Assembly: GCF_014334135.1 (NCBI RefSeq)
Contig: NZ_CP060497.1
Span: 496,001-560,000, forward strand
DNA from: Olivibacter sp. SDN3
GTDB taxonomy: Bacteria > Bacteroidota > Bacteroidia > Sphingobacteriales > Sphingobacteriaceae
DNA length: 64,000 bases
Direction: 5' to 3'
In this document: piece by piece, positions 1 to 64,000 of the stretch
Numbering within the stretch: the first letter of the stretch is position 1
How the letters are laid out: each line of letters begins with the position of its first letter
Position numbers and translations under genes: made by a program
The notes under the pieces: model-generated
Databases searched by the model: none
Told to the model about the DNA's origin: nothing
Seen by the model: the letters and a program-made list of their open reading frames with translations, nothing else

Positions 1-2665
1 ATCCACCCGAGAAGGCATAAACTATTCTTGGTAATGAACCCGTGCCGATAGGCGCCTGGTCGCGCTCGTCAATTTGACCGTCACCGTTCAAATCCTGAAA
101 CTTCAGGTCGCCTACACGGGGCGTTCCAAAACCATACACTAAATTACTGGTCGTTAACTCTTCTTGCGTATTGAAAAAACCGTTGCCATTGTTGTAATCC
201 ACTAAATAGCCAAATTGCTGACCGAAAGAGTAACCCTCTTCCCATTTTCTGAAGGCGAAATCATCCGTACGTGAAGCCTCATTCCAACTGATAATGGTGT
301 TTTTTGCATACGTGAACATCCCTCCTAAATAGGCACTGAAGTTGCGACTAAAGGTTTTTGAATAGTTAATAGCGATTTCATAACCTTTATTCTCAAACTG
401 TCCCTCATTCAGGCGCGGATAATTATTTAATGGTACACCTTGATAAAGGGGTACGGCAGACACTGCTCCTACCACCATATTATTCATGCGTTCTCTAAAA
501 ACATCCACTGTTACAGAAAGTGCATTGGCAATTCCCAGGTCTAAGCCATAGTTCTGTTTTGTAGAAACTTCTGCCTGGATTAAAGGATTACCAAACTGGT
601 GCTCATTAATGATATATTGAAGATAGCCAATTGGTCCGCCACCACTTAAAGTCAGATTATCCAAATAAGCGAAACGCTGCAGCCCACTTTGATCATTGGC
701 CGTCTTGCCGTAAGAAGCGCGTAATTTAAGCTCGGTAAGCCAGTTCAATGTACTAGCAAATTGCTCATTGCCCACTGCCCAGCCTGCTGCGATAGCTGGA
801 GTAGCTATAAACCTGCTTTCCCGCGCGTATTGTTCAGAGCCCGAGTAACCTATATCTACCTTTAAGAAATATCGGTTATCGTAATCGTAAGCACCCTCAA
901 TCCCCGAACTGACCCTGTCATAAGGAAGTGATTCAGGAGCACCTGTATCCGCTTTCGTGAGGTTCTGGTAAAACATATATGCTAAGCCACTAACTCGATG
1001 TTTTCCAAAATCACGACTATAATTTAACACCGTATTATACGTTAAATGATAATAATGAGCAGAACTTTTGCTGTAAGCCAGCGGAGAATCCATTTCAGAG
1101 CCCTTCTTATTAAACTCCAAAACTGCTAAATCACTATTCCTTACCCATCGCTCATAATCCTGCAAGGTACTTAAGCTCCCCACCGAATTCGTTTGATACG
1201 CAAAGGCGCCATTCATTTTTAATCCCTTTGTTAAGAAACTCATATCGAGGTCCAGGCCAAATTGTGAATTAATATTGGTTACCGTATGGTTAACGTAACC
1301 CGATCGATTTAACCGACCATAAGTTGGTGATGTAACTCGTTCTGTCGTAATTACCTTCCCTCCGGGAACGATTATTGCTCCCGTTTCGGGGTCGATTATT
1401 TCAGGAGTTAACGGCCCATAGGTTGTCGGGGGTAGCTGAAAAATACTGTTATATACATCAGCATTACTGCTTCCCGGAGTATGTTCCCGTTTGATGTTTC
1501 CACTTAATCTGACATAGGCGTTTAGATATTTATTGATCACCATATCTACATTTGAACGATAGTTTACCCAAACATTATAAGGATTGGTATTGTACTCCGT
1601 CTGGTCGGTATTAAACTGCCCGCCTTGACGCATAAGATTAATGTTAGAGAAATATCGAACACGATCATTTCCTCCGGTAGCATTTACCGCAGCCCGCTGC
1701 ATGGATGCCCACCTGTTCATATACCGGTCGTACCAATTATTATCTGGATACAATTCAGGGTCTTCTCCAGTACGAAACTTTTCAATCTCATCGGCGCTAA
1801 ACAGATAATAACTACCTTGCCCATCATTAAATGCCGCCTGATTTCGCATTAAAGCGTAATCGGCTGCGCTGTAAAACCGCGGCACATGTGTCACTTCCTG
1901 CATAGCGTGGTCTAGCCTACCTGTAATCTCCAGCGCTCCCTTTCTACCTCTCTTAGTGGTAATGACCAGTAAGCCATTTGCTCCCTGAATACCATAGAGT
2001 GCTTGTGTAGATGCATCTTTTAAAACGCTTATGCTTTCGATCTCATTTGCGGTAATATACTCTAAAATCTGTCCGCTATTATAGGAACTTATAATCCCGT
2101 CAATCATTACCAACGGCCCATTCATCCGAGCTGCCGAGAGCCCTCGCACAAACAAGTCGGTATTTGTTCGCGACAATTCGGAGGAGGTTTCCTGTGTAAA
2201 TAGACCGACAAATCTACCCGGAAAGGATTGTGTTAAATTGGCCACCGGAACACGTTCAAGCTCTTCGCCACGTACGGTAGCAACTGCACCGGTTAATGCT
2301 GCACGTTTTTGGGACGTGTACCCCAATGATATCTCTTCATCTTTTCGATGCCCGTCAATCTGGAGCACAACATTGACCGGTTGAGTGGTTCCAATAGGCT
2401 CTTTCAAAGTTTGGTATCCAAAATGCTTAAATAGGATGTTTTTGCTTTCGTCATTAAGTGCTAAGCTGTAGGCACCATTATGGTCAGTTGATGTACCATT
2501 TCTTTTATTCTCTGATTGAATGATCACCCCAGCCAAAGGTCTTCCAAATTCATCTTTTACCACTCCTTTTATTGAATCTGTCTGTGCCTGAAGTGGCAAA
2601 CAGGATATGCCAACCAATAATGTGATTGTTAACATATAAACACCGATAGTTTTTCTAAGTACCAT
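1..2665 (-). CDS. SusC/RagA-type TonB-dependent outer-membrane receptor, partial (C-terminus beyond window)
   Basis: This frame is open from an ATG at 2665 down to base 1 (888 codons) with no stop, so the 3' end lies outside the window. The product starts with a signal peptide ending near PLQAQ, then a carboxypeptidase-regulatory-like beta-sandwich (about residues 30-105), a plug domain beginning after SLGYTSQKRAALTGA, and a beta-barrel. The acidic turn DLNGDGQIDERDQAPIG near the window edge is typical of SusC C-terminal thirds. The family imports oligosaccharides across the outer membrane with TonB energy and a SusD lid. It starts 38 bases after the preceding SusD stop and is a paralogue of the SusC at 4622-7795 (both share QGVPL, NKGYEI and RVGD/RIGD-type segments). 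Its own SusD, if any, would lie beyond the window. The family call is sure; the substrate is not. Confidence 0.93.
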   Translation of the reverse strand, partial: MVLRKTIGVYMLTITLLVGISCLPLQAQTDSIKGVVKDEFGRPLAGVIIQSENKRNGTSTDHNGAYSLALNDESKNILFKHFGYQTLKEPIGTTQPVNVVLQIDGHRKDEEISLGYTSQKRAALTGAVATVRGEELERVPVANLTQSFPGRFVGLFTQETSSELSRTNTDLFVRGLSAARMNGPLVMIDGIISSYNSGQILEYITANEIESISVLKDASTQALYGIQGANGLLVITTKRGRKGALEITGRLDHAMQEVTHVPRFYSAADYALMRNQAAFNDGQGSYYLFSADEIEKFRTGEDPELYPDNNWYDRYMNRWASMQRAAVNATGGNDRVRYFSNINLMRQGGQFNTDQTEYNTNPYNVWVNYRSNVDMVINKYLNAYVRLSGNIKREHTPGSSNADVYNSIFQLPPTTYGPLTPEIIDPETGAIIVPGGKVITTERVTSPTYGRLNRSGYVNHTVTNINSQFGLDLDMSFLTKGLKMNGAFAYQTNSVGSLSTLQDYERWVRNSDLAVLEFNKKGSEMDSPLAYSKSSAHYYHLTYNTVLNYSRDFGKHRVSGLAYMFYQNLTKADTGAPESLPYDRVSSGIEGAYDYDNRYFLKVDIGYSGSEQYARESRFIATPAIAAGWAVGNEQFASTLNWLTELKLRASYGKTANDQSGLQRFAYLDNLTLSGGGPIGYLQYIINEHQFGNPLIQAEVSTKQNYGLDLGIANALSVTVDVFRERMNNMVVGAVSAVPLYQGVPLNNYPRLNEGQFENKGYEIAINYSKTFSRNFSAYLGGMFTYAKNTIISWNEASRTDDFAFRKWEEGYSFGQQFGYLVDYNNGNGFFNTQEELTTSNLVYGFGTPRVGDLKFQDLNGDGQIDERDQAPIGTGSLPRIVYAFSGG

Positions 2666-2703
2666 AGATTGCTTCTTTGTGCATGCTAAAAATTATTCGA
2701 AAG

Positions 2704-4602
2704 CTACCAGCCTGGATTTTGCCATTGCTGTCCGGTAATGGCCTGCAGCCTGTTAGCTTCCTGCAAAGGAATGGGCAATATGAGGTTTCGATTGCTGTAT
2801 GACCTACGCTCTACGCCACGAACTGTTTTTCTTCCATAAATAAAGCTTCCATCTGCATTTCGCTTTATTTCCGCTGCTGTAATCCAGCGATCTGTTTTCG
2901 ATAAGTCTCCTGTGGGGCTTGTCCACCGCCGGACATCAAAATAGCGGTGCTCTTCCAATGCTAGTTCTATCCTTCGCTCATGACGAACCCGCAGAATAAG
3001 TGCTTCTTTATTCAACCCGACAGGTATCGGAGGCATTCCTGCCCTTTCCCTGATTTCATTTATCGCATCTTCAGCTTCCCGTAAATGGTCGGCCTCAGCT
3101 GCCGCTTCCGCAAAATTCAGGATGATCTCTCCCAGCCTAAAGAATTTCCAATTGGCCCCTGCAACAGGGTTATCATTGCCCGAGTTGGGATGTAAAAATT
3201 TACGTTGAAAATAGCCTGTACGTGTAGCCTTTCTCGTTGATTCATGAAGCCCCGTTTGCGGTTCACCTATATACGTTGCGATGATCCGTGTTCGATTTCC
3301 CATGGGCGCTGGATAATTCTCATGCGAATTCGGCTCCTCTGTAAAATTCCATAGCGCTTTCCGTTTGGAACCGTTATAGTAAATCGTCGCATAAAAACGC
3401 GGATCCCTATTCGCGTAAGGATCATTTGGATTGTATAATGTATTATTTGAATTATAATTTGGCGTGAGGTGTTTTTCATCCAAATATGGATTAGCCAAAT
3501 CCAATACAGGTTCTCCATCAATGGTCTCATAGGCGTCCACTAATTCTTGCGACGGACAGGTACCTGTTTTATAACCGTCTTGGGCCCCCACTCCGTCCAT
3601 ATACCAAATATTGCCCTGATTTTCTCTGCTCTGATAGATTGTTTCCCTATCTACAGGCGTTGCTGAATAGCCCATATTTTGGGTAAAGTACTCGTTATAC
3701 AGAGCGGTATGCACATTTTTGTCGGGACCTAAAAAAGCTTCATCGGCTAGGTAAACGTGGGGCAAACTAACCTGCTTATACAATGCATATCCGTTGTCGC
3801 GTAAATGCTGTAAAGACAATTTATTGGTCTGGTAAGCTTCTTCCCAATAGTTTTGTCCTCCATTATAGAGCGGACTGGCTGCAAAAAGAATCATTTTCGA
3901 TTTAATAGCCTCGGCCAATGCCTTCGTAACACGTGCCGCCTCACCTCCTGTAGTAATCCTCCACGGCAATTCGTCCGTATCAAGAGCCCGATCACAATCT
4001 GCTATAACAAATTGCGTGAGTTCATAAAAGGAAGCTTTTTGAAGATCGGCAAAATCTTCTTCAAATCCTCGAGGTTCAGTCAAAACAGGTAGTGCCGAGC
4101 CAAACCACTTCATTAATTCGGAATAATAGTAGGCCCGCAGTAAATGCGCTTCAGCTCTCCAACGGTTTCGCTCTGCTTCTGATCCAACAGTAGCCCCGTC
4201 TATGCGACTGATAAATACATTACAGTTACGGATGGCTTCCCAATACCTGTCCCAGTATGCGCCGTTACCACTATCTGCATTCACATTAAGGATAGGGTGG
4301 TTAGCCGCTGAAGCATTTCCATTATATATACGACCGGCCATCAATGTAGGCTCCGATTCAGCGTCCGTATCCCAAGCTTCATCGCTCCACACAACAGGGC
4401 CCCTGCTCCAAAAGTAGTACCGGGTACCTTTGGTTGGTATGTTATTGTAACACGTATTTAAAAATGCGCCAACTTTATCATGATCAGCAAAAATCTCATC
4501 CATGGTCAACCTACCGTCCGGAGCCATATCCAATGCTTTATTGCAGGAGCTCAAAAGTAGGGTTGTTAGTAGATTCAATAATATGGTATATCTAAATTTC
4601 AT
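2704..4602 (-). CDS. SusD/RagB-type glycan-binding outer-membrane lipoprotein
   Basis: The protein begins MKFRYTILLNLLTTLLLSSC, a lipoprotein signal with the lipidated Cys at about residue 20, followed by the SusD-like helical TPR scaffold. The C-terminal block with RRWTSP, NLILPIPLQEANR and a final NPGW is diagnostic of SusD/RagB. An in-frame ATG at 4644 exists but lies inside the preceding SusC gene; the start at 4602 puts the signal peptide at the N-terminus and leaves 19 bases after the SusC stop. It should act as the surface lid of the SusC encoded at 4622-7795, with which it is surely co-transcribed. The ligand is unknown. Its mature length of about 610 residues is longer than the other three SusD proteins here, so its glycan-binding loops probably differ. 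Confidence 0.95.
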   Translation of the reverse strand: MKFRYTILLNLLTTLLLSSCNKALDMAPDGRLTMDEIFADHDKVGAFLNTCYNNIPTKGTRYYFWSRGPVVWSDEAWDTDAESEPTLMAGRIYNGNASAANHPILNVNADSGNGAYWDRYWEAIRNCNVFISRIDGATVGSEAERNRWRAEAHLLRAYYYSELMKWFGSALPVLTEPRGFEEDFADLQKASFYELTQFVIADCDRALDTDELPWRITTGGEAARVTKALAEAIKSKMILFAASPLYNGGQNYWEEAYQTNKLSLQHLRDNGYALYKQVSLPHVYLADEAFLGPDKNVHTALYNEYFTQNMGYSATPVDRETIYQSRENQGNIWYMDGVGAQDGYKTGTCPSQELVDAYETIDGEPVLDLANPYLDEKHLTPNYNSNNTLYNPNDPYANRDPRFYATIYYNGSKRKALWNFTEEPNSHENYPAPMGNRTRIIATYIGEPQTGLHESTRKATRTGYFQRKFLHPNSGNDNPVAGANWKFFRLGEIILNFAEAAAEADHLREAEDAINEIRERAGMPPIPVGLNKEALILRVRHERRIELALEEHRYFDVRRWTSPTGDLSKTDRWITAAEIKRNADGSFIYGRKTVRGVERRSYSNRNLILPIPLQEANRLQAITGQQWQNPGW

Positions 4603-4621
4603 AACGAAGATTTTTTTCTGC

Positions 4622-7600
4622 TTAAAAAGACAATTGCAAACCAAAATTGATCATCTTAGTGACCGGATAACCCAGCGCATTATTATTTTCTGGATCTAAA
4701 TGATTTAACCGCAGCTTATCCCAGGTAAATAAGTTCTGGGCACTGGCATATATCCGTAGATTGTTTACGCCCAATGATTGCAAAGCTTGTTTGGGTAATG
4801 TGTACGCTAATTCAATGTAACGTAAGCGTATAAATGATCGATCCATCACAAAAAAATCGTTTGCCACGTGGTTTGTCGTGTTTCTTGTACTCAGAGCGGG
4901 ATAAGTGATGAGGTCTCCGTTGGCATAGCGTTCCGGTGTCCAGGCATTTTTGTGATAGCCAAAGTAGGTGCCATTTTTTGTTGACTCGTAAACCCCCTGT
5001 TCAGCATAATTTTGTGAAAATTTTCCAGCACCTTGAAAGAAAACCGAAAAATCGAATGATTTGTAGCTCATAGATAAATTAAGGCCGTATGTTTGTCTTG
5101 GTATGTTCGAATATCCTATGGGTGCTTGATCGCGATCATCTACAATACCATCTCCATTGAGATCTTGATAGATAAAATCGCCAATGCGGGGCTGTCCGAA
5201 GTTATAGGTAGTATTGTTGAGATAGGCGTCCAGTTCTTCCTGGGAGTTAAATATCCCGTTGCCATTACTGTAATCAATGTGGTAGCCCCAAGCTTGGCCT
5301 ATAGGTTGATACGTTGATTGATAGGGGTAAACAAAAGTTTCATCTCGCCTAACTTCATCCAAGAACTGAATCTCATTACGATTATAGCCATAATTCCCAG
5401 TCACCATCAAGGAAAAATCCTGGCCAAACGTTTTATTATACGTCAGTTCGATCTCATAGCCTTTATTATCAATGACCCCCATATTTACTTTTGGGATATT
5501 GCCCAACGGTACGCCCTGAAGTACGGGTATTGTTTGTCGGTCAATAAGTACATCTGTTCTGTTCTCTATGAAATAATCAAACACGAGGGTGAAATCATTA
5601 ACTAGTTGCAAATCGATTCCATAATTTTGTTTTTGTGCAACTTCCCACGATAAGTTGGGATTCCCTAAGAGACCCTGGTTCACTCCTTGTCCCCTGCCCA
5701 AGCTTCCCAATGGTCCGCCCCCCATGGTAATATTACTTTGGTACAGAAAACGAGCGGCGCCTAAGCGATCATTTCCCACCTTTCCGTAGGAGCCCCTTAA
5801 TTTTAGATTGTCGATAAGCTTGTGGTTCTTTAGAAAATTTTCATTGCTGACTACCCATCCCAAAGAAACTGCGGGAAAAAACCCAAACCTTCTTCCGGGT
5901 GCGAACTGCTCTGAACCATTGTATCCAATGTTTACCTCTCCAAGGTAACGACCATCGTAAGCATAAGTCGTTCTAGCAGCGATACCAATCACATTAAAAG
6001 GTATCTCTCCCACCGTAGATTCCCAATTATCACGCTGGGCCAATATCATTCCTGTGACATCATGCTTCTCCTGAAATGTACGTTGATAGTTGATCGACCC
6101 CTGTAAATTAATATTGTAGCGGGAATCCGCTCCTTTTGTGATAGATAACAGGCGCTCGTCATTGCGTAAAACAGTGTAGCTAAGTTCATCTGTTGCATAA
6201 TTTACATTTGCTAAGTACAGACGTTCGTGTTTATCTCCCGACATGGCCGTCGTTGCACGGGTATCATATGAAACCATTCCTTTTACGCTGAGACCTTGTG
6301 TAATGGCGTTACTCAAATCCCAATCCAAACCTAAGGTAGTATTCAGGTTAGAACGCATTTCATTCCGAAAGCCATGCCTATTCATAATTTCGAATGCCGA
6401 ACGATCGAGATATCCTGGATCTACGAGCTGACCAGGTTCAACGCCAAATCCGGGAATAGCAGTTGGTCCTGGAGTAATAGGTAAAATGGATTGTGCCTGA
6501 AATAATATATCGGTCATCATCCAATCTGTATTATGCCCATATTGCCACGCAGCAGGCATATTTACCTGTTCGATATAACTTCCAATATTCAGGAAAGACT
6601 TCAGTGCAGGAGAGATTTTATAATCCAGATTTGCACGGAAATTATATCTCTTGAGCCAAGATGATGGATCATAACCCAATACCGGCTCAGGCTCTGTTTT
6701 AAGGTTACCTCCTTGGTAAAGGAAAGCGCCATTAACGAAAAAAGAGACTTTATCTGTCCCGCCATGGGCATTTAAGTTGACACGGGTTTGAGGGCTATGC
6801 TTGGCAATAAGTTCGCGGTAATAATCGTGATCGGGATAAATATACCGTCTAATCATTGCTTTTTCTTCATATGCGGGGTCGTTAGGGTCCAATCCCAACA
6901 GCGGGTTTTCGAACTTATTGATGACATCTTGACCAAAAGGCTCTGTTATCCCGTCATTGCGGGCAGCCTCATTACGCAATGCTAAATATTCCAGTGAATG
7001 TAACCTTTCAGGCTCTCTTGTAAATGAGGTATACGATTGATCGAGTGTTGCAGTTAATTCGGTCTTTCCTTCGGAACCTCTTCTGGTAGTAATTAATATG
7101 ACACCATTCGCACCCCGCACACCAAAAACGGCGGTTGCCGATGCATCTTTAAGTACGGTAACCGATTCTACCTCATTCGCGTCGAGGGTTCGTATATTAT
7201 CACGGGGAACGCCGTCAATCAGGATCAGCGGACTGGTATTATTTGTGGTAGCAGCACCACGCAAATACAATGTGGGATCATCGCGCCCGGGCTGACCACC
7301 ACCACCTTGCAAAGAAGTTAAACCAGGGAGCCTCCCTGCCAGCGCACTAGCCAAACTAGCCGATGAATTCTGTCTCAGTTCTTTGTTCTGTACGGTTGAT
7401 ACAGCGCCGGTAACCGATAGTTTTTTTTGCGTACCATAACCCACTACCACTACCTCGCTTAAGTTCTCATTTACTACTGTTAACGACACATTGATTTGGT
7501 TCCGGCCATTTATTGAAACACGTTGTGGCGCATAGCCCAAATTATTAAACATCAGTACCCCATCTGGAGAGGCAACAATCGTAAATTGCCCATTATTATC

Positions 7601-7795
7601 CGTTTGCGTAGCGACGTCCGTCCCTTCAACTTTCACGGTTACCAAAGACAGCGGATGTCGATCAGTTGAGTCAAGCACAACACCCGTAATGGTTATCTTT
7701 TCTTGAGCAAAAGCGCTAACCGTATAGTAGAGAAGAAAAAATATGACGGCTGTTCTTAAACCATTTTTTTCCTTCGCTAAAATTTCTTTTGCCAT
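4622..7795 (-). CDS. SusC/RagA-type TonB-dependent receptor
   Basis: A 1057-residue outer-membrane receptor. Residues 1-30 form a signal peptide (VSAFAQ), residues about 34-110 a carboxypeptidase-regulatory-like domain, and VVVVGYGTQKKLSVTGAVS opens the plug, which contains the usual LIDGVP and SVTVLKDASATAVFG blocks. The rest is a 22-strand-type barrel ending in aromatic FGLQLSF. It has no N-terminal STN domain, so it is not expected to signal to an anti-sigma factor, unlike the receptors at 16609 and 28266. It is followed by its SusD 19 bases downstream and then by another SusC. Upstream lies a 556-base intergenic stretch with the twin operator-like repeats, the only visible place for its promoter. 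The imported glycan cannot be read from sequence; context suggests a rhamnose-containing oligosaccharide. Confidence 0.95.
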   Translation of the reverse strand: MAKEILAKEKNGLRTAVIFFLLYYTVSAFAQEKITITGVVLDSTDRHPLSLVTVKVEGTDVATQTDNNGQFTIVASPDGVLMFNNLGYAPQRVSINGRNQINVSLTVVNENLSEVVVVGYGTQKKLSVTGAVSTVQNKELRQNSSASLASALAGRLPGLTSLQGGGGQPGRDDPTLYLRGAATTNNTSPLILIDGVPRDNIRTLDANEVESVTVLKDASATAVFGVRGANGVILITTRRGSEGKTELTATLDQSYTSFTREPERLHSLEYLALRNEAARNDGITEPFGQDVINKFENPLLGLDPNDPAYEEKAMIRRYIYPDHDYYRELIAKHSPQTRVNLNAHGGTDKVSFFVNGAFLYQGGNLKTEPEPVLGYDPSSWLKRYNFRANLDYKISPALKSFLNIGSYIEQVNMPAAWQYGHNTDWMMTDILFQAQSILPITPGPTAIPGFGVEPGQLVDPGYLDRSAFEIMNRHGFRNEMRSNLNTTLGLDWDLSNAITQGLSVKGMVSYDTRATTAMSGDKHERLYLANVNYATDELSYTVLRNDERLLSITKGADSRYNINLQGSINYQRTFQEKHDVTGMILAQRDNWESTVGEIPFNVIGIAARTTYAYDGRYLGEVNIGYNGSEQFAPGRRFGFFPAVSLGWVVSNENFLKNHKLIDNLKLRGSYGKVGNDRLGAARFLYQSNITMGGGPLGSLGRGQGVNQGLLGNPNLSWEVAQKQNYGIDLQLVNDFTLVFDYFIENRTDVLIDRQTIPVLQGVPLGNIPKVNMGVIDNKGYEIELTYNKTFGQDFSLMVTGNYGYNRNEIQFLDEVRRDETFVYPYQSTYQPIGQAWGYHIDYSNGNGIFNSQEELDAYLNNTTYNFGQPRIGDFIYQDLNGDGIVDDRDQAPIGYSNIPRQTYGLNLSMSYKSFDFSVFFQGAGKFSQNYAEQGVYESTKNGTYFGYHKNAWTPERYANGDLITYPALSTRNTTNHVANDFFVMDRSFIRLRYIELAYTLPKQALQSLGVNNLRIYASAQNLFTWDKLRLNHLDPENNNALGYPVTKMINFGLQLSF

Positions 7796-8100
7796 ATCAT
7801 ATAAGTTTAAAATATTGAGTTAATTGGCCATTTATTGTTTTTTGGCGCATAAAAAGCCCGACACACAGCACAAGCTATATGTAAAAAGCTAATCATCAGA
7901 TAGTTACAAATTCTTGTAAATTTAAAGCACCTTTCGCTATGTTCGCGTTGATACGCTTTCTTTAAACAGTTATATTAAAGTATGGCAAAAGGAATTTATG
8001 ATTTAGTTGTTTAACTGAATTTTTAATTTCAACTAAAGAACTAAACACCGATTCATTTAAAAGAAAGTATTAAGTTGTTATTTTGATTTATCTTTACTCA

Positions 8101-8162
8101 TATCACGGTAATTAAAGTTAATAATTGGTTTTGTTATTTTAGGTACTTTTGGTATCACGGTA
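8101..8162. promoter_or_regulatory. Pair of tatcacggta elements upstream of SusC
   Basis: The ten-base sequence tatcacggta occurs at 8101-8110 and again at 8153-8162, 52 bases apart. On the minus strand this reads TACCGTGATA. The core CCGTGATA also occurs at 49941-49948 in the intergenic region between SusC and the AraC regulator. A shared transcription-factor half-site is an inference; chance recurrence of a ten-mer in AT-rich DNA is unlikely but possible. Confidence 0.35.
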
Positions 8163-8281
8163 TACAATCGCTAATAAGCGCCGCTATTAGCATATTAACA
8201 CATAATTTAAGGTTTAATAATCTATTAATTTTTAGAATCAATAGAATATTAACGTAAAGTAAATCAAACAATATAGTATTA

Positions 8282-8321
8282 GCAACCTGTACTATCCTGA
8301 AATGCAACCTGTACTATCCTG
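8282..8321 (-). promoter_or_regulatory. Twin 18-base direct repeat, operator-like
   Basis: The sequence gcaacctgtactatcctg occurs at 8282-8299 and again, identically, at 8304-8321, with a period of 22 bases (about two helical turns). The core cctgtactatcctgaa is found exactly at 33911-33926 upstream of an ECF sigma gene, and a diverged version lies at 49910-49948. Two same-orientation sites about 21-22 bases apart are the geometry used by AraC-family activators. On the minus strand the core reads CAGGATAGTACAGG. Binding by the AraC protein at 50080 is an inference. Confidence 0.6.
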
Positions 8322-8351
8322 CCATCATGTACATAAACTCATCATTATTTA

Positions 8352-11300
8352 TTAAGGCATCACTAACAGTCTAACCGGTCCTTTTAATCCAGCCTGCATC
8401 AAAGAATCTTCTTTTTTATAAGGGTTTACAATTGTCCACGTCTTTCGTTCGGCTTCGGGCAGATTCAGATCGCCTATCAACCGATTTTTCCAGGTATTTG
8501 CTACGCTGATCTCCACACTGTTTTTTCCAGTTTCCACGTAATCGGAGATATCTATACGATAAGGGGGTGTCCAGAGACCACCCACTTCTTTCCCGTTGAC
8601 TTTCACTTTTGCCATTGCAACAAGCTCACCCAGATCAAGCCACAAACGATTACCGTTCTCCAAAGCTTGCTCTAACTCAAAATCCTGTTGATAATGTGCC
8701 TTCCCAGCAAAATACCGTATACTGTCATTGGGATGTTCATTCCACCATATTAATTGATCTATCCCTGCTGTTATAGCGGATCCGGCAATCGTTGAATCAA
8801 AACTAAGTTTCCAGCCGGTATCCAATGTCGATTCCCGTAATGGCTTTGGAAAATTAACTCCCAGATTGCCTGACTCCTGCGACAACGCTTTACGGAAGAT
8901 AACAAAAGCACTTTCAAAGGGTGCGAGTTGCAATGGCACTTGTATGCCACTGTCCGATGCTTTAAATTCGGGCAAGTCTCTAATGGAACCGTCGATTGCG
9001 TTCCACCATTCTGGCTGTTTTCCCTTTACCCTAAAAATAGGTTCAATGTGTATCGTACTATCCAATTGATTCGATATAAAATATATTTCGCCGTCAGGCA
9101 ATGTCCGGTGGATAAAAAGTGTCGCATCATCTTTATCCAATAGCACATCTGGACGCACCTGTAAGTGCTCAAAAGCTTCCGTCAGATCCATTCCATCTAA
9201 CACAAGGCCTTTACCAACCTTATTCGCTTTTATTTCCTTTCCATCAATATTTCCCCACAATTGTTCTCCGAGTTTCTGCACCTGCTGATCGGCCTGTTCG
9301 CCATGTTGTAAGCTAGGTGATCGCTGTGGTCGGGGTCCCAAAATCGTTCCACCAGCTTTTACCAAATCGCTAATTCTCTCCAATAGTTCCGGCCGCATGG
9401 TCTGCAGTTGAGGAAGTACCAATATGCTATACGATAAACCATCAGGCAGCACAAATTTACCATCCTCCACTTGCAGGCGATTCAATATGATTTCGGCATT
9501 GATATAATCGAAATCATAACCTTTTGGTAGCGAAGGATCTTGCACACCCGTCATTTTAGGCACATCTTCTCCAATGAAGTAAGCCACATCTGCTACATAA
9601 GTTCCTTGCTGGAGCATAAAATTCGCCCGTTTCAAATAGGCGGTAAAATCATCCATGTAATCATACCAGGTATTAAAACGGTTAAATTCGTTACCGAACC
9701 AAGCGTTCACACCAGGCTGCTTATCTTCGTAAGCTTGATGGATATACACATGCAGTAACGTGTTGTTAATTCCTTCGGCAAAAAACCGGTCGCCACGCTG
9801 CTTCATCATTGCAGGGTAACGGCCAAAGGTATTACCAGCAGCAGTAAAAGATTCTGCAGAAACTTTTCGTTTTCCATAGATATGAGCTGCGGAGGAGGCC
9901 GCTCGGTTCTCGATATCACCCAGCTCACCTTCACTCCAAAATTCGCCCCCTACTTCATCTGACTGTCCACCGTATTGTAAGAACTCTCCCGGAAAACCCC
10001 AGTGTCCGTAATTCTCCAGCCAGATGGTAAGTCCGTGTTTATGGCTCACATCCCTTAAACCGCCAACGTATTCATAAGCCACATTATCTGCCACAAAGCG
10101 CCGCAAATCCCACAGAAAGCGATCGGCGTCATCTTGACTTTCCACCACATTTCCATACAGTACGGGTATAAAAGGTAAAGGATCATAACCAAATTGTTTC
10201 TTAAACTTTTCAATAAAATCATCCGTCCAATTTTGCCCGCCCATTTCATAGCTGTCTTGTACCGCCACTTTAAATGTTCGACGATCTTCGGCTGGAATTC
10301 TCCTTAGAATCTCTCCCATAAAAGCGTCAAAATGCTGAATAGCATGTTGATGATTCAATTTGTCTATCTCAAGCCCCGTACCTTCCACAGAGGCAGGTCC
10401 GTTTTTTGCTCCTGTGGGTAGCATTCCCGTTCTGAGCACAACCCATTCACCTTCGGGAACGTCCCAGTTCAACATGCCATCCGAAGATAAATGGTCTGTA
10501 ATATCCAGCACCTCTTCCCGCTGGATAAGATGTTCCCCGCTCACTATTGTAGCCTGTTCTTCCCATTGATAATCGTGCCAATACGGAAGAGGCGTCGGAT
10601 GCATTTTGGCCAAAGATTTTTCCTTGATTCGCTCTACCCTCGGTGTACTCGCTATTTCTACCTCGGCAACACCCGCGTCTTGTGAAACATTTTCAAAAGT
10701 AACCCGGAATTCCCTACTGGCAACCTCCGGAAATGAAACGATCACAGGGGCATATGGCTCAAATCCAACGTTGATTTCGTTATTCGAACGATCGATGGTG
10801 AACTTCTTCAATTGCCGGTATCCGTTATTCTCCTTTATTTCCAACACCACATCCATACGCATATTACGCTTGGCCGGATATACCGTAAAACTACGAGCGG
10901 TATATGGTGTTTGCGATTGGAGGTCAATACGCGTAGGCGCTCCTTCAGGAATCAGCAATTCGGTGTCGTGATTTTTATCGATCAGCTGTTGCAAACCCTT
11001 TAATGTCGGCCGACTTGATAATTGCGGCTTCAGCTCAGACAGGGTCTTGCCGTAATCTTTTGGCGCCCGGAAAGCGACCACTTTTACATCCTCAAAGTCA
11101 CCCGCAGGTTTACCGAGTTTTTCCGAAACCTTTTTAGGCCCGCGAAAAACATTTTCTGACTTCGCTAAGTAGCGCATGGCCTGCTCCGGCTTTACCCAAG
11201 GGCCGCCGGACTGGCTCCATCCCGGACTATTGAACATCCCAATCTCTATATTCAGCTCTGTAGCCTTTTTCAATGCGGCATGGGTGATTTCCCACCATTC

Positions 11301-11612
11301 GTCGGAAAAAAGCTTCACCTCGCCATATTGCGTTTCATTCTCTGGTAGCCCAATATTACCAATAAAGGCCCGGTTGATTCCAACACGCTTCATTGCTTCC
11401 AGATCTTTTTCTACCCCTTCCTTGGATAAATTATCGGAAATCCAATACCAATAAACACTGGTTTGCACGCTATCCGGAGGAGTCTTAAATCCAGCGGCTA
11501 TGGTCGAGAAATCAGGGTTTTCATTGTTCTTACATGAATAAAAACATAGCATCACGCAAAAGGAAATAAAAAACACAACTGGATTTTTATTTAAAAGATC
11601 GGCTTTCATCAT
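8352..11612 (-). CDS. GH106-type alpha-L-rhamnosidase, lipoprotein
   Basis: A 1086-residue protein with a lipoprotein signal (lipobox FYSC, Cys about residue 27), so probably attached to the outer membrane. The N-terminal part SVYWYWISDNLSKEGVEKDL with GINRAFIGNIG is the TIM-barrel opening typical of GH106. Candidate acidic catalytic residues are E456 (QDSYEMGG) and E587 (SAESFTAAG), in the same relative motifs as in the other GH106-like proteins of this window. The C-terminus (GKAHYQQDFEL, KVNGKEVGGLWTPPYRIDI) is the galactose-binding-like beta-sandwich seen in GH106 and GH2 enzymes. The family cleaves terminal alpha-L-rhamnose from pectic glycans. It is transcribed alone or ahead of the SusC pair 556 bases downstream, and is divergent from the SDR gene. 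A degenerate operator-like site lies 59-72 bases before the start. GH106 membership is likely but was judged by eye. Confidence 0.85.
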   Translation of the reverse strand: MMKADLLNKNPVVFFISFCVMLCFYSCKNNENPDFSTIAAGFKTPPDSVQTSVYWYWISDNLSKEGVEKDLEAMKRVGINRAFIGNIGLPENETQYGEVKLFSDEWWEITHAALKKATELNIEIGMFNSPGWSQSGGPWVKPEQAMRYLAKSENVFRGPKKVSEKLGKPAGDFEDVKVVAFRAPKDYGKTLSELKPQLSSRPTLKGLQQLIDKNHDTELLIPEGAPTRIDLQSQTPYTARSFTVYPAKRNMRMDVVLEIKENNGYRQLKKFTIDRSNNEINVGFEPYAPVIVSFPEVASREFRVTFENVSQDAGVAEVEIASTPRVERIKEKSLAKMHPTPLPYWHDYQWEEQATIVSGEHLIQREEVLDITDHLSSDGMLNWDVPEGEWVVLRTGMLPTGAKNGPASVEGTGLEIDKLNHQHAIQHFDAFMGEILRRIPAEDRRTFKVAVQDSYEMGGQNWTDDFIEKFKKQFGYDPLPFIPVLYGNVVESQDDADRFLWDLRRFVADNVAYEYVGGLRDVSHKHGLTIWLENYGHWGFPGEFLQYGGQSDEVGGEFWSEGELGDIENRAASSAAHIYGKRKVSAESFTAAGNTFGRYPAMMKQRGDRFFAEGINNTLLHVYIHQAYEDKQPGVNAWFGNEFNRFNTWYDYMDDFTAYLKRANFMLQQGTYVADVAYFIGEDVPKMTGVQDPSLPKGYDFDYINAEIILNRLQVEDGKFVLPDGLSYSILVLPQLQTMRPELLERISDLVKAGGTILGPRPQRSPSLQHGEQADQQVQKLGEQLWGNIDGKEIKANKVGKGLVLDGMDLTEAFEHLQVRPDVLLDKDDATLFIHRTLPDGEIYFISNQLDSTIHIEPIFRVKGKQPEWWNAIDGSIRDLPEFKASDSGIQVPLQLAPFESAFVIFRKALSQESGNLGVNFPKPLRESTLDTGWKLSFDSTIAGSAITAGIDQLIWWNEHPNDSIRYFAGKAHYQQDFELEQALENGNRLWLDLGELVAMAKVKVNGKEVGGLWTPPYRIDISDYVETGKNSVEISVANTWKNRLIGDLNLPEAERKTWTIVNPYKKEDSLMQAGLKGPVRLLVMP

Positions 11613-11670
11613 TAGGAATTATATGGTAGTTAACAGGCAGCAATTTACATCAATCGCCAAGAATATCTGT

Positions 11671-11684
11671 CCTGCACCTACCTG
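11671..11684 (-). promoter_or_regulatory. Degenerate copy of the cctgtactatcctg element
   Basis: The sequence cctgcacctacctg matches cctgtactatcctg at 10 of 14 positions, including both outer cctg ends. It lies 59-72 bases upstream of the GH106 start at 11612, the same distance at which related elements precede the two ECF sigma genes. It also lies between this gene and the divergent SDR gene, so it could serve either. The match is weak on its own; the position is what makes it worth listing. Confidence 0.3.
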
Positions 11685-11744
11685 TCGATTTTCTAATAAT
11701 TTTTTGAAGATACCATTTATTGTTTTATCTTCAATTCATCAATT

Positions 11745-12515
11745 ATGAGTAATTATCCATCAGTAGTTATCGTGACAGGTGCCGGTATAGGTATCGGTTT
11801 TGAGGTTTGTTGTGAACTTGCAAAAAGTGGCAGTGCCGTCGTACTCAATGACCTATCGAAAGATGTTACCGCCAAGGCGGTGGAAACCATTCAACAGCAA
11901 GGCGGAAATTGCATTGGCGTACCCGGCGATGCATCAGACGCTGCTATTATCAAGAAGCTGATCAACACGGCAGTAAAGCATTTTGGCTACCTATCAGCCG
12001 TTGTGGCCAATGCGGGCATTACAGTTTACGGTGATTTTCTGCATTACAAGAGGGATGATCTACATGAGATATTACAGACCAATATTATAGGAAGTTTTTT
12101 TATTGCGCAAGCAGCGGCTCAACAGATGATCCAACAGGATACAGGTGGCAGCATACTCTTCATGTCGTCGGTTACGGGGCATCAAGCACACAGTAACTTG
12201 GTAGCTTACGGGATGACGAAGGCAGCCTTAGAGATGCTGGCAAAGGGTTTGGTAACGGAGCTCTCCCCTCACCAAATCAACGTGAACGCGGTAGCTCCAG
12301 GAGCTACCCTCACCGAACGCACACAACAGTTTCCCGACTATGAAAAAATATGGTCGAAAGTAACACCCATGGGAAGACCCGCATATACCACAGATATTGC
12401 CAAAACTGCCAAGTTCTTAATATCGGAAGACGCCAGACATATCACTGGCCAAACGCTCATTGTAGACGGCGGCTGGACCTCGGTCAGTCCCCTTCCTCCA
12501 CCCGAGTCCATTTAA
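11745..12515 (+). CDS. SDR-family NAD(P)-dependent oxidoreductase
   Basis: A 256-residue classical short-chain dehydrogenase/reductase. The Rossmann dinucleotide motif TGAGIGIG begins at residue 11, the structural NAG motif is at 89-91, and the catalytic set is S142, Y155 and K159 (YGMTK). The tail HITGQTLIVDGGW is the usual C-terminal signature. Acidic D36 after the second strand (LNDL) hints at NAD preference. No signal peptide, so cytoplasmic. Such proteins include sugar 1-dehydrogenases (for example L-rhamnose or L-fucose dehydrogenases) and 3-oxoacyl reductases; sequence alone does not decide. It is one of the few plus-strand genes, divergent from GH106 and convergent with the FMN-motif protein gene (12 bases between stops). 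A role in sugar oxidation is suggested only by its neighbours. Confidence 0.88.
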   Translation: MSNYPSVVIVTGAGIGIGFEVCCELAKSGSAVVLNDLSKDVTAKAVETIQQQGGNCIGVPGDASDAAIIKKLINTAVKHFGYLSAVVANAGITVYGDFLHYKRDDLHEILQTNIIGSFFIAQAAAQQMIQQDTGGSILFMSSVTGHQAHSNLVAYGMTKAALEMLAKGLVTELSPHQINVNAVAPGATLTERTQQFPDYEKIWSKVTPMGRPAYTTDIAKTAKFLISEDARHITGQTLIVDGGWTSVSPLPPPESI

Positions 12516-12527
12516 GTTCAATAGCCA

Positions 12528-13694
12528 TTAGTTATTGGTTATATCGTGTTCCTCTTCATAACGTGCTAGTAGTTTTCGCGTTTGCTGATCTTCTATGTTC
12601 TTATTGGACAAGACATGATAAGCTTTTAAAGAGACGAAACGGTTGGGGTGTTCTAATAGTCCTGCCATGGTGTCTATCGTCTCCTCTTCAACAGCCTGAG
12701 CGGCATATAAGCCTAACACATCATGGATAATATCCGGGCTCCACGTCGAAAGGTTTTTATTCCATATTTTTTGAGCGGAGATCGACAGGTTTTCTGCCAG
12801 GTTAAATTTACGTAGCAACAATTTTTGCTGTGCATTACTGATCTGCAAGAGCTTATTAGCCAATTGAAGTTGAAATTTTTCAGATTGTAAACTCGCTTTG
12901 TTAATCGCGTTTATACTACGTTCTGAAAGCAGGTAATTATCATCCGAAATATTATCCAATAAAAGTTCTTCTAGCTCCTGCGAGTTTTCCTGCTGAGTGG
13001 ATAGTAAACCTAATGCCCAGATTTTGTCGCCATTGTCCGCACTCCTTAAGATATCTGCCAGCAAAGGCAACGATAGTTGATCAACCGTGTGATTTACCAC
13101 CTCCTGCTTGGTTGATCCGTAAACGTAGTGCCATAATTTGTAGGTAGTATATACGGCTCCGCTCACTACGTGCTGTAACACGTCCGTTCGAGTAGCGCCT
13201 GTTAAGCCATCCAAGACGGTTTTATTACTATCGGCATTCACAATTAGATCTTCCGGAGATAACGTCGCCAATGGCGACAGCGAATCGGCTAAAATTTCAT
13301 TCAAGCGATGGTATTCCTGTTCTGAAAATGGTTCATGGTCTGTCTTACTCAGAAATTCGCCAGGCGGTAGGGCAATTCCCAGATAACGTCCGGTGACATT
13401 CCAATAGATGGATAAATTCAGTGGTCGACATTGTCCGTCAAAACAAACTTCAGCGACTAACTTTCGATAATAACACACTGGTGAACCGCCTTCCTTCAAC
13501 ACCTGATAAAGGGTATCCGGACCTTCAACTTCATCGACGATATATGCTTTTGCCGTCATCAAATCGGCATTCACGGCAATGGGCACCGTTGGTGTCAAAA
13601 AGTAGCGCGTCCACTTTTCCTGTCCAAAAACGTGCGTTGTGGTCAACAAGTGACACAGAAGAATCAGCAGTATATTTTGATAGTTATCCCTCAT
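12528..13694 (-). CDS. Secreted protein with FMN-binding/flavinylation motif and helical repeats
   Basis: A 388-residue exported protein (signal peptide ending HVFGQ). Residues 70-170 contain three cysteines (74, 84, 89), a hydrophobic beta-rich part (SIYWNVTGRYLGIALPPG) and then DGLTGAT at 162-168, which fits the Dxx(S/T)GA(T/S) consensus for covalent FMN attachment by ApbE; T168 would be the acceptor. The motif is followed by VVSGAVYTTYKLW. The second half is all-helical with leucine-rich repeats resembling HEAT repeats (for example PNRFVSLKAYHVLSN). FMN-bind domains are known electron carriers outside the cytoplasm. Here the gene is last in the ECF-controlled operon, 49 bases after the FAD oxidoreductase, so it may accept electrons from it. 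No ApbE gene is in the window. The motif is seen; flavinylation and the redox role are inferred. Without the motif this would be a protein of unknown function. Confidence 0.7.
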   Translation of the reverse strand: MRDNYQNILLILLCHLLTTTHVFGQEKWTRYFLTPTVPIAVNADLMTAKAYIVDEVEGPDTLYQVLKEGGSPVCYYRKLVAEVCFDGQCRPLNLSIYWNVTGRYLGIALPPGEFLSKTDHEPFSEQEYHRLNEILADSLSPLATLSPEDLIVNADSNKTVLDGLTGATRTDVLQHVVSGAVYTTYKLWHYVYGSTKQEVVNHTVDQLSLPLLADILRSADNGDKIWALGLLSTQQENSQELEELLLDNISDDNYLLSERSINAINKASLQSEKFQLQLANKLLQISNAQQKLLLRKFNLAENLSISAQKIWNKNLSTWSPDIIHDVLGLYAAQAVEEETIDTMAGLLEHPNRFVSLKAYHVLSNKNIEDQQTRKLLARYEEEHDITNN

Positions 13695-13743
13695 TAAAAC
13701 GCGTCAAACACTTAATATGACATACATTAACAACATGAACCTA

Positions 13744-15102
13744 TTACTTTGGTACAATTCCCCCGTACTGACTAATCATATCTTGCACATCTATTACAGG
13801 GACGTCCGCAAGAGGTATATCCAGTTTACAGGCCAAAGCTGCCGCTGCGCCGGCGGCCTGCCCCATCCCCATACAGGAAGCCTGCACCCGCAAGGCAGAA
13901 TTCGCCAGGCGGTCGCTACTCAAGCATCTGCCAGCCACTATAAAGTTTCGACTATTTTTAGGAATAAGTGCCCTGAACGGAATAGTGGGAACCATACCTT
14001 CTTCGAGTTGCTTAGGCACTACCCCGTGCGCATCGTGCAAGTCAATGGGATAATACGAATAAGAAAGTGCGTCATCGAATTTGCGCCCGCTGATATAATC
14101 CTCATGCGTAATCTTATAAAGTCCATCGATCCGATACGTTTCGCGTACGGCCACCTCCGTTCGCATCATCCCAATACGCACCTGTTCACAACCGGGCATT
14201 TCCTTAAAAAACCGTAACGTCCTTAAAGCAGACGATCTAGCTTTTATATTAGCTAATGTGTGTGTTTCCGAGGTAGAAGAGTCTGCTCCGGCGATGTGCT
14301 GTGGCGTGGTATCCCCTTTATTATTTAAGAAAGCTCCCAAATTTGTGACCTCCCCTTTCACCAGTTCACCACGTGCTACAGCTGCGGCATATGCTGCTTT
14401 TATTTTTTCCATGTCTAAGCGTTCGGCATCGAAACCCTCGATGGTAAACATCAGCGTACCCGGTTGCGTTTCGGATTCACGAAGCACTGGAAAACCAGCC
14501 ATAGAAGCCACAAAGGCATTTCCCGTCGTATCAATGAGCTGTTTGCATATAACTTCCGTGCTCGTACCTTTTCCCTGCAGAAGCACCTTCCAGTGACCAT
14601 TCTTAAAGGTTGCCGAAACCGGCGTTTCATAGAAACGCAGCTCCACACCTGCCTCCACACATTTTTCTTCCGCTAGCAGCACATAGACTGCCGGATTAAT
14701 GCGTACCTGATGTTTCCAGTGCTGCCTGCCGTGAGGAACTGAAAAATCGGGCAGTACATCGTTGTTCAGCAAAACACTTTCCTGCACAAGCTCCCAACCT
14801 ATTCCACCGATCACTTGCTTCCCCCATGCAAAGAATATTCCGGGAAAAGCGACACCTCCGGTAGTGGTTGTCCCTCCGAGTTGACTGCCACTTTCTACCA
14901 AGATCGTTTGCATACCTGCCCTCCCCGCCTGGATAGCCGCTATGGTTCCCGCTGTTCCACCCCCTACTACCAATACATCAGCTGTCGTTTGCTTTTTCTT
15001 CACCGTATATGGCTGTACATATTCCTCTCCATGCAATAAACCAGGGGTAGCCGCCCCCAAGGATAGCGCGCCTAATCTAGCCAGTAGTGCTCGTCTTTTC
15101 AT
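13744..15102 (-). CDS. Tat-exported FAD-dependent oxidoreductase (FAD_oxidored type)
   Basis: A 452-residue protein. The N-terminus MKRRALLARLGALSLGAATP looks like a twin-arginine signal (RR at 3-4 followed by a hydrophobic stretch), implying export of a folded, cofactor-loaded enzyme to the periplasm. ADVLVVGGGTAGTIAAI (about residues 41-57) is the GxGxxG FAD-binding fold, followed by LVESGSQLGGTTTTGGV, typical of the FAD_oxidored family. The C-terminal block FIVAGRCLSSDRLANSALRVQASCMGMGQAAGAAAAL is also characteristic. Members are common in Bacteroidota PULs but few have an assigned substrate. It follows SusD by 39 bases and precedes the FMN-motif protein, which makes a periplasmic redox pair plausible. 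Substrate candidates are a sugar or uronate hydroxyl of the imported glycan; nothing in the sequence decides this. Confidence 0.85.
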   Translation of the reverse strand: MKRRALLARLGALSLGAATPGLLHGEEYVQPYTVKKKQTTADVLVVGGGTAGTIAAIQAGRAGMQTILVESGSQLGGTTTTGGVAFPGIFFAWGKQVIGGIGWELVQESVLLNNDVLPDFSVPHGRQHWKHQVRINPAVYVLLAEEKCVEAGVELRFYETPVSATFKNGHWKVLLQGKGTSTEVICKQLIDTTGNAFVASMAGFPVLRESETQPGTLMFTIEGFDAERLDMEKIKAAYAAAVARGELVKGEVTNLGAFLNNKGDTTPQHIAGADSSTSETHTLANIKARSSALRTLRFFKEMPGCEQVRIGMMRTEVAVRETYRIDGLYKITHEDYISGRKFDDALSYSYYPIDLHDAHGVVPKQLEEGMVPTIPFRALIPKNSRNFIVAGRCLSSDRLANSALRVQASCMGMGQAAGAAAALACKLDIPLADVPVIDVQDMISQYGGIVPK

Positions 15103-15141
15103 TATGCTATCTATTTTAAATACTAATTTACAGGAAATTTA

Positions 15142-16584
15142 CTAATAGCCCGGATTTTGATCTGTTGACGGATCCAAAGCTTTATTATAATTCATTTCGG
15201 AAATCGGGATGGGCCAAAGTAGGTGCTTGGCCGCCACACTCAACCCTTTCCCTCTTTGAATAAGTTCGTTCACTTTATCTGTCCGTTTCAGTTCCAACCA
15301 ACGTTTCCCCTCATATTGAAACTCGTAACCACGTTCTCTAATGACTAAATCAGTGAACGTATTCGCGTTGTAATCAGTCAGCGAATAATCGACTGCCGCA
15401 TTTGCTACCGCCGGGTTATAACCATAAGCCCTCCTATGCACCTGATTCAGGGCTTCCATCGCTTCAGCGGATACCGTACCTGTTGCCCTTGTAGACGCTT
15501 CTGCAAATAGCAGCAATACATCGGCATAACGATAGATGGGATTATCGTTTCCTCCTCCCCCTTGCTCGATCGCCTGTCGGTCAATAAATTTTGAAGAAAC
15601 AAGCGTATTAGGACCCAAGCCAAAATCCACTGTATCCCATAACTGCTTCCGGATATCACCTTCTTCCCATTCCTGATAATTAGGGTTTTCGGCATTTCCA
15701 TGCACCGCGTATGCACCACCGAAATTGAAATTATTGGTACTCGGATGATTGGATATCCATAAAATATAATTCCCTTGACCGATCTGCCGGGCATATTTTA
15801 AAGCGAAAACTTCTTCCGTTGACGTATTTATTTCAGGTCCGTAAAGATTATTCTGAAAATCCTCTTTTGAGACGATAGGCACTAAACCGTACCTATTGGA
15901 TTGCATGGCTTGATAAGCTCGATCCGCAGCTTCCTCATACCTTTCGAGTTCAAGGTATACATCTGCCAATAAAGCCTTTGCCGACCACCTTGTTGGTCTT
16001 CCGACCTGCGTCTGGACCTCGGGAAGGACTTCTTCACTCATCAACAAATCTGCCTCTATCAATTGGTATACATCGTCGACCGAGCTCTTCGGCAAATCCC
16101 GTTCTTCCATATTCCCTTCGGTGCGTAAGGGTAAAGCTCCCCAGTTGCGCACCAGATTAAAATAGTTAAAAGCTCTTAGAAATCTTGCTTCGGCTACATA
16201 GCTATTGGCGTCTTCAACGCTTATTGCATCACCTTGAGGAGCATGAAAGATGATTAGGTTAGCGTTCCTTATACTGAGATAAAACGCATCCCATAACTCT
16301 GCAACCCGGTTAATATTCGCGTCGTTAAGCCCTTGATACTGACTAATAGGCTCCCAGCTTCCACGTCCGTACATAAAGTCGGAATGACATTCCAAAGTAG
16401 CGTGATAAACCGCCATATTTGAACGTAATGGTGTATAGATACTATTGACACCTGTTTGCACGTCTTCTACGGTATTATAAAAACCATCGAGGTCTACGGC
16501 ACGTGGAGATTCTTCCAATATATCATTACAGGCACTTACAAAAATTGCAAGGATAAATATGCTGTATATAAAATGAGTTCTCAT
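15142..16584 (-). CDS. SusD/RagB-type outer-membrane lipoprotein
   Basis: A 480-residue lipoprotein with lipobox VSAC (Cys about residue 19), then NDILEESPRAVDLDGFYNTVEDVQTGVNSIYTPLRS, a common SusD opening. The helical TPR-like core contains ARFLRAFNYFNLVRNWG, and the C-terminus (ERGYEFQYEGKRWLELKRTD, LLWPIPISEMNYN, final NPGY) is diagnostic. It lies 24 bases downstream of the STN-SusC at 16609-19965 and should be its glycan-capturing partner on the cell surface. It is part of the ECF-regulated unit that ends with the FAD oxidoreductase and the FMN-motif protein, so its ligand is probably the compound that these act on. No sequence feature identifies that ligand. Confidence 0.95.
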   Translation of the reverse strand: MRTHFIYSIFILAIFVSACNDILEESPRAVDLDGFYNTVEDVQTGVNSIYTPLRSNMAVYHATLECHSDFMYGRGSWEPISQYQGLNDANINRVAELWDAFYLSIRNANLIIFHAPQGDAISVEDANSYVAEARFLRAFNYFNLVRNWGALPLRTEGNMEERDLPKSSVDDVYQLIEADLLMSEEVLPEVQTQVGRPTRWSAKALLADVYLELERYEEAADRAYQAMQSNRYGLVPIVSKEDFQNNLYGPEINTSTEEVFALKYARQIGQGNYILWISNHPSTNNFNFGGAYAVHGNAENPNYQEWEEGDIRKQLWDTVDFGLGPNTLVSSKFIDRQAIEQGGGGNDNPIYRYADVLLLFAEASTRATGTVSAEAMEALNQVHRRAYGYNPAVANAAVDYSLTDYNANTFTDLVIRERGYEFQYEGKRWLELKRTDKVNELIQRGKGLSVAAKHLLWPIPISEMNYNKALDPSTDQNPGY

Positions 16585-16608
16585 GACATTACTTTTTTCT
16601 TATTATTA

Positions 16609-19600
16609 TTAAAACCCAGCGGTTAAACCAAACGTAACTCCTTTTGAAGCAGGGTAACTACTATGATCCATACGGTAATTTGTTTCCGGGTCCCACCAGG
16701 AATAACCCGTGAAGGTTAACAGATTCTGACCACTGACATAAACACGCATACTGTTCATCCAAGAAATATTTAATTTTTCAACTGGCAGATCATATGCTAA
16801 TTGAATATTCTTCAGGCGTAGGTAGGTACCGTCCTCAACAAATCTATCCGACACCCTTATAGGTGAATTATTACTGATTATCGGATATTTCGCATTTGGA
16901 TTTTCAGGAGACCAATGATCATAGAGGACATCCTTTGGCATATTCAGGCCAAAGCCGTAGTCCATGGTATTCGTAATGGCACTTGTATTGAAGATATCGT
17001 TTCCTACCGATCCCTGTAAGAAAATCGTTAATTCGAAATTTTTATAATGCATATTGGAATTGAATCCAAAAATAAAATCCGGGTTAGGATCGCCAATATA
17101 AGTTTTATCCAACTGGGATATGTTTCCATCACCGTTGATATCCTTAAACAGAATCCGGCCAGTGGCATCATAGCCCTCTTCCTGATATCCCCAGAATTGC
17201 CCCAAAGGCCTGCCTTCACGCAATATGCTGGTAGCGTCATTGATTGCCACCACGTTGACCTGGTCCCGCAGGATATCCTCACCATCATTCAGCCGGATTA
17301 CCTTATTTCTATTAAAGGCGACGTTTGCATTCACATTCCATTTGAATACATTATTAAAAACCTGTGCATTAAGACCGAATTCAAGACCTTTATTCTGTAC
17401 TTCACCCACGTTCAATATCGTAGTCGTATAACCTAGAGAAGAAGGTAATCTGACTGTATTCAAAAGATCCGTAGTGTTTTTAATATAGTAATCAGCGGTA
17501 AAAAGCACCCTATTGCTCCACAGACCGAGATCCAGCCCCACATCAATCTGCTCAGTAGTTTCCCATCTTAAATTTTGCGGTAATCTACTGCCAGGGGCCA
17601 AAGTATTGGCGAATTCTCCGTTGAATATCGTTCTTCCCGCCTGTAACAAATTGAGGGTCTGATAAGGATTAATAGCCTGACTCCCTGTTTTCCCCCAGCT
17701 GGTCCGCAATTTTAAATCGGAGATTGTTGCATGATCACGTAGAAAATCTTCCTGTGATACACGCCACGCCAATGCGGCGGATGGAAAATAGCCCCATTTA
17801 TCGCCCCGGCTATAACGGGACGATCCATCCCTTCTTAAACTGGCTGTTAATAAATACTTGTCATTATAAGTATAATTCACCCTTCCGAGGAAGGAAAGCA
17901 TGGTCGATTTTTCATAACTGGACCCTGGTATATGATATGGTAGTATCGCCGAATTTGCATCAACCGAGCCCGGCACACCAGGAGTGATTGCCACACCGAG
18001 GTTGTCCGTTCCGAAAACATCACTGATAAACCCTACACCGCCATTATTTAACACCGTGGTTTTGAAATCTTGATAGGTCGCGCCAATAACCGCTGATAAC
18101 TGATGTTTTTCATTGAAGGTTTTACTATAGTTCAGCGTATTCTCATTGAGCAAGCTTGTAAACTGACTAGTTCCAACATTGGCTACACCAAGGGAGTTAA
18201 AAAATTGTCGGGTGCGATAGCGATCTGTGCGATCATCCCTGTTCTCTATCCCGCCGGCGATTTTAAGGAAGAGGTCGGGCGTGATATTATAGGTTAAACC
18301 CAAATTTGCCAGCACCGAGTTTGCGCGGGTAGCCATATTGTCCTCCCTGATGAAATTAATGGGATTGATAATATCGGTAGCGATAAAGGGATACACCGCA
18401 TTGAGCACCCTGTAAGAGCCATCGTCATTATAAGGCGTTACCGTTGGCGGGGCCGATACCGCTGCAGATATCATGGAATTTCCCCGCGAGCCGCCGCCGC
18501 TATCCCGTCGGTCTGTATTCAATTTACTGAGTACAGTTGAAAAGCTTATATTAAATTTATCACTTATTTTATGTTGTATATTGGCCTGTAAAGAGTAACG
18601 TTTATAATTACTTCCTTCAACAATACCTTTTTGATCGAATAAGCTACCGGATAAGGCAAACTGTGTTTTTTCGTTTCCGCCATGCACATTCAACCCAGCT
18701 GTAAACATCGGAGCACTTCTGAAAACAAAATCCTGCCAATCAAAACCTTCATCAAAGGATTCGATATCACTATCAGAAAAAAACGGCTGCGCATTGTCGT
18801 TAATAGCGCGTTGATTATAGAAAAGTGCGTATTCCCTCGCATTCATCAAATCGAGCTTACGGATCAACTGTTGGCTGCTAAAGCTGCTTTCAAAGCCCAC
18901 TCGCGTTTGCCCCTCCCTACCTTTTCGTGTCGTGATCAAGACCACACCACTAGCACCCCTCGAGCCATATATAGCGGTCGCTGAAGCGTCTTTCAGTATT
19001 TCGATACTTTCAATATCGTTGTTGTTTAAATTTGTCGGATTTCCGGAAATTGGAAAACCATCGATTACATATAGTGGCTCATTCCCTCCTTCGATAGAGT
19101 TATTTCCCCGGATACGAACATCCATTGTTGAACCAGGCGCGCCCGATGCTTGTCGGACCTGAACACCCGCGGCCCTACCGCTCAGTGCCTGCAATACATT
19201 TGCCGTAGGAAAAGATTTAATCTCTTCCGGTTTTACCTGCGATACGGATCCGGTAAGATCTGCTTTTCTCACCGTTCCGTAGCCAATCACGACCACTTCA
19301 TCCAATCCCAAAAATTCAGCGGTCAATACTAAATCCAGTCTGGTTTGGCTTTCAGTCGTAATCTCCTGCGTCACATAACCCACACTTTTAAAAATCAGGA
19401 TTTCTCCGGGTGCTACGTCAATAGCATAACGACCTTCTGCATCGGTTGAAGTACCCCTTCCGCTACTTTTCACCACTACACTCACCCCGGAAAGAGTTTG
19501 CCCAATAGAGTCTGTTACGACGCCGCTCACGGTTTGCTGTTTCGGTGTTGACAAGCTTTGTGCTTCAGCAAAGGCAGTTTCGGCTATCTTGGGCTTTTCT

Positions 19601-19965
19601 TTTACAATGATAATTTTGTCTTCCAGATCGTAGGTAATAGGCTGGTCAGTAAAAAGAATAGCCAAAGCTTCTTCGAGTGGCGCATTTTTAACCGACACCT
19701 CTTTTAATGTTAGGCCTTCCAGATCACTTTTCTTATAGAAGAACGTGTATCCTGTTTGTTTTTCTATCTGCTGGAAAACATCTTTGAACGCCGTGTTTTT
19801 TGCGTTCAGCGTAATTTGCTGCGAGTACGAAGCATTTCCCATCAAAGAGGCAAAACAAAAGACGGCGAATAATAACAAATCCTTTGCCGCTGGTCTCAAT
19901 CTGCGATTTGCAGACGCAACCTTCAAGAGCTTTTGCCATAAGCTCGCATCTAAATAAGCATACAT
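16609..19965 (-). CDS. STN-domain SusC-type TonB-dependent transducer/receptor
   Basis: A 1118-residue receptor with a long signal region (about 48 residues, ending NASYSQ), an N-terminal STN domain (about 50-125, with AFKDVFQQIEKQTGYTFFYKKSDLEG), a carboxypeptidase-regulatory-like domain (about 144-215), a plug opened by DEVVVIGYGTVRKADLTGSVSQV, and the barrel, ending FGLTAGF. In this family the STN domain touches the FecR-type anti-sigma factor in the periplasm when ligand is bound, so the receptor both imports and reports its substrate. The genes for that pathway, anti-sigma and ECF sigma, lie directly upstream (20051-21923). The gap to the anti-sigma gene is 85 bases. The SusD partner follows. 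Substrate unknown; neighbours suggest something to be oxidised in the periplasm. Confidence 0.95.
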   Translation of the reverse strand: MYAYLDASLWQKLLKVASANRRLRPAAKDLLLFAVFCFASLMGNASYSQQITLNAKNTAFKDVFQQIEKQTGYTFFYKKSDLEGLTLKEVSVKNAPLEEALAILFTDQPITYDLEDKIIIVKEKPKIAETAFAEAQSLSTPKQQTVSGVVTDSIGQTLSGVSVVVKSSGRGTSTDAEGRYAIDVAPGEILIFKSVGYVTQEITTESQTRLDLVLTAEFLGLDEVVVIGYGTVRKADLTGSVSQVKPEEIKSFPTANVLQALSGRAAGVQVRQASGAPGSTMDVRIRGNNSIEGGNEPLYVIDGFPISGNPTNLNNNDIESIEILKDASATAIYGSRGASGVVLITTRKGREGQTRVGFESSFSSQQLIRKLDLMNAREYALFYNQRAINDNAQPFFSDSDIESFDEGFDWQDFVFRSAPMFTAGLNVHGGNEKTQFALSGSLFDQKGIVEGSNYKRYSLQANIQHKISDKFNISFSTVLSKLNTDRRDSGGGSRGNSMISAAVSAPPTVTPYNDDGSYRVLNAVYPFIATDIINPINFIREDNMATRANSVLANLGLTYNITPDLFLKIAGGIENRDDRTDRYRTRQFFNSLGVANVGTSQFTSLLNENTLNYSKTFNEKHQLSAVIGATYQDFKTTVLNNGGVGFISDVFGTDNLGVAITPGVPGSVDANSAILPYHIPGSSYEKSTMLSFLGRVNYTYNDKYLLTASLRRDGSSRYSRGDKWGYFPSAALAWRVSQEDFLRDHATISDLKLRTSWGKTGSQAINPYQTLNLLQAGRTIFNGEFANTLAPGSRLPQNLRWETTEQIDVGLDLGLWSNRVLFTADYYIKNTTDLLNTVRLPSSLGYTTTILNVGEVQNKGLEFGLNAQVFNNVFKWNVNANVAFNRNKVIRLNDGEDILRDQVNVVAINDATSILREGRPLGQFWGYQEEGYDATGRILFKDINGDGNISQLDKTYIGDPNPDFIFGFNSNMHYKNFELTIFLQGSVGNDIFNTSAITNTMDYGFGLNMPKDVLYDHWSPENPNAKYPIISNNSPIRVSDRFVEDGTYLRLKNIQLAYDLPVEKLNISWMNSMRVYVSGQNLLTFTGYSWWDPETNYRMDHSSYPASKGVTFGLTAGF

Positions 19966-20050
19966 AGTTTTAATTATTGGTTTTTTTGGTTAGTTCTATT
20001 GTGAATATTGTGTACTTGTATCCTTGTTACGTCGTTGATGGATTAGCTGT

Positions 20051-21223
20051 TTAACCCGTGATGACTAATTTCTTTCCCTTCAACTCAAAATTTACCCCAA
20101 TTTTCTTCAGCACATTAAGCATTGTAGGGAAAGGGGTGTCTCTTGGCACCCGACCGACAAACTGATCTTCATACCGCAACAGCTGCTCATTATATACCAC
20201 TTCGATATCGTACCATCTTTCCAATTGATGAAGCACTTCTTCCAAGTTATTATCATCGAAGTAGAAATACCCACTTTTCCATGATAAGACCTGATCGGTG
20301 TTCACTTCGACAATTTTTATCTGTCCACTGCCTACATCCGTTGTAGATTGCTGCCCAGGATTCAAGATGCTTTTAACCGCTTTCCCCCCTTCGCTATCCA
20401 GTAAATTCACCATGACTTTACCCGAAGCCAATGTCGTTTGCACCTTATCGTTATCGGGATAAGCGTTCACGTTGAAAACTGTTCCCAACACCTCAACCTC
20501 CTGTAAAGGTGTCTCGACAATAAAAGGCCGTGCTTTTTCGGGAAAAACTTCAAAATAAGCTTCACCGATAAGCTTAACTTTTCGAATAGACCGATTGGCC
20601 ACGCTATAAGTAATGGATGAGGCCGCATTTAACCAAACCTTTGTCCCATCGGGCAGTTCCACCTGAAATTGACCACCCCGAGGTGTTCTAATGGTATTCG
20701 TGGCATTTTGCAACGCACTTTTTTCATCTCCGGAAATACGGTAGGCAAGAAAACCATCTTTATTTTTAGAAATAGAAACACCACTCTCACGGGCTATTTC
20801 GTCAGTAATAGCGCTATCCAAAGTGATGGTTTTACCGTTTGCTAAAACCAAGGTAGCCTGTTCTTTTCCCGGCTGAATTGTGGTATCGTCATATGCACTC
20901 AACTGTTCCATCGGTAGGCTTCCGCGATAAAAATAAATACCCATCCAGGATAAACCGATCAGCAGTAATACTGCAGCGGCAGCAGCTGGCCAAAGGCGGA
21001 TACCTAAGCGAGGCTTTTTCGGATCTTCTCTACCCGTTCGCCGTTTAATTTCGGCCAACAAACGATCGCGATGCTCCTTTTGGTTTGCAGCATAGTTTGA
21101 TGGCACCTCTAGCTCATCGGGAAATTCGTTGTACCACTTGGCGAATTCGGCTTTTTCTGCTGCTGTGATCGTACCATTTAACCACTTGGTGGCTAACTGT
21201 TGATAGCGTTTATCATTAGGCAT
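20051..21223 (-). CDS. FecR-family anti-sigma factor
   Basis: A 390-residue inner-membrane protein. Residues 1-75 form the cytoplasmic sigma-binding part (KRYQQLATKWLNGTITAAEKAEFAKWYN), residues about 78-99 a single transmembrane helix (LWPAAAAAVLLLIGLSWMG), and the periplasmic part contains the FecR domain (TPRGGQFQVELPDGTKVWLNA, IGEAYFEV, LGTVFNVNAYPD) and a C-terminal DUF4974 domain (GYFYFDDNNLEEVLHQLERWYDIEV). It should hold the sigma factor encoded just upstream (21333-21923) until the STN domain of the SusC at 16609 signals. The order sigma, anti-sigma, SusC, SusD is the standard one. The gap to the sigma gene is 109 bases and AT-rich, and could hold a second promoter. Confidence 0.95.
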   Translation of the reverse strand: MPNDKRYQQLATKWLNGTITAAEKAEFAKWYNEFPDELEVPSNYAANQKEHRDRLLAEIKRRTGREDPKKPRLGIRLWPAAAAAVLLLIGLSWMGIYFYRGSLPMEQLSAYDDTTIQPGKEQATLVLANGKTITLDSAITDEIARESGVSISKNKDGFLAYRISGDEKSALQNATNTIRTPRGGQFQVELPDGTKVWLNAASSITYSVANRSIRKVKLIGEAYFEVFPEKARPFIVETPLQEVEVLGTVFNVNAYPDNDKVQTTLASGKVMVNLLDSEGGKAVKSILNPGQQSTTDVGSGQIKIVEVNTDQVLSWKSGYFYFDDNNLEEVLHQLERWYDIEVVYNEQLLRYEDQFVGRVPRDTPFPTMLNVLKKIGVNFELKGKKLVITG

Positions 21224-21332
21224 ATAGGTATAATTTATGGTCTTATACTAATATGTCCGATGAAAAACGAATATCCCTTAGTCGGTAAATATTTTTTTTT
21301 AATTATTTTTTAGGAGGGATAATAAGATGGAT

Positions 21333-21923
21333 TCAATACAAGTTGTCGAGTATCCAGGAAAAGACAAAGGCTAGCCCGGTAAGCATGTGTGCCAATTTGC
21401 TTTTCAGGAATTTGGTTGCTTTGCCCAAATGGGCCTCTACGGTTTTTTCTGATAGGGATAATACGGTAGCGATCTTTTTTTGTGGTAGACCTTCCTCCCG
21501 GCTCAATCGATAGACCAACCTGCATTTTTCAGGCAGCTCATTTACCCAAACGGCCAATTGCTCCTTCAGCTCATTGAACGATAGCTGTTGCTGCGTACTA
21601 TGGTCTACATAAGCCTGCTTTCCTAACTGTTTCAAGTAACGTTGTTTACTATGCTGTTTATCCAACCATTTAATAACAGCATATTTGACCGCAACGGCTA
21701 AATAGTGGTTTAGAGCAGTTTTTATCTCTAAATTGGCACGACGTTGCCAAAGTCCAACAAAAATATCCTGTACAATTTCTTCAGCATCCTCCAGGCAGTC
21801 AACTTTATGTTTAGCTACCAGTAACATTTTTTGCCAATACCGATCGTAGATTGCAGTAAATGCCTCGCTGTCATCTTTTTTCAGCAAGTCCACTAATTCG
21901 CTATCCGAACGTTCATTGTACAT
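21333..21923 (-). CDS. ECF RNA polymerase sigma factor, FecI-like Bacteroidota type
   Basis: A 196-residue protein with sigma region 2 (FTAIYDRYWQKMLLVAKHKV, DAEEIVQDIFVGLWQRR) and region 4 (LPEKCRLVYRLSREEGLPQKKIATVLSLSEKTVEAHL, a helix-turn-helix). The short hydrophobic tail (LTGLAFVFSWILDNLY) is frequent in Bacteroidota ECF factors paired with FecR proteins. It directs polymerase to the SusC/SusD unit at 12528-19965. The start at 21923 is followed by a normal region 2, so no other start was considered. A 20-base element at 21995-22014, 72-91 bases upstream, nearly matches one before the SusC at 49855, so the sigma gene itself may be under a shared regulator. Confidence 0.95.
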   Translation of the reverse strand: MYNERSDSELVDLLKKDDSEAFTAIYDRYWQKMLLVAKHKVDCLEDAEEIVQDIFVGLWQRRANLEIKTALNHYLAVAVKYAVIKWLDKQHSKQRYLKQLGKQAYVDHSTQQQLSFNELKEQLAVWVNELPEKCRLVYRLSREEGLPQKKIATVLSLSEKTVEAHLGKATKFLKSKLAHMLTGLAFVFSWILDNLY

Positions 21924-21994
21924 AAGGTTTTCAATCAGCTACAATAGGTTATTAAGTATAAGCTGCACCAAGTTACGTATCGTAAGTATGGAAA

Positions 21995-22014
21995 CTGTTA
22001 TGTACTGTGCTGTA
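21995..22014 (-). promoter_or_regulatory. Operator-like 20-mer shared with the SusC/AraC intergenic region
   Basis: The sequence ctgttatgtactgtgctgta is identical to 49920-49939 except for one base (t/c at the ninth position). Here it ends two bases short of the GH78 stop codon at 22017 and lies 72-91 bases before the ECF sigma start at 21923. The other copy lies 65-84 bases before a SusC start. Equal placement and 19 of 20 identity suggest a regulator binding site. The minus-strand reading is TACAGCACAGTACATAACAG. Confidence 0.5.
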
Positions 22015-22016
22015 GG

Positions 22017-24317
22017 TTAGTGACGTAGCTCGATATCGTATTTGCCTGAACCGATATGGATAAGTTTTGCCCAACCTGCGTGGCTATTCACTTGCTGTTT
22101 CTGCTCATTGACCAATAAGGTAACCTTTCCTTTTGTTCTTCCTGTAGGAACATAAATATCGGCCTGTGTATTGGCCGGAATCTCTACGTGCATTTTAAAG
22201 AATTGCTTATGCTGCTCATAGTTGGCCACCACGGCACCCTTTATTGTAGGTACTTTAATCTTCGCCGATGACAGATTACCTATCTGTGGTTTAATACGAA
22301 AAGTTTCCCATGCCGGACTTGTGGGCTCTATCCCCATCAATTTTCGGGGAATAATATTGGCGGGCACGGCCCCCCAGACGTGGTTCCAGTCTTGATTGGG
22401 TTTAAACTTATTCCCCCAGGCTTCCATGGTAATTGTACTACCTTCCCTGATCATGTTATACCAACTCCGCTCGGCAGTTGAAGTAAGTAAAGACAAACCA
22501 TAATCGCCATTTTCGCCCATATATATGGCATCCATCAAAAACTGGCTACCATAGACACTGCAGGCCAGGCCTCTTGACTGTACAAAGTCCATCACCGACT
22601 GCCTGTACTTCTCGGGTACGAGGTTAAATGCCAACGCAAACATATTGGTGTGGAGGGAAGCATGATCGGTACCTATCCCATCTGTAAAATACTTTCCAGA
22701 TTTATTAAAGAAAAACTTCTGAAAAGCTTGATAGACCTTTTCGGCCCTTTCCCGATAAGCACGGCTATCATCGGTTTTCCCCAAAGCCTCGGCCAGTTCG
22801 CCCATCTCAACCAGCGCCTTATAATAGTACGCATTTACCACCGCATTAAAATCGGTAAAGACAAAGCCGTCTGTCTCCCCGGCATCTTGGTCACCAAGCC
22901 CCAATATCCCACTGTGTGGCCAATCCACAATATCTCTTATGGAATCTCCGTTAAAATGAATGGCTTGCATCAGTTCCCGATTTTGTTTGCCTGTGCGGGT
23001 ACTGATCAAGCCATTACTTTCTTCCAGGGATGTAAGCGTTTTTGCCTTTAGATCATCATAGTAATGTGCAGCAGAGCGGAGGTCGCCGGTATACAGGTAA
23101 TCATTGTAAGCCATCAATACCGACTGCAGGATCCACTCCGTTGGCCATGTGGCATGCCTGATCAGGTATTCGTGGGAATATCTGGCCAATGTATATTCGT
23201 TATCCACAGCGTAATGACATAATTGGTTGATATAAGCATCCGCCTCATAGGGGATACGCTCCCGGTCGCCATCCACATAAACACCCGCAAAGGTTGTAGC
23301 CTTAACACTATACTTACAAAGCTCCCAGATTTGGTTCAGGGTATCGTTGGACGAGGAAAAATGTGCCGCTTCATCATTGAAGGGATAATGGACAGCACTT
23401 CGAACAAGGTTCTCTTTGGCTAACTCGCCCTGATACCCTTCTAGCTCTACATACCTGAAAGGTAATACTTCTCCGATATACGCCGGCATCAAAATAGCCG
23501 TCGGGCCGGTATTGCGTTTGTCTTTCGGAAATTGCAATTCGTATGTATGACGACCGGGTCTTATGGCCAGTTCATGCTTTTGATAACGGATGGTTCCTCC
23601 CGGTTTAGCATCCACACGACCTGCAGCGTTAAGCTTTTCGCCCAAATGAACCGTAACGGTATCATGAAGATCACTATGGAGTGTCAACCGTAGCTGTCCG
23701 AAAGCGGCTTTATCAAAATCTAATAGGTAATTGTTCTCTGAAAGCGACTGCAGTCGCGTGGGTGTTTCATCGCTACGTTGCAAAGGGTAACGTGAGGTCT
23801 GGTAACCTTCTGCAAGATCCCCGGTACGGAAGGTTGCCATACGACCGTCGATCGGTTCATCTTTGTCTTCACACCAAATTTTTATTTTCCAAAAGAACGT
23901 TTTATTGGGGCTTAAGTTTTCCCCGCCGAAGCGGATACCTGCCGACTGGCTGCTTTTCACCTTTCCAGAATCCCAGATATTGCCGATTGATTGGTTTAAC
24001 TGCTCAGCATTGTCTGCCACTAAAATCTGGTAGGCTGTTTGCCGGAAGTTTCCTCCATACGCAGCAATAGACCAACTGAAAGCCGGCTTGCTGTTTAGGA
24101 CAGTCGCATATTGATTTCCTTGTATCACGGCATCCTTATCCGACACGAGTACATAACCATCAGCAGATTGATAGTCGGCATTAGCCATCAAGTCGCAATA
24201 CATATCGACGATCCGTACATCCTTATGAGCTGTCTGGGCTAGCGCTTTAACACAGACCATAATAACCAATAATGCAATATTCCAACAATATTTCATAACC
24301 ATCCTAATCCGCTTCAT
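22017..24317 (-). CDS. GH78-type alpha-L-rhamnosidase, secreted
   Basis: A 766-residue protein with a signal peptide ending VKALAQ. The N-terminal beta-sandwich (FSWSIAAYGGNFRQTAYQILVA, NKTFFWKIKIWCED) is the domain that precedes GH78 barrels. The (alpha/alpha)6 barrel has VDGDRERIPYEADAYIN (region of the general acid) and TMEAWG with E632 as candidate base, followed by DWNHVWGAVPANIIPRKLMGI, the usual end of the barrel, and a C-terminal beta domain. Substrate: terminal alpha-L-rhamnose. An alternative start at 24296 (MKYCWN) has a better spaced AGGA and a more typical signal peptide. The longer frame begins two bases after the previous stop, so translational coupling is likely either way. 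Last gene of the second ECF-controlled operon. The precise linkage cleaved is unknown. Confidence 0.88.
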   Translation of the reverse strand: MKRIRMVMKYCWNIALLVIMVCVKALAQTAHKDVRIVDMYCDLMANADYQSADGYVLVSDKDAVIQGNQYATVLNSKPAFSWSIAAYGGNFRQTAYQILVADNAEQLNQSIGNIWDSGKVKSSQSAGIRFGGENLSPNKTFFWKIKIWCEDKDEPIDGRMATFRTGDLAEGYQTSRYPLQRSDETPTRLQSLSENNYLLDFDKAAFGQLRLTLHSDLHDTVTVHLGEKLNAAGRVDAKPGGTIRYQKHELAIRPGRHTYELQFPKDKRNTGPTAILMPAYIGEVLPFRYVELEGYQGELAKENLVRSAVHYPFNDEAAHFSSSNDTLNQIWELCKYSVKATTFAGVYVDGDRERIPYEADAYINQLCHYAVDNEYTLARYSHEYLIRHATWPTEWILQSVLMAYNDYLYTGDLRSAAHYYDDLKAKTLTSLEESNGLISTRTGKQNRELMQAIHFNGDSIRDIVDWPHSGILGLGDQDAGETDGFVFTDFNAVVNAYYYKALVEMGELAEALGKTDDSRAYRERAEKVYQAFQKFFFNKSGKYFTDGIGTDHASLHTNMFALAFNLVPEKYRQSVMDFVQSRGLACSVYGSQFLMDAIYMGENGDYGLSLLTSTAERSWYNMIREGSTITMEAWGNKFKPNQDWNHVWGAVPANIIPRKLMGIEPTSPAWETFRIKPQIGNLSSAKIKVPTIKGAVVANYEQHKQFFKMHVEIPANTQADIYVPTGRTKGKVTLLVNEQKQQVNSHAGWAKLIHIGSGKYDIELRH

Positions 24318-24319
24318 AT

Positions 24320-26695
24320 TTATATTGATAAATGGGTTTCTTGTCCTGTTTTTAGATTATACGACTTCCCTTTCCAAATCAATTTCCCGGAAACCGTTTC
24401 CGGTAATTTTACTGTAATCTCCCACTTCGATCCGGTTTTTTGATAATCCACGGATAGCGCACCTTTTGGATGAGGTATAGTACCCCCAGCGCGCTGTAGC
24501 GCCCCTAAGGCGGGTTCGATGTTAACTGTCGAAAAACCGGGCGAATCACTATCTATACCCAGTACCATCCGATACAGTTCTATATTGGGGCTGGCTCCCC
24601 AGGCATGGCAATCTGAACGCGTCGTATTCGCATCGCTGATTTCTCCCCAAGTACTCAAGCCGCTATCTACATGAGCCTTCCAAATATCAAGTTGTTCCAA
24701 ATACCGATCGGCATAACCCACCTTTTTCAGCGCAAGAAATTGGTAGTATTTAAAGTAAATGCTGGTTTGTGCAAGTGTCTTATCTTCGAGCACCTGATCC
24801 ATGAGCTGCTGTGCCTCGCTCCCCGTTACCACTTCTGCCATGACAGCCAGTACGTTGGCGTGTTGGGAATAATGCGTCAACTGCTTGTCATCAGCAAATA
24901 GCCCTTTTTCCGCCGACCAATACACTTGTTTGATTGCCTGTTTTAGTTTCGCCGCTAATTGCTGGTATTCTTGGCCAATGGCTTCCACACCTATTTCCGA
25001 TTCCAAGGTTCCCGCCAGTTGCAAAGCCCATAACAGCTGTAAGTCAAGAATCGCACTATTTCCGGCAGTGCCGTTGGGTGGCACACCGAAAACCCAACCC
25101 TCACGGTCCACCCAATCCGTAAAATTCCAGTAAGGTATCGGCCCTAGCCGGCCATCTGCTTTTTGGTAACGTTTGAAAAAACTTAAAACCTGGCGGATTC
25201 CGGGCAATAATTCCCGAACAAAGTTCTCATCGTTCCGATACATCCAATAATCGTGTACCATACCTACCCACCAAAGGGAAAATGGCGGAATCTGCTGGTC
25301 TTGATTGGTTGGATATCTGCTTAGGGTAATGCCTTCAGCCATTCGGGATTGATCAAACTGCCATAGCGATTGTCGCAAAAGCCGATCATCGCCACTATTG
25401 TAGAGTGAAACCAAACCTTGAATTCGGGTATCGCCGATATACTGTAAGCGTTCGTAATAGGGACAATCCATATAGGTTTCCATCGCACATAATTTAGCCG
25501 TACGCCAGCCCACCGTTAACAGTGTGTCGAGAAAAGGATCGTCGGAAGTAAATTTTGCCCTTAACTCGAAGGGGTACTCCGTTTGCAGTGCATAGCCATC
25601 TTCAATAATCAGCGGTTCGTCTTTTGTCTCCACCGTCAATTGCAAGTACCGGAAAGTCCGGTACCATAAAGGCATGTACTCCTCCTTTGCTCCTGAACCA
25701 ACGAAAGCGTCCTGAAAGCCCTTAAAGTGCTTGCCATCGATGGTATTACGGTTCCCTTTTCCGCCGTTATCATCAAACAAGGCTTCTGCATAGGCCATAT
25801 GAACAATCGCGTCTTTCCCTTTATCGATGGCAAAAACGGGATAGGCATTAACCAGCACCTTTTGATCGATCAGAACCGTTGCTTTAGTATTTGCTGGGAT
25901 AACAACCCTGTTTTTATGGTGAAACACATCTTCAGACAGCTCGAGATGGAAACTATTTCTGACGGAGGCAAAGCGGATGGAATCTAACCGCATAGGCGGT
26001 ATCGCTCGGGGCACAAGAAGTCTACCCGCCTGATTATTAATGGACCATCTCGTCGCTCCATGTTTACCCCGTTTTGCCGGCAACCATTCTCCTGAGACTT
26101 TGAATGCCCTGTTTTTCCAATCGCTTGGATAACGGTTGAAATCGACCCACTCTGTTCCCCCGATATCTGTATTCAGACGCCACTCGGGTTTGGTTTCATA
26201 AGCCTCATTAGCCATGACGAGCCAGGTACTATCCGTATTTAAACCGTAAGGACCAGATGGCTCATCCTCTTGCAATATAAATCCCGTTTCCATAGACATA
26301 TGTGCCATTGGCCGCTGCGAAGCAAAGTTCCAAACTTCCGATGCAATCACATTGCGTCCTTCTTTCAGATAAGGTTCGATATTGATGCTCTCGAACTGCC
26401 AGTTTCGCAGATCTCCCGCTGCGGGACCATGACCTACCCATTGCCCATTGACATACAATTTGTATCTACTGTCTCCGGATACGTGTACTACAAGGCTATC
26501 CGGAACTTTAGCAATATCAACCTCCTTACGGAAATGAACAACAGCAAATTCCTGCTCACTCAATTTTGGATGTGCAATCCATCGAGCAGGCCATTGCTCC
26601 TTTAAGAGTTTAGGATTAATGTGACTGGCATGAGTCGATAAAATGCCGGCAAATACGGCATATAATAATAATCCAAAGCGCTTGTATTTTTCCAT
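24320..26695 (-). CDS. GH78-type alpha-L-rhamnosidase-like protein, secreted
   Basis: A 791-residue protein with a signal peptide (GLLLYAVFAGILSTHAS). The N-terminal part has the galactose-binding-like sandwich of GH78 enzymes (WIAHPKLSEQEFAVVHFRKEVDI, YKLYVNGQWVGHGPAAGDLRNW). The barrel carries MDCPYYERLQYIGDTR (D410, the DCPxxE acid region) and STWGEISDANTTRSDCHAWGASP with E685 as candidate base. The base motif is TWGE rather than the WWE or EAW forms in related enzymes, a subgroup feature rather than a loss. A C-terminal beta domain follows. It lies 28 bases after SusD and two bases before the second GH78, so two non-redundant rhamnosidases are made together. Their difference in barrel motifs suggests different linkages. 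Family call good; activity unproven. Confidence 0.85.
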   Translation of the reverse strand: MEKYKRFGLLLYAVFAGILSTHASHINPKLLKEQWPARWIAHPKLSEQEFAVVHFRKEVDIAKVPDSLVVHVSGDSRYKLYVNGQWVGHGPAAGDLRNWQFESINIEPYLKEGRNVIASEVWNFASQRPMAHMSMETGFILQEDEPSGPYGLNTDSTWLVMANEAYETKPEWRLNTDIGGTEWVDFNRYPSDWKNRAFKVSGEWLPAKRGKHGATRWSINNQAGRLLVPRAIPPMRLDSIRFASVRNSFHLELSEDVFHHKNRVVIPANTKATVLIDQKVLVNAYPVFAIDKGKDAIVHMAYAEALFDDNGGKGNRNTIDGKHFKGFQDAFVGSGAKEEYMPLWYRTFRYLQLTVETKDEPLIIEDGYALQTEYPFELRAKFTSDDPFLDTLLTVGWRTAKLCAMETYMDCPYYERLQYIGDTRIQGLVSLYNSGDDRLLRQSLWQFDQSRMAEGITLSRYPTNQDQQIPPFSLWWVGMVHDYWMYRNDENFVRELLPGIRQVLSFFKRYQKADGRLGPIPYWNFTDWVDREGWVFGVPPNGTAGNSAILDLQLLWALQLAGTLESEIGVEAIGQEYQQLAAKLKQAIKQVYWSAEKGLFADDKQLTHYSQHANVLAVMAEVVTGSEAQQLMDQVLEDKTLAQTSIYFKYYQFLALKKVGYADRYLEQLDIWKAHVDSGLSTWGEISDANTTRSDCHAWGASPNIELYRMVLGIDSDSPGFSTVNIEPALGALQRAGGTIPHPKGALSVDYQKTGSKWEITVKLPETVSGKLIWKGKSYNLKTGQETHLSI

Positions 26696-26723
26696 AGCTA
26701 ATTATATTCTTTAGACTTTTTAA

Positions 26724-28196
26724 TTACTCCGTTAGTAATAATTCCCGCCGAGGATATTGAAACAAAAGATTAATATTTTCGAAGGCCGCGGCAGGGATAT
26801 AACTTTTTTGCGCTTTTTCGCGATCTGCATGTGCACGCATCAGAGTCTCTGCCCTACCTGTCCGCAACAAGTCCAACCAACGATGGTTTTCGAAGGCAAG
26901 CTCCACCATCCGTTCGTGCCATACCGCCTCACGGAAAGCTGTTTGATTAGCAAGGAGCTGATCGGTTTGTGGTGTCAATCCTGCACGCGATCTTACCTCA
27001 TTTAGTAAAGTGAAGGCTTGTCCATTGCCTGCATACCCTAATTCATTCAGGCACTCAGCAGCCATTAGCATCGCATCCGCGTAACGATAAACCGGAAAAT
27101 TCTCATTGGTTTGGTACCGAATGGCATGCGGGCTCCTATATTTAATGACATAAGGCACCGTCCTTTGCGTGTTAGGATCAATAAAATTCATATTAATCGA
27201 CTTTTCTCTCCTTAAATCCCCTTCTTCATAAGCATTCAGCATATCGTCCGTCGGAATATTCCAACCCGATTCGGCACCTGGATATAATCCAAAACCTGTA
27301 ATATCGGTTCCGCCATTGTAAGGCGCAAAAGTATACATGAAATTACTGGACATATCGAAAGGGCCTTCCAGGTATTGCACTTCAAAGATAGACTCTACAC
27401 CATTTTTCCGTACTGGATTAAAGTTATCCGCATAGTCCGCATTTAAGGATCGGTCAGATTGTAAAACAATGTTCAGCTGTTCCATTGCCCGATCAAATTG
27501 TTGTTGCACCATGTATAATTTAGCCAGTAGCATACGTGCGGAAATGCTGGTAACCCTCCCCAAATCGTTATCTTGTTGGTAGTTTTCCGGCAGATTTTCG
27601 GCAGCTGTCAATGCGTCTTGCGCGATAGCCTCATATATTTCATTCACGGGTCTTCTTGCTGCTGAAGAAAAAGCGTCATCTGTGGAAGACACTTCATGTA
27701 AGACCAATGGGACTTCGCCAAAAAGCTGCACCAGGTTAAAATAATAGTAGGCCCTTAGGAAAGTCGCCTGGCCGACGATCTGTTGCGCGGCGTTGTCATC
27801 ATTTATCTTCTCCGGTGCATAACGATCTAATATCACATTACATCTACCGATACCTATAAAAGAATTTTGAAAAAAGGAATAAACAAACGCGTTATCGTCC
27901 AATTCTAAAAATTGATCGATCTGCTCCCTTCCAAAACCCGAACGATCGCCTGCATTATATTGAAACGACGTATTGTCAGCGCGCATCTCCCCCAATTGCC
28001 AAAACGAACCTGTAAATATTTCCCTTAACGGAACATAAGCACCATTAACAGCTTGAATAAAATCTTCCTTTGACGCAAAGAAATTAGTCGCATTCTGCTC
28101 GTGCTCCGGATTGGCGTCCAGGTAATCTTTTTGACAAGCGCATAGCATCACCCCTAAACATGTGAGTATATATAGTATTCTCGTTGGTTTCATCAT
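26724..28196 (-). CDS. SusD/RagB-type outer-membrane lipoprotein
   Basis: A 490-residue lipoprotein with lipobox LCAC (Cys about residue 21), then QKDYLDANPEHEQNATNFFASKEDFIQAVNGAYVPLRE, a standard SusD start. AQQIVGQATFLRAYYYFNLVQLFGEVPL is the conserved core and RMVELAFENHRWLDLLRTGRAETLMR the conserved C-terminal helix. It closely resembles the SusD at 45217 in this last segment (LAFENHRWxDLxRTGxAxxxM), so the two SusC/D pairs probably arose by duplication and may bind related ligands. It lies 69 bases downstream of its SusC (28266-31640) and 28 bases upstream of the first GH78 gene. The ligand is presumably a rhamnosylated oligosaccharide, by context only. Confidence 0.95.
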   Translation of the reverse strand: MMKPTRILYILTCLGVMLCACQKDYLDANPEHEQNATNFFASKEDFIQAVNGAYVPLREIFTGSFWQLGEMRADNTSFQYNAGDRSGFGREQIDQFLELDDNAFVYSFFQNSFIGIGRCNVILDRYAPEKINDDNAAQQIVGQATFLRAYYYFNLVQLFGEVPLVLHEVSSTDDAFSSAARRPVNEIYEAIAQDALTAAENLPENYQQDNDLGRVTSISARMLLAKLYMVQQQFDRAMEQLNIVLQSDRSLNADYADNFNPVRKNGVESIFEVQYLEGPFDMSSNFMYTFAPYNGGTDITGFGLYPGAESGWNIPTDDMLNAYEEGDLRREKSINMNFIDPNTQRTVPYVIKYRSPHAIRYQTNENFPVYRYADAMLMAAECLNELGYAGNGQAFTLLNEVRSRAGLTPQTDQLLANQTAFREAVWHERMVELAFENHRWLDLLRTGRAETLMRAHADREKAQKSYIPAAAFENINLLFQYPRRELLLTE

Positions 28197-28265
28197 TAAA
28201 TAATTAATTCGTTAGCATTGTTTTATCGATAATTCATGCATAATTTATATCATTACAGACCGAAA

Positions 28266-31200
28266 TCAGATACCAAAATTTATCCCCAAAGTGTATGTCG
28301 CCGGTACCGGATAAGCTGTAAAATTCACCCCGGGAGCTAAGGAATCTGATCCTTCGAAACTCACTTCTGGGTTCCCTCCTTTATAAGGCGTGATAAAAAA
28401 TGCATTCTGTGCACTCAGATAAACACGCATGGCCCGACTAAAAGATGTTTTGAAATTATAGCCCAACGTAACATTTCGCAAGGCGATGTACGACGCATCT
28501 TTCACCCAGTGGGATGGCCTAAAATCCCGCGCTAAATTCGTATTGCTAACGGTTGTTGGCAGGATTCCGGCTCCTGGATTTTCCGGCGACCGATAGCGAT
28601 CCATTACTTCACGCTCCACATTAAATACACCGTCTAAATTGGTCGTAAACTGCTTGTATTGGTCCAATATCTGCGCGCCATACGAGCCATTGACCAATAC
28701 CGAAAGGTCGACGTTTTTATAACGGAAGCGATTGGTCATACCAAATATAAAATCAGGATGCGGATTGCCGATGATGGTCTGATCATTAGCATTTATGATG
28801 CCATTACCGTCCACATCGCGGTAGCGAACGGTTCCGATCACCTGTCCGCTCACATGTGGATAAGCATCCAACTCGGCTTGTGTTAAAAACAAACCTTCGG
28901 AGACATATCCATAAAACATGCCCATAGGCTGCCCAACAACCGTGATATTGGTACCGTTTGCAACTCCGGTTATGATACGTTCGTTATTGCCGATATCCAA
29001 CACCTGATTTCTATTGAAGGAAATATTAAAATCTGTTTCCCATTTGAAATCACCAGTGGTATTCAAGGAATTTATGGAAAATTCCCAGCCACGGTTACGT
29101 ACATTTCCGAGATTGGTGATGGCCTGACTAAATCCAGAACTTATCGGCACGTCAATTGTCTGCAACATCTGTTTAGTATTCCTGGTATAATACTCCGCTA
29201 CGACATTTAAGCGGCCTTTAAACAAACTGAGATCAAAACCGATATCCATTTGTTTGGAAGACTCCCAGCCCAGGTTCATATTGGCCAGCGAATTCAGATT
29301 TACACCATTAGCAAGACTGCCGCCAAAAGCGTAATTACTTTGTGTGATCAAAGGAATAGCCGTATAATTGCCTATGGCATTATTCCCTGCTATACCGTAG
29401 CTGGCCCTTAATTTCAGATCATCGATATGTGGTACGTCGGGAAAGAAATCTTCTTCAGATAGGCGCCAGCCAATAGAACCAGAGGGAAAGGTACCCCACC
29501 GATTGTTCTGACCAAACCTTGATGAGCCGTCTCTACGGATGGTTCCTGAAAGGAGATATTTATCCTTAAACACATAATTTACCCTTGCTAGATAAGAGAG
29601 CAGCTGCCATTTCTGCACGTCGCCATCGGAAGTTAAGACCGTTGCCGCATTTATGGTTTGCACGACATCGTTAGGGTATTCAGAGCCGTCGACGCGGTTC
29701 CATTCTCCACGCTCTTGCTGCACCGTAAAGCCTGCTAAGGCATCCAGTTGATGGTCTCCCCAGTTTTTGGTATAATTCAGTGTATTTTCATTTAACCAAT
29801 TCAACACCACATTGGAGTCAAACCGTCCTATTGCCGGTTGAGGTGGAGGATTCCGGAAAGCTCCTACGTAGGAAGGTTGAAAGAAATCGAATTTATTATC
29901 CTGCCAATCCACATTAAAAGAAGACTTAAAGGACAGACCCGGAAGAATCTCCCAATTTAGATAGGTATTAAACAAAGCCCTAACGTTTGTCGATTTTCTT
30001 TTCGTATTTTCCAGTACATTGAGGGGATTTGAATTTTCAAAGGCATCAGGCGAAGTGATCATCGGATTAAAACTACCGTCAGCCAAGCGCACATCAGCAA
30101 CCGGCGTGGTTAACAAAGCCTGGGTGAGCACGGCATCTGTAAAATGTCCTTCGGCTTCGGCTAACTTTCTATTGGTATAAGTTGGCGCTAGATTAAGCCC
30201 TAAGGTAAGGTTCTTAGCCAAATTCGTTTCCAGATTCATGCGTACGGAATAACGCTCGAAGCCCGTATTGCGCACCACACCCTGTTGATTAAAATAGCCC
30301 CCCGAAGCCATTATCCTTGTTTTTTCGTTTCCATTGCTAATGGTCACATTATAGTTTTGCATAGGCGCTACCCGGGTCATCTCATCAAGCCAGTTGGTAC
30401 CCCTACCTAAAGCGACGGGATTTCGATACGGTTCCGGGATAGATGATTCGTCAAAGGGGGTATTATTAAAAGCCGCAAGATCTCTTCGGTGTTCCACACG
30501 CCAATTTGCGTACTCCTCGGCAGTCATCATATCGAGCTTTCTCGTGCTCGGAATCTGCTGAATTCCGGTGTAGATATTAAAATCTACTGTTGATAGTCCT
30601 TCTTTGCCCTTCTTCGTTGTGATCAACACCACCCCATTGGATCCCCTAGATCCATATATAGCCGTAGAAGCGGCATCCTTTAATACGCTGATGGATTCAA
30701 TGTCATCCGGATTCAGGGTACTCAAGGGGTTTTGCGTTTTGTCGTAACTATTGTTTATTGGAAAACCATCAACAACATACAGTGGGTCATCGCCCGCCCC
30801 TATCGAACCAGCTCCCCGCACCCGGATTACCATTCCGCCTCCAGGTGTGCCTGAAGCTTGGTTAACTTGTACACCTGCCATTTGTCCGGAGAGCTTCTGG
30901 TCGACACTCGTTACCGGTAGGTCTTTGATAGCTGCTTGGTTAACGGTAGATACCGCTCCCGTAACATTCCGTCTCGACTGACTTCCGTAGCCTACTACTA
31001 CTACCTCATCCAAGGCGGCCGCATCTTCTTCCAAAATGATCTTTATCTCCTGTTGATTATTTAAGGCTACTTCCTGTCTTTGGAAACCCAGATAGGAAAT
31101 CACCAATATTGAATTGATGGGTGCAGTTAAGGTAAAACTTCCATTCTCGTCTGTACGCGTTCCATGTTTAGCGTTTGATAACAAACTGATCGACACGCCC

Positions 31201-31640
31201 GCTAAGGGCTCACCCGCCTTATCCGTCACAGTTCCCTGAACAGGAATATCCTGCTGTACAGAAATTCGACGCTCCGGCTTTTCACGGATAATAATCGTAC
31301 GGTCATTACCGTAGGTCACTTCAAACAACTCCTCATCGAGTAGCTGTCCGATTACTTCTCGCAAGGGGTAATCAACCACCTCTAAACTAATCGGTTTAAC
31401 CTTACTTAATATATGCGCTTCACTGATAAAGTCGTAACCTGTTTGCTTGGTTATCTGATAGAGCACTTGTCGCAATGGCGCGTCTTTAACATCTAAGGTC
31501 ACTTTCTTTTGGGCAAAACTCGATGCATTCGATTGCAAGGCCGTTACTAATAGCAGCGCAAGTATTCCTTTTATCATACATAAACATTTGAATAGGCCAT
31601 AGTCATTCATGCCTGTAAAAGCAGAACTTTTTTTATACAT
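28266..31640 (-). CDS. STN-domain SusC-type TonB-dependent transducer/receptor
   Basis: A 1124-residue receptor. After a signal peptide (ASSFAQ, about residue 44) comes an STN domain (VTLDVKDAPLRQVLYQITKQTGYDFI through TYGNDRTIIIREK), a carboxypeptidase-regulatory-like domain (VTDKAGEPLAGVSISLLS), and a plug starting DEVVVVGYGSQSRRNVTGAVSTV with VVDGFPINN and SISVLKDAASTAIYGSRGSNG. The barrel ends YTLGINFGI. The STN domain implies signalling to the FecR protein encoded at 31768-33003. Two hairpins lie in the 127-base gap to that gene. The order and spacing copy the 16609-21923 unit, but the cargo genes downstream are rhamnosidases instead of redox proteins. Confidence 0.95.
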   Translation of the reverse strand: MYKKSSAFTGMNDYGLFKCLCMIKGILALLLVTALQSNASSFAQKKVTLDVKDAPLRQVLYQITKQTGYDFISEAHILSKVKPISLEVVDYPLREVIGQLLDEELFEVTYGNDRTIIIREKPERRISVQQDIPVQGTVTDKAGEPLAGVSISLLSNAKHGTRTDENGSFTLTAPINSILVISYLGFQRQEVALNNQQEIKIILEEDAAALDEVVVVGYGSQSRRNVTGAVSTVNQAAIKDLPVTSVDQKLSGQMAGVQVNQASGTPGGGMVIRVRGAGSIGAGDDPLYVVDGFPINNSYDKTQNPLSTLNPDDIESISVLKDAASTAIYGSRGSNGVVLITTKKGKEGLSTVDFNIYTGIQQIPSTRKLDMMTAEEYANWRVEHRRDLAAFNNTPFDESSIPEPYRNPVALGRGTNWLDEMTRVAPMQNYNVTISNGNEKTRIMASGGYFNQQGVVRNTGFERYSVRMNLETNLAKNLTLGLNLAPTYTNRKLAEAEGHFTDAVLTQALLTTPVADVRLADGSFNPMITSPDAFENSNPLNVLENTKRKSTNVRALFNTYLNWEILPGLSFKSSFNVDWQDNKFDFFQPSYVGAFRNPPPQPAIGRFDSNVVLNWLNENTLNYTKNWGDHQLDALAGFTVQQERGEWNRVDGSEYPNDVVQTINAATVLTSDGDVQKWQLLSYLARVNYVFKDKYLLSGTIRRDGSSRFGQNNRWGTFPSGSIGWRLSEEDFFPDVPHIDDLKLRASYGIAGNNAIGNYTAIPLITQSNYAFGGSLANGVNLNSLANMNLGWESSKQMDIGFDLSLFKGRLNVVAEYYTRNTKQMLQTIDVPISSGFSQAITNLGNVRNRGWEFSINSLNTTGDFKWETDFNISFNRNQVLDIGNNERIITGVANGTNITVVGQPMGMFYGYVSEGLFLTQAELDAYPHVSGQVIGTVRYRDVDGNGIINANDQTIIGNPHPDFIFGMTNRFRYKNVDLSVLVNGSYGAQILDQYKQFTTNLDGVFNVEREVMDRYRSPENPGAGILPTTVSNTNLARDFRPSHWVKDASYIALRNVTLGYNFKTSFSRAMRVYLSAQNAFFITPYKGGNPEVSFEGSDSLAPGVNFTAYPVPATYTLGINFGI

Positions 31641-31692
31641 TTGGTTAAGATTTAAATTAGTCAGTTAATTAATTGGCTGTAAAACGGTGATG

Positions 31693-31746
31693 GCTATCCG
31701 GCAAGATAGCGATCAGCAACATCCGGAAGTGTTTCAGCACTTCCGG
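31693..31746 (-). other. Two stem-loops between anti-sigma and SusC genes
   Basis: A perfect 9-base inverted repeat, ccggaagtg (31723-31731) and cacttccgg (31738-31746), encloses a 6-base loop. A second, weaker hairpin is gctatc (31693-31698) with gatagc (31705-31710). In the minus direction neither is followed by a U-tract, so they do not look like intrinsic terminators. Stem-loops at this position could protect or separate the low-abundance regulator mRNA from the strongly expressed SusC mRNA; that is inference. Confidence 0.5.
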
Positions 31747-31767
31747 TATTTTAGCTATTATTTAAAA

Positions 31768-33003
31768 CTATTTACGGTATGCTTTTACGATAATCCTCCT
31801 TTCTTCCTTTCCTGAGTCGTTGCTCAGAATATCAAAACGTATTTTTTTTGTTTGCTCTATATTTTCCAATAGGCTTCTTAAACTTTTTGTCCGTGCATAT
31901 ATACCGAAAAAGCGTAAATCTTGCACGTCTCCTTCATATTGCACTTCCACGTCATACCAACGAGATACTTTTTCCATAATTCCGCGAAGCGGTTCATTGG
32001 TAAACAAAAAGTAACCATCTTTCCATGCGAGTACTTCTTCTAAATCGATTTTTTTAATGCTAATCGAACTCCCCTTACTTTCTACGATCGCCTGTTGACC
32101 AGGCTTTAAGATCTGCTCACTCCTATCCGTTGCTGATTGATAGGTTGACACCTTTACAGCACCATTTACCAAGGTGGTATAATTGGCTTTTTGGTCCGGA
32201 TAAGCTTGGACATTAAAAGCAGTACCCAACACCTTTACTTCCTGATGCACAGTATGCACGATAAATGGTGGATGCAGCTGGCCTCCTTTGCGTTTATTAG
32301 CGACCTCAAAATAAGCTTCACCCACCAGTTCAACCCGCCGTTCATCCGGCGAAAAACGGCTGGGGAACGAAAGCGACGACGAGGCATTGAGAAACGCGAT
32401 GGATCCATCAGGCAGCTTGATCTTAAATTCTCCTCCCCGAGGCGTAGTGATGGTGTTTTGCCGAGGGCGTTTTAATGCGCTTATATCTTCATGCTCGCCA
32501 GCGCTGAATACGATCAGCCCTTCCTCTGTTTTATGAGCTTTAATGCCGTCGATTTGTGTTAGCTCACCGATTATCGCCTGCTCCAAATCAACTTTTCTGC
32601 CATCTTCTAAAACAAGTACGGCCCTATTGTCTCCCGGCAGCACATCATCCACCTGTACCAATGTTTGCTCATTTTCTATCGGAGATTCCTGACTGAGATG
32701 AAGAAAATAGCATCCGATAATCACACCGACTATTGTCGCCGCGAGCCCCAAGTGCCAGCGTCTCCAAAACGGCCTTTTAGGTTGCGGTTCATCCATGATC
32801 CGCTGAACAACATGCTCTAACTGTTGTCCTGTCAAAACTTCTGATTGGTCATCATGCTGCGCGTTCCAAGTTTCATCCAGTAAACTATGAAGATTTTCAT
32901 CGCCTTTCCCTAATTGCAAAAGCGCCAGGAATTCTTCCCGTTCCGCCGTCGTGCAGCGATTTTCACAGTAACGTTTATATAAGTATCTTAATCGGTCGTT
33001 CAT
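31768..33003 (-). CDS. FecR-family anti-sigma factor
   Basis: About 411 residues from MNDRLRYLYKRYCENRCTTAEREEF. A start nine codons further up (33030) is possible but adds MSRRVSLTI, which is not seen in the family opening. The cytoplasmic part covers residues 1-80, a transmembrane helix (LGLAATIVGVIIGCYFL) follows, then the FecR domain (TPRGGEFKIKLPDGSIAFLNASSSLSFPSRF, VGEAYFEVA, LGTAFNVQAYPD) and the C-terminal DUF4974 part (GYFLFTNEPLRGIMEKVSRWYDVEV). It should sequester the sigma factor encoded at 33208-33834 until the STN domain of the SusC downstream signals ligand. The gap to the sigma gene is 204 bases, unusually long for this pair and AT-rich. Confidence 0.94.
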   Translation of the reverse strand: MNDRLRYLYKRYCENRCTTAEREEFLALLQLGKGDENLHSLLDETWNAQHDDQSEVLTGQQLEHVVQRIMDEPQPKRPFWRRWHLGLAATIVGVIIGCYFLHLSQESPIENEQTLVQVDDVLPGDNRAVLVLEDGRKVDLEQAIIGELTQIDGIKAHKTEEGLIVFSAGEHEDISALKRPRQNTITTPRGGEFKIKLPDGSIAFLNASSSLSFPSRFSPDERRVELVGEAYFEVANKRKGGQLHPPFIVHTVHQEVKVLGTAFNVQAYPDQKANYTTLVNGAVKVSTYQSATDRSEQILKPGQQAIVESKGSSISIKKIDLEEVLAWKDGYFLFTNEPLRGIMEKVSRWYDVEVQYEGDVQDLRFFGIYARTKSLRSLLENIEQTKKIRFDILSNDSGKEERRIIVKAYRK

Positions 33004-33207
33004 AATAGTCAAAGAGACACGCCTAGACATCGTGAAGGTGTCCTTATATTAGAAAGACCCATCTCGCAGACGAAAGGAGTAAGACAAAAAAAGATTTTTT
33101 TAACCCAGATCATTTAAATTAAATGGTATGATCAAGAGAACGCATTATAGCCGTATGATGTGGAAGCGTATTTCTACCAACGTTTTCAGAAAAAGCCAAC
33201 GTCGTCG

Positions 33208-33834
33208 TTAACGAAACCAAATCAAGTGCATGGAGAGTATAAGGAAGGCAATTTCCGTGTGTGCGTTCAGGTATTTCCTTATAAAGCGGAGCGCAAGTTG
33301 CATATGGGTCTTTACAGTTAATTTCGAGACAGCTAATTGCTTCGCTGCCTGTTCATATTTGAGTCCCTCTTCGTGGCAAAGTTGATATACCAATTGTTGT
33401 CTAGGTGGCAGCTTTTCTACGGCTTCCGCCAACAAGCGACTTGTTTCGCCAAATAAAATTGTCTCCTCGGTAGCATTATCATGTTGCTGAAGATGAGCCG
33501 CAAATTCTACACTGGTCTTTTGCGCTAAATTCAAGCTACGCAAGACGTTCAGCGTATGGTTTTTTGTCAGGACACGGATATAGGATTCAAAATTCTCGAT
33601 TTGATCAAGGCCTTTATGCTGCCATATTTTCAGGAAGACTGCATATAGAATTTCTTCCGCCAATTCCCTGGATTTGACAATTTTCAGCGTGAAAGCAAAG
33701 ACACGGTGCTGGTAACGATCAAATAGTGTGCGAAAAGCATGTTGATCACCATGTTGAATACGTTCAAGCAGGTGCTGCTCATTACTGGTTGCTGCACCGC
33801 TTCGCCGGATTTTACAAAAAAGATCTGTACCCAT
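33208..33834 (-). CDS. ECF RNA polymerase sigma factor, FecI-like Bacteroidota type
   Basis: A 208-residue protein. Region 2 is FRTLFDRYQHRVFAFTLKIVKSRELAEEILYAVFLKIWQHKG and region 4 is LPPRQQLVYQLCHEEGLKYEQAAKQLAVSKLTVKTHM. The first 15-20 residues (MGTDLFCKIRRSGAATS) do not belong to the family fold, so the true start could be slightly later. The short hydrophobic tail (IAFLILSMHLIWF) is typical of the group. It heads the operon that runs through FecR, STN-SusC, SusD and two GH78 genes. A sequence exactly matching 16 bases of the twin repeat at 8282-8301 lies 77-92 bases before the start, suggesting that this sigma gene is a target of the same regulator. Confidence 0.94.
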   Translation of the reverse strand: MGTDLFCKIRRSGAATSNEQHLLERIQHGDQHAFRTLFDRYQHRVFAFTLKIVKSRELAEEILYAVFLKIWQHKGLDQIENFESYIRVLTKNHTLNVLRSLNLAQKTSVEFAAHLQQHDNATEETILFGETSRLLAEAVEKLPPRQQLVYQLCHEEGLKYEQAAKQLAVSKLTVKTHMQLALRFIRKYLNAHTEIAFLILSMHLIWFR

Positions 33835-33910
33835 GTTTATTAGGCTGAAAGGTTAGTATGCAAAAAAGTCGTGCAAAAGCAAATAAACGTTTTTCAGCAC
33901 ACATTTGCGT

Positions 33911-33926
33911 CCTGTACTATCCTGAA
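33911..33926 (-). promoter_or_regulatory. Operator-like element upstream of ECF sigma gene
   Basis: The sequence cctgtactatcctgaa is identical over 16 bases to 8286-8301 in front of another SusC unit. It lies 77-92 bases before the sigma start at 33834. Downstream, on the minus strand, a TTTATTTG stretch resembles the Bacteroidota minus-7 box (TAnnTTTG) without a clear minus-33 TTTG, which would fit an activator-dependent promoter. The repeat is observed; the function is inferred. Confidence 0.55.
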
Positions 33927-33958
33927 CGATATTCCAAACATTAAAAAAGATCGCCTTA

Positions 33959-34780
33959 TCATTGGTTCATATTATAGCGCTGTTGTTCTTTACCCGTATC
34001 GACAGGAGCATTTTCCTCCCATGCTATTTCCTGACGACTATCCATTACTTGTGCTGAAGCGTTTGCTGTCGGTTGTTTGGTTTCGTAAAGCACCAATTTT
34101 CCGTCTTTGACATAATAAGCTCCAACGACTTCCCCGGCATAGTATCGCCGGTCATTTGAACGCAAGGGCTTTATGTTTTCGCCGTACCGAAAGTTATCCC
34201 AACGATAGGTATTCACTGTTGCGATGACCAGCAGAATCTTTCCATCCATCTCCGGTAAGGGCATCTTCATTTTCTTAGCCGACATCAACACCTTGCCTTC
34301 CATGGGTATCTTCAAGGGGGCAGACCAATGGGTATTGACCGAATAATTATCCGCATCCACCTCACAACAACTCATTTGCCAATTCAAATAAGCCGTGCCA
34401 GCAGGGCCTCTTACATCAACCATCGAAATTTCAGGGAGGAATATTTCAAGAGCAGGTTCCTTCGGTAAAACCACCATTTTCGGCTGGCAGCAAATAATCC
34501 GCTGTAAAGAAGTATAGGGATTTAACTGGAACCCTACGAGATGCGTTACATCACCATGATAGCACTTCCGCTGCCCCAATGGTAGGTCTGATCCTTCATG
34601 CATCATTTTCAGGATACGTTTACATAATTTTTGATATTGCGCACGACTGGAAACGCGCGGCATGCAACTTTTGAATACTTTGTAAATGAGCGATGCCACA
34701 CGGTTTGCGGATTTAAAGTCCTGCGTCGACTTTTTACTGTTTTCGCTTAGTGCATATTCCGGTTTTCTTTTGGTTTTCAT
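33959..34780 (-). CDS. Protein of unknown function
   Basis: A 273-residue protein that I do not recognise. There is no signal peptide or membrane helix. The N-terminal third is basic and helical (SKKSTQDFKSANRVASLIYKVFKSC, RAQYQKLCKRILKMMHEG); the rest is predicted beta-rich (LEIFLPEISMVDVRGPAGTAYLNWQMS, GKILLVIATVNTYRW, AGEVVGAYYVKDGKLVLYE), with several cysteines (including CCEVD and ICCQP). The C-terminal 30 residues are polar and look disordered. It lies on the minus strand upstream of the ECF sigma gene, with the operator-like element in between, so it is probably a separate unit. An array of five 10-base repeats lies 71-120 bases upstream of its start and may control it. The reading frame is long and codon use is ordinary, so the gene is likely real. 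Confidence 0.7.
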   Translation of the reverse strand: MKTKRKPEYALSENSKKSTQDFKSANRVASLIYKVFKSCMPRVSSRAQYQKLCKRILKMMHEGSDLPLGQRKCYHGDVTHLVGFQLNPYTSLQRIICCQPKMVVLPKEPALEIFLPEISMVDVRGPAGTAYLNWQMSCCEVDADNYSVNTHWSAPLKIPMEGKVLMSAKKMKMPLPEMDGKILLVIATVNTYRWDNFRYGENIKPLRSNDRRYYAGEVVGAYYVKDGKLVLYETKQPTANASAQVMDSRQEIAWEENAPVDTGKEQQRYNMNQ

Positions 34781-35288
34781 GATAAAAACTTATTTTTGGC
34801 TGCTTTGTTAATTTAAGTCTCTTCTCTCATATTTCCTAGCAAAATCTATAAAACTCCGCTCAAGTCCGCTAAACTCCGTTCAGGTCCGTTCAAGTCCGAC
34901 ATTTCTTTAGTTCTCATTTGGCTATGCTTCAGTTATACTCCGGAGATACTTCTCCTATTTCTCACCTATACTTTACCTGTCCTTCACCCATAATCCGCTA
35001 TAAGATTTTCTGGAGCGATGCGGATAGGAGGCGAGTATCACCTGAATAGCATAGGAATCTGCCCTGGATGTCCCAGCAGAACCGGGAGACTTCTTACACC
35101 ATGGTTTTCCAGGAAGATATAGGTCCACCGGGAATATCCCATCGTTTACCGAGTTCTTCCAAGGGTTCACCTAATCACTATCGCCCCAACAGCCTTTTTG
35201 ACCTACTTTTGAATCAAACATTAATAAACAAACAAAATAAACATAAAGAAATTAACACACTTCATTCACCCTTTTAAATCTTTAAGTC
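34781..35288. other. 508-base intergenic region with phased repeats; no gene supported
   Basis: Divergent space between the unknown protein (34780) and the NTF2-like gene (35289). It contains the 10-base repeat array at 34851-34900 and must hold the promoters of both genes. A 65-codon open frame at 34973-35170 on the minus strand has no recognisable composition or domain and is not called. Confidence 0.5.
34851..34900. repeat. Five tandem 10-base repeats with TCCG core
   Basis: Consecutive ten-base blocks read aaactccgct, caagtccgct, aaactccgtt, caggtccgtt and caagtccgac. Each has tccg at the same position and the period is exactly 10, close to one helical turn. Such phasing places all copies on one face of the DNA, as in operator arrays or bent DNA. 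The array lies 71-120 bases upstream of the unknown protein at 33959-34780. Confidence 0.7.
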
Positions 35289-35717
35289 ATGAAAACGCTC
35301 ATCAGATTATTCTTCGCCGCCATCATCATCAGTGCCACCGCCGCTTTCGCGCGTGCCGAAACAAAAGCCATCAATAAAGTGGCCAGTGCAAGTGTTGTGG
35401 ACCGCTACATCGAAATAGTTGCCAAAGGGAACACCCTAAATGTGGAAGCCATCTTCAGTAACCAGTTCACCCAACAGGTTGCCAACAAGGGAAAGGTTGT
35501 GCAGCACAACAGGGCACAGGTCATCGGTTTCCTGAAAAAACAACCCAATATACAGCAGAACTGCGAAACCGCTTATACCATGATCGAACAGGGCAACGAC
35601 AGCGCCATTGCCAAAGTAGAAATGCAATATGAAGGTTTCACCAGGGTAGAATATGTAACCCTGAGCAATGAGGGCGGCCGCTGGAAGGTAAGCCAGGTGC
35701 TCAGCACATACCAATAG
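35289..35717 (+). CDS. Secreted NTF2-like/SnoaL-like small protein
   Basis: A 142-residue protein with a clear signal peptide (LIRLFFAAIIISATAAFARA). The mature part (VVDRYIEIVAKGNTLNVEAIFSNQFTQQV, RAQVIGFLKKQ, TRVEYVTLSNEGGRWKVSQVLSTYQ) has the helix-then-curved-sheet order of the NTF2-like fold, in particular the last WKVSQVL strand. Such periplasmic proteins are common in Bacteroidota and mostly have no assigned ligand. It is a plus-strand single gene; AT-rich sequence lies directly before its start. There is no evidence that it takes part in glycan use. It sits inside the small non-PUL island flanked by the two phased repeat arrays. Confidence 0.78.
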   Translation: MKTLIRLFFAAIIISATAAFARAETKAINKVASASVVDRYIEIVAKGNTLNVEAIFSNQFTQQVANKGKVVQHNRAQVIGFLKKQPNIQQNCETAYTMIEQGNDSAIAKVEMQYEGFTRVEYVTLSNEGGRWKVSQVLSTYQ

Positions 35718-36073
35718 TTAACCGATATTTTAGCACATATTATAACATGTTTGTTTGGGTCAGGTCGGAGCACATCTTTTGCTTCGGCCTCCATTTTTGC
35801 CGTAACACAGCCAAAATGGTTATATTCGCTCTCCCATTATCAACATCATCCAAAACCCTACACTGCACATTTAAAGTCGATTCGTACCTACTGGGTACTG
35901 ACTTCTCCATGACAAGTTATTGCATCCATTATCTATCCAATATCACTCCAGTATAAGCTACCAAAAATTGGACTCATATTGGACTTATACTGGACTCATA
36001 TTGGACTCATCTCGAAAATAATAGCAATTAAAGCCCTACTTGCCTCCTACCTTTTTAATAGAAAGTTCAGATT
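35718..36073. other. 356-base intergenic region with phased repeats; no gene supported
   Basis: The stretch between the NTF2-like gene and the MFS gene holds an inverted repeat and four 11-base direct repeats (35947-36011). A 69-codon plus-strand frame at 35747-35956 is not supported: it has no start signal, a Cys- and His-rich composition and no domain. No terminator hairpin with a T-tract follows the NTF2-like stop. Confidence 0.45.
35947..36011. repeat. Four 11-base direct repeats overlapping an 11-base inverted repeat
   Basis: The unit ttggactcata recurs at 35968-35978, 35979-35989 (ggacttata variant), 35990-36000 (ctgg variant) and 36001-36011, with a period of 11, one helical turn. Overlapping it, tccagtataag (35947-35957) is the exact reverse complement of cttatactgga (35984-35994). 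The element ends about 63 bases before the longest MFS frame. A regulator array or a protein-bound hairpin is possible; nothing identifies the binder. Confidence 0.65.
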
Positions 36074-36160
36074 ATGCGCACAAAATTTGGAGGAACTAGA
36101 CCTATCGAATATAAGATAAAAATTAACAAAACCTATTGTTTTTCTGAACACATCGTGCCT

Positions 36161-37414
36161 ATGGTACGGATTTTGCGCGCGTATATGTACTTCATGTATA
36201 TTTTTCGAGCTTTTAAACATCGTAATTATCGTTTACATTTCACAGGGCAGGCCATTTCCTTAATGGGTACCTGGATGCAGCGTATTGCTATTAGCTGGCT
36301 GGTTTACCGCTTAACGGGATCGGCATTGATACTGGGTGTAGTATCTTTCGTTTCCCTTCTTCCTTCGCTTGTCCTTGCACCTTTTATAGGCAGTTTTGTC
36401 GATAAACATCAGAAATACCGCATTGTACTCACCACACAATTCGGGCTCATGCTACAAGCAGGTACTTTGGCCTTATTGGTTTTTATCGGGTACTACAATG
36501 TGTGGTGGATTGGCCTCTTAGGTTTCATACAAGGTGTCATCAACACCTTCGATGTTACAGCGAGGCAATCCCTTATGGTAGAGCTGGTGGAAGATAAGGA
36601 AGACCTCCCAAATGCTATTGCGCTTAACTCCTCGGCTTTCAATGCGGCCCGGATGCTAGGACCAGCAGTTGGAGGGATCCTGTTGAGCACCTACGGCGAG
36701 GTGGTGTGTTTCACGGTCAATTTCGTCAGTTTTATCGCTGTTCTTGGTTCTCTACTATCCATGCGACTAAAGCAAAAGCCAATTATGGCCAAGCAGGAAA
36801 GCACCTGGCAAGGTTTAAAGGAGGGGTATAAATATCTACGTAATTCCCCACACATCTCTTCACTTATTTTACTGCTGGCAGCATCAAGCCTATGGATTAT
36901 TCCCTATACTACGCTGCTCCCCGTTATTGCTCGGGAAATGTTCGACGGTGACGCCACTACCTTTAGCTGGTTTGAAAGTGCAGCAGGGTTAGGTGCAATG
37001 GCGGGTGCTGCCTATATGGCCATGACGAAAGCGGGCACGAATCTCCGGTTTCGGGTTATGAAGGCTTCGGGTTTATTTGCTCTTGGGATCTTATTACTAT
37101 CATTTGCCACGTGGTTACCATTGGCCCTGTTATGTATCATGTTTGCATCTATGGGTATGATGGTACAGAATTCGAGTATCAACACCTATATACAAACCCA
37201 TGCTATGCCGGCATTCCGGGCACGTGCCATCAGCTATTACATCATGGCTTTTCAAGGTGTATTTCCAATTGGAAGTTTGTTTATAGGGGCGCTCGCACAA
37301 AGCTTAGGCATACATTACACCTTGATCATTCAGGGTACGGCAGGAGCTATTATCGTCATTGTTTTTATTGTGTATATTCGGCAGCACCTCCAGCGGCGAT
37401 TTGTGCCGGTGTAG
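36161..37414 (+). CDS. MFS transporter, MFS_3/EntS-like
   Basis: About 417 residues with 12 predicted transmembrane helices and the typical family opening FRAFKHRNYRLHFTGQAISLMGTWMQRIAISWLVYRLTG. The motif GSFVDKHQKYRIVL is the MFS loop 2-3 signature. EntS-like members export small molecules such as siderophores; others are putative drug exporters. The open frame extends back to 36074, but the extra residues (RTKFGGTRPIEYKIKINK) look unlike the family, so the start is more likely at 36161, 36185 or 36194. Its stop lies two bases from the convergent isomerase stop. It is preceded by the 11-base repeat array. A sugar-import role is not suggested by the subfamily. Confidence 0.88.
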   Translation: MVRILRAYMYFMYIFRAFKHRNYRLHFTGQAISLMGTWMQRIAISWLVYRLTGSALILGVVSFVSLLPSLVLAPFIGSFVDKHQKYRIVLTTQFGLMLQAGTLALLVFIGYYNVWWIGLLGFIQGVINTFDVTARQSLMVELVEDKEDLPNAIALNSSAFNAARMLGPAVGGILLSTYGEVVCFTVNFVSFIAVLGSLLSMRLKQKPIMAKQESTWQGLKEGYKYLRNSPHISSLILLLAASSLWIIPYTTLLPVIAREMFDGDATTFSWFESAAGLGAMAGAAYMAMTKAGTNLRFRVMKASGLFALGILLLSFATWLPLALLCIMFASMGMMVQNSSINTYIQTHAMPAFRARAISYYIMAFQGVFPIGSLFIGALAQSLGIHYTLIIQGTAGAIIVIVFIVYIRQHLQRRFVPV

Positions 37415-37416
37415 GC

Positions 37417-38868
37417 TTAACACACTTGTACAACCGGCACATCCAATAGCTGCCCGAATTTTTTGATTTTGGATGCGATATGCCCTACCCCGATAGCGCA
37501 GTGGTGTGCCGGCCCATAACTGTTCCAGTCGTTTACAAAAGACCGGGCTCCGATAGAAAATTTATAGCGACTGTTGGTGTTCCCTATTTCGAGTATGGGC
37601 CCTGCAACCGATTCCCCTTCCGCCATCAGTAAGAATAAACTACCGTCTTTTGCTTCCACAACAGACAACAAAGTAACCGGTCCGTTTTTAACCATCATTT
37701 CCACAGACACCCCCTTTCCTACTTTACCGTGATAAACTTTCAATGGTCGTACTTTAGTTTTCCCTTCAGCAATAGCAATATGCCCCGGGCCATCATGCCC
37801 CATCAGCACCACATCTTCGTTAAAATCCATCGCATAATACTCCGTAAACGAGCCTCCTGCGCCGAAACTATCCATAATTTTCATCGCCTGCGCATTTTTC
37901 ACCTCATATTCGCCCGCTACCGGGATGCCATTGGCGGTTAACAGGGAATTACCCAATATGATCGAGCTGATAGCTTCCTCGTTTTCTTTGTTTCCCGTAC
38001 CCTTATAATAGTAAGCCATGGAACCCAGTTTGTACTTTTCTACCAATCGATCTAAAGCCACGGAGGTAATGGCTGCTTTTGTTAATTCTTCCGCACTGCA
38101 ATCCTCTTGTATAGCAAAGGTTTGCGCAAACAGGTCCAAACGATCTTGCCGCTCCACCTCGGAGACCTCTTTTCTCAAGGTTACCAGTTCCTCTACCTCC
38201 AACAATTCGATATGCCCACCAAAGGTGGCATATTGTTTGGTAAGATCGGTATAGATATCCAACATTCCGCTATAGTAGTGCCCCAAACAACCTAAGCGAT
38301 TGTACTGCATAATCTGTACAACCTGCGCAGCGGCCACCCATTCGGCCACCTCCTGCCAGCATTCCTCGTCATTATCCAGTAGTCCAGTGATCTGATGAAA
38401 ACGGATACCGCTCCTATTGAACACATTTGCTATCTCCGGTACCGGACAGGCAGCGCAATGGGCCAACCATTCGCCCGTCATCTGCTTGCGATCGCCCAGC
38501 TTATTGAAAGAAGCATAGTCAATAGCCGCTTCGGGCGATAAGTTTAAAATGATAACCGGCACCTTGGCCTTTTGTACCACCGGCAATACGGTAGCCGATA
38601 GGGCGTATGTAGAAACATATAAGAAAATCACGCCAACATCCTCCTGTTTAAACATTTTCCCCGCTGCAAATGCTTTGTCGACGTTATCAACCAGACCGGC
38701 ATTGACCACCTCGGAGTGAGAAGTCTTTAACTTGCTTGCTATCTTGTTTAAGTAATTCTTTAAACGCTCTTCCAGCCCTTCGAATTGCGACCAGTACGTA
38801 TCCAATCCAATACCAAATAAACCTATTTTTAGTGGTGCTGTTGAGAAATTCAATGCTTCTTCCATCAA
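37417..38868 (-). CDS. L-fucose/L-arabinose isomerase family protein
   Basis: A 483-residue cytoplasmic protein without signal peptide. The N-terminal part (LKIGLFGIGLDTYWSQFEGLEERL, VGVIFLYVSTYALSATVLPVVQKAKVPVIILNLSP) and the C-terminal part (GHDGPGHIAIAEGKTKVRPLKVYHGKVGKGVSVEMMVKNGPVTLLSV, ending near AHHCAIGVGHIA) follow the AraA-like fold. The family converts aldoses to ketoses with a divalent metal. It does not look like RhaA, the usual rhamnose isomerase. In this operon (SusC, SusD, GH78, GH106-like, this gene) it may act on L-rhamnose or another deoxysugar or L-arabinose freed with it. It starts eight bases after the preceding stop, so it is co-translated. The substrate is uncertain. 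Confidence 0.82.
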   Translation of the reverse strand: MMEEALNFSTAPLKIGLFGIGLDTYWSQFEGLEERLKNYLNKIASKLKTSHSEVVNAGLVDNVDKAFAAGKMFKQEDVGVIFLYVSTYALSATVLPVVQKAKVPVIILNLSPEAAIDYASFNKLGDRKQMTGEWLAHCAACPVPEIANVFNRSGIRFHQITGLLDNDEECWQEVAEWVAAAQVVQIMQYNRLGCLGHYYSGMLDIYTDLTKQYATFGGHIELLEVEELVTLRKEVSEVERQDRLDLFAQTFAIQEDCSAEELTKAAITSVALDRLVEKYKLGSMAYYYKGTGNKENEEAISSIILGNSLLTANGIPVAGEYEVKNAQAMKIMDSFGAGGSFTEYYAMDFNEDVVLMGHDGPGHIAIAEGKTKVRPLKVYHGKVGKGVSVEMMVKNGPVTLLSVVEAKDGSLFLLMAEGESVAGPILEIGNTNSRYKFSIGARSFVNDWNSYGPAHHCAIGVGHIASKIKKFGQLLDVPVVQVC

Positions 38869-38876
38869 AAATTATA

Positions 38877-41800
38877 TTAATTATTGTTCATTTCTATTAA
38901 TTGAAAATCCGCTAAAAGACCGTACTCATACAGGTCATAAGCGCTTCCGGAGGGGTACTTTTCCACACCTCTCCAATGCCAAGGTGAAACCATACCTGGT
39001 TTAGGTTGGTTATGGTGTGGGCCTAAGGTGTTTTTTAAACTTCCAACGATAATGACTTCTACTTTATTCTCACCATTCTTTAAGATTTCATCCAATTTAA
39101 GTTCAAATGGTGCCAGACTAATATCTCCTACCAATTGGCCGTTCACCTTGACTACAGCCGCGGTGCCTGCCCACTTAGTTAACTTAATCTTGTAACTTTT
39201 GCCTTTAACTGCCTGAAATATTTTGCTGTAGCTTGCCTGCTGGCCGTACATAGGTCTGCCCATATCTTTCCAGTTACCGAGTTTGACCGGAGAGGATGCC
39301 GTAAGCTCCCAACCTTTCGCCGCGCTCTGTAGATCAAAATCGCCCAGAATATACACCGGTTCAACCTCGGCATGTACCCGCATCTTTTTTGCAACAAGGC
39401 TTAACTTATTTTCTCCATGGATCGCTTCTCTACCGATATCAAAAACACCGAAATCCTTATCCAGATACCACCTGCCTTGATTTGGTTGAATGGGTTTATC
39501 ATTCAAGTACACTTCCCATAGCCAAGGCCGTTCTACCACTGCTTCCAGGCGTTTTGTTGGAACTCCCGGTTTGATCTGGAAATGGTAGTCGACTTTAAAA
39601 CGATCATCGTCTGCAAATGTGTCGCGCCTGATGGTATTATCCTTATACTGTACCGAAGTATTCCAAGGATTGCCATCTACAAAACCAAAATGCTTGAAGA
39701 TGGTATCCGAAGCGTGAAAGACCTGTTGATCCTTTATGAGCGTATCGCCGATATGGACATCGCAGAAATCCAGGGTTAATACATTCGGTTCGAGAAACTC
39801 CGCTTGCGTAACGGCCTCCACGATATTCCCTTCGTCTCCCGCTTGCTCCTCCCATAACGGGATTTCTGCAGAATCGGCTTCACTGATAAAAAACAGCTTA
39901 CTTCCAGCTGCAGGTAAATCATAAGCTATACCTTTTGCCTTTACGGGATATTTATAACGCCGCCCATCCGTCAAATCTAACAGGTAGACGTTTTTACCCT
40001 GCACATCAATATTTCCCTTAGCGGATGCCGTTAAACTTGCATTGACCAAGAAAAGCAATTCACCATCGCCAAGTACACGCCGCTGATGATAGAGTTTACC
40101 TAGGGTGTCTTTGGGAGCAAAGGAAATACCGTCTAATTTCAAGGCGTCGGTCGAAAAATCTGTCAACGCCGCTCGGTGAATTTGCAAAGGTCGTAATGGT
40201 TCATCCGCTGGTGCTCCATCGATATATTGAAGGTCTTCCAGCACCACTAGTTCGCCGCCATTCTTGACGAAACTTGCCAATAACTCCGCAGTCTTGCCGT
40301 CGAGATTTTCCATGCCCGGCGGAATGATCACCTTACCGTAGGTGCGCTCACCTACCACAAACTTTGCGTCTTTTACATCCCCCTGATCTTTTATAATATT
40401 TTCTGAGCCCAAGTCGTACTCCACCTGTGCTTTTTCCAATTGGGTAACGAAGGACTGAAAAGCCTGGCCAATTTCCTGCCGCCTGGGCATAGCATCCTGA
40501 TAGGTAGAGTACATCCATGCAGAGGTAGTAGGTTCGAGCACCAAGACATCATTAATTTGTTTCCCCAAAGACAGCACAAAAGATAAACGCTTGAAATATT
40601 CATTTAAGGGTTTATAATAGGGCCACCACGGACTGTGATAAGAAAAAGACTGCGGGTAATCGTATTTGCGTGCGCCAACCATGGTCATATACGAAAGATG
40701 TTGGTTTAACGTATTTACCCCCAGCACATATTGCCAATCGCCCAACCTTTTCATATCCTGAAAAGTCAGTTCCCACCCGCCGCCGCCATAGGTTTCACTG
40801 AGCGTACGTTTCCGGCCCAGCTGGTTGGCCACGCTAGCCAGTTCCTTTACGGCACGTATATTACCAAACTGGGCATTTGGACTGATTTCATCAAACTGAT
40901 TGAATAGCATATCAATAGCCGGACGTTGGTGCCAGGCATACATCGCCATATTATCGCCGCCATGATTAGGATTTGGCCAACCATGTTCCCAGTAGTGTCC
41001 CGTCCATTCCAAGTTCTTTTCATTGGTATAATTATACCACGGTTTTGACCAACGGTCGATGAACAGCTGTAACAGTACCTGGTAATAATTATGCCTTACT
41101 TTCTTCCAATCGCCAACCTCCTCAAACAACGACGGGAGGTTTGACTGCAGCTCATAACCCCAGGTTTGCTGAAAAATTGCAAATAAATCGGGTGTCCAGC
41201 GAATGTTGTTCGCTCCCTGTACCTCGATGTTAGGCTCATCGGTAAAGATGCCGGGTATGGTTTTGCCAAATTCATGACCCAGCGTTTTTTCATAACCGCT
41301 CATGGTTATTTCAATAAACTTCTCCGTCACACCTTTTGCCATCAGGTCTACGTAAGAATATCCACCATACCAAGGCGATTTTTGGTAATAATCTTTTCTA
41401 AAGAGATAGTAGTCGCCTTCGGAGTAGTTTGAAGCCTTCGGGTCAACGACTGAAAAACCATCGCCTGTTTTTTCCAGTACAACGAATAGGGTGGTATCGT
41501 TTGACGGTATACTGTTGGCCTTTTCCAAGTTAAGCATCTGCCCTTGATTATAGGAGCTCGGCATCTCTTGGGGCACATGGCCACCTGCAAAACCACTGGG
41601 ATATGAATTTTCATCGTAAATCCACACATCGAGATCCAGTTCCTTTCCTTTCTGCACCGTATACCGATACAGCTCAAACCAACGATCGGATAAATACGGC
41701 GTAACTAGTCCGGGACGCGGATGCACAAAGACCCCTCCAAAAGCATTTTCTTTGAACTCCTGCAGCATGCTATCGATCTTTCCCTCATTAACATCAGCGT

Positions 41801-41957
41801 TCCATACCCAAAGCGGGGCGCTTCCATAAGCTTTTCCCGGATCTTTAAAATGACTTAATAAGTATTGAAAGTTCTCCTTCTGCTGTTGCGCATGCACTGT
41901 TATGGTAAACAATGACAGCAAAGCCAGTAAAATAAAGGTAGCTTTATTATTCATCAT
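38877..41957 (-). CDS. Putative glycoside hydrolase, distantly GH106-like
   Basis: A 1026-residue secreted protein (signal peptide ending TITVHAQ). The barrel opening APLWVWNADVNEGKIDSMLQEF, GGVFVHPRPGLVTPYLSDRWFELYRYTV and DVWIYDENSYPSGFAGG resembles GH106 and related unclassified glycosidases. Acidic residues in comparable positions are E241 (FTDEPN) and E388 (LSETYGGGGWE), followed by GVNTLNQHLSYMT; the GH106 proteins here have SAESF or SCETF followed by GIN and a His-containing strand. The C-terminus has a galactose-binding-like domain (YSKIFQAVKGKSYKIKLTKWAGTAAVVKVNGQLVGDI). Compared with the two clearer GH106 proteins the surrounding residues differ, so the specificity, and perhaps the family, may be new. 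Five-base overlap-free spacing to GH78 upstream and eight bases to the isomerase gene. Confidence 0.65.
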   Translation of the reverse strand: MMNNKATFILLALLSLFTITVHAQQQKENFQYLLSHFKDPGKAYGSAPLWVWNADVNEGKIDSMLQEFKENAFGGVFVHPRPGLVTPYLSDRWFELYRYTVQKGKELDLDVWIYDENSYPSGFAGGHVPQEMPSSYNQGQMLNLEKANSIPSNDTTLFVVLEKTGDGFSVVDPKASNYSEGDYYLFRKDYYQKSPWYGGYSYVDLMAKGVTEKFIEITMSGYEKTLGHEFGKTIPGIFTDEPNIEVQGANNIRWTPDLFAIFQQTWGYELQSNLPSLFEEVGDWKKVRHNYYQVLLQLFIDRWSKPWYNYTNEKNLEWTGHYWEHGWPNPNHGGDNMAMYAWHQRPAIDMLFNQFDEISPNAQFGNIRAVKELASVANQLGRKRTLSETYGGGGWELTFQDMKRLGDWQYVLGVNTLNQHLSYMTMVGARKYDYPQSFSYHSPWWPYYKPLNEYFKRLSFVLSLGKQINDVLVLEPTTSAWMYSTYQDAMPRRQEIGQAFQSFVTQLEKAQVEYDLGSENIIKDQGDVKDAKFVVGERTYGKVIIPPGMENLDGKTAELLASFVKNGGELVVLEDLQYIDGAPADEPLRPLQIHRAALTDFSTDALKLDGISFAPKDTLGKLYHQRRVLGDGELLFLVNASLTASAKGNIDVQGKNVYLLDLTDGRRYKYPVKAKGIAYDLPAAGSKLFFISEADSAEIPLWEEQAGDEGNIVEAVTQAEFLEPNVLTLDFCDVHIGDTLIKDQQVFHASDTIFKHFGFVDGNPWNTSVQYKDNTIRRDTFADDDRFKVDYHFQIKPGVPTKRLEAVVERPWLWEVYLNDKPIQPNQGRWYLDKDFGVFDIGREAIHGENKLSLVAKKMRVHAEVEPVYILGDFDLQSAAKGWELTASSPVKLGNWKDMGRPMYGQQASYSKIFQAVKGKSYKIKLTKWAGTAAVVKVNGQLVGDISLAPFELKLDEILKNGENKVEVIIVGSLKNTLGPHHNQPKPGMVSPWHWRGVEKYPSGSAYDLYEYGLLADFQLIEMNNN

Positions 41958-41961
41958 GGTT

Positions 41962-44733
41962 TTATTGTTTAGCTATGGTGAACGAGTAGGAACCGGACCC
42001 GATATCCAATCCGATTTTACCCGCTTTTTCATGAGTTGCCGTTGAGATATATGGATTAGACCTTAGGGCCTCGCCATTTTCCGTTATTTGTTCAACCGTT
42101 GCTGCCGGCAATAGCAGTTGTGCCTGTGTATTTGCAGGAATCTCTATATCTAGGCTTAGCCCTCCTTCCTCCTTTGTCCAACGCACCTTAATTTCACCAT
42201 TAATGGAGTGGTAACCGGTTTCCACCCAGTCGAGCCCTTCTACGATTTCCGGCTCGATCAGGATGTTTTTAAAGCCTACATCACCTTCCTGCTGCCGAAT
42301 GCCGCCCAAACCACTATACAGCCATTCCATCAGGTGCCCCAGCATCATATGGTTATTGGATACATATTTCAATGCAGGCCAAGACTCGGTAAGTGCGGTA
42401 GCACCATGTTTGATCTGGTAACCATAACCTGGCACATCATCGCGGTTATTCATTTCATAGATCAATTGGGAGGCTCCCGCATCTTCCAAAGCGCGGAGTA
42501 AATAACGGTAACCTACATCCCCGGCTGTCAGGGCATTATTACCGGCCTTTATGGAATCTATCAAATTGTTTGCTACCTTTTCCCTATCACTGCTGTCTAC
42601 AATGCCCATATATAGTGGCATCGCATAAGCCGTCTGGCTTCCCGTGGCGTACACACCTGTTTCCTTTTCAAAAAACTTATCGTTAAATGCAATTTTAATG
42701 TTGGCCGACAGCTGCTGGTAATCTACTAAATCTGCCGTTTCTCCAAGCGTTTCCGCAATCTTGGCCATCAAATGTGCATCGTAAAAATACGTGGCGGTAG
42801 CTGTTAACGCAATGGGTGTGAGTTGTGAAACCCCGGGATTTTCAGGACCGAGGTCAAACCAGTCGCCCAATCCATGCGAAAGAATACGCCCATCTGCCTT
42901 TGTGCCCAGATAATCAAGATAGCGCTTCATCATTGGATAAGCCTTTTCGAGTATGCTTTTATCGCCATACCATTGGTACAGATACCAAGGAATGATAATG
43001 GAAGCACTGCCCCACTCCGGAGAATCGCGGAAGCCCCCTTCAAAAGGTACGTATTCGGGCACGATATCGGGTACCAATCCATTAGGCAATTGCCCCTCGA
43101 TCATGTCGTCAATAATTTTATTATACAGCTTATAAATGTCAAAATTATATTTGAGAGAGGATCCGATCAGATGTGTTTGTTCCAACCATCCCAACTTTTC
43201 GCGATGTGGGCAATCAGTAGCTACACTGGCCAGGTTACTCTTAATCCCCCAATTGATCAGTTCATTTACTTGATTTAACAGTGCATTTGAACTCTTAAAG
43301 GATCCCACAGTAGGTGAGCTGTTACGGGTATGCAAAAGCTGGATCTTGAGCGACTGTTCCACGTCCCTCGGTGCTTCACCATCGATTTCCACCAAGGCGT
43401 AGCGAAAGCCGTAGTAGGTGAATCTTGGCTCCCAAGTCTCCTGATCTGTTCCTTTTAATGTATACTCGAAATAATAAGGGCCGCCCGAGGCATTCTGGTA
43501 TGGCATACCATCATCGTCCAACACTTCGGTGGGTGTAATTTTTATTTTATCACCTTTATTCCCTTTCACCTGTAATCGGATAATACCCGAGGCATTCTGC
43601 CCGAAATCGTATAAGAACTTGTTCGTACCCACTTCCTTTTTTTCCTGGCTATCAAAGGTCTGCATTACCTTTAAGGGATAATCTTGCTGTGCATGCATCC
43701 TTCCTCCAGGGCCTTCCACCAATACGACATCTTGCCAGGAAGCATCATCAAAATCTGGCTCGTCCCAGCCTGTTTGCTCTTTGGTAGCATCATAATCTTC
43801 ACCACCGTAGATGGTACTGAAAGTAATAGCTGAGGGAGAGGTCTTCCAGGTTTGATCCGTTATCACCTCTTCGACAGTTCCATCCGTATACCTTAGCAAT
43901 AATTTCATGCGGAGCATTGGAAAAGCTTCGGCCCTTACCATTTTACGGTAACGCTCTCTATTGATGTACATAAAACCGGTCCCTACCAGTGCGCCTAGTG
44001 CATTTTCACCTGTTTTCACTTGTTCTGTGATATCATAGGTATTGTAAAGCGCACGCTCCTCATAGTTCGTCCACCCCGGAGCAAGGAATTCGTCGCCTAC
44101 TTTTTTGCCATTTAAATGAGCCTCATATTGGCCTAAACCGCTAGCGAACAGCAATGCCTGTTCTACGGTCTTATCGCCATTGACCTCAAATGTCTTGCGA
44201 AATAAGGGAATCGTTGCCCGTTTGACACCCCGTTCGCCCAAGTGATCACCATTGAGGTGTACCCCGGGCATGATCTTCTGGTTTTCATCGAGTTTTTCAA
44301 AGGCAATCCATTTTACCTTGTTCCATTCTCTGCTGTCTAAAAGTGCAGTAGTAAAGGAGGCAGGATCACTCCAAGCGGACTCCCTTCCATCGGCCGACCA
44401 GATTTTGACGCGCCAAAAATATGGCTGCGCAGACTGTAGCTCCTCCCCCTGATAATCTATAAAATGCTGCCCGCTACTCTGCACCTTTTCAGAATCCCAT
44501 ACATCGGCGGCGCCTTCATGCAGTTTTTCCCTGTTGGAAGCCACTTGAATCTGCCAGGCCGATTGCTCATAACCGCGCTCTTCTGTTTGAATAACCCATC
44601 CAAATTGCGGGTTCTTGGCTTCCACACCTATCGGATCAATTTTACGTTCAACGCTTAAGGATGTAGGTTTTGTATCAGACGATTTCTTACAACTAAAAAG
44701 CAACGCAAGGATGATGAAGCAAAAATATTTCAT
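41962..44733 (-). CDS. GH78 alpha-L-rhamnosidase, lipoprotein
   Basis: A 923-residue lipoprotein (lipobox LFSC, Cys about residue 15). The domain order is that of full-length GH78: an N-terminal fibronectin-like domain (PQFGWVIQTEERGYEQSAWQIQVAS, SAQPYFWRVKIWSADG), a sandwich domain (QALLFASGLGQYEAHLNGKKVGDEFLAPGWTNYEERALYNTYDI), the barrel with TDCPHREKLGWLEQ (D507, the DCPxRE region) and ATALTESWPAL with E783 as the candidate base, followed by NNHMMLGHLMEWLYSGLGGI, and the C-terminal domain (IPANTQAQLLLP). This is the best GH78 match in the window. It cleaves terminal alpha-L-rhamnose at the cell surface. It is 4 bases from the following glycosidase gene and is separated from SusD by a repeat-rich 483-base stretch. 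Confidence 0.93.
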   Translation of the reverse strand: MKYFCFIILALLFSCKKSSDTKPTSLSVERKIDPIGVEAKNPQFGWVIQTEERGYEQSAWQIQVASNREKLHEGAADVWDSEKVQSSGQHFIDYQGEELQSAQPYFWRVKIWSADGRESAWSDPASFTTALLDSREWNKVKWIAFEKLDENQKIMPGVHLNGDHLGERGVKRATIPLFRKTFEVNGDKTVEQALLFASGLGQYEAHLNGKKVGDEFLAPGWTNYEERALYNTYDITEQVKTGENALGALVGTGFMYINRERYRKMVRAEAFPMLRMKLLLRYTDGTVEEVITDQTWKTSPSAITFSTIYGGEDYDATKEQTGWDEPDFDDASWQDVVLVEGPGGRMHAQQDYPLKVMQTFDSQEKKEVGTNKFLYDFGQNASGIIRLQVKGNKGDKIKITPTEVLDDDGMPYQNASGGPYYFEYTLKGTDQETWEPRFTYYGFRYALVEIDGEAPRDVEQSLKIQLLHTRNSSPTVGSFKSSNALLNQVNELINWGIKSNLASVATDCPHREKLGWLEQTHLIGSSLKYNFDIYKLYNKIIDDMIEGQLPNGLVPDIVPEYVPFEGGFRDSPEWGSASIIIPWYLYQWYGDKSILEKAYPMMKRYLDYLGTKADGRILSHGLGDWFDLGPENPGVSQLTPIALTATATYFYDAHLMAKIAETLGETADLVDYQQLSANIKIAFNDKFFEKETGVYATGSQTAYAMPLYMGIVDSSDREKVANNLIDSIKAGNNALTAGDVGYRYLLRALEDAGASQLIYEMNNRDDVPGYGYQIKHGATALTESWPALKYVSNNHMMLGHLMEWLYSGLGGIRQQEGDVGFKNILIEPEIVEGLDWVETGYHSINGEIKVRWTKEEGGLSLDIEIPANTQAQLLLPAATVEQITENGEALRSNPYISTATHEKAGKIGLDIGSGSYSFTIAKQ

Positions 44734-44753
44734 AAAGTTTTTATATTATATAT

Positions 44754-44779
44754 GTTACTTTTTTTCCGAAAAAAGTAAC
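44754..44779. repeat. Inverted repeat gttactttttt/aaaaaagtaac
   Basis: The arms gttactttttt (44754-44764) and aaaaaagtaac (44769-44779) are exact complements around a short tccg loop. The element lies 21-46 bases before the GH78 start at 44733. Repeats built from gtaac and A/T runs are found dispersed in several Bacteroidota genomes. It could act as an mRNA hairpin near the GH78 ribosome-binding region. Confidence 0.5.
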
Positions 44780-45083
44780 CAAAAACTCCCGGCTGGACCT
44801 GCGAAGCAAGCTTCATTACCTTTCAAAACAAATTACGAAAATGAAAAATCTTCTTTGAAAGGCTCTGCCACTACTTAGCTTTTGCTACCCGGATATTTCA
44901 AGGCCGGTCTTTTTTTTAATTGAACGGTTTCTACCAATGACGATTTCCCAGTTATCCTTATAAGAGAACATTTAGTAGGCTTTGCGATAACCGTAATCTC
45001 TATTCATAAGCATAAATACAGTTTTTTAACAGCCCTGGAACGCCACGCAAAAGTAACGCTCGCTCCGCTCACGTCACAAGAGT

Positions 45084-45201
45084 GCTTATGCGCATCCGAA
45101 GCTGCTCCCAAAGCCCTACAGGTTTTATGCCCGTTGCAGACACGGCCTAGAAGACGGCGGCGGAGCACGCTCGGATCCAGACATGGAGCAACGGGCATAA
45201 A
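45084..45201. repeat. Mosaic dispersed repeat, copy A
   Basis: Three modules are shared with copy B at 55218-55303. Bases 45084-45116 match 55236-55268 at 29 of 33 positions. Bases 45121-45143 are the exact reverse complement of 55281-55303. Internally, tttatgcccgttgc (45124-45137) and gcaacgggcataaa (45188-45201) form a perfect 14-base inverted repeat 78 bases long. It lies 16 bases after a SusD stop codon on the coding strand. A REP- or MITE-like mobile hairpin element is likely. Confidence 0.6.
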
Positions 45202-45216
45202 TATACTTTTATTCAT

Positions 45217-46764
45217 TTAATTGTATCCCGGATTTTGCGTCAGGAGATTATTCAGCTGTAGCTCCAAATACGGGATAGGAAAAATTAGCCGGTTTTCATT
45301 TACCTGATAAGCATTTCTAGAGATGAAACCATAACGATCCTTCATTTCCTCTCCATGCGCATTCATCACCTCAATGGCCTTGCCCGTTCTTACCAGATCG
45401 TGCCAGCGATGATTTTCGAAGGCCAGCTCTACTCTTCTCTCATGTGCAATGGCATCGCGCAAAGCTACCTGATCAGTAACCGTCACCGGCGATAAAGAAG
45501 CTCCGGCACGTTGTCTTACCTGATTCACCAATTCGATGGCTTCGCCGGGATTACCGCTCTCATTTAGGCATTCTGCCAAGAGCAATAGCACATTGGAATA
45601 ACGGTATACAGGCCAGTTATCGTCCGTATTACGCTCCCTGTTATGTGGATGCAAATATTTACGCACAAAAGGCTTAGCCGTTTTTCCCGGAGGCTGCACA
45701 TATCCTTCACTACTTTCAACAGACTCAATGTTAAAGTTACCATCGCCCCCGATGACACCTTGGGCAATTCCGATGGAAGCACCTTTACGCGTATCACCTT
45801 CTTCATAAGCATCCATCATATCTCCTGTTGGCACATTCCACCCGCCGTAATTCAAGGTGTTAGACGTTACACCGGTAATGACTTCCACATTGGTTGACTT
45901 CGGAATGAACCAATAGGTAAACATGCTCTGTTGCCCTTGATCGCCCTGCATAAATTGAATCTCGAAGATCGACTCCCTACTGTTTTTGTTCCCCAAGGCA
46001 TACACATCTTCATAATTGGAAAGTAAACTATAACCCATGGTGGTCACTGATCGCAATAAGGGTTCCGCAGCAGCAAAGTCATGCCTTGTCATGTACACCT
46101 CTGCCAACAGTGTAGACGCTGAGCCTTTATTTGCCCGACCATTTTGCGGAAAGCTGGGATCAGGTAATTTGCTGATGGCATCTTCCAGGTCATTGATAAT
46201 AACCGCGTACACCTCGTCTACCGAAGATCGCGGGAGGAAAGCTTCCGCCTGTTCGCTAACTTCATTCAGATATAGGGGTACGTCTCCAAAGTAGCGTACC
46301 AAATTAAAATAGTAATAGGCACGGAGGAATTTGGTTTCGCCGATGATGGGATCTTTTGCTTCCTGCTCAAAATCGGCCTCTTCGATTCGATCCAAAATCG
46401 TATTGGCCCGTGAGACACCGATATAACAATTGTTGAAATAGTCGTTTGTCCATTGATTCTGCGAATCATCCAGGAAATCATCAATATTTTCCCTTCGGAT
46501 GATATGAATCCCCCGGTCGGGTGCATAATAGTCATAATGCGTGTTATCCGACCTCATTTCCCCCATCAGGTAACCACTCTCATTTACGGTGCTGCGCAAG
46601 GTTTGATACACACCGTTGACCGCCTGTTGAAATTGCTCTGCGGTTTCGTAGAAATCCTCAGCATTGGCTTCTGAATCCGGCGTCAGGTTCAGGAATTCCT
46701 GACTGCATGACGACACGATAACGGCTGCCGGCATGATGATATAGTATAAAAATATTCGCTTCAT
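45217..46764 (-). CDS. SusD/RagB-type outer-membrane lipoprotein
   Basis: A 515-residue lipoprotein (lipobox VSSC, Cys about residue 20) beginning SQEFLNLTPDSEANAEDFYETAEQFQQAVNGVYQTLRS. The core ETKFLRAYYYFNLVRYFGDVPLYL and the C-terminal VELAFENHRWHDLVRTGKAIEVMNAHG with final NPGYN are diagnostic for SusD. It follows SusC by 10 bases and should cap that receptor. Its C-terminal helix is very similar to that of the SusD at 26724-28196, pointing to related binding scaffolds. After its stop comes the repeat-rich gap, and then the GH78, GH106-like and isomerase genes. The glycan ligand is not identifiable. Confidence 0.95.
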   Translation of the reverse strand: MKRIFLYYIIMPAAVIVSSCSQEFLNLTPDSEANAEDFYETAEQFQQAVNGVYQTLRSTVNESGYLMGEMRSDNTHYDYYAPDRGIHIIRRENIDDFLDDSQNQWTNDYFNNCYIGVSRANTILDRIEEADFEQEAKDPIIGETKFLRAYYYFNLVRYFGDVPLYLNEVSEQAEAFLPRSSVDEVYAVIINDLEDAISKLPDPSFPQNGRANKGSASTLLAEVYMTRHDFAAAEPLLRSVTTMGYSLLSNYEDVYALGNKNSRESIFEIQFMQGDQGQQSMFTYWFIPKSTNVEVITGVTSNTLNYGGWNVPTGDMMDAYEEGDTRKGASIGIAQGVIGGDGNFNIESVESSEGYVQPPGKTAKPFVRKYLHPHNRERNTDDNWPVYRYSNVLLLLAECLNESGNPGEAIELVNQVRQRAGASLSPVTVTDQVALRDAIAHERRVELAFENHRWHDLVRTGKAIEVMNAHGEEMKDRYGFISRNAYQVNENRLIFPIPYLELQLNNLLTQNPGYN

Positions 46765-46774
46765 GATCTAATAA

Positions 46775-49700
46775 TTAAAAACCAACATTTACCCCAAAAG
46801 TGAAAGTCCTTGGAATAGGATAAGTCGTTTGATCAACACCCAACCTTAATGGGTCATCTCCCTCATTATTTGCTACTTCAGGATTCATTCCCGGATATTT
46901 CGTTAACATCAATGCCTCCTGTATACTGGCATATACCCTTATATTTTTGAGGTAATTGCTATTGGTAATTTCAAAACTCCTGCCCAGCGTAATGTTCCTT
47001 AAAGAAACATACGAGGCATCGTATACCCAGCGGGAATTGGTAAAGCGATACAGCTCAGTTGTACCACTCAAGGTACGAGGGACCTCCCCGTTCCCCGGAT
47101 CTTCGAGCGAACGCCAGCCATTCAACATCTCCTTACGCACATTGAATACGCCATCCAGGTTTTCGATATTTTCATAGGTGGCCGCCATGGTTTGACCACC
47201 CACTGAACCAGCAATTAAGAAGCTCAGATCCCAGTTTCTATACCGGAAACTATTGGTTAAGCCGAAAATAAAATCGGGATTCGGATCACCGATAAAGGTG
47301 CGGTCGTTCATATCGATCACACCATCGCCATTAATATCTTTCATGCGTACCGTACCCACCTGCGAAGAACTGTGCTTCGGCTGCGTGTCAAATTCTTCCT
47401 GCGTCATGTATACACCATCATAAATATAACCATAAAACTGTCCGATAGGCTGCCCTACGGCAGTGCGATTAAAATCACCCTGTTCGGTAAATCCTCCTAT
47501 TGGTGTATCATTCGTACCGAGCTGTAGTACTTCGTTACGATTGAAGGTAATATTGAAATCAGTATTCCAAGTCAATTCCCCGGTTAAGTTTTTAGTACTG
47601 ATACCGATTTCATGCCCCCAGAATTTAAAAGCCCCGATATTGGTAAAAACCTCCGTAAAACCAGACGCCCGGGGCAATTCAACGGGATAAAGCATACCAT
47701 CTGTTTTCTTATAATAATAATCGTATATCAGATTGATTCGATCGTCCCATAAGCCCAATTCCAGACCGGCGTCAAATTGTTTGGTGGTTTCCCAACTCAA
47801 CAGCGTATTGCCTAAGGAGTTAATTGCCAACCCCTGTACCAATGAGCCTCCGAAAACATAGTTATTAGGTCCCATCATAGCGATGGAGGTGTAATTACCG
47901 ATATTGTTGTTTCCTACCAATCCGTAGCTGGCTCGCACCTTCAGAAAAGATATCTTTTCCTGTTCCTGCAAAAAACTTTCATCACTGGCCACCCATCCGA
48001 CAGATACCGAAGGGAACGTACCCCATCTGCGGTCGCTTCCAAAACGGGAAGACCCATCTCGCCTCACCGCCGCGGATAATAAGTAACGTCCTTTAAAACT
48101 GTAATTTACCCGGCCAATTAAGGACTCAAGTGACCAGGCCTGCGTATTGCTTCCTGCTTCGGTAACAGTAGCAGCGGCATCCAACCAAGGGATCTGATCA
48201 TTCGGAAAATCCGTTTTATTGATTCCACTATTTTCCTGACGGTATTTCTGGGTAGTATATCCCGCCAGTAGGTCGAATGTATGATCACCGATTGACTTAT
48301 TATAAGTTAACACATTTTCGTTCAACCATGAATAATAGGTTTGGGTATTGTATTGCCCGGTTGCCAATTGTGGAGGCGCTACAAAAAGCCCACCTCCCGA
48401 TGTGGAGGATACAAAAAGCTGTTGGGTCTGTGCACCAACATCAATATCTGCTCGGGTTTTAAATTTCAGTCCGTCTAATATCTGGTATTCGCCAAAAATA
48501 TTACCCAGGATTCGATTGCGTTTATAATCGTCTAACTTCTCGCCCAACACGCGGTACCAGTTAGGGTTAGGGAACATACCAAAGGTATTGGCGGTTAAGG
48601 GCAGACTACCATCTTCATTGATTGCGGGGCTTATTGGACTGGTAATAAAGCCACCATCGATCACTTGCCTTTGGCCATCGGTATTAGTCAAGGTATTATG
48701 GTCAAGCTGTAAAGTCGGCGCAATATTGAATCCCAGTGTCAATTTCTCGGTTGGCCGGTACTCATTGTTTGCCCGAAAGGAAAACCGTTGGTAGCCGGTA
48801 TTGTGCAGCACCCCTTGTTGATTCATATACCCTGCGGTTACTGCTGAGCTGAATTTCTCCGTATTGGACGTTAACGACAGGGAATAATTCTGGATGGGTG
48901 CTCCCTGTCGCAAAAGCACACCATACCAATCTGTTCCTTCGCCATACTGTTCTGGATTGGCATAATCGTCAGGGATTTCCGCCAACCCCGTCGCAGGATT
49001 CGTCCAGTTTTCGTAACGGATTTTATCTTCATAGAAATTCCGCTGCCATTGTGCAAATTCACGGGCGTTCATCACATCCGGTCGGCCACGCTGCGGCACA
49101 TGTTGCACACCTCCAAAGGCAGAGAAATTGACATTCACACCTTCGGTACCTTTTCCGCTTTTTGTGGTAACAAGCACCACACCGTTCGCTGCACGAGAGC
49201 CATATAAAGCCGTAGCAGAGGCGTCTTTGAGCACCGAAAAACTCTCGATCTCATCGGGATTTATATTATTGATATCACCCGTTACAGGCTGACCATCTAC
49301 GACGTATAAGGGGTTGCTGCTTGCGTTCATGGAAGCAGATCCACGTACACGAACATTCATCCCCTGCCCTGGTCGCCCTGTGGTTTGCGTAATCTGCACG
49401 CCGGGAATCCGGTTCTGCAATTTTTGAGAAAACTGCCCTACCGGCATATCTTTCATTTCTGTGGCATTGATCTGGGAGATCGCACCGGTAACTTCCTTAC
49501 GCTGTTGCGTACCGTAACTGATCACCACTTCTTCCAGCACCTGCGATGCTTCACGGAGCACTACATCTAAACGTTGACTTTCCACAGTAATAGTGGTATC
49601 CTGATAACCTACAAAAGTGAAAGTGAGCCTGGCACCTTTTACCGTTTCCAGCTGGTAGCTACCTGTTTGATCCGTTTTTGCTCCCTGTTTGGAGCCTTGA

Positions 49701-49855
49701 ACAAGGACAGATACACCTTCAATAGGTCCTTGATTATCCGTCACCGTACCACTTACCGTAAGCGATTGTTGCGCATAACCGATAGAACCGGCTAGCAATC
49801 CAGCAAACAGCAGCAGGAACTTCATACGCGCACTGACATAAAAAAAACAACTCAT
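46775..49855 (-). CDS. SusC/RagA-type TonB-dependent receptor
   Basis: A 1026-residue outer-membrane receptor without STN domain. An internal ATG at 49825 (MKFLLLFAGLLAGSIGYAQ) gives a more typical signal peptide than the ATG at 49855; both are possible. The carboxypeptidase-regulatory-like domain (TVTDNQGPIEGVSVLVQG) is followed by EEVVISYGTQQRKEVTGAISQI and the plug (LYVVDGQPVTG, SFSVLKDASATALYGSRAANG), then the barrel ending FTFGVNVGF. It should take up the oligosaccharide caught by the SusD encoded just downstream. Upstream, the 224-base region shared with the divergent AraC gene contains the operator-like cluster at 49910-49948, so AraC-type control is likely and there is no ECF/anti-sigma pair for this receptor. 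Confidence 0.95.
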   Translation of the reverse strand: MSCFFYVSARMKFLLLFAGLLAGSIGYAQQSLTVSGTVTDNQGPIEGVSVLVQGSKQGAKTDQTGSYQLETVKGARLTFTFVGYQDTTITVESQRLDVVLREASQVLEEVVISYGTQQRKEVTGAISQINATEMKDMPVGQFSQKLQNRIPGVQITQTTGRPGQGMNVRVRGSASMNASSNPLYVVDGQPVTGDINNINPDEIESFSVLKDASATALYGSRAANGVVLVTTKSGKGTEGVNVNFSAFGGVQHVPQRGRPDVMNAREFAQWQRNFYEDKIRYENWTNPATGLAEIPDDYANPEQYGEGTDWYGVLLRQGAPIQNYSLSLTSNTEKFSSAVTAGYMNQQGVLHNTGYQRFSFRANNEYRPTEKLTLGFNIAPTLQLDHNTLTNTDGQRQVIDGGFITSPISPAINEDGSLPLTANTFGMFPNPNWYRVLGEKLDDYKRNRILGNIFGEYQILDGLKFKTRADIDVGAQTQQLFVSSTSGGGLFVAPPQLATGQYNTQTYYSWLNENVLTYNKSIGDHTFDLLAGYTTQKYRQENSGINKTDFPNDQIPWLDAAATVTEAGSNTQAWSLESLIGRVNYSFKGRYLLSAAVRRDGSSRFGSDRRWGTFPSVSVGWVASDESFLQEQEKISFLKVRASYGLVGNNNIGNYTSIAMMGPNNYVFGGSLVQGLAINSLGNTLLSWETTKQFDAGLELGLWDDRINLIYDYYYKKTDGMLYPVELPRASGFTEVFTNIGAFKFWGHEIGISTKNLTGELTWNTDFNITFNRNEVLQLGTNDTPIGGFTEQGDFNRTAVGQPIGQFYGYIYDGVYMTQEEFDTQPKHSSSQVGTVRMKDINGDGVIDMNDRTFIGDPNPDFIFGLTNSFRYRNWDLSFLIAGSVGGQTMAATYENIENLDGVFNVRKEMLNGWRSLEDPGNGEVPRTLSGTTELYRFTNSRWVYDASYVSLRNITLGRSFEITNSNYLKNIRVYASIQEALMLTKYPGMNPEVANNEGDDPLRLGVDQTTYPIPRTFTFGVNVGF

Positions 49856-49909
49856 AAAGGCTTCATATTTGGTGAATTAATTAGTTTTTGGAGCCTATAT
49901 CTACGCCAA

Positions 49910-49948
49910 CTATCCTGCCCTGTTATGCACTGTGCTGTACTATCACGG
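49910..49948. promoter_or_regulatory. Operator-like cluster between SusC and AraC regulator genes
   Basis: The region contains ctatcctg (49910-49917), a 20-base stretch at 49920-49939 that nearly equals 21995-22014, and tactatcacgg (49938-49948). On the minus strand GATAGT recurs with a 30-base spacing. All three parts occur in front of other PUL units in the window. The cluster lies 55-93 bases before the SusC start and about 130 bases before the AraC start, a normal place for a divergent AraC-type operator. Confidence 0.6.
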
Positions 49949-50079
49949 CGTCGGATTATATAAAATAATCTATAGCTTTGTATTGGTCAGATATAAACCG
50001 ATAGTCAAAATTCAGCAATATTGAAGTAGCGATAAATACAGTTTTTGATACTTTACATGTAATTTTTGATCCACCAATT

Positions 50080-50979
50080 ATGCAAACCTTCCAGAAATAC
50101 CTACCCATACAACCGAGTGACCAGAAATGGGGTTTATATGCGTTGAGCGTGGGGTTTGGGCAAATAAATGCTGCCCATAACTATCCATCCCCCAATCACC
50201 CTTCAACTTACCGTTTCGAATGGGACAAGGGGCGTGTGCTCAGGGAATATCAGCTCATTTACATTACACGTGGCGAAGGGGTTTTTGAATCCACAAAAAG
50301 TGGTATCCAACGGGTATACCCCGGATCTATCATTATTCTTTTTCCGAATGAATGGCATCGTTATAAACCCGATGAAGCTACCGGATGGGCCGAATATTGG
50401 GTAGGATTTAATGGCCCTGTTGCCGACCAACTCATCAAGAACAACTTTTTCACGCCCTATAATCCCGTGATCAATTTGGGTTTTAAGGATGAAGTAATAG
50501 ATCTATATGATCATATAACCGAACAAAGCAGGCAAGAAAGGCCTTATTATCAACAGTTGGTATCTGGTGATATCCTACAGTTATTAGGTAATATATATGC
50601 CTTATCGCGAGAGAAGCAGTTGGATGGCGATGACAGCTATATTCATGATCTCATCAACCAGTCGAAGCTTGTTTTACGTGAAAATTTCGAACAGCTTATT
50701 TCTATAGAAGATATTGCTGAACAATTAGGTGTAAGTTATTCGCTATTTCGGAAAGCCTTTAAAAAACATGTAGGCATCTCTCCCGGGCAATACCTCATAC
50801 AATTGAAAATAGAAAAAGCTAAATTTCTGCTTAACCATCCGCATAAGCGGATTAAAGATATTGCTTATGAACTAGGTTTCGACTCTTGTTTTTATTTTTC
50901 AAAATTATTTAAAGATAAAACCGGTTTGTCACCGGAGCACTATAGGCGGAATAAGATGACGGGCGGTATTAAAATTTAA
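50080..50979 (+). CDS. AraC-family transcriptional regulator
   Basis: A 299-residue protein with an N-terminal cupin-like ligand-binding domain (VLREYQLIYITRGEGVFES, YPGSIIILFPNEWHRYKPDEATGWAEYWVGFNG) and two C-terminal helix-turn-helix motifs (ISIEDIAEQLGVSYSLFRKAFKKHVGISPGQYLIQLKIEKAK, then RIKDIAYELGFDSCFYFSKLFKDKTGLSPEHYRR). Members of this type bind a sugar and activate sugar genes. It lies divergent from the SusC at 46775-49855 and convergent with the NPP-like gene. As the only AraC-type regulator here, and next to the operator-like cluster, it is the best candidate to recognise the repeats found upstream of the other units. The effector could be L-rhamnose or an oligosaccharide; not shown. 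Confidence 0.93.
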   Translation: MQTFQKYLPIQPSDQKWGLYALSVGFGQINAAHNYPSPNHPSTYRFEWDKGRVLREYQLIYITRGEGVFESTKSGIQRVYPGSIIILFPNEWHRYKPDEATGWAEYWVGFNGPVADQLIKNNFFTPYNPVINLGFKDEVIDLYDHITEQSRQERPYYQQLVSGDILQLLGNIYALSREKQLDGDDSYIHDLINQSKLVLRENFEQLISIEDIAEQLGVSYSLFRKAFKKHVGISPGQYLIQLKIEKAKFLLNHPHKRIKDIAYELGFDSCFYFSKLFKDKTGLSPEHYRRNKMTGGIKI

Positions 50980-51008
50980 TAAGCGATTGGCGCCAGCTTA
51001 ACCGGTTG

Positions 51009-52304
51009 CTATTCAAAATAAGGTTGGGATGATCGTCCCTTCGCAGTAGGCATATTCAATTGGAGATATTCTTTCACGAACATCGTCACATCTTTAAGAT
51101 CCATCTCCTCAATAGAAACACCTTGGTTGAGCTTCGGTCCGGTTGCGACAAAGCCTGTTTGAATAGGCTGTGTATCGGGGAAATGTCCATGCGTGCCACC
51201 TTTCCCTTCTTTCATAGGTTCTCCTACAACGCTGTTTCCAAAAGATGTACCCTGCAAACCTGATAGCGCAAAACTGGCCGATGGGTTCGCTCCAATTTCC
51301 TTCATTTGATTTTCATGAATGATACGAAAGCATTTTTTTTCATTTTCGGGCAAGTTGTTTAACATCTCAAGTACGCGATTTCTGGTCACTGTATCCTGCT
51401 TGTCTTTTAAAAACAGAAACGCTGAGCCACCAACGGCAAAGAATTGGGCCTTCCAATCGGTTTTCTTATCTGGGTCCAACAAGCCTTCACGTACTAACCA
51501 AATATTGGGATTTACCTGTTGTGTAACGTCGTAAAAACCATGGTCTCCGGTAACGATCAGCAAGGTACTATCTTCCATACCGGCATCTTTAATGGCCTCT
51601 CGGATTAAACCTATTCCTTGGTCGGCATGGTGAATAGCTTCATACACCGCTTTGCCATCCCTTCCTGTGGTATGCTCTGCATGGTCTACAGAAATCAAGT
51701 GAATGGTCATCAAATGAGGTTTGTATTGACGTATGATATGTGCTGAAGCCGGAGCATTAAATTCATCTTCTCCCCACTTCACTTCTTGGTTGGGAAACAA
51801 TAGCAATCGGATGGAATCTGTAATCCCCTTCGGTTCGGCATAACTGCTGCGGATATTTTCTCCCATACTGCCTATATCGGAAATATTGATATCAATAGGA
51901 GCTTCCGCGGAAACAGGCCACAGCATGGAAGCCACTTTTAATCCCTTCTTTTTGGCTGCTTCCCAGATGGTGGGAGCAGTAATCTGGTTGAAGTTCCAAT
52001 AAATTTTTCCGGTTACACTATCCGGTTCGAACAACGCATTGGAAGTAATACCATGTTCGGATGGTTGAACACCCGTAACAATTGTTGTATGAGAGGGGTA
52101 GGTTATGGACGGAAAAACACTATTCACTCCTCTCGCATAAATACCCTGTGATTTAAGTTGCTTCAGATTTGGTGTGTCCCATTTTTCTTCTAAGTAGAAA
52201 TCCGGCCTAAAGCCATCGATGGTTACCAATACAACATGTTTCTGCGCAAATATTGCCGAAATAAAAAATATTTTAACGAATAATATAACCGATAATTTTT
52301 TCAT
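51009..52304 (-). CDS. Nucleotide pyrophosphatase/phosphodiesterase (alkaline phosphatase superfamily), secreted
   Basis: A 431-residue protein with a signal peptide (FVKIFFISAIFAQ). The metal site and nucleophile are visible: VTIDGFRPD (D30), PSITYPSHTT (T68 is the candidate nucleophile), SVDHAEHTTG and TGDHGFYDV, as in NPP-type enzymes. Members hydrolyse phosphodiester or pyrophosphate bonds of nucleotides and sugar nucleotides, some phospholipids. It is the last gene of the rhamnogalacturonan operon, 112 bases after GH106, and ends 29 bases from the convergent AraC stop. Why a phosphodiesterase belongs to a pectin operon is not clear; it may be a separate unit that lies beside it. Confidence 0.88.
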   Translation of the reverse strand: MKKLSVILFVKIFFISAIFAQKHVVLVTIDGFRPDFYLEEKWDTPNLKQLKSQGIYARGVNSVFPSITYPSHTTIVTGVQPSEHGITSNALFEPDSVTGKIYWNFNQITAPTIWEAAKKKGLKVASMLWPVSAEAPIDINISDIGSMGENIRSSYAEPKGITDSIRLLLFPNQEVKWGEDEFNAPASAHIIRQYKPHLMTIHLISVDHAEHTTGRDGKAVYEAIHHADQGIGLIREAIKDAGMEDSTLLIVTGDHGFYDVTQQVNPNIWLVREGLLDPDKKTDWKAQFFAVGGSAFLFLKDKQDTVTRNRVLEMLNNLPENEKKCFRIIHENQMKEIGANPSASFALSGLQGTSFGNSVVGEPMKEGKGGTHGHFPDTQPIQTGFVATGPKLNQGVSIEEMDLKDVTMFVKEYLQLNMPTAKGRSSQPYFE

Positions 52305-52416
52305 TATTAAACCATTTTATGATTCAAAGTTAACTTTCATTCATTAAGTCAATGTTAAATTCTATTTTACCTTGCATCCTTGACGTTTTTTAACCGAATG
52401 CAGATGGAGCCTTATC

Positions 52417-55182
52417 TCAATCATAGGGAATAAGCTGAACTTCTCCAATCAATCCAGCAGGCATGACCTTCCACTTCGAGGCGTCAAAAGGTTCATAATT
52501 GATGTCTACAAAGTTGATTTCGTGGTATCCGCGCCATGTCAGCTGCTTTTCATCCATATACCGAATCCTATTGGCCATGAGATTGGCTACCTCTATTTCA
52601 ATTTCATTCTTTCCCGCCTGTAAGAATTCGCCTACACTTAGCTGATAGGGTATACTCCACAATAATCCCGCTTCCTTACCGTTAACCTTCACTCTTGCAC
52701 TTTCGCCAATTTGGTCGACCTTTAACAACACATCACGCGTTTCGATGCTTGGCAGATCAATGGTAAGGCGATAGGTAGCTGTTCCTGAGAAGGAGGTTGT
52801 CGCACTATCTGGAAAGCTCGTCCATGATACCAATTCCGTCGTATCATGCGTTTTAGGGATTATCGGACCGCCCTCATTAAAACGCACGTTCCATTTTCCC
52901 GCCACTGCTATGCTTTCCTGTTTCTGATTAATATATGGCCATTGGACCATTTCCTGTGGCTGCTCTTCCGTTATTTTCAATAGGATGGCCTGTCCGGGAG
53001 CCAGCTGAATGCGCGTCAATTGATCTTCTCCATCATTGTTTAGACTCGCTAATCCGCTTTTACCCGATAGCGGATCTAATAAATAATGGGTCTTCCCGGA
53101 AGCATTCAGCGCTACATCCTTGTCCACTGCTTGATCCGTATGATTTACCATGTAATAGTAGACACTTTTCCCTTCCTTTCTACGGATAAATTGGAGTCCG
53201 GTTTTGGCTAAACTCTCCCCTTTTATCCCACTATTGGCCAAGGCATCCGACACGTTTTTACTGATCATAACCGTGCTTTTTTCACCGTCAGCTTTCGACT
53301 GCATGTGCTTCAGCAGTTTATGGAATGCCGCTCTCCTTTTTTCAAGATCGTGCCTGCCCGGCACATCTTTGGGTAAGGACTGAAAAATGATGGTAGCACC
53401 TTCTTCACTTAGGCGGGCAAGATGATGCAAAGTCTCCAGGGGCATGATTTCTACCTCAGGTACAATAAGTACTTGGTGCGACAGCGATTGCCCATGAAAA
53501 GACAACTGGTTGTTGTTTACATGGATTTCTGACAATAATTTATCCGAGATAAAATCAAAGGCATATCCCTCTTTCTGCAAATCTTGCGCATTTTCATAAA
53601 ATGCGGTGGGATGTAGCCACTCATCGATATCATGTACTTTTAAAGGCATATCTCGGCCTTTTCCGTTATGCCATGCGTCGTAGACCGGCCAATAGATCAA
53701 CAGCTCATTGTCTGCCCGCCCCGTCTGAAGCACCGACTGTACACGGGTAATGTATTCATTTAAACCAGACAGGTGCGCCCACAAAGGATTGGCCGGCACG
53801 AAATTCACGGAAGCATAGAATAGCCAGCCTGGCCATTTAGCGTCGCTGGGCGAATAGGTAGTTCCATGGTAAAAGACATGATTGATCCCTGCCAAAAAAG
53901 CCTGTTCTACCTCTGGCTTACACTGTGCCCACGATGTTTTAAAATGTTCGGTAAGCCAGGTAAATGTTTCACAGGAAACATATTTTTTCCCGGTAATATT
54001 TGCTGCTGAAGATGCGAATTTCAACATCATGGGGTCGGGGTCGACATTTCGTACATCTGCACTATCCCTTCTTAAACCCGGTATGGCAAAATAACTTGAA
54101 CCAAAGGTTTCCGCTTCAGGAATATCAACCGCAGCATAAAGATCCAATAAATTTCCGGGGGAGCCGTGTGCCTGATTTTTGGTAATACCTTGGTATTTAT
54201 GAGCCCAGGACGTCCATGGTTGCGTAAAATTCTCCAGTAAAAGTTCTGCCAGCGTTTCACGATAGTCTGATTTGATTCTCGCCACTTTATCGGAAGCCGT
54301 ATCATCACGCAAAAAATCGCGCATATGTAATCGAAGGTCATAACCCCTCTTCTGTTGAAAAGCATCAAAAAGATCAGGTGTCCAATCGGCACCATATACC
54401 TCATAGCTATCATTATAAAAAGCCCGTATACCTAAAGGTTCTTCACCGAAGGCCTTTTCGAAAGGCTGTAAATATGCCGTTAACGCTTTCAAAGAAAGGT
54501 GGTCTAAAGTAAAACCTTCACCTCCAGGGGCAGCTCTTTTAACCTGCTGCTTCGTTTTTCCTAAAAAAGTAGCATATAATTCCCAATTACCTGTATTGGG
54601 TTGCCATTGCAAACTACCATCTGCCGCTACTTTATCGGTAAGCAGTTGCGTGTTCCCCTTATCGTCATAGGCTGTTAATGAAAGCAGTCTAGCATCCGGC
54701 TGTTTCTGATCCGGCGATTTTATCTTGTCGGACAAGGGTGTTCCACCGTTGACCAGGTATTTTTGAACAATCAATTTAGTTGCCGCATGTTGGGCATCTA
54801 CCTGCCGTCCTCCGAACGGCCACCCCGTGCCATTGGTCAGGTCTACGCCCATATCCAGATTTTCAGCAGCTTTCGTTGTGAAACGTAACATCTCCATCCA
54901 TTCTGGCGAGAGGTAGTTGATGTATCGGTTTTCATAACCTTTGGCTCCGTAGATCGGAGCAATCTCTACCCCTCCCATACCCACTCGGTGATATTCTTCC
55001 AGTAAAGCATTGATGTTTTCCTTATCTACGGCATTCCCCATCCACCACCAACGGGTCCAAGGCTTCATTTCCTTTTGAATGGCAGGCCAAGGATTGGTCT
55101 GTGCGTAAATTTGCTGACTGACGATCACGCATATGGCTAGGCAAATATTTTTTAATACTTGTTTTATTTTCATAATTCTCAT
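52417..55182 (-). CDS. GH106-type alpha-L-rhamnosidase, secreted
   Basis: About 921 residues from MRIMKIKQVLKNICLAICVIV, a signal peptide ending QQIYAQ. The open frame continues up to 55305 but that part overlaps the mosaic repeat and is not protein-like; a start at 55173 (MKIKQ) is an equal alternative. The TIM barrel opens KPWTRWWWMGNAVDKENINALLEEY with GMGGVEIAPIYGAKGYE, the standard GH106 signature. Candidate acidic residues are E261 (YNDSYEVYG) and E405 (VSCETFTW). The C-terminus (TATYRLTIDLPS, KVNGKEAGLLWSIPYQLSVGEF) is the galactose-binding-like domain. GH106 releases terminal alpha-L-rhamnose from rhamnogalacturonan-type chains. It follows the L-rhamnose mutarotase gene. Confidence 0.9.
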   Translation of the reverse strand: MRIMKIKQVLKNICLAICVIVSQQIYAQTNPWPAIQKEMKPWTRWWWMGNAVDKENINALLEEYHRVGMGGVEIAPIYGAKGYENRYINYLSPEWMEMLRFTTKAAENLDMGVDLTNGTGWPFGGRQVDAQHAATKLIVQKYLVNGGTPLSDKIKSPDQKQPDARLLSLTAYDDKGNTQLLTDKVAADGSLQWQPNTGNWELYATFLGKTKQQVKRAAPGGEGFTLDHLSLKALTAYLQPFEKAFGEEPLGIRAFYNDSYEVYGADWTPDLFDAFQQKRGYDLRLHMRDFLRDDTASDKVARIKSDYRETLAELLLENFTQPWTSWAHKYQGITKNQAHGSPGNLLDLYAAVDIPEAETFGSSYFAIPGLRRDSADVRNVDPDPMMLKFASSAANITGKKYVSCETFTWLTEHFKTSWAQCKPEVEQAFLAGINHVFYHGTTYSPSDAKWPGWLFYASVNFVPANPLWAHLSGLNEYITRVQSVLQTGRADNELLIYWPVYDAWHNGKGRDMPLKVHDIDEWLHPTAFYENAQDLQKEGYAFDFISDKLLSEIHVNNNQLSFHGQSLSHQVLIVPEVEIMPLETLHHLARLSEEGATIIFQSLPKDVPGRHDLEKRRAAFHKLLKHMQSKADGEKSTVMISKNVSDALANSGIKGESLAKTGLQFIRRKEGKSVYYYMVNHTDQAVDKDVALNASGKTHYLLDPLSGKSGLASLNNDGEDQLTRIQLAPGQAILLKITEEQPQEMVQWPYINQKQESIAVAGKWNVRFNEGGPIIPKTHDTTELVSWTSFPDSATTSFSGTATYRLTIDLPSIETRDVLLKVDQIGESARVKVNGKEAGLLWSIPYQLSVGEFLQAGKNEIEIEVANLMANRIRYMDEKQLTWRGYHEINFVDINYEPFDASKWKVMPAGLIGEVQLIPYD

Positions 55183-55217
55183 ACGTTTCCATTTAATCCT
55201 AGGGGTTATTAAGCATT

Positions 55218-55303
55218 TTGGATACGCCGCAAGTTGCTTATGCGTATCCAAAGCTGCTGCCGAAGCCCGGAATGGTTGATGTGTCTGCAACGGGCATAAA
55301 ACC
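55218..55303. repeat. Mosaic dispersed repeat, copy B, with hairpin
   Basis: It starts with an 11-base inverted repeat, tttggatacgc (55218-55228) and gcgtatccaaa (55242-55252). Bases 55236-55268 match copy A (45084-45116) at 29 of 33 positions. Bases 55281-55303 are the exact reverse complement of 45121-45143. It lies in the 149-base gap between rhaM and GH106, about 29 bases after the rhaM stop on the coding strand. Like copy A it follows a stop codon inside an operon. Confidence 0.6.
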
Positions 55304-55331
55304 AATTTTGTTAAAAGCGAAATCCATGCAT

Positions 55332-55646
55332 TTAATCCAGGTGAAAGACTTTTTTCAAGGGCTGACTTACCGGTGAATCATCGGCATTGGTTTCCATAAT
55401 ATCGGCCATGTACGCCCACCATTTTTTTATGATCGGGTTTTCACCCAAATCCTGTGATGAGGTTTCTCCCGATTGCTGTTGCACAGCAAATAAGGTATTG
55501 GTTTCTTCATCTAAAAAAATAGTGTAATCACTGATGCCATAATTTTTAAGTAACGCACTTAACTCCGGCCATATAACATCATGTCGCCTTTGGTATTCAT
55601 CTTTGAATCCAGGCATCAATTTCATTTTAAAAGCTACTTTTGCCAT
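55332..55646 (-). CDS. rhaM: L-rhamnose mutarotase
   Basis: A 104-residue cytoplasmic protein that interconverts alpha and beta L-rhamnose so that all of the sugar can enter isomerisation. The length and motifs are those of RhaM: EYQRRHDVIWPEL with H22 (the catalytic histidine of the Escherichia coli enzyme has the same position), ISDYTIFLDEETNTLFA, KKWWAYMADIMETN and SPVSQPLKKVFHLD. It lies between GH31 and GH106, 50 bases after the GH31 stop. It gives the strongest evidence that L-rhamnose is the product of this locus. The other rhamnose catabolic genes are not in the window. Confidence 0.96.
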   Translation of the reverse strand: MAKVAFKMKLMPGFKDEYQRRHDVIWPELSALLKNYGISDYTIFLDEETNTLFAVQQQSGETSSQDLGENPIIKKWWAYMADIMETNADDSPVSQPLKKVFHLD

Positions 55647-55696
55647 GCTATTGTTTTATAATTGGGATTAACACCTATTGATAACCAGCACTCCAT

Positions 55697-58156
55697 TCAA
55701 TTAAGCCCGATATTTACATTTATATCCTGTGCATTTTCGGATAAGGTACCGATATAGATATGTTCTTCCTTTTCATCATAGAACCAACCGGAAGTACCTT
55801 TCAAGTCTGTCAAGCTCTTCATTTCCTCTACTGCATGTTCGTTTTCCGCAACCTCTTTTGGTTTAGTTCTGCCATTCCAGCGAATTTTGAACAGGAAATT
55901 ATGCGGTTCACCTTTAAAGCCCCCTTTTGGTTGTTCTACATGAACGATAAACTTTTCCGCTGTAAGTTCAGCAGCAATGTCGGTTATTGCAAATACACCT
56001 TCCTGATAATCCAAGCTCTTACCATCATCATCATATAAGCTAAATCGGCCATCGTTGCCCGGAAAAATATCGAGCGTTAGTTGCTTAATATTTTGCCCGC
56101 CGGTATATTGCGTTACCTGCTGCATGGGAATGATGGCACCCGCTTTAGCAAACAGCGGCAAGGTATCTAGCGGAGTGGTCACGTGAACATATTGCCTGCC
56201 TTCATACTCCTCTCCGGTCCAATAGTTATACCAGGTACCGTCGGGCAGGTATACGGTACGCGTCTTTGCGCCTTTGGTGGTAACCGGACAAACCATCAAT
56301 GCATCACCGAATAAGTATTGATCGGTAATATTGTACACATTTGGATCATCTTGGTAATGTACAGGCAGTGCCCGCATGAGCGGTATGCCCGTTTGGTATT
56401 GCTGATAGCTGCTGCTGTATATATAAGGAATGAGCGCATAACGTAAGGCATCGTATTTTTTGAAATTACGCAAGGCATCCTCTCCATATTGCCAGGGTTC
56501 TTTGTACTGCGGATGTTCCATACCAAAAAGCATGGCGATGGGACTGAACATACCAAACTGTACCCACCTGATATAAAGTTCTGGATCGGCTACGTGTTCG
56601 AAACCTCCCATACAGTGACCCCAAAAACCTACACCAGAAAGCCCGATGTTCAATCCTGCCTTTATAACCGGCTCAAAATACTGCCATTCGCTTGGCCAAT
56701 CGCCCGCAAAAATAAAAGGATAGCGCTGAATACCGGCATAACCTTCACGCGTATGATTTAGCCCCCGCAAGCCATTAAACTCCTGAAATTTCTCGTAGGG
56801 AGCCTTCGCATAGGCTATCGGAAATACGTTATGCAATCGCTGTGCAGTTTCATCTGTTGGCCCGGTCTTATCGCTTTCATTGGCCAGTCCACCGAAAGCA
56901 CTTCCTTCATCCGTTTTCAGGAACATTGCGCCCAAATCTGCCACCCGCTTGACGCCGTTATCCCACCACCAATCGACCGATTGCTGATCGAAAAAATTAA
57001 CAAATTCGCCCTTATTATCCGGTTCGGGATATACCAATCCTTTCGCCCGGGCCTGATCTAAGAGATTCAATTTTTCACCATTGTCAAATCGAGGTCTAAG
57101 ATGTAGCCCTACCATCTGATAATTCATGGCATACAAGCTATCAAACATGCCCTTAGGATCTTTAAATGTTTCTCTCCATTCGAAAGAAGTAGCGCCTTTT
57201 CCACCTTCCTTCCCAAAGATACGCCAGGTTGAGTCTAACCATAAAAGATCGATAGGAATACCCAGCTCCCGGAATTTCCTGGCCAGTTCAATTACGTATT
57301 GATCCGATGTTAATTCCTCGTGCCCCCAAGTGCCTCCGCTGTAGGTCCCTACGTGCAGGCCTAGTGCAAATTTAGCTAGCAGAGGCGATTTGCCGGTAAG
57401 ATCGGTATAATGATCTAGGATGCGCGGGAAGGATGGCCCGTAGATAAAATAGTAATCAAGCTCACCAGCCCCTGCTCCAAAGGTATAAGCATCAGATACG
57501 CTACTTCCCATATCCCACTTTGTTTCAAAGGAATTATGTAAAAAAATGCCATAACCCCTAGTGCTCATAAAGAAGGGGATCGGCGAATAGTTTGCCTCCA
57601 AGACATTATATGCACCCACCTCATGCGGCCGTCCTTTCCCCCTTCCCACGTTTAAGGTCAGACGCTTATTTCGTTGATCGAGAAAATCCATGCGTTCACC
57701 AAAGCCAAAGAAATGTTCGTCTACGGCTAAGCTTTTAGTGGTATAAACTGCTGTTCCTTCTTTTCGGAGTGCTTCCACATCTTGCGAAAGTAATTCCCCT
57801 GCTTTATCATATACCGCGATTCCAAAGGGATGCTTTTGCACTCTTATTTCCAACAGTGCCGTCTTCAGTAAGAAATGACTGGCTTCTTCCGTTGCAGACA
57901 CGCTCACGTCGCCCCAATCATAACGGGATACCATCAAATGCTCGGGCGCTTCAAAGGATCCGCCCCAGGCAGCACGAACCCTGAACATCGCCTCCTCACA
58001 GAAGCTTAACGCTACGGCACCTTGTTCTGTTGTAAAGTGAAAGGTGTTGTTTTCCCGTTTAAAGCCCCCCTTGTAGTTCCCCAGCGGCTGCGCCTTGGCA
58101 GTAACTATGAGTAGCAATGCTATTAATGATAAGTTATGTTTTATGGAGTTAATCAT
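55697..58156 (-). CDS. GH31 alpha-glycosidase (alpha-xylosidase/alpha-glucosidase-like), secreted
   Basis: An 819-residue protein with a short signal peptide (LIALLLIVTAKAQ). The N-terminal domain is followed by the barrel with IDLLWLDSTW, GAMFLKTDEGS with D416 as the nucleophile, and IFAGDWPSEWQYF with D486 as acid/base. The usual HDIGGF segment reads WGHCMGGFEH, so the conserved Asp is Cys515 here. The C-terminal domains (YLPDGTWYNYWTGEEYEG, LPLFAKAGAIIPMQ) are standard. GH31 enzymes act on alpha-xylosides, alpha-glucosides or alpha-galactosides; which one is not readable. It is placed in a rhamnogalacturonan operon between GH105 and rhaM. A terminator-like hairpin precedes it. Confidence 0.92.
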   Translation of the reverse strand: MINSIKHNLSLIALLLIVTAKAQPLGNYKGGFKRENNTFHFTTEQGAVALSFCEEAMFRVRAAWGGSFEAPEHLMVSRYDWGDVSVSATEEASHFLLKTALLEIRVQKHPFGIAVYDKAGELLSQDVEALRKEGTAVYTTKSLAVDEHFFGFGERMDFLDQRNKRLTLNVGRGKGRPHEVGAYNVLEANYSPIPFFMSTRGYGIFLHNSFETKWDMGSSVSDAYTFGAGAGELDYYFIYGPSFPRILDHYTDLTGKSPLLAKFALGLHVGTYSGGTWGHEELTSDQYVIELARKFRELGIPIDLLWLDSTWRIFGKEGGKGATSFEWRETFKDPKGMFDSLYAMNYQMVGLHLRPRFDNGEKLNLLDQARAKGLVYPEPDNKGEFVNFFDQQSVDWWWDNGVKRVADLGAMFLKTDEGSAFGGLANESDKTGPTDETAQRLHNVFPIAYAKAPYEKFQEFNGLRGLNHTREGYAGIQRYPFIFAGDWPSEWQYFEPVIKAGLNIGLSGVGFWGHCMGGFEHVADPELYIRWVQFGMFSPIAMLFGMEHPQYKEPWQYGEDALRNFKKYDALRYALIPYIYSSSYQQYQTGIPLMRALPVHYQDDPNVYNITDQYLFGDALMVCPVTTKGAKTRTVYLPDGTWYNYWTGEEYEGRQYVHVTTPLDTLPLFAKAGAIIPMQQVTQYTGGQNIKQLTLDIFPGNDGRFSLYDDDGKSLDYQEGVFAITDIAAELTAEKFIVHVEQPKGGFKGEPHNFLFKIRWNGRTKPKEVAENEHAVEEMKSLTDLKGTSGWFYDEKEEHIYIGTLSENAQDINVNIGLN

Positions 58157-58180
58157 TGTTATACTGTATAGTAAAAAATT

Positions 58181-58211
58181 TTATGCCTTTTTCCTCACAA
58201 AAAAGGTATAA
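58181..58211 (-). terminator. Terminator-like hairpin between GH105 and GH31 genes
   Basis: The arms ttatgccttttt (58181-58192) and aaaaaggtataa (58200-58211) form a 12-base stem with one G-U pair and a 7-base loop. In the minus direction the stem is followed by a T-rich run (aaattttttac), as in an intrinsic terminator. It lies 16 bases after the GH105 stop, so it may attenuate expression of GH31 and the genes after it. Confidence 0.45.
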
Positions 58212-58226
58212 CAAAAACTTAATAAA

Positions 58227-59366
58227 CTATTTCACTAATTTATAAACTTCTACGCCTGCCAATAAAAAACATCCAAGGCCATAATCTTCAAAATCAGGTT
58301 TACTGGTATACGTTACCGGTTGTCCGTCTTTGGGCTCCTTTCCCGTTCCCTGCAGATAACCCAAGAAACCATTCTCGTGCAGCGATTCTTTTGACAGGGC
58401 CTTCCAGCCTTTCAACACAACGGGAAGATACACCTTTTTATCGATGATTCCGTCATTAATACCCCATGCCATACCGTATGTAAATAAGGCCGTTCCAGAC
58501 GCTTCTTTGCCTCCAAAGTTATTCGGGTCATGTAGGCTCACATTCCAAAAACCATCTTCACGTTGTATGGGTGCCAAAGCTTCAAGCATCGTTTTAAAAT
58601 CCGTTAAGTACTCTTCATAGTGCGGATCTGTTTTTGGAAGATCTTGTAAGACCTTTACCAATGCAGCGACCACCCAACCATTACCGCGCGACCAATAGCA
58701 GTCTTCTCCATTAGGTTCTTTATAAGGAGGGACAAAATCTTTATCCCGCCACCAGAGCCCATCTTCCGGATTATACAAGCCATTACCTCCCTCTTTAAAT
58801 TTGGTATGGCTATAGAGATCATACATCTTATCAAAATATTTGGGGTCGTTATAAGTAACACCCAGTTTTACAAATACAGGCATTGCCATTTGAATAGCAT
58901 CTATCCAGGTCCAGTCGTCAACCTGATCACTGGCCACCATGGCATCTATATTCTCCTTGATAGCCTTTATGCGTACTTCTTCCGGCTCCATATTATACAG
59001 GTCAATATAGGTTTGACCACAACATTGATAATCTGCATGACGGATATAAGGGCCACCAGAAAGGCTCCATTGATGCTTTTCGCCCCACTGCACGGCGTAA
59101 TCTACATAAGTCTGTTGCGGATCTATTTTCTGCAGCTCCATTAATCCCTCGTAATAGACGGCGCGTGTCCAGATGTTAGATGGTCGTTCTTTATTGGTGA
59201 TAATTGTCTTACCTGCGTCGGGCCATTTTTGCATAAAGTAGCTGTTGGCGGATCGTAACTGTTCCAATATTTTCTCTTTTTCGGGAAGCTGCTGAGCGTT
59301 CGCTAAGGAAAAAGCTAGGCAAAGTATACTTGTTAATAGGTGAAGCCCTTTATTTCTTAGTATCAT
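58227..59366 (-). CDS. GH105 unsaturated rhamnogalacturonyl hydrolase, secreted
   Basis: A 379-residue protein with a signal peptide (LCLAFSLANAQ). The (alpha/alpha)6 barrel has DDWTWIDAIQMAMPVF with D156 as the catalytic acid, equivalent to the aspartate of YteR-type enzymes, and the conserved YWSRGNGWVVAALVKVL, SGTALFTYGMAWGIN and CFLLAGVEVYKL segments. It removes the unsaturated galacturonic acid left at the non-reducing end of rhamnogalacturonan fragments by lyases. It lies 17 bases after the CE12 gene and 70 bases before GH31. Its presence implies a rhamnogalacturonan lyase elsewhere, not seen here. The exact substrate (RG-I, or the sugar linked) is undetermined. Confidence 0.94.
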   Translation of the reverse strand: MILRNKGLHLLTSILCLAFSLANAQQLPEKEKILEQLRSANSYFMQKWPDAGKTIITNKERPSNIWTRAVYYEGLMELQKIDPQQTYVDYAVQWGEKHQWSLSGGPYIRHADYQCCGQTYIDLYNMEPEEVRIKAIKENIDAMVASDQVDDWTWIDAIQMAMPVFVKLGVTYNDPKYFDKMYDLYSHTKFKEGGNGLYNPEDGLWWRDKDFVPPYKEPNGEDCYWSRGNGWVVAALVKVLQDLPKTDPHYEEYLTDFKTMLEALAPIQREDGFWNVSLHDPNNFGGKEASGTALFTYGMAWGINDGIIDKKVYLPVVLKGWKALSKESLHENGFLGYLQGTGKEPKDGQPVTYTSKPDFEDYGLGCFLLAGVEVYKLVK

Positions 59367-59383
59367 AACTTATGTATATGGGG

Positions 59384-60169
59384 TTATTTGATAAATTTAT
59401 TTAAAGCATTTTTTTTCATTTTCCTCAATTCCTGAATAAACACCTTAGCATTTAGTTGAGCTCCTGCGCGGTTGGTATGGGTATGATCATTCGGGAAAAA
59501 TTTAGCCACTTCCTCTTCGCCGAGTTTATCGTATTCATTTGCTACACGCTCTTGCAAATTGATAAAAGGTACTTTTTCCTGCTTGGCAACCTGTTCGGCC
59601 CATTGTGTATAGCTGTCTTCTTGTCGAATCGTTTTACCTGCGCTAAAATTATTTCGGGGTACGGGAGAACAGATGATTACCTGTGCGCCTTTTGCTTTTG
59701 CTTCCTCTATATACTTTTTGAGATACCAACCGTAGGTGCGTACCGTTTCCTGTCGATTCGTTAAGGGATTATGGATTTCTTGCTGCTCATTTCCTATACC
59801 TTTCATGGTACCGCGAGCACGTGCAGTATCATCGAGTGGTCCTCCGTCATTATGGCCGAACTGGATAATTACCACGTCATCGCGCTTTAAATCTTTCAAT
59901 ACCTCGTCCCACAATCCTTTGCTCCTATAAGTCCGCGTACTTGTTCCTCCCAAAGCACGATTCTGGATTCTAATCTTCGAAGTATCCATATGCACGGCAA
60001 TTAAATTACCCCACCCCCACTCATCGCGGTCGCCCTTGTCCTGTCCATTTTTAACTGTAGAGTCGCCTATTAAATAAAGCGTTGGTTTATGGTCTTGAAC
60101 GTAGATAAAAGACATCGTGCCAATCGCAATTAGCAAACCAAGGCTCATTCTTTTAATTTTTGTATTCAT
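59384..60169 (-). CDS. Rhamnogalacturonan acetylesterase (CE12, GDSL type)
   Basis: A 261-residue protein with an N-terminal signal region (LGLLIAIGTMSFIYVQ). The catalytic blocks are LIGDSTVKN with S37, FGHNDGG and NDHTHTNRAGAQ, the serine, the oxyanion Gly/Asn and the Asp-His pair of GDSL acetylesterases. The length fits the rhamnogalacturonan acetylesterase group (RhgT-like). It removes O-acetyl groups from galacturonate in rhamnogalacturonan I so that glycosidases can proceed. It lies between the GH65-like gene (50 bases upstream) and GH105 (17 bases downstream). Confidence 0.93.
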   Translation of the reverse strand: MNTKIKRMSLGLLIAIGTMSFIYVQDHKPTLYLIGDSTVKNGQDKGDRDEWGWGNLIAVHMDTSKIRIQNRALGGTSTRTYRSKGLWDEVLKDLKRDDVVIIQFGHNDGGPLDDTARARGTMKGIGNEQQEIHNPLTNRQETVRTYGWYLKKYIEEAKAKGAQVIICSPVPRNNFSAGKTIRQEDSYTQWAEQVAKQEKVPFINLQERVANEYDKLGEEEVAKFFPNDHTHTNRAGAQLNAKVFIQELRKMKKNALNKFIK

Positions 60170-60219
60170 TTATTAGTTACACGTTTTTTTGAGGCCATAT
60201 AATTATTTTCATCCATGAG

Positions 60220-62412
60220 TTAAGGCATTTTCTTAAAGCCTTCTGCTTTCACTTTCCAGGAGCCATCTTTAGGAAACCCCGGTAGCTCGCCATTGCTGGC
60301 GTCCCAACCACCGGCCATCATAGCGACAGTTGTCAACACGCCACCGTTACCCGGAAGGTAGATGCGCAAGCGTTCATCTTGATAATTATGGCCATTTTTG
60401 AGATAAGTATTGGTTTGAATATCCATAAACAGCGCATCCAATGCTTTTTCCGGTAATCCTAACCGGGCAGCGTTCATGGCGGTCATCGGGAAGTCCCAGC
60501 CCCATGTTTTTTCCCAAAACCAAGTTTGCCAGACCGTATCCAAGGTGTTTTTCATCACATCTTTGTCTAGTTTCGGTGATTCGGGCACCATGCCCAAAGC
60601 TCCTAACACTGCTGGGTGATCGGTTCGCCAACGATCGTTGGTATAGGAATCAGTGGCTCGCTCAGTAGCGAGATAAACACCGTCTTGTTCCGGTAAAGGC
60701 GCTAATTTATTAATGACTTCATCCCACTTTTCGTCCCGCGGCAGTCCCGCACGCACACGCCATTCCTGTGCGATACGTAAAGCCCAATCCCAGTAGGCTA
60801 CTTCATAGGTCGGGTTGACTGTTTCGGCAGCGGGGAAAACCTCCTGTGCAGGAATAACGCCCTTACCTAAATTATAGCGGTCATGTTGTTGGTCATAGCT
60901 GGGGTAAGATGCCATAAATTTGGCCGTTGCAAAGACGAGGTCTTTATATTTATCGATTATCGCCGGATCTTCTTGATCGCGATAGGCAAGCTCAGCCAGG
61001 TAAATAAAATGCGGTTGCTGCCAGATTAGGAAAGCAGCGACAGAGGAAGGACTTTCGTTACCATCGTTGTCTGACATTTTCTGCCACCGCACCCCCTCAT
61101 AACCTTGGCGCTGTGCAATCGCCCTTGCCTTTTCTATGGTATTGGCATAATAAGCTAAACTTTTTTCCATGAGATCAGGTCTTCCCCAGAGCGCAAAGTG
61201 GACCGCATGCCACCAATGCATCTCCGTGTGCGGTTTCCCATACCAACTGTTAAAGGTTAAACCGGTTTCCTGTGGCGGGTAATTACCTGCGCACTGCGCC
61301 TTAGTTAAATATTGGGATAGCACGACACGACGTTCCAGCTCTGTGGCCCGTGAATCGGTACTGCCCTCGAAATCAATGGCCGCTCCGCGCGACCAGAAGC
61401 TATCCCACTCCTTTTCACTACTTGCAAACGTAGCCTTATAGTCATCCGGTTTTTTATTAACCTGCTCTGGAGTAAACCGACAGGAAAATTCAAGCTCCTC
61501 GCTGCCGGTATCCGGAGTTAACACAAAATAATGTGCCGTATCGCTATTCGTCATTGTGCCCTTGCTATAGACCATTGTGGTAAAATACGTTGCGCCTTGC
61601 AATTGATGACGAATCACGGCCTCTGTATCCTCGGACACAAGCAATTCCGTTTGATGTTCATCTTCATTTGCATAATTCGTCCCTTCATCTAAAAATTCAG
61701 CTGTTGGATAAGGGTAACGCAAATAGATTTTTAGTCGACCTGATTTGATTAAAGGTGAATTTACTTTCACCGCAACCTGATCATTTTGCTGATGTGCAGC
61801 TGTTTGTACTTCTACCTTTACCCCTTCCAACCGGAAAGTGCTTTTAATCTCACCGGTCCATAAGTCGAGCTCCTGATAAATACCGGTTATATCTTGTACT
61901 TCGGCTCGGCTACCATCTTTTTTATGGAGTTCAAAGCCCACATTGCCCAGTTGTAAGCGATGCGCATTTTTGCGAAAATAATCAGTTGCCTCTCTGTTTC
62001 GCTCAGGTTCTTTCCACTGGATGCTGTATTTTGCCTCACGACCCTCATCATTAAAATCGTAAGCTTTTAAAGTTTCTTCAAAACGAAAGTTGTCCGTATT
62101 TTTGAAACGGTCCCAGGCCCATTCACTCTGCGTGCCCAAAGACACGCCTGTATCATAGTGCAAAGGAAAGCTTTGCAAACCGGTTACGTCGACGGTAAAA
62201 GCAAAGGCACCGTTCCCTAAGGTTAGTGAGCTAAGCGCGTCCATTTCCGTGTTCACGACATTGTGTCTGGATACTACTTTTTTTCTATCAATGGTAGACC
62301 CTTCGGGATCACCGCATGAAGCTAATAACAGCATTATTACTATACAAAACCCATTTAAACCGCCCGAACGCCGCGCATTTTTATTGAAAGGAATATACAT
62401 TTTGGTTATCAT
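60220..62412 (-). CDS. GH65-like six-hairpin glycosidase family lipoprotein
   Basis: A 730-residue lipoprotein (lipobox LLASC, Cys about residue 33). The opening HNVVNTEMDALSSLTLGNGAFAFTVDVTGLQSFPLHYD is a conserved block of a GH65-like group of unknown specificity. The second half is an (alpha/alpha)6-type barrel (TFNSWYGKPHTEMHWWHAVHFALWGRPDLMEKSL, YEVAYWDWALRIAQEWR, WGWDFPMTAMNAARLGLPEKALDALFM). The family relationship is by overall motif order only. It lies 34 bases after the GH28 gene stop and 50 before CE12. It could remove a terminal sugar from pectic side chains. The function is not established. Confidence 0.7.
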   Translation of the reverse strand: MITKMYIPFNKNARRSGGLNGFCIVIMLLLASCGDPEGSTIDRKKVVSRHNVVNTEMDALSSLTLGNGAFAFTVDVTGLQSFPLHYDTGVSLGTQSEWAWDRFKNTDNFRFEETLKAYDFNDEGREAKYSIQWKEPERNREATDYFRKNAHRLQLGNVGFELHKKDGSRAEVQDITGIYQELDLWTGEIKSTFRLEGVKVEVQTAAHQQNDQVAVKVNSPLIKSGRLKIYLRYPYPTAEFLDEGTNYANEDEHQTELLVSEDTEAVIRHQLQGATYFTTMVYSKGTMTNSDTAHYFVLTPDTGSEELEFSCRFTPEQVNKKPDDYKATFASSEKEWDSFWSRGAAIDFEGSTDSRATELERRVVLSQYLTKAQCAGNYPPQETGLTFNSWYGKPHTEMHWWHAVHFALWGRPDLMEKSLAYYANTIEKARAIAQRQGYEGVRWQKMSDNDGNESPSSVAAFLIWQQPHFIYLAELAYRDQEDPAIIDKYKDLVFATAKFMASYPSYDQQHDRYNLGKGVIPAQEVFPAAETVNPTYEVAYWDWALRIAQEWRVRAGLPRDEKWDEVINKLAPLPEQDGVYLATERATDSYTNDRWRTDHPAVLGALGMVPESPKLDKDVMKNTLDTVWQTWFWEKTWGWDFPMTAMNAARLGLPEKALDALFMDIQTNTYLKNGHNYQDERLRIYLPGNGGVLTTVAMMAGGWDASNGELPGFPKDGSWKVKAEGFKKMP

Positions 62413-62447
62413 TTTGCTCGTTTTTTCTTTATCGCTTGCTGGCCTTA

Positions 62448-63866
62448 CTAATTTTTACCTACAGGTGCATCCATTAACACTCCATTTATACGCACCTTTT
62501 CAAAAACAAGATTTTTAACATAGTCGACCTCGAAAGGTTCTTTTATACCCTCCATTTTACAATTGACCATCCGCAGGTTACTTACCGGTGATTCTGGATA
62601 GGCCGCTACCATTAAGGCATGTTTTCCTCCTTTTTCTACCACCATATTTTCTACCCAAACGTTACGGATAGTTGGTATATGATTGCCTGGCTTTTCATAG
62701 AACATATTGCATTTTACCGCCGCTTCTTTAAAGGTACCCACCTCTATATCTTTCATAAATATATTTTCAATCACTCCACCCCGACTTGAGCTCGTTTTGA
62801 TACGCAGTACCCGATCTAAATTAGGGCTATCCATGGTACAATTAATGGCGAAGATATTCTTTGCACCACCTGCAATTTCACTTCCGATCACGACTCCACC
62901 GTGACCATCCTTCATGATGCAGTTCTCGATGATGTGGTTTTCTGCCGGTCTGGCGATATTTCTGCCATCCTCATCCCTACCGGATTTGATAGCAATGCAA
63001 TCGTCGCCCGTATCAAAATAGCAATTGCTGATCAATACATTCTGAGAAGCTTCCGGATCGCAGCCGTCATTATTCGGCCCATGTGTAATAATCTTCACCT
63101 GATCTACGGTTACATTTTCACATAATACAGGATTGATATTCCACATAGGTGAATTGATCATCTTCACATCAGCGATGAGGACATTTTTGCAGTTATAGGG
63201 CTGAATGAAGTTTGGACGTAGATAATGCCCATCGCCGAAAACACGCTTTTTAGGATCTACTTCTTCATGCATCATTTCATGTAAAGCATTACGGGCAGGC
63301 GTTTGCTTCCCCATACCCTCTTCCCATCCAAACTTTTTTGCGCCACACCACCACCACCAATAGTCATTGTTGGCATTACCATCTAGCGTTCCGTTACCGG
63401 TAATGGCAATATTCTCTTCCCCATAAGCATAAATGAATGACGAATAATTCATACATTCCATCCCTTCCCAACGCGTGAACACGATGGGGTAGTCGCTACT
63501 ATCTCTACTGAATAAAATGGTGGTACTATCTAGGAGGTGTAGGTTAACATTACTTTTTAAATAAATCGCGCCTGTTAGAAATGTACCAAAGGGTACCACG
63601 ACTCTTCCACCACCACTTGCATGGCAGGCTTCTATTGCTTTTTTAAAGGCTGCTGTATTTTTGGTTTTGCCATCTCCAATAGCTCCGTAATCGGTTATCA
63701 GGAAATCCTTTTCGGAAAAGGTCGGAGGAACGATCTGCTCACGTATTTTAGCCATTTCCAACATCGGCTCGCTACTTGAACGCCATACTTTTTCCTGCCC
63801 CGCGGCAGACATCGATAACATAACAAAAAAACAAAAGCTAAAAAAAATGATACGGTTTATATACAT
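62448..63866 (-). CDS. GH28 polygalacturonase-type glycoside hydrolase, secreted
   Basis: About 472 residues from MYINRIIFFSFCFFVMLSMSAAGQ, a signal peptide. The frame is open further up to 63944, but that part overlaps the end of the preceding gene, so 63866 is the better start, 10 bases after that stop. The right-handed beta-helix has the catalytic GH28 motifs GPNNDGCDPEAS, TGDDCIAIKSGRDEDG, GHGGVVIGSEIAGG and RVLRIKTSSSRGG. It contains a WWWW run (DYWWWWCGA). Such enzymes hydrolyse galacturonan or rhamnogalacturonan backbones; galacturonidase is also possible. It follows another beta-helix-like gene. Confidence 0.94.
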   Translation of the reverse strand: MYINRIIFFSFCFFVMLSMSAAGQEKVWRSSSEPMLEMAKIREQIVPPTFSEKDFLITDYGAIGDGKTKNTAAFKKAIEACHASGGGRVVVPFGTFLTGAIYLKSNVNLHLLDSTTILFSRDSSDYPIVFTRWEGMECMNYSSFIYAYGEENIAITGNGTLDGNANNDYWWWWCGAKKFGWEEGMGKQTPARNALHEMMHEEVDPKKRVFGDGHYLRPNFIQPYNCKNVLIADVKMINSPMWNINPVLCENVTVDQVKIITHGPNNDGCDPEASQNVLISNCYFDTGDDCIAIKSGRDEDGRNIARPAENHIIENCIMKDGHGGVVIGSEIAGGAKNIFAINCTMDSPNLDRVLRIKTSSSRGGVIENIFMKDIEVGTFKEAAVKCNMFYEKPGNHIPTIRNVWVENMVVEKGGKHALMVAAYPESPVSNLRMVNCKMEGIKEPFEVDYVKNLVFEKVRINGVLMDAPVGKN

Positions 63867-63876
63867 GGTTTTATCG

Positions 63877-64000
63877 TTATAATTTGATGTTTGCTGTGTT
63901 TGTTTGCTGGACGGATTCATTTTCTGGGGTTTGAATATGTACATTTTCTATCTGCCAGTTACGGGCATGTTTGATGCTTCCCGCATCTTTAGCATTTATA
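63877..64000 (-). CDS. C-terminal fragment of a probable beta-helix protein (partial)
   Basis: On the minus strand a frame runs in from base 63999 and stops at TAA (63879-63877). The 40 visible residues contain DAGSIKHARNWQIENVHIQTPENE, where NWQIENVHI has the rung pattern of parallel beta-helix enzymes such as GH28, pectate lyases or pectin esterases. The 5' part lies outside the window. It is 10 bases before the GH28 gene, so it belongs to the same operon. The family is a guess from a few rungs; the gene itself is well supported because the junction is tight. Confidence 0.6.
   Translation of the reverse strand, partial: INAKDAGSIKHARNWQIENVHIQTPENESVQQTNTANIKL

Follow-up and report, generated by a model that had tools for sequence, protein, structure and literature searches.

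RnfG and NqrC are the classic carriers flavinylated by ApbE, flavoenzymes resembling fumarate and urocanate reductases are of the FAD_binding_2 type, and SusC/D systems are usually read as hydrolytic. The available part of PMC12052999 gives the flavinylation consensus as D-x-x-[S/T]-G-A-[S/T] and reports that labelling falls to about half when its Gly is changed to Ala or its Ala to Val. In the accessible portion of PMC8238504, DUF2271 and DUF3570 are named as other ApbE targets, genomes with orphan apbE are put at 4%, and extracytosolic FAD enzymes of the fumarate/urocanate reductase type are described as being served by ApbE-attached FMN. Oxidation of glycosides instead of their hydrolysis is documented for flavin-dependent 3-dehydrogenation, in which GlycDH acts with Gfo and a TIM-barrel eliminase (PMC10628242), and for BT2158, a periplasmic glycoside 3-dehydrogenase of B. 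theta (PMC11300592); the accessible sections of these two papers describe neither a PF12831 enzyme nor a flavinylated carrier.

Here we describe a protein family, FAM, found through a SusC/D operon in a 64,000-nucleotide stretch of the Olivibacter sp. SDN3 genome (the window). Its likeness to NqrC/RnfG (PF04205) lies in an extracytoplasmic domain for which these carriers are the best fold match, in an invariant Thr at the end of the motif, and in an ApbE gene that is often nearby. It differs from them in having no PF04205 match, in carrying a HEAT-like C-terminus, and in being encoded in a SusC/D operon; moreover, no NQR or RNF genes were seen adjoining FAM, and its motif often falls outside Dxx[ST]GA[ST]. 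The fumarate and urocanate reductase-type enzymes are respiratory, whereas the present loci combine a PF12831 enzyme with a separate carrier in a glycan context. In the portions of the open-licence literature available, no description was found of the FAM family or of ApbE as part of a SusC/D operon. The accessible text of two papers touches on the subject in passing: one notes that Maribacter expresses an FAD-dependent oxidoreductase close to a SusC/D pair (PMC11345257), and the other places an ApbE and SusC genes on a single B. ovatus genomic island of 170 kb (PMC6232662). The main text of PMC8238504 contains no word starting with 'HEAT', 'Gfo' or 'Bacteroid', and PMC11334425 none starting with 'sugar' or 'carbohydrate'.

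A redox gene pair in a SusC/D operon

The operon lies on the reverse strand and runs from an ECF sigma factor (21333..21923) and a FecR anti-sigma factor (20051..21223) through a SusC-like TonB-dependent transporter (16609..19965) and a SusD-like glycan-binding lipoprotein (15142..16584) to an FAD-dependent oxidoreductase (13744..15102, 452 aa) and, 49 bases further on, FAM (12528..13694, 388 aa). Both SusC and SusD are operon members, which identifies a SusC/D glycan-uptake locus, and the operon encodes neither an ApbE nor a cytochrome. Only the oxidoreductase and FAM lie between SusD and a convergent short-chain dehydrogenase (SDR) gene, which the opposite strand carries at 11745-12515. The redox pair is the apparent sole cargo of an ECF-controlled SusC/D unit, as a previous sequence-only reading had proposed; its open reading frame positions, its 49-base spacing and its placement of DGLTGAT at residues 162-168 were likewise reproduced. 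The SDR was considered as an L-rhamnose dehydrogenase, but its model score was far under the cut-off and it was left unused.

The enzyme encoded at 13744, previously read as a Tat-exported protein with an FAD fold, matched PF12831 with an E-value of 8.5e-83 (279.4 bits against a cut-off of 27). Its N-terminus carries KRR, and an RR pair stands close to the N-terminus in 14/14 near homologues (signal peptides were assessed by eye; one homologue reads ERR). TatC is encoded in the window genome, and export by the Tat system is accordingly predicted for this twin-arginine protein, the putative electron partner of FAM. Judged by eye from its N-terminus, FAM is also predicted to be exported.

Rhamnosidase genes flank the operon on both sides, and a rhamnose-containing substrate was suggested for this reason: two of the GH78 alpha-L-rhamnosidase type are found in the adjoining locus (22017-24317 and 24320-26695, reverse strand), and one GH106 alpha-L-rhamnosidase lies past the operon end (8352..11612, reverse strand). 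The glycan taken up is therefore possibly a rhamnoside, although the idea is weak and the link is not general. Besides the window, rhamnosidases occurred near the pair at L030, L031/L060, L049 and L059, and phmmer detected them in two of the 14 close-subfamily loci (8 kb flanks).

The window genome holds a second FAM copy (L026, 8954-9907; motif DAVTGAT) in another SusC/D operon, together with a longer FAD-oxidoreductase-like enzyme (7055-8857) and a gene whose product ends in a GH31 C-terminal domain.

Motif, fold and family of FAM

The DGLTGAT motif (13191..13211, reverse strand) fits Dxx[ST]GA[ST], and Thr168 is the predicted FMN site. Its occurrence is unlikely to be due to chance, since the strict motif D..[ST]GA[ST] arose in a fraction of only 0.00085 of 20,000 shuffles of the window FAM and, across 80 homologous loci, was present in 21/78 FAM proteins compared with 2/743 other ORFs. 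None of the 78 FAD oxidoreductase, 82 SusC, 81 SusD and 38 ApbE ORFs of these loci had it, and only two did among the 464 ORFs remaining after FAM and these four classes were set apart. FAM, not the enzyme, is therefore the likely ApbE target. The same counts bear on a different account, in which a co-encoded ApbE serves some other protein and FAM is merely its neighbour. This has a parallel in the window genome, where ApbE is located in another operon near a sulfatase-modifying-factor-like (SUMF-like) protein bearing DAVTRPT; given the concentration of the strict motif in FAM, we consider it very improbable.

Conservation was assessed over 98 homologues (106 proteins before those with the same final 120 residues were collapsed). 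Thr168, whose loss among homologues the sequence-only reading had named as grounds for abandoning a flavinylated FAM, is Thr in 98/98, while Asp162 is Asp in 96 and Asn in two; C84, C89, W98, G102 and A180 are also invariant. The central positions vary. The canonical motif was found in 30/98, frequent variants were DAKAGAT (26), DAVSSAT (14) and DAVTRPT (7), and the motif Ala was replaced by Pro in 16/98. Among 25 Bacteroidota PF04205 proteins, the terminal Thr was kept in all and Pro occurred in none, with variants including DELTAAT, DGISGGT, DAIAGAT, QAITGAT, RNISGAT and VNVSGAT. Separately, C84 and C89 form a CX4C pair (13428-13445 in the window) kept in 98/98, which may make a disulfide or constitute a second redox site.

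A model of the whole protein (mean pLDDT 90.5) comprises a beta-rich N-terminal domain and a HEAT-like tail, in agreement with the HEAT-like character previously ascribed to it; the corresponding Pfam match (HEAT_2, E 0.0041) was under the cut-off. Because fold searches with the whole model returned chiefly HEAT/ARM repeats, with the tail dominating, the N-terminal domain (residues 43-206; 13077..13568, reverse strand) was modelled alone (mean pLDDT 86.5). Foldseek ranks 1-5 were then all NqrC or RNF chain G (best E 0.035), and the top 14 VIA rows comprised 13 NQR chain C/RNF chain G entries and Borrelia BB0365 (Z 6.8-4.9). The best row had a Z of 6.8 over 131 residues at an rmsd of 4.1, Z stayed below 8 throughout, and the first unrelated row tied with row 14 at 4.9. 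The resemblance of the modelled domain to the FMN_bind fold is thus modest, and DGLTGAT sits in a lower-confidence loop of the FAM model.

The window FAM had no Pfam or NCBIfam match above cut-off, PF04205 included; PF04205 was matched by one of the 60 family members scanned (E 0.013), and NCBIfam gave scattered weak matches, one member each. The family profile aligned motif on motif with PDB 8p2b, a named FMN domain (E 0.22), in a search where an unrelated designed protein scored higher (E 0.097). Profile-profile comparison with PF04205 proteins gave 33.6% for a first set (n=5) and 43.5% over 13 columns for a larger one (n=25), falling to 0.1% for the latter with the global option. In the checks that the sequence-only reading had suggested, the predicted structure of the N-terminal domain thus resembled RnfG/NqrC best, modestly, and the window FAM gave no match to PF04205. 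Since the fold resemblance is modest and the profile matches are weak, we did not place FAM in PF04205; it is probably a remote FMN_bind relative that works like an FMN_bind carrier.

Distribution, neighbours and ApbE linkage

A genome_contigs scan with the single sequence gave 16 pattern matches and no relative, whereas an alignment scan with one peptide pattern gave at least 103 relatives; 80 of these were retained, and counts are thus lower bounds. Most of those kept (54/80) came from Dyadobacter, Larkinella, Chitinophaga, Spirosoma, Runella or Sphingobacterium, and one from a Kiritimatiellae MAG. FAM relatives were present in 18/250 sampled genomes of the order, and a phylum-wide draw gave strong matches in 8/395 genomes, counting the window genome and leaving out G318, G436 and one match in G406, which were marginal and fell in the HEAT-like region.

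An FAD oxidoreductase was encoded on the same strand as FAM in 71/78 loci, adjacent to it in 67, and was not detected in the other seven; SusC plus SusD were present in 63/78. The co-occurrence that the sequence-only reading had asked about in other Bacteroidota polysaccharide utilization loci was accordingly seen. At L116 the FAD gene was probably masked in the ORF set by an antisense ORF, and at two further loci (L067 and L091, outside the 78) ApbE is present and the FAM ORF was masked in the same manner. In the phylum-wide draw, the FAD enzyme lay within two genes of FAM in 8/8 loci and ApbE in 2/8, one locus (L208) appearing identical to a Runella locus (L103) of the first set. At four loci of Draconibacterium and related organisms with a DAVSSAT FAM (L050, L055, L057 and L061), no FAD oxidoreductase was found nearby and the neighbours, by eye, resembled a peptidase and an RND efflux set, so that partners of another kind are possible for FAM.

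ApbE was encoded on the same strand within two genes of FAM in 36/78 loci (seven named genera), and was a PF02424 protein in both loci scanned. Two gene orders occurred: FAM, FAD enzyme, ApbE; and FAD enzyme, FAM, ApbE. The second belongs to the subfamily of the window protein, in Larkinella, where ApbE starts 12 bases past FAM in 5/7 loci and is absent in 2/7. The canonical motif was carried by 7/36 ApbE-linked and 14/42 other FAM proteins (non-canonical, 29/36 and 28/42), and the idea that a dedicated ApbE accompanies the unusual motifs was set aside in view of no clear difference. The presence of DAKAGAT and DAVSSAT beside ApbE suggests a wider ApbE recognition motif. At L070 and L071 the motif starts with Asn (NLRTGAT, NVRTGAT) and ApbE is within two genes.

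The mere presence of ApbE in a genome proved less informative. In the order sample, ApbE was encoded by each of the 18 genomes that carry FAM, as the sequence-only reading had asked of them, and none had PF04205; two same-genus genomes without FAM likewise had ApbE and no PF04205. As the base rate of ApbE was 236/250 genomes of the order, this is weak support and we dropped it as an argument for flavinylation. The window genome (G000) itself had no PF04205 match and one ApbE, in another operon than FAM, flanked by genes for Gfo/Idh/MocA and TIM-barrel proteins, beyond which the SUMF-like protein is encoded.

His268 and Asp296 (window genome numbering) were invariant in 39/39 ApbE proteins, those linked to FAM and the window genome's own, and show the same spacing as His257 and Asp285 of V. 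cholerae ApbE in the available part of PMC12052999. The triad Ser position, placed at S252 by spacing alone, was Ala in 32/39. In ApbE proteins of FAM loci (for example L043, 9168-10160), this Ala may reflect a separate lineage of ApbE, or the position may be mapped wrongly.

The apparent lack of the triad Ser in many linked ApbE proteins would suit a reading of FAM as a lapsed FMN_bind relative without flavin, its D..T..T motif a helix cap and the protein assisting the FAD enzyme structurally or as a chaperone; the variable Gly and Ala of the motif, and a family profile that stops short of PF04205, agree with this. Against it, ApbE stands beside FAM in nearly half of the loci, and Bacteroidota PF04205 proteins vary at the same motif positions while keeping their Thr, so that we regard a flavin-free FAM as improbable. 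As far as they could be applied here, the conditions under which the sequence-only reading would give up a flavinylated carrier did not arise, in view of the invariant Thr168, the RnfG/NqrC-like domain and the ApbE linkage; FAM very probably carries covalent FMN.

Proposed electron transfer in glycan loci

We propose that FAM carries electrons outside the cytoplasm. Once it has been exported, the ApbE of the same genome would attach FMN to Thr168 of the RnfG/NqrC-like N-terminal domain, the HEAT-like C-terminus serving as a putative docking surface. The PF12831 enzyme would fold with FAD, leave via Tat and pair with FAM in the periplasm, where the most likely reaction is oxidation of a sugar or aglycone from the glycan imported by SusC/D (a sugar or uronate in the sequence-only reading); electrons would then pass from FADH2 to FMN and on to a c-type cytochrome or the quinone pool. 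We hold it likely overall that an exported FMN carrier and an FAD enzyme act together in this way.

The direction of flow could be the opposite. A membrane donor would in that case reduce FAM, and FAM the FAD enzyme, which would reduce a plant metabolite, for example an aglycone that the rhamnosidases release; the accessible portion of PMC8238504 offers a precedent in extracytosolic fumarate- and urocanate-type reductases fed by flavinylated motifs. However, a DUF7133/HEAT/cytochrome-c-type protein with CxxCH (Pfam assignment made at L043) follows the pair in L043-L047, five of the seven loci from Larkinella. Outflow to the respiratory chain is favoured for this reason, a weak argument, and we think reduction, the chief alternative, unlikely. 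At L043 the cytochrome-c-type gene (10302-13412) is followed by a TIM-barrel gene (13498-14436), and the TIM-barrel proteins of L043-L047 are 58-62% identical to the one beside the window genome's ApbE.

Oxidation, the preferred direction, has its likeness in the GlycDH systems, with a TIM-barrel and a Gfo/Idh/MocA gene by the window genome's ApbE and a TIM-barrel gene in five Larkinella loci. By analogy only, these genes resemble those for C3-oxidation and elimination of glycosides.

The window genome's ApbE operon (L025, 5696-10074) encodes the SUMF-like protein (PF03781), Gfo/Idh/MocA, ApbE and the TIM barrel. The SUMF-like protein was present in 26/61 genomes (25 besides the window genome), and ApbE lay beside SUMF and Gfo in 19 of 20 loci from those 25 genomes (L150-L169), the TIM-barrel gene not being recognised in two of the 19. 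The motif of the SUMF-like protein was DAVTRPT in the 19 loci with ApbE and DAVARPT in L152, without ApbE. When the window genome was scanned at the DNA level for the RPT form of the motif, one match was obtained, against two for the control. The SUMF-like protein may be a further ApbE target. More tentatively, and on balance we doubt it, Bacteroidota glycan catabolism might use a class of ApbE-loaded carriers (FAM with PF12831, and the SUMF-like protein) recognised through a relaxed [DN]xxx[GSRK][AP]T motif, with periplasmic oxidation-elimination rivalling hydrolysis.

As FAM matches no PF04205 profile, surveys based on that family would overlook it. Should FAM prove to be flavinylated, ApbE gains a target in genomes without any PF04205 protein, the motif that it accepts widens, and dedicated electron transfer enters SusC/D systems; FAM also offers a test of the role of PF12831 enzymes in these loci. 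Our results suggest that, in some Bacteroidota, part of the plant sugar used as food is handled by extracytoplasmic redox reactions.
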